From: a virus
Strand: one strand, 5' to 3'
IMG/VR virus record: IMGVR_UViG_3300006920_000133
Location: 1 to 33,093 of that record
DNA length: 33,093 nt
Of the stretch, positions 1 to 33,093 are shown in pieces. The first letter of the stretch is position 1, and every line of letters starts with the position of its first letter. The notes below the pieces were generated by a model. The model was not told the DNA's origin. It made no database searches and saw only the letters and a program-made list of their open reading frames with translations. A program made the position numbers and the translations under genes.

Positions 1-1
1 C

Positions 2-589
2 GACGATGTTATTAAGTGGAATATGAAAGGTATTAACACTAATACGTATAAGCAATGTCTAGGTAGCTATAGGCACTTGGATTATGACCCTACGGTACAA
101 AAATCTAGTGATTCTTTAATAGACTACTCCTCAGACCATATATCTGACTACGATATTAGTAACAAGGTAGCGGAGAATGATTTTAATGTGTACGATAGTA
201 ACCATGCTCAGGAGCTAACTGAGAGGTTCCTACATTACGCGGAACAGTCTCTCATGGAAGTAACAATTGAGGGAGATTTACGTCTATCTAGTATCCAAAT
301 AGCGGATAAGGTACAGTTAACCTTTGCTAGGTTCGTGGATAACCCTATTACAGGTGATGCTGAGAGGATATTTACGGTAACATCCATAAAGAAAGACTTT
401 AATAAGGTAATATTGAAGCTTAGCGATCTAGGTAATCTGATTAACAGGTCTGCGATCATAAGTGATGATGCTACTCCCACGTTTACATCTAGTACAGCGG
501 ATGAGAAGAGATTTAATAACTATATTACAGATGATAATGGGATAGTTACAGGAAGTGAAGAAACAAAAGGCAATAATTTAATAGTTTAG
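2..589 (+). CDS. tail hub / tip protein, 3' portion (gene cut by window start)
   Basis: This is the C-terminal part of the large tail protein that starts at 30514. The reading frame is open from base 2 and the first visible ATG (23) is internal, because the same sequence recurs at 32862-33093 inside the long frame, with that methionine at codon 791. Joining the two pieces around the circle gives one protein of about 978 residues. The segment here (about 196 residues) is acidic and rich in beta-forming residues, without membrane segments, and ends at TAG 587-589. Position after the distal tail and receptor-binding genes, and before the tail-tip accessory genes, supports a role in the baseplate or tail-tip hub. 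I infer the hub role from position and length rather than from a catalytic motif. Confidence 0.75.
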   Translation, partial: DDVIKWNMKGINTNTYKQCLGSYRHLDYDPTVQKSSDSLIDYSSDHISDYDISNKVAENDFNVYDSNHAQELTERFLHYAEQSLMEVTIEGDLRLSSIQIADKVQLTFARFVDNPITGDAERIFTVTSIKKDFNKVILKLSDLGNLINRSAIISDDATPTFTSSTADEKRFNNYITDDNGIVTGSEETKGNNLIV

Positions 590-598
590 GAGAATTAT

Positions 599-1132
599 AT
601 GGCATACACAACAATACCATCTACAGACATTGAAGTAGGTAAACCAGTTAAGAAGAGTTTATGGGATAAGATTAAGGCTAATTTTACCGATCATGAGACA
701 AGGATTGACGGGTTAGAGGCTGGTGCTAATAAGGTACAAGTATTTAATTTTGAGGTAATGGGATATATTAACCATTATACTGCGGCTGAATTAGTGCAGA
801 TAGGTACTTTTAGGGCACCTAGCGATACTACTCTTACGGAGGTTAAGTTAATCCTTATGAACGGTACTAATGGTTCTTCCTCAAGTACATCAGGAGCCTT
901 AACCATAGACATACAAAAATCTACTGATGATGGTGTTACGTGGAGTACTATTCTAACGGCTCAGCCTGAGATTGCTGATGGTGTAAATGCCACAGGGTCA
1001 GAATCTGCAATAGTTAGTTTTATAACTAGTGGTGAGGATACCGCTACTGATGATATACTTAGGGTTAATGTAACCTCAAAGAAAGATACACAAGGGTCAT
1101 TCCTTATAGTCGTTTACGGAGATGTAGCATAA
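599..1132 (+). CDS. putative tail-tip accessory structural protein
   Basis: A 177-residue protein starting 9 bases after the tail hub stop, with an AGGAG ribosome binding site overlapping that stop. The N-terminus (residues 1-40) carries a short segment of the form seen at the start of many phage tail-fibre and tip proteins (SLWDKIKANFTDHETRI), likely a short helix or coiled coil. The remainder is beta-rich and Thr/Ser/Gly-rich, consistent with a beta-sandwich virion domain. No signal peptide or membrane segment is visible. It shares its stop with the next start (TAATG), so it belongs to the tail-tip operon. I recognise the style but not a specific family; a structural role is inferred from context. 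Confidence 0.6.
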   Translation: MAYTTIPSTDIEVGKPVKKSLWDKIKANFTDHETRIDGLEAGANKVQVFNFEVMGYINHYTAAELVQIGTFRAPSDTTLTEVKLILMNGTNGSSSSTSGALTIDIQKSTDDGVTWSTILTAQPEIADGVNATGSESAIVSFITSGEDTATDDILRVNVTSKKDTQGSFLIVVYGDVA

Positions 1133-1311
1133 TGGACACAATACTATTTTTAATTTTTAGTCATGGTATTCTTTTTTACTTTGGGTATGAAAGAACCAAG
1201 AAAAACAGTGAGTCAATTAAAGAGTATAATAATTTAATTAAATTTATAACTAAAGATATGACCCCTGCGCAAATTGATAGCTTCTGGGAAGAATACAAAG
1301 GGAGTAAGTAA
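1132..1311 (+). CDS. small membrane protein, 59 aa
   Basis: A short gene squeezed exactly between its neighbours: its ATG overlaps the upstream stop (TAATG at 1130-1134) and its own TAA overlaps the next ATG at 1311. Residues 3-19 are strongly hydrophobic (Ile, Leu, Phe) and form one probable membrane segment. The rest is a charged helical tail with Lys/Glu-rich stretches and a Trp near the end. One N-terminal membrane anchor with a soluble cytoplasmic tail is compatible with a holin- or spanin-like lysis accessory, or a host-membrane factor, but no family is recognisable. The perfect stop-start coupling on both sides is the main evidence that it is real. Confidence 0.6.
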   Translation: MDTILFLIFSHGILFYFGYERTKKNSESIKEYNNLIKFITKDMTPAQIDSFWEEYKGSK

Positions 1312-2180
1312 TGAGTGGTAATTTCTACTTACCTGCTAAGACAGATATTGAAACAACATACAGTGAGAGTACATCAGGTACATATACTTGGACCGCTCCA
1401 GACGCTAATGGAGATTCTTCTACGTATGATCTTACTATAGACCTTTGGGGTGCAGGAGGCGGTGGAGCCTCAGGTGCTTACCGTACCGCTGGTGGCGGTG
1501 GAGGCGGAGGTGGCTCTTACGTTAGGTATGTAGTCACAGTAACCCCTGCTCAAGTATATACTTTTAAGGTAGGGGCTAAGGGTGCTGGTGGTCCCCAAGT
1601 CGGTGGTACTTCATCAGGTATAACAGGTGGTACTGGTGGTGTTAGTGAAATATCTATCGGTACTGGTTACGCTAGGGCTGGTGGTGGAGTAGGCGGTACT
1701 GGTGGTAATGATCTAGGTACTCATGCTGGTGGTGCTGGAGGTACAATCTCTAACGCGGATGATACATATATTACATTAGTCTCTACTACAGGTTCGCGCT
1801 CAGGTGCGGCTGGAGGCTCTGGTGGTCAAGGTACAAGTGCTACGTCTAGTGCTGGTGGTAGTGTTGCCGCTATTCTCAATGAGCCGGGAGGTACAGGTGG
1901 TTCTGGTAGAGGTGCTAACGGTGGTCCGGGCGGTGGAGGTGGAGCTTCATCACATAAAGATGGTGGTACTGGTGGTAACGGTATGACAAGTGCTCCTAAT
2001 GATTCATCCTCAGGTGGTGGTGGTGGTGGTGCTGGTTATCAGGATCCCGTAGCTGGATCAGATGCTTCTAATGTTGTTGCTTCTTTTATTGGTGCTGCTG
2101 GGGGTGATGGTGGTGATGGTTATTTTACTTTTACTTTTATTGTTCAAGGTGGTGGTGATTCAGGTAGTGCGCCTTCATAA
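1311..2180 (+). CDS. glycine-rich tail-tip / adhesin protein
   Basis: A 289-residue protein with long Gly-Gly-X runs from about residue 45 to 270, interrupted by short Ser/Thr/Ala segments. The DLWGAGGGG motif around residues 43-52 is typical of the glycine-rich domain of phage tail fibres and adhesins. Such repeats form polyglycine-II lattices in receptor-binding tips such as the long-tail-fibre adhesins of T4-like phages, where inter-repeat loops contact outer-membrane receptors. It is the last gene of the rightward structural block and lies next to tail-tip genes, which fits a host-recognition role. The repeats (mostly GGT codons) are prone to slippage and recombination, so length variation between relatives is expected. 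The adhesin role is inferred; the composition is directly seen. Confidence 0.65.
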   Translation: MSGNFYLPAKTDIETTYSESTSGTYTWTAPDANGDSSTYDLTIDLWGAGGGGASGAYRTAGGGGGGGGSYVRYVVTVTPAQVYTFKVGAKGAGGPQVGGTSSGITGGTGGVSEISIGTGYARAGGGVGGTGGNDLGTHAGGAGGTISNADDTYITLVSTTGSRSGAAGGSGGQGTSATSSAGGSVAAILNEPGGTGGSGRGANGGPGGGGGASSHKDGGTGGNGMTSAPNDSSSGGGGGGAGYQDPVAGSDASNVVASFIGAAGGDGGDGYFTFTFIVQGGGDSGSAPS

Positions 2181-2223
2181 TTTTAATTAATCCTTGATAC
2201 GGATGTGTCAAGTTTCATATATA

Positions 2224-2256
2224 GAGAGGGTTACTTTCATCTCCAGTAGCCCTCTC
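2224..2256. terminator. hairpin between convergent operons, probable bidirectional terminator
   Basis: A 12-base-pair stem (GAGAGGGTTACT pairing with AGTAGCCCTCTC, one G-T wobble) with a 9-base loop lies in the 83-base gap between the end of the rightward structural block (2180) and the end of the leftward early block (2264). There is no clean T-run on either side (only a TCTTTTAC stretch 12 bases downstream on the plus strand), so it is not a textbook intrinsic terminator. Its position between two converging transcripts still makes termination or RNA 3'-end protection likely. Confidence 0.6.
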
Positions 2257-2263
2257 ACTATAC

Positions 2264-2626
2264 TTACTCTTTTACTTCAACATCAATAGCTACTGGTTCT
2301 AATTCATCAAAATCAATAACTATAGCCTCAGAAGAATCACTCTCTTCCTTAGCCTCTTTCTCTTGCTGATACTTAGCTACTAGAGCGGCTGTTTCAACAC
2401 TATACATAAGCTTCTTCCACTTGTTAGTCTCAGTATCTTTTTTATCCATGCCACTGACTATAAGGTCTAACTGGTCCTCTATAATATCAAGCGTTTCTCT
2501 GTTCTTTGGCATTTGGTCTAATAAATCCTTAACAGATTGATTATCAATAGCGTTATAATATCTTAATAACCTATCCTCTAACCTTTTCTGTACGGCTGAT
2601 TTATTAAAGAACTTATTCTTAATCAT
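2264..2626 (-). CDS. hypothetical acidic protein
   Basis: A 120-residue protein, last gene of the leftward block, starting with an ATGA overlap with the upstream stop and preceded by GGAG. Residues 1-35 are basic and helical. The middle is charged and helical and could form a coiled coil. The last 35 residues are strongly acidic (Glu/Asp-rich). No catalytic motif, cysteine cluster or membrane segment is visible. I do not recognise a family. Translational coupling with the two upstream genes suggests it works with them. Confidence 0.6.
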   Translation of the reverse strand: MIKNKFFNKSAVQKRLEDRLLRYYNAIDNQSVKDLLDQMPKNRETLDIIEDQLDLIVSGMDKKDTETNKWKKLMYSVETAALVAKYQQEKEAKEESDSSEAIVIDFDELEPVAIDVEVKE

Positions 2627-2808
2627 TTATTACTCCCTGCGGTAAACATGGCTATTAATATAAATAACCCTGCTGTTTCTTTTACTGTTAATGGGTCAAG
2701 ACCTAGTACGGGAACTACGAATAAGCTCCACCCTAGATTTAACATTAACACTCCCCATAAAAGCGAGATTAAAAATCCTGCTGTGTACTGTAATAGATAC
2801 CTAATCAT
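2623..2808 (-). CDS. small two-helix membrane protein (possible holin)
   Basis: A 61-residue, very hydrophobic protein with two probable membrane segments (about residues 7-31 and 44-57) separated by a short loop containing Pro and Asp, and a short C-terminus ending in Asn-Lys. A clear AAGGAG site precedes the ATG, which overlaps the upstream stop as ATGA; its own stop overlaps the next start in the same way. Size and topology match small class II holins, but they equally match other phage membrane peptides. No endolysin is adjacent, so lysis is only a hypothesis. Confidence 0.55.
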   Translation of the reverse strand: MIRYLLQYTAGFLISLLWGVLMLNLGWSLFVVPVLGLDPLTVKETAGLFILIAMFTAGSNK

Positions 2809-3356
2809 TTCTTCTCCTTAGCTTCTTTTTGTTTCCTTAAGGATGTGCTAACCTTGTCTCTCCTTAGAGATACACCTAACTTAACACACTCCTTACCAAA
2901 CTCTAATAGTATTGATTCTAAATCCCTACCCACTTCGCTATTTATCTCATCCAGTGTAGCCTCTAAAAATGTTTCAAAGGCATACTGGGGATCATGGAGT
3001 GAGTTAATTGTATTAACCTCTCCGACTGGTTCTATATAATTATTATCGTCGTCTATAAACTTTAAATAATTACTAGAGGTAGCCGATATAGCGTATAAAT
3101 CTCTATTCTGCGCATTAGTCGCGTCATAGGTCTCTTTCTTAGCTAGGGCAAATTCTTCTTCTGATAGATTAGAGCGGTGGATAGAACCTTCCTTATTGAG
3201 CGCATTAGCGTAGTACTCGTTCTCAAACTGTTCTAGATAATCCCTGTCTTCATCAGACAGTTTATCCTTATAATCGGAGTCTACGAAGGGCTTTACATTA
3301 GCCCTATACCGTAGTCCTTTCTTTTTAGACGTAGTCTTCTTTTCCTTCTTACTCAT
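2805..3356 (-). CDS. conserved phage hypothetical protein with basic N-terminus
   Basis: A 183-residue protein. Residues 1-18 are Lys-rich. Around residues 22-55 is a segment of the type PF(V/I)D.DY..KLS.E...LEQF.NEYY that I associate from memory with hypothetical proteins of many marine and T4-like phages. A later Asn/Arg-containing stretch (NAQNRDLY, about residues 82-89) belongs to the same pattern. The C-terminus is again basic (RKQKEAKEKK). Basic ends suggest nucleic-acid or membrane contact, but no enzymatic motif is visible. It lies ten bases downstream of the exonuclease gene, in the operon read from the 5395-5423 promoter. Function unknown. Confidence 0.6.
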   Translation of the reverse strand: MSKKEKKTTSKKKGLRYRANVKPFVDSDYKDKLSDEDRDYLEQFENEYYANALNKEGSIHRSNLSEEEFALAKKETYDATNAQNRDLYAISATSSNYLKFIDDDNNYIEPVGEVNTINSLHDPQYAFETFLEATLDEINSEVGRDLESILLEFGKECVKLGVSLRRDKVSTSLRKQKEAKEKK

Positions 3357-3365
3357 AATATATCC

Positions 3366-4187
3366 CTACTTCTTAGGAGTATCTTTGAGTAAAGACCTTC
3401 TCTTCTCAATGGTTAGTTGATTAACCGTATCTCTGGTCTCATGACCACACTCTACACATCTATACTTCTGAAACTTAGCAGAGTTAGTAAAGAAGAAACC
3501 ATTCTTCTCAGATAGTTTTGATCCGCACTTACATACGTGATTATCACCATCATGGTATACGTTGAAGTTAATACCATTATCATAAGGAATAAGCTTATGG
3601 TATAGTTCCTCTAAAGATAGTACATCGTACTTATTGTACTTCTCCATCTCAGCCCAAGCCTTTGGGTTATTATCCATACACTCTTTCCATAGAGAGAAGC
3701 CGGGGAATTTACCATGCGGTAGTTTCTTATACTTCTCACATAGTTTATCAGTCATGTACTCAAGCTTATTGGATGAAAATGCAAAGTGCTTCCTAGCAAT
3801 TAGCAAAGTATCAATATGTCTATAAGAACTAGTTGGCGGCATACCATTAAGAATAAATCTTGCGTTTAATTTCTTCTGATCAAACTTCTTACCGTTCTGA
3901 GTGATAACAATATCAGCCTCGTCAAGTAAGGCGTGAATAGCCTTAAGTAATAATCTATCATCACTCTGCGGAGATACCCCTCTCTGATCTGCATAAAAAG
4001 TATCCTTAGGCTTATCACCTAACCACTTAGCTGCGAAGGACATTACATACCAGTCCTCCTTAATCATGTTTAACCCTATATTCTGGTCCCATAAGCCCCA
4101 GACATACGCTGTCATGGGACTGGTCTCAATATCAAAGACTAATACTTTTGGCTGTTTCTCTAAACTCTTCTTTTTCTTGTTACTCAT
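3366..4187 (-). CDS. DEDDy 3'-5' exonuclease with C-terminal zinc ribbon
   Basis: A 273-residue DnaQ-fold (RNase H-like) exonuclease. ExoI is FDIET (Asp19, Glu21), ExoII is NGKKFD (Asp103) and ExoIII is YNKYD (Tyr184, Asp188), the YxxxD form of the DEDDy class; together they bind the two catalytic metals that remove 3' nucleotides. After the nuclease domain comes a four-cysteine zinc ribbon: Cys219 and Cys221, then Cys244 and Cys247, probably a DNA contact. The basic N-terminus (residues 4-14) may also bind DNA. There is no fused polymerase domain: in family A and B polymerases this domain usually sits in front of the polymerase. Lying downstream of primase and helicase in the leftward block, it could proofread for the PrimPol enzyme or process ends. 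Function class is confident; the proofreading role is inferred. Confidence 0.85.
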   Translation of the reverse strand: MSNKKKKSLEKQPKVLVFDIETSPMTAYVWGLWDQNIGLNMIKEDWYVMSFAAKWLGDKPKDTFYADQRGVSPQSDDRLLLKAIHALLDEADIVITQNGKKFDQKKLNARFILNGMPPTSSYRHIDTLLIARKHFAFSSNKLEYMTDKLCEKYKKLPHGKFPGFSLWKECMDNNPKAWAEMEKYNKYDVLSLEELYHKLIPYDNGINFNVYHDGDNHVCKCGSKLSEKNGFFFTNSAKFQKYRCVECGHETRDTVNQLTIEKRRSLLKDTPKK

Positions 4188-4195
4188 AATATTCC

Positions 4196-4684
4196 TTAAA
4201 GTACTGCGCTATATAAAGCTACACGTTTACCGAATTTACCTTCGTGACAACCAGCCTCTACGATAAGCCCACTGTCTAATAATTCACCCATACGACCATT
4301 GATAGTACCTACAGATACCTCATTACCATTGGCTTTGATTACAGCTTCTAGTACTTGGTGCCTATCTACTCTTACACCGTCTACGATTGCCTTATATACC
4401 TGTTTAATGCGTTTACTATCGTTTAGATTAAGTACAGAGGATACGGTATGTACCTGAGCTACTTGATTCTTAGGCTTACTCTCAGGAATCTCAGATAGGG
4501 TTAGGAATGATCCATCTAGGTTAAATTCTGCTAGGTAAGACTCCTTCCACTCTGTAAATTTTACTAAGGCTAACTTTTCTGCTTGCGCTCTAGCTTGGAT
4601 TGCGATATGCTGATCTAGTGCGGAGGTAGTCATTGTAATTGTTGTCTCTTTAATCTGCGTAATGTTGTTAAGTTGATCTTTCAT
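4196..4684 (-). CDS. putative winged-helix DNA-binding protein
   Basis: A 162-residue protein with AAAGGA before the ATG. Residues 1-60 are helical and charged. From about residue 90 to the end the pattern (KRIKQVYKAIVDG, then a helix, then VSVGTINGRMGELLDSGLI and a beta-wing ending VALYS) looks like a winged helix-turn-helix: three helices with a VGTINGRMGEL recognition-type helix followed by a small beta-hairpin. That fold is common in phage regulators and in replication accessory proteins. It lies nine bases upstream of the exonuclease gene in the same operon. It could be a transcriptional regulator or an origin-binding accessory protein; the target is unknown. Confidence 0.6.
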   Translation of the reverse strand: MKDQLNNITQIKETTITMTTSALDQHIAIQARAQAEKLALVKFTEWKESYLAEFNLDGSFLTLSEIPESKPKNQVAQVHTVSSVLNLNDSKRIKQVYKAIVDGVRVDRHQVLEAVIKANGNEVSVGTINGRMGELLDSGLIVEAGCHEGKFGKRVALYSAVL

Positions 4685-4759
4685 TTTAATTTCCTTTGTT
4701 GTTTGTTGTTTGTTTTTATTTAGTTGCTTGTATACTTATTAAAACTATAGTTTGAGTTA

Positions 4760-4990
4760 CTAAACTTTAATTCTTTTACTTTGACGTTTCTCCTTCAAGG
4801 CTTTTCTACGCTCTAAAATAGAGGCTAGAGTAGCTAATGCGGATAGGGTCATCATAGTTACTGATGTAATGGCTAAAATAGATAGGGTAGGTGTATTCTC
4901 TGGTAGAATATAAAGCCCTGCTATTCCAGCCGCTACGAAGGCTGATACTTTTAATGTTGATTTAACTTCTTCTTTAGTTTGCTTTTTCAT
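4760..4990 (-). CDS. small membrane protein, two transmembrane segments
   Basis: A 76-residue protein with a basic N-terminus (residues 1-13), two hydrophobic segments (about 14-29 and 35-58) and a strongly basic C-terminal tail (ERRKALKEKRQSKRIK). By the positive-inside rule both ends should face the cytoplasm. AAAGGAAA precedes the ATG at normal spacing. It is separated from its neighbours by about 75 and 33 bases within the operon starting at 5395-5423. No family recognised; an early membrane protein could act in superinfection exclusion, host takeover or lysis timing, with nothing here to choose between them. Confidence 0.55.
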   Translation of the reverse strand: MKKQTKEEVKSTLKVSAFVAAGIAGLYILPENTPTLSILAITSVTMMTLSALATLASILERRKALKEKRQSKRIKV

Positions 4991-5023
4991 TGTAATTTCC
5001 TTTTTGTTTTGTTGTTGTTTTAT

Positions 5024-5209
5024 TTATTTAACGGTAATCATTTGTCTACATGCTCTCTCTGTTACAAAAGGTATAGGGTCTACCTCTCTGGTCTCTTTAT
5101 CAAGTAACAAATAGGCTACTCTAAGAGGGTCAAGGCACATATCCCTAGCTACTTCTTGTATTCTAATAATCTCTCTCTCAACACTTAATCTAAAGTCTTT
5201 GTCATTCAT
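5024..5209 (-). CDS. small hypothetical protein, first gene of the 5.4-kb promoter operon
   Basis: A 61-residue, mostly helical protein. Residues 7-20 form an amphipathic helix and the DPLRVAYLLL segment (about 27-36) suggests a second helix, as in small DNA- or RNA-binding phage proteins. Two cysteines (about residues 25 and 55) are far apart and do not form a zinc motif. GGAAAGA precedes the ATG. It is the first gene after the consensus promoter at 5395-5423 and would be among the most highly expressed early products. Function unknown. Confidence 0.5.
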   Translation of the reverse strand: MNDKDFRLSVEREIIRIQEVARDMCLDPLRVAYLLLDKETREVDPIPFVTERACRQMITVK

Positions 5210-5394
5210 TTTAATCTTTCCTTTTTAAGACGGTTCTCCACCTATCTTGGTTTTTGTTTCGATTACACCATGCAATCTTAAAATGTGTCTTTGGATTAAA
5301 ATAAGGTTTTTGATTTATGAGTTTACCTAGAATCGGCTCTCACTTCATACTTTTTTATTCTAAAGTCTAGTCCTGCGACTAGCTGTTATCTGGT

Positions 5395-5423
5395 ATTATA
5401 CACTATTACTTAGTCTGTGTCAA
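5395..5423 (-). promoter_or_regulatory. perfect consensus sigma-70 promoter (leftward) with initial-transcript hairpin
   Basis: On the minus strand TTGACA (5423-5418), a 17-base spacer, then TATAAT (5400-5395): six of six matches at both boxes and ideal spacing. Start of transcription is expected near 5388. The first bases of the transcript contain a perfect 6-bp hairpin, CTAGTC-loop-GACTAG (5367-5382), which would protect the RNA 5' end. The gap 5210-5498 otherwise holds only an untranslated leader of about 180 bases before the gene at 5209; I see no further gene in it. The promoter raises expression of the genes from 5209 to 2264 independently of replication genes upstream. Confidence 0.8.
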
Positions 5424-5498
5424 CTCGACATGCACGTTTATAGCCCAAAATCAAGCTATTTCTAAAACTAAATCGCATATTTGAACAATTACAGCTAC

Positions 5499-6416
5499 TT
5501 ACACCCACTTGAAGCCCGGTCTAAATGGTCTCTTATACTCAAAAAACTCACCTTTTTGGTATATTCTCTGTAATTGGTACTTATCATTAGAGTCTAAATG
5601 TCCAGTAATTGCTCTTAGAGCCTCTATAACCTCATCAAAGTCATAACCTTGACCGAAGCAATCATTAGCCGCACACCAAAACTTAGTACTCCACTCACCC
5701 TCTTCAAACTTACCATTAAAGAAGCTCACTGTAGCCTTTCTAAGCTCACCCTTACCGTATAGGTCAACATTCTTTTTAAGCTCCTTAGAATCGAATTTAG
5801 ACCCCTTAGAAGGGTTATTCTTACTAGGTTCTGCGGAGGGATAGGTAGCTAACCAGTTATTAAGGTCAATAAGGGGTATTCTACTATTAACTTGTAGTAT
5901 GGACGGGTTAAGACCAGTATCCTCTCTAGTGTTTAGAGGGTTTCTAAGACCCACTACTGCGGAGCTATTACGGTCTGCGTCACTAAGGATGTTTCTCATC
6001 CATTGCCTTACCCTTTTCCACTCTTCTCTGGATGCTAAAGGCTCCTCTAGGCTAACTACTACATGGAGAGATTTATTACCGCTATATACTACGGCTGAGA
6101 TAGGCAATCCTGATTCAACAAAGTATTTCAACTGCATGTTTAACTCTACCTGTCTACCTTGCTCATTAAGCTTGTCCCAGAACTTCTTATCTGGATCAAT
6201 CTCAAATAAGAAGCTCCTGTAGGAGGTAATATTCTCTTCACATACACCGTCTTTTACAGGGTTAATAACAATATTAGACCAATGCTCATTAATATCACAC
6301 TGATTAAATGACTTACCACTGGTCTTTAACTTACCAATGGTCTCCCCAGCATTGAACATAACCTCCATTAGAGCCTTTAAGTCGTAAGCTACTGGGTTAT
6401 TAGATACTATTTTCAT
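5499..6416 (-). CDS. archaeo-eukaryotic primase / PrimPol-type primase-polymerase
   Basis: A 305-residue primase of the archaeo-eukaryotic (AEP) superfamily, which makes primers and in phage NrS-1 type enzymes also extends DNA. Numbering from the start at 6416: motif I is FLFEID (Glu72, Asp74; metal binding), motif II is SGNKSLH (112-118; the nucleotide-binding serine-histidine motif), and motif III is around Asp146/Asp148 followed by GLRNPLNTR (Arg158). The C-terminal third (from about 215) resembles PriCT-type helical domains (FFNGKFEEGEW, then AANDCFGQGYDFDEVIEAL and TGHLDSND). An ATG also lies at 6422, but the AGGGG site abuts it and sits six bases before the ATG at 6416, so the inner start is chosen. 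The gene overlaps the helicase stop by 17 bases. In NrS-1 primase and helicase are one polypeptide; here they are split. Primase assignment is confident, polymerase activity is inferred. Confidence 0.85.
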   Translation of the reverse strand: MKIVSNNPVAYDLKALMEVMFNAGETIGKLKTSGKSFNQCDINEHWSNIVINPVKDGVCEENITSYRSFLFEIDPDKKFWDKLNEQGRQVELNMQLKYFVESGLPISAVVYSGNKSLHVVVSLEEPLASREEWKRVRQWMRNILSDADRNSSAVVGLRNPLNTREDTGLNPSILQVNSRIPLIDLNNWLATYPSAEPSKNNPSKGSKFDSKELKKNVDLYGKGELRKATVSFFNGKFEEGEWSTKFWCAANDCFGQGYDFDEVIEALRAITGHLDSNDKYQLQRIYQKGEFFEYKRPFRPGFKWV

Positions 6417-7695
6417 GTACATCCCCTAAGTTAATAGCCTCTAGTGTTGGGCTAGTCTTAATAATTAAAAAGTCACCATTATTACCCTCAGTACGGGCAC
6501 CCCTAACAGATACTACATCAAACACTGTCTTATAGGAGTTTGATAAGTTCTTAAACTTGTTACGTCCCGGAGCGGCACTTAGGTAATCTAACTCTTTAAC
6601 CATGGAGTCCTTAACGTCTCTAATACTAATCTTAATATCATTTAACTCAGAGGCTCCATTGTCCTTTCTAATTTGATCAGGGATATAGATATAGAGTAAC
6701 CATCTCTCCCAGTCTGATAGGGATGCCTCTAATACCTCATGCGTCTTCCTAGATACGAAGGGCTTAGTCATATTATTGGCTATTTCTCTATTAAGTAGGA
6801 AGTAGACAAAATCATCAACACTATTACCATTAAGTAGTAGTGAATCAATCTCTGACTGTGTTAAGTTATCCTCTAACCTATCGGAAGTAAGATTAACAAA
6901 GCTAAAACGTCTGTCACCTACTTGTACTTTAAGACCATCTACTCTATTAGAAGAGATATAAATATTAGCAAAGTTTCTTATAACCGCAGAGTCCTTACCC
7001 TTCTCCTCTACCTCGATATACTCATTACTAAAACTCTTAAGTCTCTCTACTTGTTCTGTACTGGTCAATTGTACTTCATCAATATTAAGGAGACAGCAAT
7101 TCTTTATTTGACCGTTAAAGGAGGACTTAATTACTCTGTCAGATACTTGCTTATAGTTACTACCGAATAAGTTACCACAAATACTACCTAACACACCCTT
7201 ACCAATACCCTGTGCACCGATTAAGGATAAGTAAGTAATATTCTTTCCCTTTAAAGCGGTTGATAACCAGTCTAAGATGTACTCCTCTGACTTAGTATCT
7301 CCCTCAGTTAAGTGCTCAAAGAACTTCTTATAGTGCTTAGGGTAAGAACCAGTAGGCTTAATATCCTCTGCAATATCACTAAAGAATGAGTCTTCCTGCC
7401 ATCTCGGAGGAGTGTAAGTATTGAATACTTGAAAGAATGACTCTACGAATAGTTTTTCGGATACGTCTGGACGGTACTGGAATGACGCAGGGATATGACT
7501 ATCTCTATAGTACTCGGCATACTTCTCACCTAGAATGGTCCTAAGTGCGGCTAATGTTACGGTCTCTACACGTTGTTCTTTAAGATTTAATAGGAAGTGA
7601 TCGGTGGTCTTCTCTGAAATATCACTAATTAACATACTACTTTGAATAAATGAAACAGTCTCCTGCTTACTTATTACTTGATTTTTCTTCTTCAT
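6400..7695 (-). CDS. superfamily 3 replicative helicase (D5 / NrS-1 type)
   Basis: A 431-residue helicase from the start at 7695. Walker A is GAQGIGKG (160-167), Walker B is LLNIDE (Asp206, Glu207), the SF3 motif C asparagine ends NIYISSN (Asn250) and the arginine finger lies in GDRRFSF (about 261-266). The arrangement matches the D5-like/DUF5906 helicase fused to the primase of phage NrS-1. Such hexamers unwind DNA 3'-5' and load at origins. The N-terminal 130 residues are a helical domain; the C-terminal 130 may include a winged helix. An upstream ATG at 7710 is possible, but GGAG lies nine bases before 7695, which I prefer. Expressed just before the primase with overlapping frames, so the two are probably made in matched amounts and act as one complex. 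Confidence 0.87.
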   Translation of the reverse strand: MKKKNQVISKQETVSFIQSSMLISDISEKTTDHFLLNLKEQRVETVTLAALRTILGEKYAEYYRDSHIPASFQYRPDVSEKLFVESFFQVFNTYTPPRWQEDSFFSDIAEDIKPTGSYPKHYKKFFEHLTEGDTKSEEYILDWLSTALKGKNITYLSLIGAQGIGKGVLGSICGNLFGSNYKQVSDRVIKSSFNGQIKNCCLLNIDEVQLTSTEQVERLKSFSNEYIEVEEKGKDSAVIRNFANIYISSNRVDGLKVQVGDRRFSFVNLTSDRLEDNLTQSEIDSLLLNGNSVDDFVYFLLNREIANNMTKPFVSRKTHEVLEASLSDWERWLLYIYIPDQIRKDNGASELNDIKISIRDVKDSMVKELDYLSAAPGRNKFKNLSNSYKTVFDVVSVRGARTEGNNGDFLIIKTSPTLEAINLGDVHENSI

Positions 7696-7933
7696 CTTGC
7701 TTGTCTCCATATTGAGCTTTGTTTAGTTCTAATACCTCTAAAGTATTCTCTCTCTTTACTATCTTTAATGTTGTTGAGTACTTACTAATGTTTATAATCT
7801 TATCACCTGAGAGAGTGATAATCTCCTCTCCGGCTTTAATCTTACGCACAAGCCCCTTCTGATGGACATACTCTACGTTAGTCTTTTTGTTGGTCTTAAT
7901 CACTTTAATCTCCTGTTTTGAACGGCTCTGCAT
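7667..7933 (-). CDS. hypothetical basic protein upstream of helicase
   Basis: An 88-residue protein with a Lys-rich N-terminal third, a central beta-rich part (GLVRKIKAGEEIITLSGDKIINISKY) that looks like a small beta-barrel or KOW/SH3-like fold, and an acidic tail rich in Glu/Lys/Ser. AAGG precedes the ATG. Its 3' end overlaps the helicase gene start, suggesting coupling. A small beta-barrel beside primase and helicase could be a single-strand-binding or loading factor, but size and sequence are not diagnostic and I do not assign it. Confidence 0.5.
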   Translation of the reverse strand: MQSRSKQEIKVIKTNKKTNVEYVHQKGLVRKIKAGEEIITLSGDKIINISKYSTTLKIVKRENTLEVLELNKAQYGDKQDEEEKSSNK

Positions 7934-7953
7934 TGAGCCTTATTAAAATTTAC

Positions 7954-8331
7954 TTATTTGCTTGATATGGCTGTTATAATATTGTTTTTAAGGTATACGT
8001 AGTACTCCTGATAGACACATTGCTCATAAATACCATGCTTAGTAGTAGTAATATTCAAACGGTACCTATCACCTAATATAATCCTCATTAAACCCTTATC
8101 CATACCTATGACTAATTCAGCCCTAATTGCCTCCTCCCTGAATTTTACTTGGCTGGGTACTTCTTTTAAGTAAGTATCTACTCTTTTTACCATGTTAGCC
8201 TCTTTTTTTAGTAAACATTCTTTATCATAGTCACCCCAAACGGTCTGACAAGGGGCTAACCCAGCACTACCCTCAGTAGTAGCGCATGATGCAAATGTTA
8301 ATAGTAATAATAGTGTTAATAGACTCTTCAT
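7954..8331 (-). CDS. BamE/SmpA-like lipoprotein
   Basis: A 125-residue protein with a lipoprotein signal: basic start (MKS), Leu-rich core (4-13) and lipobox FASC, giving lipid-modified Cys16. The C-terminal half (about 72-124) follows the SmpA/OmlA (BamE) pattern: IGMDKGLMRIILGDRYRL (the GMxxxxVxxxLGxP helix-strand), then HGIYEQCVYQ and YVYLKNNIITAIS strands. BamE is an outer-membrane lipoprotein of the beta-barrel assembly machine; similar domains occur in inhibitor lipoproteins. AAAGGA precedes the start. In a phage early operon such a protein might alter the host envelope after infection, for example by blocking receptor display or superinfection. The fold is a pattern judgment; the role is inferred. 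The middle region contains two Cys (28, 39) that could form a disulfide. Confidence 0.7.
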   Translation of the reverse strand: MKSLLTLLLLLTFASCATTEGSAGLAPCQTVWGDYDKECLLKKEANMVKRVDTYLKEVPSQVKFREEAIRAELVIGMDKGLMRIILGDRYRLNITTTKHGIYEQCVYQEYYVYLKNNIITAISSK

Positions 8332-8356
8332 AATTTATCCTTTTTGATTCTTTGTC

Positions 8357-8548
8357 TTAATTATTTACTCTTTTTCTAAGTAATAATCTAATGTTTGATT
8401 TTATATAACCTGTTCCTTGGCTTTGTTCTAACGTAGCCCCTCTAACTCTTACCTTTACTCTTATCTTACTCGTTTTCTCATTCGTACCTAAAAAGGCTGT
8501 TAAAAGTCCGACTACTAATAATGCTGATAAAAAGTTAAACATGCTCAT
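8357..8548 (-). CDS. small single-span membrane protein, basic tail
   Basis: A 63-residue protein starting at the ATG 8548, which has AAAGGA seven bases upstream; longer versions would run into the 30-bp hairpin repeat and the preceding gene and have no such site. Residues 4-20 form one hydrophobic segment. The rest is basic (many Lys/Arg), predicted to lie in the cytoplasm and possibly contact membrane or nucleic acid. It follows the repeat copy at 8563-8592 by only 14 bases. Function unknown. Confidence 0.5.
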   Translation of the reverse strand: MSMFNFLSALLVVGLLTAFLGTNEKTSKIRVKVRVRGATLEQSQGTGYIKSNIRLLLRKRVNN

Positions 8549-8562
8549 TCTAATTCCTTTGT

Positions 8563-8592
8563 TAAGCGCATAGCGCGTCGTGCTTACGCACT
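8563..8592. repeat. 30-bp double-hairpin repeat, copy 1
   Basis: Thirty bases matching 10078-10107 at 29 positions. It contains GCGC-ATA-GCGC and GTGC-TTAC-GCAC mini-palindromes; on the complementary strand the second loop reads GTAA, a GNRA-type tetraloop. The single mismatch between copies falls in the first loop, so base pairing is kept. A longer pairing TAAGCGC with GTGCTTA is also possible. This copy lies in the leftward operon between the 65-residue gene and the small membrane protein gene, whose ribosome binding site follows at once. Confidence 0.8.
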
Positions 8593-8597
8593 TGGTT

Positions 8598-8795
8598 TTA
8601 GTTAAATGTAGTACCTTTATCCTCTTTCTCTTCAAACATTTCAAGTAATTCTTCCCATTTTTGTAATTGTTTCGTGGATTGTAATAAACCCTCATACAAA
8701 TCTAGGTTATTCTTCCTTAGTTCCTCATTCTCTAATTCTAATTCTTTATTTCTATCTAATACCTCATCTAAGTATTTTTCTTCAATATCATTCAT
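8598..8795 (-). CDS. small acidic coiled-coil protein
   Basis: A 65-residue, Glu/Leu/Asn-rich protein that is almost certainly one continuous coiled coil (heptad-like EELRKNNLDLYEGLLQ and neighbours). Its ATG overlaps the endonuclease stop (TAATG), a strong sign of coupled translation. No catalytic residues. It may dimerise and act as an anti-host or regulatory peptide; nothing visible allows a more exact statement. Confidence 0.5.
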   Translation of the reverse strand: MNDIEEKYLDEVLDRNKELELENEELRKNNLDLYEGLLQSTKQLQKWEELLEMFEEKEDKGTTFN

Positions 8796-9418
8796 TATAG
8801 TCCTACCTTTTCTTTAGTGGTTAATATAATCTTAGGTTCTTCCTCTACGTAATACGACCAACTAGCCCTAGTACCATCTGGATATTTACCTGCTGTAGCA
8901 TTGGGCTTCTTTAGGCTTGAATTAACATTCTGTCTACTCATACCAAAAGCGGCACCAGCGTCCGAGCTTGAGGCAAATACCTCTCCACGACAATTAACTA
9001 CTGGTTTCTTCTTAGGATTGTTCTTACTCATCTTAACCCTAGATGTGAGACACACCTTACTATCTTCATACTGCTCAGAGTTACCCTTAGCAGATGTATT
9101 AGTACCAATCTCAAAGCTTCTCTGGTTAGACCTAGGCACCATTGATCTACGCATGAAGAGACAAGTCTCATAGGCTCTTTTCTCAGACTTTATATCTTTA
9201 AGCATAATAAAAGATTCCCACTCCCCCTCAGCAGCTACTTGTTGCCACTTAAAGGTACGTCCCTCCTTAGAGTTTAATTTATCACCATCCCCAAAACCAA
9301 TGTAAAATACTTCCTCAGTCTCTACTAGCCTGTGACCATAAACATAGTACAGAGTCCCGTTATTTACTTCTTCTCCCATGTCATTTACTTTTTTCTTCTT
9401 CTTCTTTGTATTACTCAT
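8795..9418 (-). CDS. GIY-YIG homing-type endonuclease with NUMOD-like DNA-binding end
   Basis: A 207-residue protein. The GIY-YIG nuclease core spans about 22-95: YVY (25-27), YIG (39-41), the GxGDGD turn, Arg54 and a C-terminal Glu (84) in AYETCLF, in the order expected for the catalytic module. After a linker comes a NUMOD1-like segment (about 140-190): CRGEVFASSSDAGAAFGMSR (143-162) followed by a helix and GKYPDGTRASWSY, a helix-turn-helix element that binds target DNA in free-standing homing endonucleases. I take the ATG at 9418 because AAGGAG sits seven bases upstream; the longer frame from 9466 runs into the promoter -10 box. It is the first gene after the leftward promoter, unusual for a selfish endonuclease, so a role in host DNA attack or origin function is possible. 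Confidence 0.75.
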   Translation of the reverse strand: MSNTKKKKKKVNDMGEEVNNGTLYYVYGHRLVETEEVFYIGFGDGDKLNSKEGRTFKWQQVAAEGEWESFIMLKDIKSEKRAYETCLFMRRSMVPRSNQRSFEIGTNTSAKGNSEQYEDSKVCLTSRVKMSKNNPKKKPVVNCRGEVFASSSDAGAAFGMSRQNVNSSLKKPNATAGKYPDGTRASWSYYVEEEPKIILTTKEKVGL

Positions 9419-9456
9419 ATTCAATCTCCTTAAAGTTATAAGTTCTTCTTTACGGC

Positions 9457-9485
9457 ATTTTAACATATTACACCTACTATGTCAA
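9457..9485 (-). promoter_or_regulatory. leftward early promoter (sigma-70)
   Basis: On the minus strand TTGACA (9485-9480), a 17-base spacer and TAAAAT (9462-9457). The -35 is perfect and the -10 matches five of six. Transcription should start near 9450, about 30 bases before the endonuclease ATG, and run through the replication genes. The upstream side of the promoter is very A/T-rich, which may act as an UP element. Confidence 0.78.
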
Positions 9486-9633
9486 ATTACCTAAAACACA
9501 GGGTAATAGGGGTATTTACCTAATATCAACTACTTATCAGATAACATACAATAATTATATTAAAATAGAAAGAAACATATTAAAATAGGATAATAGGAGA
9601 CTAAAATAAACAAAAATAGACTAAATCATACCG

Positions 9634-9801
9634 TATACCCAAAGTAGGGGTACTCAGAACGCCTTCTCCAGCCTCCTCCCGGCTATACCCAACGTATACC
9701 CAACATTTTGGGGATAGGCTAACTAGCCGTTATTGTTAGGTTTCCTTATTTATAGAGTTTTATAAGTACTTGATTTAATTAGAATAATATATTGTATACC
9801 C
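9634..9801 (+). repeat. forward iteron cluster (TATACCCAA), 4 copies
   Basis: Four copies of TATACCC, preceded by G or C and followed by AA in every case. Two copies at 9684 and 9695 are 11 bases apart, on nearly the same face of the helix. Mirror-image partner of the cluster at 9892-10007. Confidence 0.75.
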
Positions 9802-9891
9802 AAAAGGGTGCTACCTCAAGGATTTTTTCAACCATACCATGTACCCCCATACCCACTATAATAATATATATCTCTGAACTGGGAATATTTT

Positions 9892-10007
9892 GGGTATAGG
9901 GTTAATTTTACCTCGAAATACGCTAAAGAAGTTAATCATTTCAATAAGTTAAGCTATCCCAGAGGGCTTGGGTATAGGTCTGGTATCGCTGGGTATCGCT
10001 GGGTATA
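9892..10007 (-). repeat. inverted iteron cluster (TTGGGTATA), 4 copies
   Basis: GGGTATA at 9892, 9970 and 10001 and GGGTATC at 9991, that is the reverse complement of the 9634-9801 boxes. From 9982 the sequence is a near-perfect 10-base tandem (GGTATCGCTG type, three units). Confidence 0.75.
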
Positions 10008-10077
10008 GATTTAACAATTACAACTACTTAGCTTTTTACTAAAGTTTTTCACATACTTTTCGATAAATATGTTACAC

Positions 10078-10107
10078 TAAGCGCAAAGCGCGTCGTGCTT
10101 ACGCACT
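10078..10107. repeat. 30-bp double-hairpin repeat, copy 2
   Basis: Direct-repeat partner of 8563-8592 (29 of 30 identical; same orientation on the plus strand). Here the first loop is AAA instead of ATA. It lies 28 bases before the ATG of the rightward lipoprotein gene, just after a weak promoter-like TTTTCA-16-TATGTT (about 10047-10074), so it would sit in the leader of that transcript. Confidence 0.8.
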
Positions 10108-10135
10108 CGTAACACTCTTAAACAAAGGAAATTTT

Positions 10136-10525
10136 ATGAGAAGGTTATTATTTGGCATATTAGTACTATTATTGGTCCTATCCCTTAATTCTTGTGGGGA
10201 TGATATAGGTGTAAACAAGGTAGAGGGCTTTTACTGCGATCTTGAGGCGGTAGAATTGATAGAGGGCATTGGCTATGGGGATGATATAGAGAACTTCTCA
10301 GAGAGGCTAAAGAGGCTCTTAGAGGACGGGTTTGATAGTAGTGACTCACAATCATCCTTATACCTATTCAAGCAGCGTAATGAGAATCACATACCTAGTG
10401 AGTGGTGGGAAGAGTCTAACCTTGAGGATAGGTGGTGCTACTCATATCAAATGTCCGTAGACCCTGATGGTAAGGTATTTATCCTGTATGATGAGCAACT
10501 TGGGTTACACCTAATCGCACCTTAA
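10136..10525 (+). CDS. lone rightward lipoprotein
   Basis: A 129-residue protein with a lipoprotein signal peptide: MRR, a Leu/Val-rich core (4-17) and lipobox LNSC, giving Cys20. The mature part is acidic (many Asp/Glu), with two Cys (34 and 103) and aromatic-rich stretches (SEWWEESNLEDRWCYSYQM). AAAGGAAA precedes the ATG. It stands alone between the candidate origin and the late promoter, and its 3' end overlaps a 22-base tandem repeat. Single-gene lipoproteins in such positions often prevent superinfection (as in T5 Llp) or act in lysis, but no similarity is visible. Confidence 0.68.
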   Translation: MRRLLFGILVLLLVLSLNSCGDDIGVNKVEGFYCDLEAVELIEGIGYGDDIENFSERLKRLLEDGFDSSDSQSSLYLFKQRNENHIPSEWWEESNLEDRWCYSYQMSVDPDGKVFILYDEQLGLHLIAP

Positions 10526-10547
10526 TTTATACCTAATCGCACCTTAA
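10509..10547 (+). repeat. tandem repeat at the end of the lipoprotein gene
   Basis: ACCTAATCGCACCTTAA occurs at 10509-10525 (covering the stop codon) and again at 10531-10547, a 22-base unit. The duplicate lies outside the gene, so it is a local duplication of the gene end. Confidence 0.75.
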
Positions 10548-10572
10548 GTATTTAAAGGTTTATACCTCCCCC

Positions 10573-10679
10573 GAGTAATACTCTTCAGTGACTAAAGTAA
10601 TATTATTTATAGGCTATAAAGGCTTTAGTTCCTAGTAGGAGTGTTACTCTAATAGGGTGTTGATTTAGGAGTATTACTC
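10573..10679. promoter_or_regulatory. three palindromic operator-like sites (GAGTNNTACTC)
   Basis: GAGTAATACTC (10573-10583), GAGTGTTACTC (10639-10649) and GAGTATTACTC (10669-10679). The first is the exact reverse complement of the third. Sites two and three share flanks (TAGGAGT.TTACTCTA) and are 30 bases apart, close to three helical turns. They lie 85-190 bases upstream of the late promoter. The pattern suggests a dimeric regulator, perhaps activating or silencing late transcription. The bound protein is unknown; the winged-helix-like product of 4196-4684 is one candidate. Confidence 0.55.
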
Positions 10680-10763
10680 TATCTAATACATTACATTAGT
10701 TTTACTAATAGGGGCTTCTAATCCCACTATTGTTCCATGTATAAAAATGTTACATACCTCTAT

Positions 10764-10792
10764 TTGACAACTTGGCATGACTCTTGTAGAAT
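10764..10792 (+). promoter_or_regulatory. rightward late/structural promoter (sigma-70)
   Basis: TTGACA (10764-10769), 17-base spacer, TAGAAT (10787-10792). Start near 10799. It drives the terminase and all morphogenesis genes to the right, after a leader of about 360 bases. Confidence 0.8.
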
Positions 10793-11157
10793 GGAACCTA
10801 AGTTACCACCTTAATTAAACCCAGATTGTAAAGCCCCAGAGGGGCATATAAATCAAGTTTCTACCTAGATTCTACTACCAGTGTAATTACCAGTCGATTA
10901 TGCGTCAATAAACCCTAAATATATACATACTCATATATATCTATACATAACTTCTCTATTATTCCAGTAATTTACATAACTTACATCTTTAATAAGGATT
11001 ATATAAGGTCTCAACACTTAGGATGGCTAATGAGCTTAAGGAATACCTAAAGAGCTAAGAAATTGACCTTTTATATTTTATTAAATCTTATTCGCTACAG
11101 TGTGGTTAATCTGGTTTAAAGACAAAGCATCAGTGATGTTAACCTAGTAGGCTAAAA
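10793..11157 (+). other. long 5' leader / possible packaging region before terminase
   Basis: No gene is visible in this 365-base stretch. It holds a GCCCC-AGA-GGGGC hairpin (10833-10845), an AT-rich middle with CATACTCATATATA-type repeats, one TTAATAAGG box (10989-10997) followed by TATATA, and, just before the terminase start, an inverted repeat GGTTAA ... TTAACC enclosing a CATCA-G-TGATG hairpin. Packaging sites (pac or cos) often lie beside or inside the small-terminase gene, so this is a candidate. Translation of the next gene depends on a weak AGG site, which the hairpin may modulate. Confidence 0.4.
10989..11005 (+). promoter_or_regulatory. TTAATAAGG/TATA box upstream of terminase
   Basis: TTAATAAGG followed by an AT-rich TATATA-like hexamer, as also seen before scaffold (15329, 15370), tail tube (22612) and tail chaperones (23933). 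Candidate secondary promoter; weak evidence. Confidence 0.28.
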
Positions 11158-11616
11158 ATGAGTAAGAAGAAAGATTCATATCAGAATTTACCAATCCATA
11201 GAAAGATTAATCACCGATCTACACAAGCAATGATTCAAAAGTTAATTACAGAACATATTATCCCTATGTTAGGTAAGAACATGACCTTTGGTGAGATATG
11301 TGAGGAGTTACGGGAAATAACAGGTAAAAGCTCTAGTCAGTGTGAGAGATACATTAACAGAGCCTATGAGGAGCTTTCTAAGGACTTTAACAGAGATACT
11401 GGACAACAGCGCATGGAAGCTATAACCGCGCTTAGAGAGGACCTGAGAGAGGCTTACGCTAATTACTCTGATGGAAAGTCTGTAATGTGGTGGAAAGAGT
11501 ACCAAGCTATTAAAGAAAGACTACATAAACTATCACCATTAGAGATACCTAGATCAGACGATAACCAAGCAATTACAATATCATATAAAGTATTAGATGA
11601 GAGAGACTCAGAGTAA
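11158..11616 (+). CDS. terS: terminase small subunit (probable)
   Basis: A 152-residue protein with a basic N-terminus and a helix-turn-helix-like segment around residues 40-75 (MTFGEICEELREITGKSSSQ then CERYINRAYEEL), as in small terminases that bind phage packaging sites. The middle (85-125) is a helical oligomerisation region containing VMWWKEYQAI. Small terminases form rings that recognise DNA and stimulate the large subunit. Its stop overlaps the large-subunit ATG (TAATG at 11614-11618), which with gene order is the strongest support. The sequence itself is not highly diagnostic. Confidence 0.75.
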   Translation: MSKKKDSYQNLPIHRKINHRSTQAMIQKLITEHIIPMLGKNMTFGEICEELREITGKSSSQCERYINRAYEELSKDFNRDTGQQRMEAITALREDLREAYANYSDGKSVMWWKEYQAIKERLHKLSPLEIPRSDDNQAITISYKVLDERDSE

Positions 11617-12851
11617 TGGCTACTAAAGAGGTAAGCCTATTAAACTATCAAAGCAAAGCACTATCTAGTAGAAAGGCAGAAGTATTAGTATCTGGTGGTA
11701 TTGGTGTTGGTAAGTCTCACTTAGGTAGTCACTGGTGCTTGAATAAGATCATAGAGAATCCGGGCTGTGACATACTAATAGCAGCCAATACTTACAGTCA
11801 GTTAATGAACGCATCCGTTAAGACCTTCACCTCTTTATTAGAGGATTTAGGCATTGAATATAAAGCGGTACTAAGTGGTGCTAGGAAGAGGATAGAGATA
11901 GGTAATTCTACTTGCTTCTTATACTCATTAGATAAGCCTGACTCCATACGTGGTATTGAAGTATCCTTCTCATGGTTAGATGAGATTGCCTTCTCCACGC
12001 TAAATGCCTTAAACGTAGTTAGAGGACGTATGAGAGGTTCTAAGAGTGACTACAGACAGGTGCTTATGACCAGCTCACCCAATGGCTTTAACTTCCTATA
12101 TGACCTATTTGGGAGCCTACCAGAGGGAGATATGAAGCGAGAGGTAATCTATTGTAAGACTAAGGATAATATATTTCTCCCTGATGATTACTACTTAACA
12201 TTAGTAGATAACTACGGAGGAGAGGATACTCCATTAGCCCAGCAGGAACTATTTGGTAGGTTCGTTAACCTTCAAGAGGGTGCCATATATAACCTATTTG
12301 AGAGGGATACAAACCTAAGACCCTGTAAGCTTGACCCTAAGTACCCATTGTATATAGCGGTTGACTTTAACGTGGACGTAATGAGTGCCGTTGCTAGTCA
12401 GTTTATTAATGGAAAGTTATACGTGTGTGAGGAGACTCAGTTAACCCATAGAAATGCTAACACTTTTGACATGGCTTCTCATATAGTTAGTGAATATGTT
12501 AACAAGGGATTTAACACCATGGTAGTACCTGATTCAACTGGTAGAGCTAGAAAGACAAGTAGCTCCTCAGGTCAGTCAGACCATCAAATACTAAGAGATG
12601 CAGGTCTAAGGGTATTAGAGACAAGTAACCCACTAATAAGAGATAGACAGCAATCAGTTAACATTGGCTTTAAGAAAGAGACTGTTATTATAGACCCATC
12701 ATGCTGTCAATTGATAAAAGATATTGAAACCCTATCAAGTAGAGATAAAGAGGGTAGTGTATCTCACCTCGGACCATGTCTAGGATACCTAGTGTGGTAC
12801 TTAAGCCCTATTAAGAGAAGAACAAGTAAATCAAGACAACTACACATTTAA
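11616..12851 (+). CDS. terL: terminase large subunit
   Basis: A 411-residue packaging motor. The ATPase has Walker A SGGIGVGKS (26-34), Walker B FSWLDE (Asp122, Glu123) and a coupling segment MTSSPNG (151-157). The C-terminal RNase H-like nuclease has AVDFNVD (Asp250) and VPDSTG (Asp306). The expected third acid, usually in a H..DALGY motif, reads HLGPCLGY near the C-terminus, with Pro in place of Asp, so nuclease activity may be changed or another acid may substitute. Basic tail at the end. It pumps DNA into the prohead through the portal, cutting the concatemer. Downstream 36 bases of spacer lead to the portal gene. Confidence 0.93.
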   Translation: MATKEVSLLNYQSKALSSRKAEVLVSGGIGVGKSHLGSHWCLNKIIENPGCDILIAANTYSQLMNASVKTFTSLLEDLGIEYKAVLSGARKRIEIGNSTCFLYSLDKPDSIRGIEVSFSWLDEIAFSTLNALNVVRGRMRGSKSDYRQVLMTSSPNGFNFLYDLFGSLPEGDMKREVIYCKTKDNIFLPDDYYLTLVDNYGGEDTPLAQQELFGRFVNLQEGAIYNLFERDTNLRPCKLDPKYPLYIAVDFNVDVMSAVASQFINGKLYVCEETQLTHRNANTFDMASHIVSEYVNKGFNTMVVPDSTGRARKTSSSSGQSDHQILRDAGLRVLETSNPLIRDRQQSVNIGFKKETVIIDPSCCQLIKDIETLSSRDKEGSVSHLGPCLGYLVWYLSPIKRRTSKSRQLHI

Positions 12852-12887
12852 TAAGTAAATAAAGTAAATAAAAGGAAGGAAATACAC

Positions 12888-14312
12888 ATGAAGACAAGTA
12901 AACCATTAAATCAGCTTATACCGTCAATTATCAAGTTCATTGAGAGCAACTACCAGAGTCACGTAGTCTACAACAGTAGTCTTATTGATATTTCTAATGG
13001 TAATTTACTCCCTTACGTAGAGGCATCTATGAAGGAAGAGTTAAACCCTAGAGCCTTTGAGCGTAGTAGAAAGCGTATTCCTCCAATAAATATTATTGCA
13101 AAGCTACAGAATAAGCTAAGTAAGGTATACGGAGAACAACCAGTACGTAGTGCAGGTAATAACCCTATTGATAATGATATTCATAATGAGTATATCGACC
13201 AGTGGGACTTAAACAGTAACCTGCAATATGCTAATGATTTACTAGTTATTAACAAGTATTGCGCCCTAGAGCCATATATGATGGATGGATCACCCCGTAT
13301 GAGAGTACTATCCGCTAAGGATTTTATTGTTTACTCTGACTCAAGGGTTAACCCTACTGAAATGACAGTATTTATTAAGTTCATGGGTACTACGGAGAAA
13401 GAGGTAGAGGATAAATCAGTTAACTCCCTATCAGGTAGTGCACCTAAGAAGTTTAAGTCAGTAGCCGTATTCTATGCCTATTCAGAGGATGAGTTTATCT
13501 CCTTTGATGAGGAGGGTCAGATATATGAGCAGAAGGATAACCCTTACGGTAAGATTCCCTTTATATACTTAAGAACTAATAATAATGAGTTACTACCTAC
13601 ACCAGATAGTGACAATCTACCCATGGCTACACTTATCCCTAAGCTAATGACTGACCTTAACTATGCGGTTATGTTTGGATGCAGGTCTCAGATAGTTGGT
13701 ATTGATGTAGAGATGGATAATGTAGAGTATTCACCCGATAGTCTATGGGTATTAAACAGTGTTCCGGGGGAGAATAAGTCTCCTAGTTTAGATACAATTA
13801 AGTCTGATGTAGACGTTGATAAGGTATTGAACTTAATTAATACTCAATTAGGTATATGGTTAGATACTAAAGGTATTAAGACAGGATCAATCGGTAAGGC
13901 TACGGTTGACGGTGCGGCTAGTGGTATAAGTAAGCTAATTGATGAATCAGACGCTAGTGCAGTAAATAGAAAGTATAAGAGTATCTTTAATAATGCTGAG
14001 AGAAGACTATTTAGTCTACTGCCTACACTACACGATACATGGTTAGCTAATGGTGAGTCAGATATGACTAAGGCACTATCATCTAAGTATGCACCCTCCA
14101 CAGAGCTAATAGATGCTCAAATTGTCCCTGATAACATGGCACTCCTTGAGGAGATGAAGATTGAGAATGAGCTAGGTATATTCAGCAGAGAGGATGCCTT
14201 TAAGAGGCTTAACCCTGAGGCTACTGAGGAAGAGATTAAGGATAAGGTAGAGGCAACAAACCCAAGTATTAGTATTGATTTTACCCCTAATGAGTCTGAG
14301 GAAGAATCTTAA
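12888..14312 (+). CDS. portal protein
   Basis: A 474-residue protein with the typical features of siphovirus portals: helical N-terminal wing, a central NPYGKIPFIYLRT segment (about 222-234) before the stem region, helical clip and crown (from about 320), and an acidic C-terminus (ESEEES). Portals form dodecameric rings at one capsid vertex, give DNA passage and bind terminase and the connector. GGAAGG precedes the ATG. Gene order terminase, portal, scaffold, capsid is as expected. No fused protease domain is visible. Confidence 0.88.
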   Translation: MKTSKPLNQLIPSIIKFIESNYQSHVVYNSSLIDISNGNLLPYVEASMKEELNPRAFERSRKRIPPINIIAKLQNKLSKVYGEQPVRSAGNNPIDNDIHNEYIDQWDLNSNLQYANDLLVINKYCALEPYMMDGSPRMRVLSAKDFIVYSDSRVNPTEMTVFIKFMGTTEKEVEDKSVNSLSGSAPKKFKSVAVFYAYSEDEFISFDEEGQIYEQKDNPYGKIPFIYLRTNNNELLPTPDSDNLPMATLIPKLMTDLNYAVMFGCRSQIVGIDVEMDNVEYSPDSLWVLNSVPGENKSPSLDTIKSDVDVDKVLNLINTQLGIWLDTKGIKTGSIGKATVDGAASGISKLIDESDASAVNRKYKSIFNNAERRLFSLLPTLHDTWLANGESDMTKALSSKYAPSTELIDAQIVPDNMALLEEMKIENELGIFSREDAFKRLNPEATEEEIKDKVEATNPSISIDFTPNESEEES

Positions 14313-14831
14313 GTGGTAGCTAAAGCAAACCTACAAGAGACTATACCCATCCCATCAGGTCTATCTAATGCCTTTAAGGCAGAACTAGGTAGGAGGATGC
14401 TTACTGAGGTAAGGGAGCGTACTGGTAGAGGTATAGATAAGAAGGGTAAGCGGTTTAAGGGGTACTCAGATGAGTATAAAGACTCCTTAGACTTTAAGAT
14501 AGCTGGTAAGAGTAATTCAGTTAACCTTAGACAAACGGGTGATATGTTAGCAGATATAGAGGTATTAAGCATTGGCTCTGACTCTATTACCATAGGGTAT
14601 TCATCTGGGTATGATGATGCTGGAAAGGTAGAGGGTAATGTTATTGGTTCTTTCGGTAATCCTACGGGTGACCCCTCAAAGGCTAGAGACTTTATAGGTC
14701 TACCTAGTAGTGTTGTTAGTCGCATTGTGGCAGAGATACGCTCAGAGCCTGAGTTTAGAGAGCAGAGGACTGAGAGAGATTCAGCCATAGCAGGTATACT
14801 ATCTAGGTTCTTTATAGAAGATGTGGAGTAA
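14313..14831 (+). CDS. virion morphogenesis protein, gp10/gpG-like (first of two)
   Basis: A 172-residue protein beginning with GTG directly after the portal stop, AGGAAG upstream. Motifs: RTGRGIDKKGKRFKGYSDEY (36-55), then NLRQTGDMLADIEV and a beta-rich region, the arrangement of HK97 gp10 or Mu gpG-like neck and tail completion proteins (a conserved K.F..YS..Y block followed by a Leu-Thr/Arg-X-Thr-Gly-X-Met segment). These join the tail to the head. It lies between portal and scaffold, earlier than gp10 usually occurs. Its neighbour (14835-15287) has the same pattern, so the pair is probably an old duplication. Confidence 0.6.
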   Translation: MVAKANLQETIPIPSGLSNAFKAELGRRMLTEVRERTGRGIDKKGKRFKGYSDEYKDSLDFKIAGKSNSVNLRQTGDMLADIEVLSIGSDSITIGYSSGYDDAGKVEGNVIGSFGNPTGDPSKARDFIGLPSSVVSRIVAEIRSEPEFREQRTERDSAIAGILSRFFIEDVE

Positions 14832-14834
14832 GGT

Positions 14835-15287
14835 GTGAGTGCGGATCAAGATATAAAAAACGCTATAAAGCAATTAGAGAAGCTAGGTAAGAAGCTTCAA
14901 GATGAAGTTGTAGAGATTGCTAAGGAAGCGGCTCACCTGATTAAGAAGCGTACTAGATTAGGTTACGGTGTAGAGCATCATGGTGCTAAGAAGAATAGAC
15001 TAGATAAGTTATCTGATGGGTATAAGGCTACTAGGAAGAGACATAAGCCTAAAGGACCATCTACAGCCTCTAAGTCTAACCTTACATATACGGGTAAGAT
15101 GCTGGATGATCTAGTTGCAGAACCTAATGGACAAGGTAAGGCTAAGATTAGGCTCAGGACAGACCTTTCTAGGGATAAGGCTAAATGGGTATCAGGTAAG
15201 AGACCATTCCTTAACCTATCTAAGTCAGAAATGAAGCAATTGCAGCAATTACTCAATAAGAAGTTAACTAAACTTACGGATAAATAA
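14835..15287 (+). CDS. virion morphogenesis protein, gp10/gpG-like (second)
   Basis: A 150-residue basic protein with GTG start, GGAG six bases upstream and a three-base gap to its neighbour. Helical N-terminus, then IKKRTRLGYGVEHHGAKKNR (36-55), LSDGYKATRKRHK, and LTYTGKMLDDL, the same block order as the preceding protein, and a C-terminal GKRPFLNLS strand typical of gpG-like proteins (R.F..L). Role in head-tail joining or tail completion is inferred. Its basic charge is higher than that of the first copy. Confidence 0.6.
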   Translation: MSADQDIKNAIKQLEKLGKKLQDEVVEIAKEAAHLIKKRTRLGYGVEHHGAKKNRLDKLSDGYKATRKRHKPKGPSTASKSNLTYTGKMLDDLVAEPNGQGKAKIRLRTDLSRDKAKWVSGKRPFLNLSKSEMKQLQQLLNKKLTKLTDK

Positions 15288-15436
15288 TAACTTAGTCATA
15301 ATTTCAAGTACTTACACAAAATAACATATTAATAAGGATATAATAGAAGTTTAACAGGATGTTAACATGTTAATAAGGATATTTAACACAACTAAACTGG
15401 GCTAGTAAGCCCTCAGATAACAAAGGTAGTACCGAC
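15288..15436 (+). other. intergenic control region before scaffold/capsid
   Basis: No gene. It holds a 20-base direct repeat, TAACATRTTAATAAGGATAT, at 15322-15341 and 15363-15382 (one mismatch, 41 bases apart) and a GGGCT-AGTA-AGCCC hairpin (15399-15412) without a T-run. The first repeat runs into TATAAT. Likely promoter or RNA-processing site feeding the abundant scaffold and capsid mRNA. Confidence 0.5.
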
Positions 15437-16042
15437 ATGAGTGAAGACAACAACATTACAGAAGAAGAGAATCAGATTAACGAACAACCAGAGCAGAAGA
15501 AAGATGAGTTTGTAAGTAAATCAGCATACCAAAATGTATCGGCTGATATGCACAAGTACAAAAATCAACTTAAGGAGACCCAAGCGACTCTTAATCAAAT
15601 TCAAGCGGAGCGTGATGCTTCTAAGAATGAAGCCCTAGCAGAACAGGGTAGATGGGAAGAACTTTACAAGAAGGGTCAAGGAGAACTTGAAAGCCTAAAG
15701 GCAGAGAGAGATTCTGACAAGAATAAGTTTGTAGATTACCACAAGAAGAACAGTGTTCTACAGAAAGTAGGTGGTTTTAAGAGGGACGACTATAATAAGT
15801 TCATTAACGTAAATAATGTGGAAATGAATGAAGATGGTTCGATCAATGACGACTCTCTAGCTAATGAAGTAGATAGGATTAAGCAGGAATACCCTGAATT
15901 ACTTAAGTCAGGTACTAATACAAAGTTACCTAATGAAGCCCCTACAGGGTCTAACCTTGGTGACAAAAGTTATAACGATATGTCCGATGAAGCAAAGAAC
16001 GCATACAAAAGACAATTATTAAATAAGCCTCGCGGCTACTAG
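15437..16042 (+). CDS. scaffolding protein
   Basis: A 201-residue acidic protein, almost entirely charged and helical, Glu/Gln/Asn/Lys-rich, with a coiled-coil core (about 30-105: KNQLKETQATLNQIQAERD and later heptads) and a disordered N-terminus. The C-terminal part is acidic then ends basic (KRQLLNKPRGY), as scaffolds often have a basic capsid-binding tail. Located immediately upstream of the capsid gene, as usual. Scaffolds guide capsid assembly and leave before or during packaging; there is no protease gene, so exit is probably intact, P22-like. Confidence 0.78.
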   Translation: MSEDNNITEEENQINEQPEQKKDEFVSKSAYQNVSADMHKYKNQLKETQATLNQIQAERDASKNEALAEQGRWEELYKKGQGELESLKAERDSDKNKFVDYHKKNSVLQKVGGFKRDDYNKFINVNNVEMNEDGSINDDSLANEVDRIKQEYPELLKSGTNTKLPNEAPTGSNLGDKSYNDMSDEAKNAYKRQLLNKPRGY

Positions 16043-16058
16043 ACCATAGGAGTTAAAT

Positions 16059-16895
16059 ATGGCAATTCTTTCATTAAATGAAATTCTTAGAAACGAGATT
16101 CAACAGTACCTTGGTGGTTCTGACTCTATTCTAATCAAAACAATCCTCGACCTTACTTCAAGAGTAAGACCGGGAATGGACCAAGTAACTGTACCAAGAA
16201 TTAGCGGATTAGCTCTTTCTTCAGTAACTGCTGGTTCAAGAGCAACGGCTGGTGGTATGACTACTGCAGGTGACGCTCTAGTCCTAGATCAAAGTAAACA
16301 AGTTCCTGAGTACATCTCTTATGATGATGGTCTTGAGTCTGCTGTTGATCTTAAGCAAGCCTTCCTTGAAGCCGCTCCTAGAGTATTTGCTCAAGGTATA
16401 GAAGCCGCAATTGCAACTGCATTAGCAACTGCTTCTGCTGGTGATTTTGATTCAGCCTCAGCCTCTGCTGGTGTATTCGCTGTATCTGATTTTGGTAACG
16501 CTAAGAAACTTCTTGACGAAGCTCAAGTTCCTTACTCTGACAGATGGTGTGCTATTAATGCCGAAGGTATGGAATTACTTGCAAGCTTTACTGAGTTTCA
16601 AGAAGGTCAAAAATCTCTTTCTGATGAAGCCCTTAGACAAGGTGTTGTTTCTCAGGTTAAAGGATTTAAAGTTGTTCAATCTGAAGATGTAGGTGGAACT
16701 GGTGCAGCTAACGAAGTACATTTCTATCATAGAAGTGCTGTTTGTTTCGCAATGCACGACCAAGTTCACTTCATTGAGAAAATGAATGAGGAATACGCTC
16801 AAGAGTTTATCGCTCTACGTGGTAAGTATGGTGTTAAAACACTAGACTCCGGTGCTAGAAAAGTAACTATGGCTCTTACTACTGCTACTTCATAA
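16059..16895 (+). CDS. major capsid protein (HK97 fold)
   Basis: A 278-residue protein with AGGAG before the ATG. Sequence order is consistent with an HK97-fold coat: helical N-arm, VRPGMDQVTVPRISGLAL (36-53; E-loop-like beta), long spine-like helix region AAPRVFAQGIEAAIATALAT, and a beta-rich C-terminal P-domain (VVSQVKGFKVVQSEDV, EVHFYHRSAVCFAMH). No signal of a cleaved delta domain. Leucine codons are largely CTT (about 14 of 24), unlike the CTA/TTA-rich neighbours. The gene is followed by an intrinsic terminator, so a short, abundant scaffold-capsid mRNA is likely. Confidence 0.88.
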   Translation: MAILSLNEILRNEIQQYLGGSDSILIKTILDLTSRVRPGMDQVTVPRISGLALSSVTAGSRATAGGMTTAGDALVLDQSKQVPEYISYDDGLESAVDLKQAFLEAAPRVFAQGIEAAIATALATASAGDFDSASASAGVFAVSDFGNAKKLLDEAQVPYSDRWCAINAEGMELLASFTEFQEGQKSLSDEALRQGVVSQVKGFKVVQSEDVGGTGAANEVHFYHRSAVCFAMHDQVHFIEKMNEEYAQEFIALRGKYGVKTLDSGARKVTMALTTATS

Positions 16896-16922
16896 TCTGA
16901 AACGATAAGATTATAAATATCA

Positions 16923-16950
16923 AGGGGGAGTGTAAAAGCTCCTCCTTTTT
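16923..16950 (+). terminator. intrinsic terminator after capsid
   Basis: AGGGGGAG (16923-16930) pairs with CTCCTCCT (16939-16946), one wobble, loop of 8, followed by a run of T (16946-16950) and ATT. Typical rho-independent terminator, 28 bases after the capsid stop. Confidence 0.85.
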
Positions 16951-16993
16951 ATTGAAAGAGAATAAGAGAATATAAGAAAAGGAACTAAACTAT

Positions 16994-17224
16994 ATGTATG
17001 AAACACCAGAACTATTTATTTCATTAAAGTACATTAAGTCTAAGTCTCCTGATAAGTTACAAGAAGAAATGTTACAGATTCAGGTTACGGCTAAGAAGCC
17101 CGTTAACTTCTCAACACCAGAACATACAGATGGTTATTGGTATACGTGGTACTCATACGACTATACTCAAGACATAAGACCTAAAGATAGGTTATCAATT
17201 AATAATACAAAGGAAGCTAAGTAA
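16994..17224 (+). CDS. small hypothetical protein in head region
   Basis: A 76-residue protein with AAAGGAA at the right distance before the ATG. Aromatic-rich central stretch (HTDGYWYTWYSYDYTQD) and a Lys-rich start. No known motif, no membrane segment. Its stop overlaps the next start (TAATG at 17222-17226). It may be a small virion or assembly protein that acts with the 503-residue protein, but this is position only. Confidence 0.55.
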   Translation: MYETPELFISLKYIKSKSPDKLQEEMLQIQVTAKKPVNFSTPEHTDGYWYTWYSYDYTQDIRPKDRLSINNTKEAK

Positions 17225-18735
17225 TGAGCCTTCCTAAAGACATAAACGATAAGAAGAGTCAATCCTACGTATCAGTAGGTAATGATCAAACAGCTATTAG
17301 AACAGTAGAGACACATAAGCCATCTAATAAGTCCTCGTTTGGTGACTTTCTAGCAGACTCCCTAGACCCCATAGAGCAAATTTCTGCACAGTACGGACTA
17401 TTAAATAATGTAGAGACCTTTGACGCTACTGGGGGATCAGTAAGCACAGTAGATAACATGTTTACGTGCACCACAGGTACTAGTATAGGTGGTTACGGAG
17501 TTATTAGAAGCAAGGGTCCAACTATTTATAGAGAGGGTCAGGGATTAATGGCTAGGTTCACAGCCTTATTTGACGCTAACGCAGTAGCTAATAGTCTACA
17601 ATTTGCTGGATTATTTAACGTACAAGATACAATAGCGTTTGGTTATAGAGGTACAGACTTTGGCATACTATTTGATTCATATGGTGCCCAAGAAGCACAT
17701 GAGTTAATCATAACTACTATGACTACTGGTAATTTAGAACTAACACTTAATAGTATTCTATATACAATACCAGTAACTACTGGGACTAACGCTCACAATG
17801 CCTATGAGATTGAGGCTTGGATGAAAGCTAATCAGTCTGTATGGGATGCTGAGCAAATAGAGGATAAGGTTATCCTTAGGTCTAAGAGTGTTGGTGTTAA
17901 GGCAGGTACGTACTCAGCCACAGGTGCTGGGTTTACTGGTTCATTACCACAGGTAACTACAGGTACAGCTAAAGTAGAATCTACAATACTACAGACAGAC
18001 TGGAATGGAGATACATTTTCATTCGACCCTACTAAGGGTAATATATACATGGTCAAAGTATCTTACTTAGGTTTCGGTCCAATAAGTTTCTTTATAATGG
18101 ATAGTGCTGGAGACTTTAGACGAGTACATACCATTAACTATCAAAACAATAACATTAAACCATCTATATCAAACAGAGCATTAAAAGTAGGGTGGACAGC
18201 CGCATCATTAGGCAGTACTACAGATTTAACAGTACAGGGTGCTAGTGCAGGTACATTTATTGAGGGTAAGTCTAGGATAAAGGCTAATGCCCACGCTCAG
18301 TCATTCTCTAATACAGCCGTAGGTACATCCTTTGAATCAGTAATAACCCTTAAGAGTAGAGAAGTATTAAATGGTAAGGCTAACTTAGGTAAAGTTAATA
18401 TAATAAGGCTAGAGCTGTCTACTGACTCTACTAAAGAGGTAGTGGTAAAGGTATGTAGAGATGCCGTACTAGGTCAGACTAACTTTGTGTACCATGATGA
18501 GCTTGACTCAGTGGTTACTTACGATACTACAATACACGCAGATTCATTAAATGGTGCTAATGGTGCCCACGCTGTATATGAGACTCAGATAGGTAGTTCT
18601 GGAGCAAACTCAGTAGACTTAAAAACCGTAGATTTAGCTTTTGTTAGTGGTGAGACTATAACCGTATACGCAAAGGTAGTATCTGGTAGTGCTAGTGATG
18701 TAACAGCCTCCCTAGTATGGAAAGAGGATTTATAA
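17224..18735 (+). CDS. virion structural protein (marine-phage fibre/decoration family)
   Basis: A 503-residue beta-rich protein, Thr/Gly/Ser-rich with no cleavage signal. A central segment (FSFDPTKGNIYMVKVSYLGF about 266-285, then GPISFFIMDSAGDFRRVHTINYQN) and an earlier NSLQFAGLFNVQDTIAFGYRG are patterns I recall from proteins of many environmental phages, annotated only as structural or tail-fibre-like. The first 40 residues look like a virion-attachment segment; the rest is probably a string of beta-sandwich domains. Position just after the capsid suggests a head fibre, decoration or neck appendage. Assignment to the virion is strong by context; exact site is unknown. Confidence 0.65.
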   Translation: MSLPKDINDKKSQSYVSVGNDQTAIRTVETHKPSNKSSFGDFLADSLDPIEQISAQYGLLNNVETFDATGGSVSTVDNMFTCTTGTSIGGYGVIRSKGPTIYREGQGLMARFTALFDANAVANSLQFAGLFNVQDTIAFGYRGTDFGILFDSYGAQEAHELIITTMTTGNLELTLNSILYTIPVTTGTNAHNAYEIEAWMKANQSVWDAEQIEDKVILRSKSVGVKAGTYSATGAGFTGSLPQVTTGTAKVESTILQTDWNGDTFSFDPTKGNIYMVKVSYLGFGPISFFIMDSAGDFRRVHTINYQNNNIKPSISNRALKVGWTAASLGSTTDLTVQGASAGTFIEGKSRIKANAHAQSFSNTAVGTSFESVITLKSREVLNGKANLGKVNIIRLELSTDSTKEVVVKVCRDAVLGQTNFVYHDELDSVVTYDTTIHADSLNGANGAHAVYETQIGSSGANSVDLKTVDLAFVSGETITVYAKVVSGSASDVTASLVWKEDL

Positions 18736-18915
18736 TTGGTACATAAGACTAGGAATAACTTAAAGAAAGATAAGAATAAGAGAAAGAGAGAGAAGAGAAG
18801 TAAAGAGTATATAGAGAGTGAGTATAAGAGAGCCATTAAGCCTAAGGCAGTTAAAGAGAATATATCTAAGACTAGGGAAGAGTGGTTACAAAGAATTAAA
18901 GAATTATACAGTTAA
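18736..18915 (+). CDS. small very basic protein (TTG start)
   Basis: An open frame starting TTG directly after the preceding stop, with AGAGG just upstream, and ending at TAA 18913-18915 (59 residues). Almost half of the residues are Lys or Arg, with many Glu, so it is a charged helix. The tight stop-start junction, lack of other coding in the 200-base gap and matching low-GC composition support it, but its purine-rich sequence could look open by chance. Possibly a DNA- or RNA-binding packaging or assembly factor. Confidence 0.45.
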   Translation: MVHKTRNNLKKDKNKRKREKRSKEYIESEYKRAIKPKAVKENISKTREEWLQRIKELYS

Positions 18916-18942
18916 AGAGGCTATAAATTATAAGGATTGATA

Positions 18943-19269
18943 ATGCCAAATAGTAAAGTTATACATGAGTTACTTAAAGAGGTTAGACAGGATCAGAAAG
19001 ATGCTAACGCTAAGGCTGATAAATACAGAGAGGATACTATTACGTGGAGAGCCGAGTCTAATAGTAGACTAGATAGATATAATAATCAGTTAGAGGTTCA
19101 TATTGAAGGAGTTAATACTCTTAAGGGTCTTCATGGTGATAATGTCCAGAGAATAGAGAAGTTAGAGGCACCTAGAAAGGCATTAAACATGCTAAGGAAG
19201 TGGGCTATTTATATAGCAACTATATGTGGCACAGTATTAACACTCGCAAAGATAAAGGGACTACTTTAA
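18943..19269 (+). CDS. coiled-coil protein with C-terminal membrane anchor (XhlA/holin-accessory-like)
   Basis: A 108-residue protein. AAGGA sits seven bases before the ATG at 18943; an upstream TTG at 18937 is less likely. Residues 1-75 form a charged coiled coil (VRQDQKDANAKADKYREDT and later heptads) and residues 85-105 (RKWAIYIATICGTVLTLAKI) form one membrane helix flanked by Lys. The layout, coiled coil then single C-terminal TM, is that of small phage proteins such as XhlA, which assist holins at the inner membrane. It sits among head genes, with no endolysin next to it. I call it a possible lysis accessory. Confidence 0.5.
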   Translation: MPNSKVIHELLKEVRQDQKDANAKADKYREDTITWRAESNSRLDRYNNQLEVHIEGVNTLKGLHGDNVQRIEKLEAPRKALNMLRKWAIYIATICGTVLTLAKIKGLL

Positions 19270-19309
19270 TAAGAAGTAGAGTAATAACCTAAAACATAAA
19301 AGGATTAAC

Positions 19310-20341
19310 ATGGCAGACAGTAAAATATCGGACTTAGCAGCACTATTAGGCGCAGACGTAGACGTAGCAGATTTATTAGCTATTGTAGACTCTAGTACTG
19401 CCTCAACTAAGAAGATTACTTATGCAGAGCTTATACTTGCCCTACAGGCAGGTCTTAATGTATCGGGTACTAATACGGGTGACATGAGTGATGCCGAGGT
19501 TAAGACCGCTTACGAGAATAACGCAAATACTAATGCACTAACAGACGCAGAGAAGACGGTTCTAGGTAATACATCAGGAACCAATACGGGTGATATGTCT
19601 AACGCTAATGTTAAGACAGCCTATGAAGCAAACGCTAATACAAATGCCTTTACAGATAGTGAGCAGACAAACCTAGGCAATCAATCAGGGACCAACACAG
19701 GAGACCAAACCTCAGTTAGTGGAACCTCGGGAGATACTGATGCTTTAAATTCAGCTACCACTACGGTTGATGTTTCAGCGGCAACGGCTCCTACAACGGG
19801 TCAGGTCTTAACCGCTACTTCAAGTACAGCGGCTACATGGCAAGCTGCGGCTGGTGGTGGTAATGGTTTTGAAGAACCAGTAACTATAGCAGAAACTATC
19901 CCAGTAGCCTCAGCCTTTGCAGCTAGTGAAGTTCAAGCCTTTACAACACAAGGGAGTGACTCATTAAACTTCAAGCTAAAGTATGCCGATGGCTCTATTA
20001 AGAGAGCATTTCTACCTTTATATGACGCTCCTAACTGGGCAACGGCTAAAGAATATCAGTTAGATAATACTAATGATTACTTTGAAAGTCCTACTACTGG
20101 AGAGCAGTTTGGTATATCAGGGGCTACCGCCTTCTCTGTAAATATTATAGCTAGATTCGATATGAGTGCTACAGATACTTGTGTATTCTTTTCATTCTTT
20201 GCGGGAACAAGTACAGGAAAAGTTGAATTTACTTGGCTTAACTCCGCATTTAGATTCCAAGTTGATGGGGCTATACCGCAGCTAATCCGACTAGGGCAGA
20301 CAAAGATTACCATATATGTCTGGTTTATGATGGTTCATTAG
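19310..20341 (+). CDS. LamG-like fibre protein, 5' part (frameshifted gene)
   Basis: A 343-residue frame with AAAGGA before the ATG. Residues 1-70 are acidic and helical; from about 50 to 145 there are three SGTNTGD repeats with intervening TAYE..ANTNAL(T) segments, as in trimeric phage tail fibres; 180-320 begin a concanavalin-like LamG domain. The frame then ends early because of a single-base loss in the GGGG run at 20267-20270. Restoring one base joins it to 20266-20721 and yields about 470 residues with a complete LamG domain (KDYHICLVYDGS, then IYVDGADATASASG and NYFNGDVKEVSIYNRALTGAEV). LamG domains bind carbohydrate, suggesting a surface-contact fibre. Whether the shift is a real mutation or an assembly error cannot be told from the sequence. 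Confidence 0.7.
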   Translation: MADSKISDLAALLGADVDVADLLAIVDSSTASTKKITYAELILALQAGLNVSGTNTGDMSDAEVKTAYENNANTNALTDAEKTVLGNTSGTNTGDMSNANVKTAYEANANTNAFTDSEQTNLGNQSGTNTGDQTSVSGTSGDTDALNSATTTVDVSAATAPTTGQVLTATSSTAATWQAAAGGGNGFEEPVTIAETIPVASAFAASEVQAFTTQGSDSLNFKLKYADGSIKRAFLPLYDAPNWATAKEYQLDNTNDYFESPTTGEQFGISGATAFSVNIIARFDMSATDTCVFFSFFAGTSTGKVEFTWLNSAFRFQVDGAIPQLIRLGQTKITIYVWFMMVH

Positions 20342-20721
20342 GTACTGACATTGCTAGGGCTAAGATTTATGTTGACGGTGCTGATGCTACCGCTAGTGCT
20401 TCTGGTACTATTCCCAGTGTAGTTAATACAGAGATAGCCGATGAGATTTTAGGTCTATTCAGTAGAACAGGTACTCCAGCTAACTATTTTAATGGTGATG
20501 TGAAAGAAGTATCTATCTACAATAGAGCCTTAACGGGTGCTGAGGTGACTACTCTCTATAATAGTGGTTCTTATTCTGACCCTACAGCAATATCAGACTG
20601 TAGATCATCTTGGTGGTTTGGAGACAATACTTCAGATAATCTAGTAGAGGTAATAGATAATGTAGGGACTAACAATCTAATAGGTAAAAACCTAGACGAT
20701 GGTGTAATAGGAAGTACATAA
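20266..20721 (+). pseudogene. LamG-like fibre protein, 3' part in shifted frame
   Basis: Open frame continuing the LamG domain after the frameshift, ending TAA 20719-20721. It has no good ribosome binding site of its own: an ATG at 20500 exists but lies inside the domain. Contains the typical last strand motif of LamG_3 (GDVKEVSIYNRALTGAEVTT) and a C-terminal acidic segment with Trp-Trp. It should be read together with 19310-20341. Confidence 0.7.
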
Positions 20722-20770
20722 ATAATATAGGTTAAAGAATTAAACAAACAGCTTACTGAAAAAGGTGATT

Positions 20771-21607
20771 ATGATAGATAAAAGAGATAGTTTGACAATA
20801 AAGCATGATGATAATTCAGTATTCGCTGATTACTCTCATAAAATGGCTACTTACGGTAGAGATAGTGTAACAATGACTATTACTAACGCAGAGGATTATA
20901 TATACTATGGCTTTACTAAGCCTATTAACTCCATTTACGTAGATATAACTACACCTAATGGGTCTGAAGGTTCAAGTGCACTGGAATATTACAATGGTTC
21001 TACTTATACTACTGTCTCTAGCTTATCTGATGATACCTTAGGTCTATATAGATCAGGCTTTATAAGATGGGATAAAGATGTTACGGATCAGACTACTAGT
21101 GAGGTAGATGGCTCTACTTTATATTGGTACAGACTATTACCCTCAGTAGATAGAACAGGTATAGTATTTAGTGGTATTAATTTAGTCTTCTCCGATGATT
21201 ATGAATTATCATTAGAGCAGCCGTATATATCTGACTCAGAGTTTTTAGGTAATGAGTCTAGCCATATAAAGACACACCAAGCCGTAAAGAGAGAGATTTT
21301 ACAGAAGTTTAATAATCAGAATTATATAAAGATTGACTCTGATGGTAATAGGCAAGATATTACAGTTTGGGATTTACATGAATTAGATGAGGTTTCTCTA
21401 GCAGCATCATACCTAGCCCTTAGTAAGATTTACTTTCAAATGTCAGACAATCCTGAGGATGTTTGGGGTAATAAGTCTAAGGTATATGAAGACAAGTTTC
21501 ATAAGTATATTAATCTAGCTAGAATGTCATTCGATACTAATGATGATGGTATAGAGGATGATTCTGAGAATAAGACTCCCTCTAAGCATAGATTCTTACA
21601 CCGATAA
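20771..21607 (+). CDS. head-tail connector / neck protein
   Basis: A 278-residue protein. The ATG at 20771 has AAAAAGG upstream; a GTG at 20765 would overlap that site. The N-terminal half (1-150) is beta-rich (YYGFTKPINSIYVDITTPNG) and looks like an added beta-sandwich. The C-terminal half (about 160-265) is helical and resembles gp6-like head-tail adaptors: an AVKREILQKF block, then WDLHELDEVSLAASYLALSK and NKSKVYEDKFHKYI. Such adaptors sit below the portal. The tail of the protein is acidic then basic. The extra N-terminal domain is unusual. Connector assignment is moderate. Confidence 0.62.
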   Translation: MIDKRDSLTIKHDDNSVFADYSHKMATYGRDSVTMTITNAEDYIYYGFTKPINSIYVDITTPNGSEGSSALEYYNGSTYTTVSSLSDDTLGLYRSGFIRWDKDVTDQTTSEVDGSTLYWYRLLPSVDRTGIVFSGINLVFSDDYELSLEQPYISDSEFLGNESSHIKTHQAVKREILQKFNNQNYIKIDSDGNRQDITVWDLHELDEVSLAASYLALSKIYFQMSDNPEDVWGNKSKVYEDKFHKYINLARMSFDTNDDGIEDDSENKTPSKHRFLHR

Positions 21608-21618
21608 GGTAAAAAAGT

Positions 21619-22131
21619 ATGTCAGTAATAAGTTCAATTATATCTGGATTACAAAGCTCTATTGAGAGTACATCTCCTACGTATACTAAACTATCTAACC
21701 AGTTAGACCTAGAGAAGAATAAGTTTAAGAACGCTAGAAAGGGTTACGCTATACAGTTAGATACTGGTAACTATGATAACTCTCCTATAGAGATGTTATT
21801 CTCCAGTACTACGTTTAAGCTAGTTGTGTATAAGGGCTATAAGGATATTGTAGGAGACTCTAACCAGACTAATGCTCTAATAGAGGCTCAACAAACGGCT
21901 ATAGACTCATATAAAGGTTTCTTAACGGATGCTATCTACGCAGGTATAATTGACATAAGTAACTTTACCATAGACAGTACAGAGATATTAGAGACAGAGA
22001 ACATTGTAGTGGTAACATCTACTATAGATATTAGATACAGAGAAGTTGCTATTAACTATCTACTTAAAGAGGATGGGTTTAATCTTCTTCAAGAGAATGG
22101 TGATAGGATCATCACATCAGAGGTATCTTAA
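21619..22131 (+). CDS. neck / tail-terminator-like protein (first of paralogue pair)
   Basis: A 170-residue protein. Opening SSIISGLQSSIES, then YTKLSNQLDLEKNKFKN followed by GYAIQL, then beta strands and an IDIRYRE ending: the alpha/beta plan of tail terminator or minor tail proteins. The block EKNKFK..xKGYAI is repeated in the next protein. A tail terminator ends tube polymerisation and joins tail to neck. TAAGG precedes the ATG. Confidence 0.55.
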   Translation: MSVISSIISGLQSSIESTSPTYTKLSNQLDLEKNKFKNARKGYAIQLDTGNYDNSPIEMLFSSTTFKLVVYKGYKDIVGDSNQTNALIEAQQTAIDSYKGFLTDAIYAGIIDISNFTIDSTEILETENIVVVTSTIDIRYREVAINYLLKEDGFNLLQENGDRIITSEVS

Positions 22132-22584
22132 ATGGGAATTATTAACGATATATACAGTGGAATGGTTACTAGGCTAGGGGTATCTGCATCCAGCTACACT
22201 CAGCTATCATACCAGCAAAATATAGAGAAGAATAAGTTTAAGGGTAATTATAAGGGATATGCAATTACTCCCTTAGAGGCTACTGAGGACGACTCTGTGA
22301 CAGGTGCGTTTATAGTCGATCACCTATACCAGATAACCTTTACAGACGGTTACAGCGAGGGTGGAAGGTCTCAGGTAGGGGATGAGCTACAGTACACTAG
22401 AGTAATGGAGCTAAATACACTTATTTTAGAGGTGTTTGATGACCTAGCTAGACAGAAAAGCGCACTAGGGAGTAACATATTAGTGGTTAATGACCTACGT
22501 ATATCCTCCCCTGAGTACTTAGATGAGGAAAAGACCGTACTAGTATCATGTACTATGAACATAAAATATAAAATTAACAGGTAA
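22132..22584 (+). CDS. neck / tail-terminator-like protein (second paralogue)
   Basis: A 150-residue paralogue of the preceding protein with no gap between them. Shared elements: IINDIYSGMVTRL start, YTQLSYQQNIEKNKFKG, KGYAI, then a beta-rich middle and a closing VLVSCTMNIKYKI like the first copy's TSTIDIRYRE. One of the two probably caps the tail tube and the other sits in the neck; sequence alone does not say which. Confidence 0.55.
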   Translation: MGIINDIYSGMVTRLGVSASSYTQLSYQQNIEKNKFKGNYKGYAITPLEATEDDSVTGAFIVDHLYQITFTDGYSEGGRSQVGDELQYTRVMELNTLILEVFDDLARQKSALGSNILVVNDLRISSPEYLDEEKTVLVSCTMNIKYKINR

Positions 22585-22611
22585 TATCAAGTACTTAGAA
22601 GGGAGTGGATT

Positions 22612-22625
22612 TTAATAAGGTTATA
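22612..22625 (+). promoter_or_regulatory. TTAATAAGG/TATA box before tail tube
   Basis: In the gene-free gap 22585-22690. TTAATAAGG, then TTATATG. The gap also has ATATAATATAAGGAGCC, the strong ribosome binding site of the tail-tube gene. Candidate promoter; an alternative reading is a Shine-Dalgarno for a seven-codon ORF. Confidence 0.28.
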
Positions 22626-22690
22626 TGAGAATAAGTCAGATTGACTAAAATAAATAATATTAAACGGATAATATAATATAAGGAGCCTAA

Positions 22691-23839
22691 ATGGGTTATA
22701 CAGTAAAGAAGAACATTAAAGTAGGTATTAAGAAAGAGACAACAGAGGGTACATATATTGCACCTGATGCGGCTGATTTTATTCAGGCACAGGAAGACGG
22801 TATTGAGCTTAACGGCTCTAAAGATACAATGGAGCTTAATGTAATCGGTACAGGTCTATCAAAAGTAGCACCTAGAGTAGGACTAGAGAGTGCTACAGGA
22901 TCAATCGGTGTCTACATGAAGGCAGGGTCTACGGCTACGGCTGAGCCTGAGTATGGTATTCTACTAGAATCACTATTGGGTTCTGTAACTACCGCTTCGG
23001 CTCAACCATCAGGTACTTCACATACTACATCGCTGATCAATGTATCAGATACTTCTGAGTATCAGGTAGGAGATATTGTAGTTGTTAAAGAGAGTGGTGA
23101 TTATCATACTTCTCCTATTGCCTCAATGGTAACTAATACATCTATTACACTATTAATCCCAGCAGACGGGGCTTTCTCTGACTCAGTAGAAATTGAGTCA
23201 TTTCAAACATATACCCCTACTGATGATTCTCACCCTTCATTTACTGTTAGTAAGTGGATTGAGGATGCAGTATTAGAACAAGCTACAGGGTGTAAGACTA
23301 CATCTCTATCTGTAGAGTCTTTCTCAACAGGTCAAGTAGCCTCTATGAAGATGGGGTTTGAGGGTGCTGATTATAATAGAAGCGTATCCGCGTTAGGTAC
23401 TACTCCTTCTTATGATACTTCTGAGACTCCTATTATCTTAGATGCCTGTATTTGGCAAGATGGTACTCAGCTCGAGATTAATGATTTTACATTAAATATT
23501 GAAAATACATTAGGCTGGATTAAAGATACTTGTGCAGGTAAGTCCTCCTCAAGAATCACTGGTAGACAAATATCAGGAACTATTAATCCATATAAGGCTG
23601 ATGATAGTGTTGCTAACTTTACTAAGTTTGACAACAATACTCCTTTTTCTCTAGTAATTACCGCTCACAATCCGGGAGCTACGGGTGAGTATAGTGAGAG
23701 TATTTCTTTCTATATGCCAGTATGTGTCACTACAGAACTTTCTGAGGGTGATATTGACGGTGTTCTAACTGACTCAATCAGCTTTACGGCTAATTCAGTA
23801 GACGGTACTATTAAAGAGCTATATATTAGCATGAGCTAG
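22691..23839 (+). CDS. major tail tube protein
   Basis: A 382-residue protein preceded by AAGGAG. The N-terminus (KVGIKKETTEGTYIAPD, 11-27) and ELNGSKDTMELNVI match the start of tail-tube/major tail proteins of siphophages, which form the stacked hexameric tube. The middle has long beta strands and an added domain (about 100-185; VSDTSEYQVGDIVVVKE), larger than the minimal tube fold. It lies just before the tail chaperones, as in lambda-type order, and is followed by a terminator, so it is probably made in excess. Confidence 0.83.
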   Translation: MGYTVKKNIKVGIKKETTEGTYIAPDAADFIQAQEDGIELNGSKDTMELNVIGTGLSKVAPRVGLESATGSIGVYMKAGSTATAEPEYGILLESLLGSVTTASAQPSGTSHTTSLINVSDTSEYQVGDIVVVKESGDYHTSPIASMVTNTSITLLIPADGAFSDSVEIESFQTYTPTDDSHPSFTVSKWIEDAVLEQATGCKTTSLSVESFSTGQVASMKMGFEGADYNRSVSALGTTPSYDTSETPIILDACIWQDGTQLEINDFTLNIENTLGWIKDTCAGKSSSRITGRQISGTINPYKADDSVANFTKFDNNTPFSLVITAHNPGATGEYSESISFYMPVCVTTELSEGDIDGVLTDSISFTANSVDGTIKELYISMS

Positions 23840-23897
23840 GAGGTGGTATCTACACTGTAATGGTGTCCTTACGATCAACAATACATTAAATAATATC

Positions 23898-23927
23898 AAA
23901 GGGTTAGCCAGTCTAGCCCTTTTTTTA
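23898..23927 (+). terminator. intrinsic terminator after tail tube
   Basis: AAAGGGTTAG (23898-23907) pairs with CTAGCCCTTT (23913-23922), ten pairs with one wobble, loop CCAGT, and a run of eight T in total. Textbook rho-independent form, about 60 bases after the tail-tube stop. Confidence 0.88.
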
Positions 23928-23932
23928 TTGGT

Positions 23933-23947
23933 TTAATAAGGTATATA
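23933..23947 (+). promoter_or_regulatory. TTAATAAGG/TATA box after the terminator
   Basis: TTAATAAGG then TATATATAG, six bases after the terminator and 36 bases before the AGGAG site of the chaperone gene. A promoter here would restart transcription of the tail genes. Confidence 0.3.
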
Positions 23948-23982
23948 TAGTACTAAACAATCACTTTATAGGAGATGATAAT

Positions 23983-24417
23983 ATGATGATTTATAGAAAG
24001 AATGACAGAGTAAGCGTAGTAATTGATGGTATTGAGGTTAAGATTAGTCCTCTAACTCACGCTCAGAAGACAGAATTGCAGGACCATATGATGAAGGCAG
24101 TAAATGGTGATATGGGCGCAGCTATGGATAGTGTAAGACTATCAGTTAAGTATTGCTTAAAAGATATTAAGGGAGTCTTCTATTTCGATGATGATGGTGA
24201 GAAGAGAGAGTATAGGTTAGAGATTGAGGATGGTTCTTTGTCTGATGATTGTATCGACGATGTTTTAAACATGCCAATCTCTGCTAAGTTAAACTCAGTT
24301 TGCGCCTCAATGTTAGCAGGTGTACCTGATGCGATCTTAGATAATGAAGGTCAACCAATTGAAGGTATTAAGATTAAGAAACAGGGTAAGAGTAAGCCGG
24401 GAAAGTCCAAGAAGTAG
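23983..24417 (+). CDS. tail assembly chaperone (gpG-like)
   Basis: A 144-residue protein, AGGAG six bases before ATG. Beta-rich first part (RVSVVIDGIEVKISPLTHAQ) followed by helices, the usual tail chaperone pattern, and a basic tail (KIKKQGKSKPGKSKK). The last codons contain the slippery heptamer G GGA AAG at 24399-24405, the same as in lambda G/GT, in the correct phase. A fraction of ribosomes shifts by -1 and makes the longer fusion with the frame to 24881; the proteins together coat the tape measure during tail assembly. Confidence 0.82.
   Translation: MMIYRKNDRVSVVIDGIEVKISPLTHAQKTELQDHMMKAVNGDMGAAMDSVRLSVKYCLKDIKGVFYFDDDGEKREYRLEIEDGSLSDDCIDDVLNMPISAKLNSVCASMLAGVPDAILDNEGQPIEGIKIKKQGKSKPGKSKK
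24399..24405 (+). other. programmed -1 frameshift site, GGGAAAG
   Basis: G GGA AAG in the zero frame; slippage gives GGG AAA, keeping good pairing. A small GGGTA...TACCC stem (24419-24436) follows 13 bases later. The -1 frame is open from 24396 to 24881, the zero frame stops at 24415-24417. Confidence 0.85.
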
Positions 24418-24881
24418 AGGGTAAGTTTTTATACCCCGTATTCTGGGAGTATATACACTCTAAGATACTTCAGATAAGTACTATATCTACAGCGGAGTTT
24501 GCCCTTATAAATGCTACTTGGTTAACCCTTACGGTAGATGATTTTAAGTGCAGAGAGACAGAGGAAGTGCTTAGTAAGCGTAAAGATGCTGAAACGGCTA
24601 TAAACTATGTACGGCTAGAGAAAGGGTGTGGAGTAATTGGCACTACCCCTAAGGTAGAGTTAGACGGTATAGAGTATTACTCATGTTTATGTCACGATAA
24701 CTTTAAGGATAGTAGTGTGTCAGAGTATATGTGGTTATATAACCAGTATAAACTAGGTCACTTGGGTTTCGAGGGTAGCCTACTAGAACAGCCCTCAAAG
24801 TATATAGAGCTAATCAGATTAATGAATAAGCTTGACGTAGAGAATCAAAATAGAATTACGGAAGAACAAAATAAGGGTTAA
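24405..24881 (+). CDS. tail assembly chaperone extension (gpT-like part of the frameshift fusion)
   Basis: Reached by the -1 shift at 24399-24405; the fusion totals about 299 residues. The T part is helical with aromatics (FLYPVFWEYI, ATWLTLTVDDF), then LSKRKDAETAINYVR and a Cys-containing stretch, ending in an acidic tail. An ATG-less independent start (GTG 24567) has no good ribosome binding site, favouring the fusion. The T region contacts the tape measure and recruits tail-tube subunits in lambda. Confidence 0.8.
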   Translation, partial: VQEVEGKFLYPVFWEYIHSKILQISTISTAEFALINATWLTLTVDDFKCRETEEVLSKRKDAETAINYVRLEKGCGVIGTTPKVELDGIEYYSCLCHDNFKDSSVSEYMWLYNQYKLGHLGFEGSLLEQPSKYIELIRLMNKLDVENQNRITEEQNKG

Positions 24882-24883
24882 TA

Positions 24884-26977
24884 ATGGCAAACAATACAGT
24901 ATCTTTTGACTTAGAACTAGCAATAAAAGATTTTAATAGAAACTTAAATAAGGTAGAGAATAACTTAAAGGGTTTCCATGGTGACTTTAAGAAGAACACT
25001 AAAAAGTCCTCTCAGGCGTGGAATAGCTTTGTAGGTAACATTAGTGCTAATGCCTTTGCAGCGGCAGCTAGAGGGTTAACATCTTTAGTTAACAACATGG
25101 CTCAGTTTGGTAAAGAATCTTTCCTAGCAGCGGTAGACGCTCAAGAGACAGCATCAAAGTTTGAAGCCGTATTCAGTACCATCTCAGAAGCATCTAACCA
25201 GACAGCTAAAACATTACAGAAGAATTATGGCTTAGGTGTTACACAATCCAAAGAACTATTATCTGCTACTGGTGATTTACTAGCTGGTTTCGGGTTTACA
25301 CAAGAATCAGCATTAAAATTATCTCAAGAAGTACAGGAACTTTCCGTAGACCTAGCCTCATTCACCAACTTCTCTGGTGGAGCTAAGGGAGCCTCAGAAG
25401 CAATTACAAAAGCCTTACTAGGTGAGACTGAGAGCATGAAGAGTCTTGGTGTATCTATTCAACAGACAGCCGTAGAGCAACAGGTAGCTATTAATAATGC
25501 TAAGGGTATGACCTTTGCTACTGAGAGACAGGCTAAGGCTCAGGCTACACTAGATTTAATTGTTAAACAATCAGGTAACGCTATTGGTGATTATGCTAAT
25601 ACTAGTCGTGGTGCGGCTAATAGATTAAGATTATTAAATACAAGAATTGAAGACTTAAAGATAGCTATTGGTGATAAGCTAATCCCAGTAATGCAGCCCG
25701 TAGTTGATCTTATGATTGACTGGGTAGAGGCTAATGAGAGACTTATTACTCAAAATGTTGATATGGCTATTACCGCTCTAGGTAATGCGTTTAAATGGGT
25801 TAAGGCTAATATTGACGTATTGATGCCTGTGCTTCAAGCGGTAGCAGGTATCTTTGTAGGTAATGTACTAGGCAGAGGTATACTTAAGGTTAAGAGTGCC
25901 CTTAGTAAGTTAGGCGGTGTTCTGACAACCATGAGAACAGCGGCAATGGCATTAGGTGGACCTATTACTATTGCGGCTGCGGCTATAACTGCATTAGGTG
26001 CGGCTATATACTACGCTAGTAACGCTAGTAAGGATAGTGCAACTATAGATAAGCTTAACCAGTTAAAGGTAGCTACTGCGGATTTAACACAGCTAGAGAA
26101 AGACTTAAGAGCAGCACAAGAGATGGGTAGTTCTTCTAAGATTACTGATGCTATTACTGCTAGGATAGAAGCCCGTAGGTCTGAGATTGAGCTACTTATG
26201 CAGGATGCTATAATAAAGAAAGAGCTATCTGAGTCAGAGATTACTGACATTGATAAACTCACTACTAAGAAGTTAACTGATGCAGAGAAACTAGCTAAGG
26301 CTGAGAGTCTAGCCGCTAAGAAAGCTAGGGCATTAGCTAAACAACAAAAAGCTGAAAAAGATAGAGCTGAAGATGAAGAGAATAAGAGGAAGATGAAACA
26401 GTCTGACTTTGAAGAGGCACTATTTGGTAAACAGGTATCGTGGGAAAAGGCAGGAGGAGTACAAAGGGCTAATAACTTAAAGTCAACACTAAGTACAATG
26501 GCTACTCTATCTGAATCAGGTAACTCTACATTAGCAGCTATTGGTAAGGCTTCGGCTATTTCCATTGCTACTATTGATGGTATTGTTGCGGTTCAAAAGG
26601 CTCTAGCTAGTGCACCACCTCCATATAACTTTGCATTAGCTGGTATTGTTGGTGCAGCGAGTGCTATTAACGTAGCTAAAATCTCTGGTGTTAAGTTAGA
26701 GCATGGTGGTATTGTTCCCGGTTCTTCATTCGCTGGAGATTCAGTATCTGCACAATTAAACTCTGGTGAAATGGTACTTAATCGTGGTCAACAGAATACG
26801 TTATTCCAACAGGCAAACGGTAACACTAGTACTTCTACTGGTAATAATGGTATTAGTATGGAGATGCTTAGAGAGGCATTGTCTGAGGTTAATATTGTTA
26901 TGGTAGCCGATAATAAAGAAATAGCAAGGTCTGCGTCTATAGGTGTAGAGCAAGGCATAGTAATAGGTAGGTCTTAA
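24884..26977 (+). CDS. tape measure protein
   Basis: A 697-residue protein. Long helical N-terminal half with coiled coils, a Gly/Ala-rich hydrophobic middle (about 315-380: PVLQAVAGIFVGNVLGR and GGPITIAAAAITALGAAIYY), a Lys/Glu-rich coiled coil (about 465-520) and the conserved ending LEHGGIVPGSSFAGDSVSA...NSGEMVLN typical of tail tape measures. At about 0.15 nm per residue, a tail of roughly 100 nm is expected. GGGTTAATAATG places the start 2 bases after the T stop. Confidence 0.9.
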   Translation: MANNTVSFDLELAIKDFNRNLNKVENNLKGFHGDFKKNTKKSSQAWNSFVGNISANAFAAAARGLTSLVNNMAQFGKESFLAAVDAQETASKFEAVFSTISEASNQTAKTLQKNYGLGVTQSKELLSATGDLLAGFGFTQESALKLSQEVQELSVDLASFTNFSGGAKGASEAITKALLGETESMKSLGVSIQQTAVEQQVAINNAKGMTFATERQAKAQATLDLIVKQSGNAIGDYANTSRGAANRLRLLNTRIEDLKIAIGDKLIPVMQPVVDLMIDWVEANERLITQNVDMAITALGNAFKWVKANIDVLMPVLQAVAGIFVGNVLGRGILKVKSALSKLGGVLTTMRTAAMALGGPITIAAAAITALGAAIYYASNASKDSATIDKLNQLKVATADLTQLEKDLRAAQEMGSSSKITDAITARIEARRSEIELLMQDAIIKKELSESEITDIDKLTTKKLTDAEKLAKAESLAAKKARALAKQQKAEKDRAEDEENKRKMKQSDFEEALFGKQVSWEKAGGVQRANNLKSTLSTMATLSESGNSTLAAIGKASAISIATIDGIVAVQKALASAPPPYNFALAGIVGAASAINVAKISGVKLEHGGIVPGSSFAGDSVSAQLNSGEMVLNRGQQNTLFQQANGNTSTSTGNNGISMEMLREALSEVNIVMVADNKEIARSASIGVEQGIVIGRS

Positions 26978-27754
26978 ATGAGTAATATGAGTTTTGGAAC
27001 TAATAATCAAGCCTCTGGTGCGACATATAGTTTATTAAGTGGTACAGAGAACGCACAATTCCCTTTAACTAATCTAAATAAAGTATTTACTACAAAGTCA
27101 TTTAGGAGTACAGGTACTTCTTGTGTTATTCAGATTGACTGGAGTAATTCAGAATCAGTAGATACTTTCATGATGGTAGGTAATAACTTAACGGGTATGG
27201 GAGTTACAGCCGCTACTATTGAGTTTAGTCCTACAACGTCATTCCCCGGAACTACTATTGAGACTATTGATTTATCTGCTGAGCATAACTTTGGCTTTGT
27301 CCAGTTTACGGAAGGGTCATATAGGTATGCTAAGTTAACACTGACAGGTACATCATACTGTGAGTTAAGTAATCTTTATATTGGTAAAAGGACGGAGATA
27401 GTTAATAATAACTTTGATACTACTTCTTTTAAGTATGCCATAAAGGAAAGGTTTAAATCCAAGGCTAATAACTACGGTCAATTATTCATAGACCAGTATA
27501 ACTTTACTAATAATCTACAAGGTACTATTAAGTACGCTAATCTGACAGAGTTTGAGCAGATTAATGATATGTTTACCACCTCAGGCAATACTACACCTAT
27601 ATGGTTCATGTTAGATGCTGATGGTGATTTAAGTACAGACCTATCTAGTAAGTACCTATTTAGTGGTTATTTCTATCTAAATGGTGCATTACAATGGAAG
27701 ACGGTAGCCCCTAATCTATTTGATACAGTAATTAGAATGATAGAGGTAGTTTAA
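26978..27754 (+). CDS. distal tail (Dit-like) protein
   Basis: A 258-residue protein whose ATG follows the tape-measure stop without gap. Beta-rich with a galectin/discoidin-like middle (FRSTGTSCVIQIDWSNSES, 42-60; F5/8-type beta) and a C-terminal part (DTTSFKYAIKERFKSKANNY, then LQWKTVAPNLFDTVIRM) that resembles the tube-like N-terminal fold of Dit. Dit rings link tube to baseplate. Position between tape measure and receptor-binding genes is as in other siphophages. Confidence 0.6.
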   Translation: MSNMSFGTNNQASGATYSLLSGTENAQFPLTNLNKVFTTKSFRSTGTSCVIQIDWSNSESVDTFMMVGNNLTGMGVTAATIEFSPTTSFPGTTIETIDLSAEHNFGFVQFTEGSYRYAKLTLTGTSYCELSNLYIGKRTEIVNNNFDTTSFKYAIKERFKSKANNYGQLFIDQYNFTNNLQGTIKYANLTEFEQINDMFTTSGNTTPIWFMLDADGDLSTDLSSKYLFSGYFYLNGALQWKTVAPNLFDTVIRMIEVV

Positions 27755-28221
27755 TGTATCTCTCAATATATCAACTAGATAATAATGAGACAGTCTCAAC
27801 TACTATTAGGCTTGATAAGACTACGACCATAGGAGCCATCAGATTAGGCTTATATAAGCACGATACTCCCGATGGTACACTAACACTAGCACTTAAGGAT
27901 GGGGCTACTGAGATAGCCTCTCAGAGCGTTACAATGGCATCTTTAGACGCGGCTGTGGGTACTTATTTCCATGGGTATGTTAAGTATGAGTTTGATGGTG
28001 TTAGATTGAATAAAAAGGGTACAGAAACATATAAAGAGATAACCCTAGAAGTAACCCTAACTAGTCATACTGATGATGATAATAATTACATAGCTTTACA
28101 GAGACAGATTGAGGGTGCCTTTGTACCTAGTTATGGCACTATACCATATGAAAGTGATAGAAGTGCTGAAGAATTGACGCATTTACAGCCATTTATGGTG
28201 GAAATATTTGAATTAAAGTAA
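27754..28221 (+). CDS. tail-tip accessory beta-sandwich protein
   Basis: A 155-residue protein overlapping the previous stop (TAATG). Alternating hydrophobic/polar strands (AIRLGLYKHDTPDGTLTLALK, EITLEVTLTSHT) suggest a jelly roll. No signal, no membrane segment. Lies between Dit-like and receptor-binding genes. No family recognised. Confidence 0.5.
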   Translation: MYLSIYQLDNNETVSTTIRLDKTTTIGAIRLGLYKHDTPDGTLTLALKDGATEIASQSVTMASLDAAVGTYFHGYVKYEFDGVRLNKKGTETYKEITLEVTLTSHTDDDNNYIALQRQIEGAFVPSYGTIPYESDRSAEELTHLQPFMVEIFELK

Positions 28222-28271
28222 TTAATAAGTACTAATTAGAAAGAACAATATCAATATAGGGATATATATAC

Positions 28272-29378
28272 ATGGCAGGGATTAAGAGAATATCATTTAC
28301 AGGTAGGTTTAGCTCTGAGGTGACTCCTACGGATACTCAGGTAACAGCTCTAGCGTACTTTCTAGTAGGCTCAGGTGTACCTTCAGACGGTGCCTTAGGT
28401 AATAATGGAGATGTATACTTGGATAGTGCTACATCTAATTTATATCTTAAGGCTGCTGGGACATGGAGCATAGACTCTGTTCTAAAGTTTACGGCTAACA
28501 ATGTAATCAATACCCCTTCAGGTACTGTAACGGCTACAGATATTCAATCTGCAATAAATGAACTAGATTCAGAGAAAGTAAACAAGTCAGGCGATACAAT
28601 TACTGGTAATTTAATTGTTAGTACTATGGAGATTGATTCTCCTTCCTTTAATGTTAATAACGGTGGTACTGATGCAAGCTCTGAGGGAGCTGGGATAGAG
28701 GTAGAGCGTGTAGGTACAAACGGTTCTTTTATATATGAGAACGCACTAGACTCTAAGTTTAAAGTAGGAGATACAGGCTCTGAGTTAGAAATATCTACAG
28801 TGTATAAAGGTACTAAGGCGGCTATTGATGCACTAGGTACATGGTCTAGCTCAGTTAGATACCACGCTACGGATGAAGATACTAATTATTATTATGATGG
28901 TACTTCTGTAGCTCCAGAGGGTACACCTTTACTTATTACTAGAATATATGATGAGAAGACAGTTAATACAGCCGGAGGAACGGCTACCTCAGGGAGTTAC
29001 ATACAGCGTGACTTAAACACTCAAGACGGAGACACATCTTTCTGTAGTCTATCATCCAATGATTTTACATTGGACCCCGGCACTTATCTATTTAATGGAG
29101 AGGTAACAGGGTATCAAGTGGATGATCATAGGGCTAAAATTATATATGTTACAGGCGGTGCTGATCTTATTATGGGAAGTAATTCATCTAGTCATATAAC
29201 AGCACCCTCAATGTCTGCCTCAGTTTTATTAGGCTCTGTTACTATAGCCTCCTCTACTGCGTTTAGAATAGTACATCAAGTAGCAACTACTAGGGCTACG
29301 GATGGTTACGGGGTAGCCTGTAATTATAGCACCGAACCAGAAATATACACACACTTAACCATTACTAAATTAGCGTAG
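28272..29378 (+). CDS. receptor-binding tail protein, copy 1
   Basis: A 368-residue protein. N-terminal phage-attachment part (GIKRISFTGRFSSEVTPT and VGSGVPSDG...GDVYLDSATSNLY, a short collar motif), a triple-beta region (DIQSAINELDSEKVNKSG, TGNLIVSTMEID), and a C-terminal C1q/TNF-like jelly roll (CSLSSNDFTLDPGTYLFNGE, RAKIIYVTGGADLIMG, SVTIASSTAFRIVHQ). The paralogue 29390-30499 matches over nearly the whole length. The jelly roll is the probable ligand head. AATATAGGG upstream, ATG 28272. Confidence 0.65.
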   Translation: MAGIKRISFTGRFSSEVTPTDTQVTALAYFLVGSGVPSDGALGNNGDVYLDSATSNLYLKAAGTWSIDSVLKFTANNVINTPSGTVTATDIQSAINELDSEKVNKSGDTITGNLIVSTMEIDSPSFNVNNGGTDASSEGAGIEVERVGTNGSFIYENALDSKFKVGDTGSELEISTVYKGTKAAIDALGTWSSSVRYHATDEDTNYYYDGTSVAPEGTPLLITRIYDEKTVNTAGGTATSGSYIQRDLNTQDGDTSFCSLSSNDFTLDPGTYLFNGEVTGYQVDDHRAKIIYVTGGADLIMGSNSSSHITAPSMSASVLLGSVTIASSTAFRIVHQVATTRATDGYGVACNYSTEPEIYTHLTITKLA

Positions 29379-29389
29379 GAGTAAATATT

Positions 29390-30499
29390 ATGTCAGGAAT
29401 TAAAAGAATATCATTTACGGATGGATTTAGCTCAGAGGTAACACCTACTACTGATCTTATAACGTCTGTTACATCTTTCCTAGTTGGATCAGGTGTACCC
29501 TCAGATGGAGCATTGGGTGTTAACGGGGATGTGTACTTAGATAGTGCTACCTCTAACTTATATACTAAATCAGGGGGAGCGTGGAGCGTAGACTCAGTCC
29601 TTTCCGTAGATGCCTCTAATATTGTTAATACTCCGTCGGGTACAGTCTCAGCCACTGATGTTCAAGCGGCTATAGATGAATTAGAGTCTGAGAAATTAGA
29701 TAAGACAGGTGGTACGGTTACAGGTAATCTAATTGTAGATACCTTAGAGGTAGACGCGGCTAGTTTTAATGTAAATAATGGAGGTAGTGACGCAAACTCG
29801 GAAGGAGCTGGGTTTACAGTAGATCGTGTAGGCACTGATGGTTCTGTAGCGTATGAGACAGCCCTAGACTCTAAGTTTAAAGTTGGGGATGATGGTTCTG
29901 AGCTTGAAGTATCTACGGTATACAAAGGGACCAAGGCAGCGATAGATGCGTTAGGTTCATGGTCTAGTTCTACTAGATACCATGCCACTGATGAGGATAC
30001 TAATTATTACTATGACGGTACTTCTGTGTCAGAGCAGGGAGGGTCTACCTTATTAGTTACTCACCTAAGAGATGAGAAGGCTTATGGTATTCATGGTGGT
30101 GCTACTACCTCAGGGTCTTATGCTCAGAGAGACTTGAATACTCAAGATGGTGATACCACTTTCTGTAGCCTTTCCTCTAATGATTTTACACTTGATCCGG
30201 GGACTTATTACTTTTATGGTACTGTCCCAGCAAACCTTGCTAGTCAACATAAAGCAAAGATTATATATGTTACTGGTGGTGCCGATCTTATTGTAGGTAA
30301 CAACAGCTTTAGCAATAATACTTCACCCTCACAGACAAACTCAACAATATCAGGTACTGTTACCATAGCATCATCTACCGCTTTTAGAGTAGTACACCAA
30401 GTAACCGCATCCCATCCCCTTGGCTTTGGAATAGCGTGTAGTTTTGGCGGTACTGAAGAAGAGGTTTATACGCAACTAACTATAACCAAACTAGCATAA
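29390..30499 (+). CDS. receptor-binding tail protein, copy 2
   Basis: A 369-residue paralogue of the preceding gene, 11 bases downstream; its AGGAG site overlaps the first stop. Identity is high through GDVYLDSATSNLY, SFNVNNGG, LDSKFKVGD, STVYKGTKAAIDALG and RYHATDEDTNYYYDGTSV, and lower in the final 100 residues (the head region), especially around SNNTSPSQTN and SHPLGFGIACSFGG. Divergence of the head with a conserved shaft is what selection for new receptors would give. Alternating or mixed use of both on one tail is possible. Confidence 0.65.
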   Translation: MSGIKRISFTDGFSSEVTPTTDLITSVTSFLVGSGVPSDGALGVNGDVYLDSATSNLYTKSGGAWSVDSVLSVDASNIVNTPSGTVSATDVQAAIDELESEKLDKTGGTVTGNLIVDTLEVDAASFNVNNGGSDANSEGAGFTVDRVGTDGSVAYETALDSKFKVGDDGSELEVSTVYKGTKAAIDALGSWSSSTRYHATDEDTNYYYDGTSVSEQGGSTLLVTHLRDEKAYGIHGGATTSGSYAQRDLNTQDGDTTFCSLSSNDFTLDPGTYYFYGTVPANLASQHKAKIIYVTGGADLIVGNNSFSNNTSPSQTNSTISGTVTIASSTAFRVVHQVTASHPLGFGIACSFGGTEEEVYTQLTITKLA

Positions 30500-30513
30500 T
30501 ATAAGGTAATTTA

Positions 30514-33093
30514 ATGACTACTTTTACAACATATACAGAGTTTTCCGAGGCAGTATCTAGTGAGAAGATTCTATTACTACATATCTACCCTAGACGATCT
30601 ATTAATACATGGACTAGTCAAGGGGCTAATGTCTGGACTAAATCAGTTACTAACATAGTAGATAGATTATTCACAGGTAGTACTGAGGTTACTAAGCAGA
30701 CCAGTAGTTCCGTAGACGCATCTAACCCTTTCTTTTATGATGTAACTACTAATACTTGCTACTACTACACTACGTCTACATCCCCTGATGATGATAACCT
30801 AATAGCAGAATATAAATTATATTATTCAAACGCACCTATTAATTTAACGTGGGACTTAACGGATAATACAGGTGAAGAAATTTGCTACGAACCTAGAGTA
30901 TTATCCTCTGTAGGGTTTATGTCTGAGATAGGGTCAGACCAGAAAGGTATATCCGTTACTGGTTCTGGTAATGTATTACTACAGAATAATGATGGTCACT
31001 TTGATTCTTTCTTCCAACAATACACATGGGAGAATAAAAAGGTAGAGATATACTCATACAATAGACAACTAGACCCTAACCTAGCAGAGATACAATATAG
31101 AGGATATATTACTAATAAGTCCTTCAACTTAGAAACAGTAAACTTTAAGATTGAGGATGAATTATTTAAGACAGATACTGTTATAAGTACTGACCTATTT
31201 ACTTCTGCTGATGGTGTTAACGATACTGATATTGGAAGGTCTAAGAGAGTTATCTATGGTAAGGCTGATAATGTATTATGCAGGAGTACGGATCAGTACC
31301 AAGATGGCTTTACCTTAACAGGTACTATTAAAGGTACATCTGGGACTACTACTGTTATAGGTACAGGTACTACTTTCCTAACGGAGTTATCTGAGGGCGA
31401 TAAGCTAAAGTATAACGATGTTATTATTACAGTAGATTATGTAAAGTCAGACACACTACTTATAGTTAACGAGCTAAATACTACATTTAATAATGAGGCG
31501 TGTACCGTACAGCCTAGTATACAATGGTATAATAAGAACAGAACATTTAGTGTAGCTAACCATGCAATTAAAAGAACGGCTACCACTATAAGTAGCATTA
31601 CCTCAAGAAATAGAATAGTAGTCGCAGACGCTACAGGTTTTGAGTCAGGTGATTTTATATCTCTGGATACTGAGGTTAAACAAATAAGAAGAGTTAGTGG
31701 TAATACAATTGTACTAACGACTAATTATAATACAGCGCATACCGCTGGTGAGTCTGTCAGTAAGAATGAGATAGATAGTGTAAAGTTTGGTGAGAACGGA
31801 CTAAGCATTAGAGAGCAAGATATTACCATAGATAATACAGCTAGTGGGTGTAACTTTACTATTACTTCTGATGCGGAGGTTAATGCTAAGACATTTTTAA
31901 AGCTTAGGAATAACTTCACCTTTAGAAATGGTATCGCAACGGTATGGTTAGGTACTCCAACGGAACTAACTATTGATACGGTAGCACAGACTACTGGTTC
32001 TCTATATGGTAAGTATTTTATATTAGAAGATGTAGATAATATTACTACTGCTTTCTGGTTTAAAGATTCTGCTAATGTGGGCTCGTCTAGTTATTTAGAA
32101 CCTGCTCATGGTGCTGATGAGTCCGTAGCCGTAACACTAACTCAGAGTGACCTAACCTCTACGGAAGTAGCGGAGATAGTTATAGAGAGTATCTTATCTA
32201 ATTTAGATTACCTTCAAGGGTCAAGCTCCTCAAATAATATTGTATTACAGTCTAGGATGGCTCAGGTTATAGCGGCACCCTCAGCCGGAGATAGTGGGTT
32301 TAGTGTAGCTAGGACTACATTAGGTGTTGTTAATGAGGATGATATAGACTTAACGGATTATGCACAGCCTAGGGATTACCTTAAAGAGGGTGACTCTGCG
32401 GATAGTGATAGGTATGAGATACTTAGTGTAACAGGCTCTGTAATTCAACTAAGGAAGCCTTATGAGGGTGTTAATAGTACCTCAGCCATAGGGTATAAGA
32501 ACGTAGAGTATATTGGTGATAGTACTCCTGTGTATGTTAATGCTCAGGGTAAGACTGATGATGGTACTCCTACTGGTAATTGGATAGAGACAGCCTCCGA
32601 TGTAGTTAAGGATATTCTAACTGATATAGGTCTAGGTGACTTTATAGATACTACTGCCTTTGACGCTGCCTCAGAGGATGCGGAGTATCGGTTAAGCGTA
32701 GTACTACCTAAATCATTCAATGATGATACCCCTTCTGTTAGGGATACTATTAATGACATTAATCAGACCGTATTCGGAGCATTAGCCCTTAAGCAGGATA
32801 TGCAAGTAGGTTATTACATATCTACCCCTAAACGTACTGATGCCATAACTAAGATTGACGACGACGATGTTATTAAGTGGAATATGAAAGGCATTAACAC
32901 TAATACGTATAAGCAATGTCTAGGTAGCTATAGGCACTTGGATTATGACCCTACGGTACAGGAGTCTAGTGATTCTTTAATAGACTACTCCTCAGACCAT
33001 ATATCTGACTACGATATTAGTAACAAGGTAGCGGAGAATGATTTTAATGTGTACGATAGTAACCACGCTCAGGAGCTAACTGAGAGGTTCCTA
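30514..33093 (+). CDS. tail hub / tip protein, 5' portion (runs off window end)
   Basis: The first 860 codons of the long tail protein that continues at base 2 of the window (total about 978). TAAGG seven bases before ATG. Beta-rich, with repeated short domains (GTIKGTSGTTTVIGTGTTFLTELSEGDKL, 270s; and TSRNRIVVADATGFESGDFI, 370s: compact beta repeats), acidic overall and without membrane segments. The C-terminal region (about 690-800: DDTPSVRDTINDINQTVFGAL) resembles the conserved end of tail hub proteins such as lambda J-like/Tal-type. It probably forms the tip trimer that plugs the tube and contacts the receptor-binding proteins. Confidence 0.65.
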   Translation, partial: MTTFTTYTEFSEAVSSEKILLLHIYPRRSINTWTSQGANVWTKSVTNIVDRLFTGSTEVTKQTSSSVDASNPFFYDVTTNTCYYYTTSTSPDDDNLIAEYKLYYSNAPINLTWDLTDNTGEEICYEPRVLSSVGFMSEIGSDQKGISVTGSGNVLLQNNDGHFDSFFQQYTWENKKVEIYSYNRQLDPNLAEIQYRGYITNKSFNLETVNFKIEDELFKTDTVISTDLFTSADGVNDTDIGRSKRVIYGKADNVLCRSTDQYQDGFTLTGTIKGTSGTTTVIGTGTTFLTELSEGDKLKYNDVIITVDYVKSDTLLIVNELNTTFNNEACTVQPSIQWYNKNRTFSVANHAIKRTATTISSITSRNRIVVADATGFESGDFISLDTEVKQIRRVSGNTIVLTTNYNTAHTAGESVSKNEIDSVKFGENGLSIREQDITIDNTASGCNFTITSDAEVNAKTFLKLRNNFTFRNGIATVWLGTPTELTIDTVAQTTGSLYGKYFILEDVDNITTAFWFKDSANVGSSSYLEPAHGADESVAVTLTQSDLTSTEVAEIVIESILSNLDYLQGSSSSNNIVLQSRMAQVIAAPSAGDSGFSVARTTLGVVNEDDIDLTDYAQPRDYLKEGDSADSDRYEILSVTGSVIQLRKPYEGVNSTSAIGYKNVEYIGDSTPVYVNAQGKTDDGTPTGNWIETASDVVKDILTDIGLGDFIDTTAFDAASEDAEYRLSVVLPKSFNDDTPSVRDTINDINQTVFGALALKQDMQVGYYISTPKRTDAITKIDDDDVIKWNMKGINTNTYKQCLGSYRHLDYDPTVQESSDSLIDYSSDHISDYDISNKVAENDFNVYDSNHAQELTERFL

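What the first reader, a model, noticed from the sequence alone, without database searches (positions are those of the whole stretch)
9541..10010. Inverted iteron clusters TATACCCAA / TTGGGTATA around an AT-rich core: candidate origin
Four direct boxes at 9634-9801 and four inverted boxes at 9892-10007 flank an AT-only stretch; the right cluster is phased at 10 bases. They lie beside the replication operon. From memory, NrS-1 polymerase starts synthesis at a specific short template motif beginning TTTGG; the boxes here with TTTTGGGTATA would be a comparable site. That link is conjecture.
Basis: partly seen in the sequence, partly recalled or inferred. Interest (0 to 1): 0.75.

Follow-up and report, generated by a model that had tools for sequence, protein, structure and literature searches.

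The report
Phage iteron cluster, candidate replication origin
A phage genome carries a tight, one-place-only cluster of about ten copies of a 9-letter DNA word between its two opposing gene blocks, most likely the landing site where its own primase-helicase machinery starts DNA copying; it is a new example of a known kind of origin, made more interesting because the best-studied relative (deep-sea phage NrS-1) turns out to have a similar, apparently undescribed cluster around its known priming site.

Summary
The boxes are real. The only divergent gap of this 33-kb siphophage (9467-10135) holds four exact TATACCCAA on + (9634, 9684, 9695, 9795), two exact on - (9890, 9968) and two near-copies on - (9989, 9999). 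A matrix built from these eight ranks all eight above every other site in the genome; the gap has 9 ATACCCA where shuffles give 0.2. The "AT-rich core" is not right: the AT-only run is 15 nt in a 37% GC spacer, and the genome's two least stable 50-bp stretches lie at 9546-9595 and 9748-9797. Best reading: an iteron origin (also the replication operon's promoter region), opened by the phage's own SF3 helicase and primed by its separate archaeo-eukaryotic primase. The helicase is homologous to NrS-1 polymerase's helicase (E 9e-14). In NrS-1 and two relatives I found an iteron cluster directly after the polymerase gene; its unit changes in concert between phages, and in NrS-1 it encloses the known priming motif TTTGGTTA. 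The chief rival is operators controlling the divergent operons.

The parts
9467..10135 (.). Divergent intergenic region (the only one in the genome) that holds all the boxes; candidate origin and divergent promoter region
   Evidence: ORF map; motif counts
9546..9595 (.). Candidate unwinding element 1: joint least stable 50-bp stretch of the genome, inside the 20% GC stretch 9540-9633; also holds the best sigma70-like leftward promoter match (9583-9554)
   Evidence: nearest-neighbour stability scan; promoter scan
9634..9642 (+). Box L1 TATACCCAA (other strand CTTTGGGTATAC)
9684..9692 (+). Box L2 TATACCCAA
9695..9703 (+). Box L3 TATACCCAA, 11 bases after L2
9708..9716 (-). Inverted near-box TATCCCCAA in the left cluster
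9748..9797 (.). Candidate unwinding element 2: joint least stable 50-bp stretch of the genome, between boxes L3 and L4
9795..9803 (+). Box L4 TATACCCAA (other strand CTTTTGGGTATAC)
9848..9856 (+). Direct near-box CATACCCAC in the spacer
9857..9871 (.).
9890..9898 (-). Box R1 TATACCCAA (+ strand TTTTGGGTATAG)
9968..9976 (-). Box R2 TATACCCAA, first unit of the 10-11 base phased run
9979..9988 (-). Degenerate unit of the phased run (+ strand TCTGGTATCG)
   Evidence: sequence reading
9989..9997 (-). Box R3 gATACCCAg
9999..10007 (-). Box R4 TATACCCAg
6400..7710 (-). SF3 helicase (DUF5906), homologous to the C-terminal helicase of NrS-1 polymerase; candidate initiator
   Evidence: Pfam PF19263 E 9e-19; PDB 6k9c/6k9e E 9e-14; blastp E 3e-15
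5499..6422 (-). Probable archaeo-eukaryotic primase (prim-pol), separate gene overlapping the helicase gene
   Evidence: phrog_2597 DNA primase E 6e-7; LigD_Prim-Pol below its cut-off; tblastn to primase part of phage primase-helicases
3366..4187 (-). RNase H-like 3'-5' exonuclease of the replication operon
   Evidence: phrog_403 E 8e-100; PF13482
8795..9466 (-). First gene left of the gap; GIY-YIG-like residues plus a weak I-TevI-type DNA-binding domain (probable free-standing homing endonuclease)
   Evidence: PF20987 E 3e-4, below cut-off; GIY-YIG by eye

Best explanation
The gap 9467-10135 is the phage's replication origin, of iteron type, and at the same time the promoter region of the leftward replication operon. 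A phage-encoded initiator, most likely the SF3 helicase 6400-7710 (alone or with a small DNA-binding partner), binds the TATACCCAA boxes, which sit on one helical face (10-11 base spacing) in two groups of opposite orientation. Binding assembles helicase rings, opens one or both of the very weak stretches 9546-9595 and 9748-9797, and the archaeo-eukaryotic primase 5499-6422 then starts synthesis near the boxes. Shown here: the boxes, their confinement to this gap, the phasing, the weak duplex, the helicase homology to NrS-1, and an iteron cluster beside the polymerase gene in NrS-1 and two relatives. Inferred: that any of these proteins binds the boxes, that the gap fires as an origin, and where priming starts.
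For: Box clustering far above chance and confined to one 0.4-kb tract. Helical phasing on the right (11, 10, 10) and left (11). The two least stable 50-bp stretches of the genome lie in this gap. The phage encodes its own SF3 helicase, AEP-like primase and exonuclease in the operon that starts at this gap. The helicase is homologous to NrS-1 polymerase's helicase part. In NrS-1 (AB746912) 11 exact AAGTGTAAC boxes in both orientations (0 elsewhere) and an AT-rich tract follow the polymerase gene directly, and the only exact priming motif TTTGGTTA sits among them. A 68%-identical relative (L202) has 8 copies of a unit changed in concert to AAGTGTTAC in the same place; a third (L213) has a looser version. 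Precedent: SaPI Rep and SCCmec Cch2 bind iterons with their C-terminal domains, and SCCmec CCPol-MP primes preferentially at the iteron region (PMC7581432); P4 alpha binds origin repeats (cited in PMC4234260). No lysogeny repressor or integrase was recognised among the proteins searched that would call for operators.
Against: No binding, replication or coverage data. No close relative of this phage was found, so conservation of the gap itself could not be tested. GC skew turns at the gap, but coding-strand GC3 skew is positive in every zone, so it tracks gene strand and does not reverse opposite the gap. The cluster is 1.8 kb from the helicase gene, not adjacent as in NrS-1. In ten phages with more distant DUF5906 helicases no strong cluster lay beside the primase gene. 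The related AEP-SF3 replicon pRN1 uses a stem-loop and no iterons (PMC4234260). The divergent-promoter position fits operators equally well.
Confidence: 0.6

Rival explanations
1. The boxes are operators of a phage transcription regulator that controls the two divergent operons. Read in the direction of transcription, both clusters have the same sense (TTGGGTATA leftward on the left, rightward on the right), so a repressor or activator could act symmetrically on both promoters. No role in replication is needed.
For: Position in the only divergent intergenic region. Box orientation is the same relative to transcription on both sides. Sigma70-like matches overlap or adjoin the left boxes, 7 found against 2.7 expected. 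In unrelated records the same 9-mer surrounds a ribbon-helix-helix gene (L168) and precedes a ParM-like gene (L176), as operators would. A possible winged-helix protein is encoded at 4196-4684 (by eye; phrog_4405 E 0.008).
Against: No repressor gene was recognised next to the gap; genomes with such boxes around a regulator carry that regulator beside them. Eight or more sites over 370 bp with long irregular spacing, placed far from the predicted leftward promoter (9583-9554), is much for simple operators. It does not explain the genome's weakest duplex lying between and beside the boxes.
Confidence: 0.28
2. The boxes are a partition (centromere-like) or packaging site, or sites for a host factor.
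For: L176 has four TATACCCAA in front of a ParM-like gene. The small terminase-like ORF 11158-11616 is about 1.2 kb downstream.
Against: No ParM/ParA or recombinase was recognised in this genome. Packaging sites usually lie in or next to terS. No cluster of DnaA-like boxes in the gap: one TTTTTCACA at 10045, genome-wide count below chance.
Confidence: 0.07
3. Chance or low-complexity accumulation of a short word in AT-rich non-coding DNA.
For: The 9-mer is short, and one-mismatch copies are scattered in genes.
Against: 9 observed against 0.2 expected with a maximum of 3 in 2000 shuffles; matrix ranks 1-8 all lie in the gap.
Confidence: 0.01

Closest known systems
Nitratiruptor phage NrS-1 replication module (AB746912; PrimPol fused to SF3 helicase)
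   Same: Homologous SF3 helicase (E 9e-14); a prim-pol type primase; a non-coding cluster of about 9-bp repeats in both orientations, partly phased at 12 bases, with an AT-rich tract; repeat strand reads TTTGGGTTACAC against TTTTGGGTATAC here.
   Different: NrS-1 has primase and helicase in one protein in the order primase-helicase; here they are two genes in the order helicase-primase, and the primase shows no significant similarity to NrS-1's. The NrS-1 cluster directly follows the gene; here it is 1.8 kb upstream in the divergent promoter region. Repeat units differ.
SaPI Rep / SCCmec Cch2-CCPol origins (PMC7581432)
   Same: Initiator helicase plus separate primase or polymerase, and an iteron origin in non-coding DNA of the replication operon; priming preference maps to the iteron region in SCCmec.
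   Different: Those origins lie downstream of the helicase gene; iteron units differ; binding there was shown, here not.
Satellite phage P4 alpha protein and its origin repeats
   Same: SF3 helicase with primase in one replication module and short repeats as origin (cited in PMC4234260).
   Different: P4 alpha has a TOPRIM primase and a C-terminal winged helix shown to bind the repeats; no such domain could be demonstrated here.
pRN1-type plasmids and phage BIP-1 (PMC4234260)
   Same: AEP primase plus SF3 helicase.
   Different: The origin is a roughly 100-nt stem-loop behind the rep gene without iterons; the gap here does not fold better than shuffles (z -1.66).

Membership tests
Iteron-type replication origin | Multiple short repeats, helically phased, confined to one non-coding locus | tested here: met
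Iteron-type replication origin | Adjoining AT-rich, easily melted region | tested here: met
Iteron-type replication origin | Linked gene for an initiator (helicase or Rep) of a known origin-binding family | tested here: met
   SF3 helicase in the operon starting at the gap
Iteron-type replication origin | Initiator binds the repeats; locus replicates autonomously | not testable with these tools
   needs EMSA or footprinting and a plasmid assay
Iteron-type replication origin | Replication strand bias turns at the locus | tested here: inconclusive
   Cumulative GC skew minimum at the gap, but GC3 skew follows gene strand in all zones
NrS-1-type PrimPol replication system | SF3 helicase of the NrS-1 polymerase family | tested here: met
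   phmmer E 9e-14, blastp E 3e-15 over about 200 residues
NrS-1-type PrimPol replication system | Prim-pol domain similar to NrS-1 N300, fused N-terminally | tested here: not met
   Separate gene in the opposite order; no significant similarity. Hence not filed as a member
NrS-1-type PrimPol replication system | Priming motif TTTGGTTA in the template | tested here: inconclusive
   Boxes read TTTTGGGTATA or CTTTGGGTATA in about half the copies; 9/11 match to NrS-1/L202 repeat, p 0.02 post hoc
Operator array of a divergent promoter | Cognate regulator gene in the element | tested here: inconclusive
   None recognised by Pfam or PHROGs in the replication block and flanks; an unclassified winged-helix-like protein at 4196-4684 remains possible
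pRN1-type stem-loop origin | Large stable stem-loop | tested here: not met
   z -1.66, 2 of 20 shuffles fold as well

The most novel reading that the evidence does not exclude
The repeat is a double-duty element: the initiator's binding site and the primase's template start motif are the same short word. In NrS-1 the known priming motif TTTGGTTA is formed at the junction of two iterons, and here the boxes carry a similar TTTTGGGTATA. Two inward-facing groups would then lay down two DNA-primed leading strands that cross the opened gap, giving bidirectional replication without RNA primers.
Probability: 0.17. Interest if true: 0.72.

Novelty: new member of a known kind. Interest (0 to 1): 0.47.

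Why it matters
NrS-1 polymerase is a well-studied example of a DNA polymerase that starts without a primer at a defined sequence, yet the papers read here mention only two copies of the 8-nt site and no repeat cluster. Showing that this site lies in a conserved iteron cluster, and that a distantly related phage with a split primase-helicase has an analogous cluster in its divergent gap, makes origin recognition by such enzymes directly testable with purified proteins. It also suggests that unexplained short-repeat clusters in phages with AEP primases are worth testing as origins.

Tried and rejected
Single-protein searches of viral contigs with helicase, first leftward gene, terminase and primase found no relatives; the exonuclease search found 80 loci, none sharing the replication genes. 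The alignment A1 was too divergent to search with. A search for tandem TATACCCAA in viral contigs gave chance hits, 18-base coding repeats and a few unrelated clusters (L168, L176, L152/L115, L192); the six of these records that were tested lack the DUF5906 family. A general rule 'iterons beside every DUF5906 primase-helicase' was tested on ten phages and rejected. AlphaFold models of the helicase and of 4196-4684 were useless (pLDDT 35 and 42), so no fold search was run and a DNA-binding C-terminus of the helicase stays unproven. A pRN1-like stem-loop, DnaA-box cluster and Rfam elements were not found. GC skew as evidence for the origin was rejected as confounded by gene strand. The gap has no DNA match in phage or plasmid records.

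Full report
WHAT IS THERE. The window is a whole IMG/VR virus record of 33,093 bases. Its first and last 232 bases match at 227 positions, and the ORF running off the right end joins the one entering at the left in frame (frame worked out from coordinates), so it is a terminally redundant or circular, essentially complete siphophage of about 32.86 kb with terminase, portal, capsid, tape measure and tail fibres on the plus strand. Genes 2264-9466 lie on the minus strand and include the replication proteins; all larger genes from 10136 round to 2180 lie on the plus strand. The only divergent gap is 9467-10135.

THE BOXES. Exact TATACCCAA lie on + at 9634, 9684, 9695, 9795 and on - at 9890 and 9968; near-copies lie on - at 9989, 9999 and 9708 and on + at 9848. 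The right-hand run is phased at 11, 10, 10 bases and two left boxes are 11 apart. In 2000 dinucleotide shuffles of the gap ATACCCA never exceeded 3 copies (mean 0.2); nine are observed. TATACCCA occurs 7 times in the gap and twice in the rest. A matrix of the eight main boxes ranks them 1-8 in the genome, the best outsider being at 14341 in a gene; in leave-one-out tests every box ranks 1-12 of 66,166. It is the strongest non-coding clustered 8-mer in the genome.

THE MACHINERY. Protein 6400-7710 is an SF3 helicase (PF19263, E 9e-19) whose closest solved structure is the C-terminal helicase of NrS-1 polymerase (6k9c/6k9e, E 9e-14; blastp E 3e-15). 5499-6422 is a probable archaeo-eukaryotic primase (phrog_2597 E 6e-7; weak LigD prim-pol; tblastn to the primase part of phage primase-helicases), but not detectably similar to the NrS-1 prim-pol domain. 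3366-4187 is an RNase H-like exonuclease. No repressor, integrase or partition gene was recognised among the proteins searched.

THE COMPARISON THAT CHANGES THE WEIGHT. The literature gives that motif as TTTGGTTA, with GTG(A/G) as a second site (PMC8718748), and says the genome has two copies, in opposite strands at its centre (PMC7102993). In AB746912 I find one exact copy, on the minus strand at 17198-17205. It lies inside a cluster of eleven exact AAGTGTAAC boxes (five +, six -) at 17062-17377, directly behind the polymerase gene, with no copy elsewhere; three are spaced by 12 bases and an AT-rich tract follows. Read on the other strand the core is GTGGTTACACTTTTGGTTACACTTTGGGTTACACTTT, so the priming motif is the junction of two iterons. 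A relative with 68% identical polymerase (L202) has the same cluster in the same place with the unit changed in concert to AAGTGTTAC (8 exact copies), and a third (L213, from an Epsilonproteobacteria MAG) has a looser version; the three regions align throughout with indels of 2, 4, 5 and 10 bases. Concerted change of all units is the usual mark of repeats that evolve with their binding protein (inference). The window box and the NrS-1/L202 repeats match in 9 of 11 letters (p 0.02 by permutation, chosen after the fact): suggestive only.

LIMITS OF THE COMPARISON. I tested whether iterons generally lie beside DUF5906 primase-helicases. In ten phage loci of 30-37 kb (L203-L212) no strong cluster lay beside the gene; strong clusters in three (L204, L207, L210) lay 11-13 kb away, and L212 had a weak one beside it. 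Chi-like, Bradleyvirinae, JWT and FP_Lugh loci show four-copy clusters just behind the primase, but these are not significant by the same score. So the rule is supported for NrS-1-like polymerases and this window, not in general.

HOW IT MOST LIKELY WORKS. Inferred: the helicase or a partner binds the phased boxes, rings form on both groups, the weak stretches open, and the phage primase starts synthesis close to the boxes. If the primase uses the box itself as NrS-1 does, starts on the left group would run rightward and starts on the right group leftward, crossing the gap and giving two forks. Precedents are SaPI Rep and SCCmec Cch2/CCPol, where helicases bind iterons and priming maps to the iteron region (PMC7581432), and P4 alpha (cited in PMC4234260). 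The same boxes could also regulate the replication operon, since they lie in its promoter region.

RIVALS. Operators of a divergent regulator fit the position and the fact that both groups have the same sense relative to transcription; the same 9-mer surrounds a ribbon-helix-helix gene in L168 and precedes a ParM-like gene in L176, in records where no DUF5906 helicase was found. I give this 0.28. Partition, packaging or host-factor sites get 0.07. GC skew does not help: its minimum is at the gap, but coding-strand GC3 skew is positive in every zone including the last third of the plus block.

VERDICT. New member of a known kind (iteron origin of a phage with its own helicase and primase); interest comes mainly from the NrS-1 cluster, which makes the model testable.

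Noticed in passing
L199 (AB746912, NrS-1) 17055-17456: The annotated hypothetical protein NRS1_29 covers the iteron cluster; alignment with L202 and L213 shows indels not divisible by three, so the ORF is probably spurious and the region non-coding.
   Followed up: partly
L168 2636-2880: Seven TATACCCA boxes, one pair with the same 11-base spacing as the window, surround and overlap the start of a ribbon-helix-helix gene in an unrelated phage fragment.
   Followed up: partly
L176 1800-1855: Four TATACCCAA spaced 10, 23 and 11 bases directly upstream of a ParM/actin-like gene; possible centromere or operator using the same word.
   Followed up: no
L152 7400-7650 and L115 1270-1510: TTGGGTATA boxes in both orientations just after an integrase gene, possibly arm sites of an attachment region.
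   Followed up: no
window 1-232 and 32862-33093: Near-identical ends (227 of 232): terminal redundancy or a circular genome assembled with strain variation.
   Followed up: partly
window 8795-9466: GIY-YIG-like protein with I-TevI-type DNA-binding motif next to the candidate origin; compare the iteron-directed nuclease Odn of phage ICP1 (PMC8263062).
   Followed up: no
L204 2071-2356, L207 465-658, L210 4928-5273: Strong iteron-like clusters (AGAGTGAC, GGTGGACA, TCGTAACA) in Vibrio and Pseudomonas phages, 11-13 kb from their primase-helicase genes; candidate origins not pursued.
   Followed up: no
window 3366-4187: The exonuclease has 55-67% identical relatives in many phages of 50-120 kb that share no other gene found with this one: a mobile replication module.
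   Followed up: no
window 1585-2150: Long run of CACCACCA/ACCACCAG repeats inside the minor tail protein gene 1311-2180.
   Followed up: no
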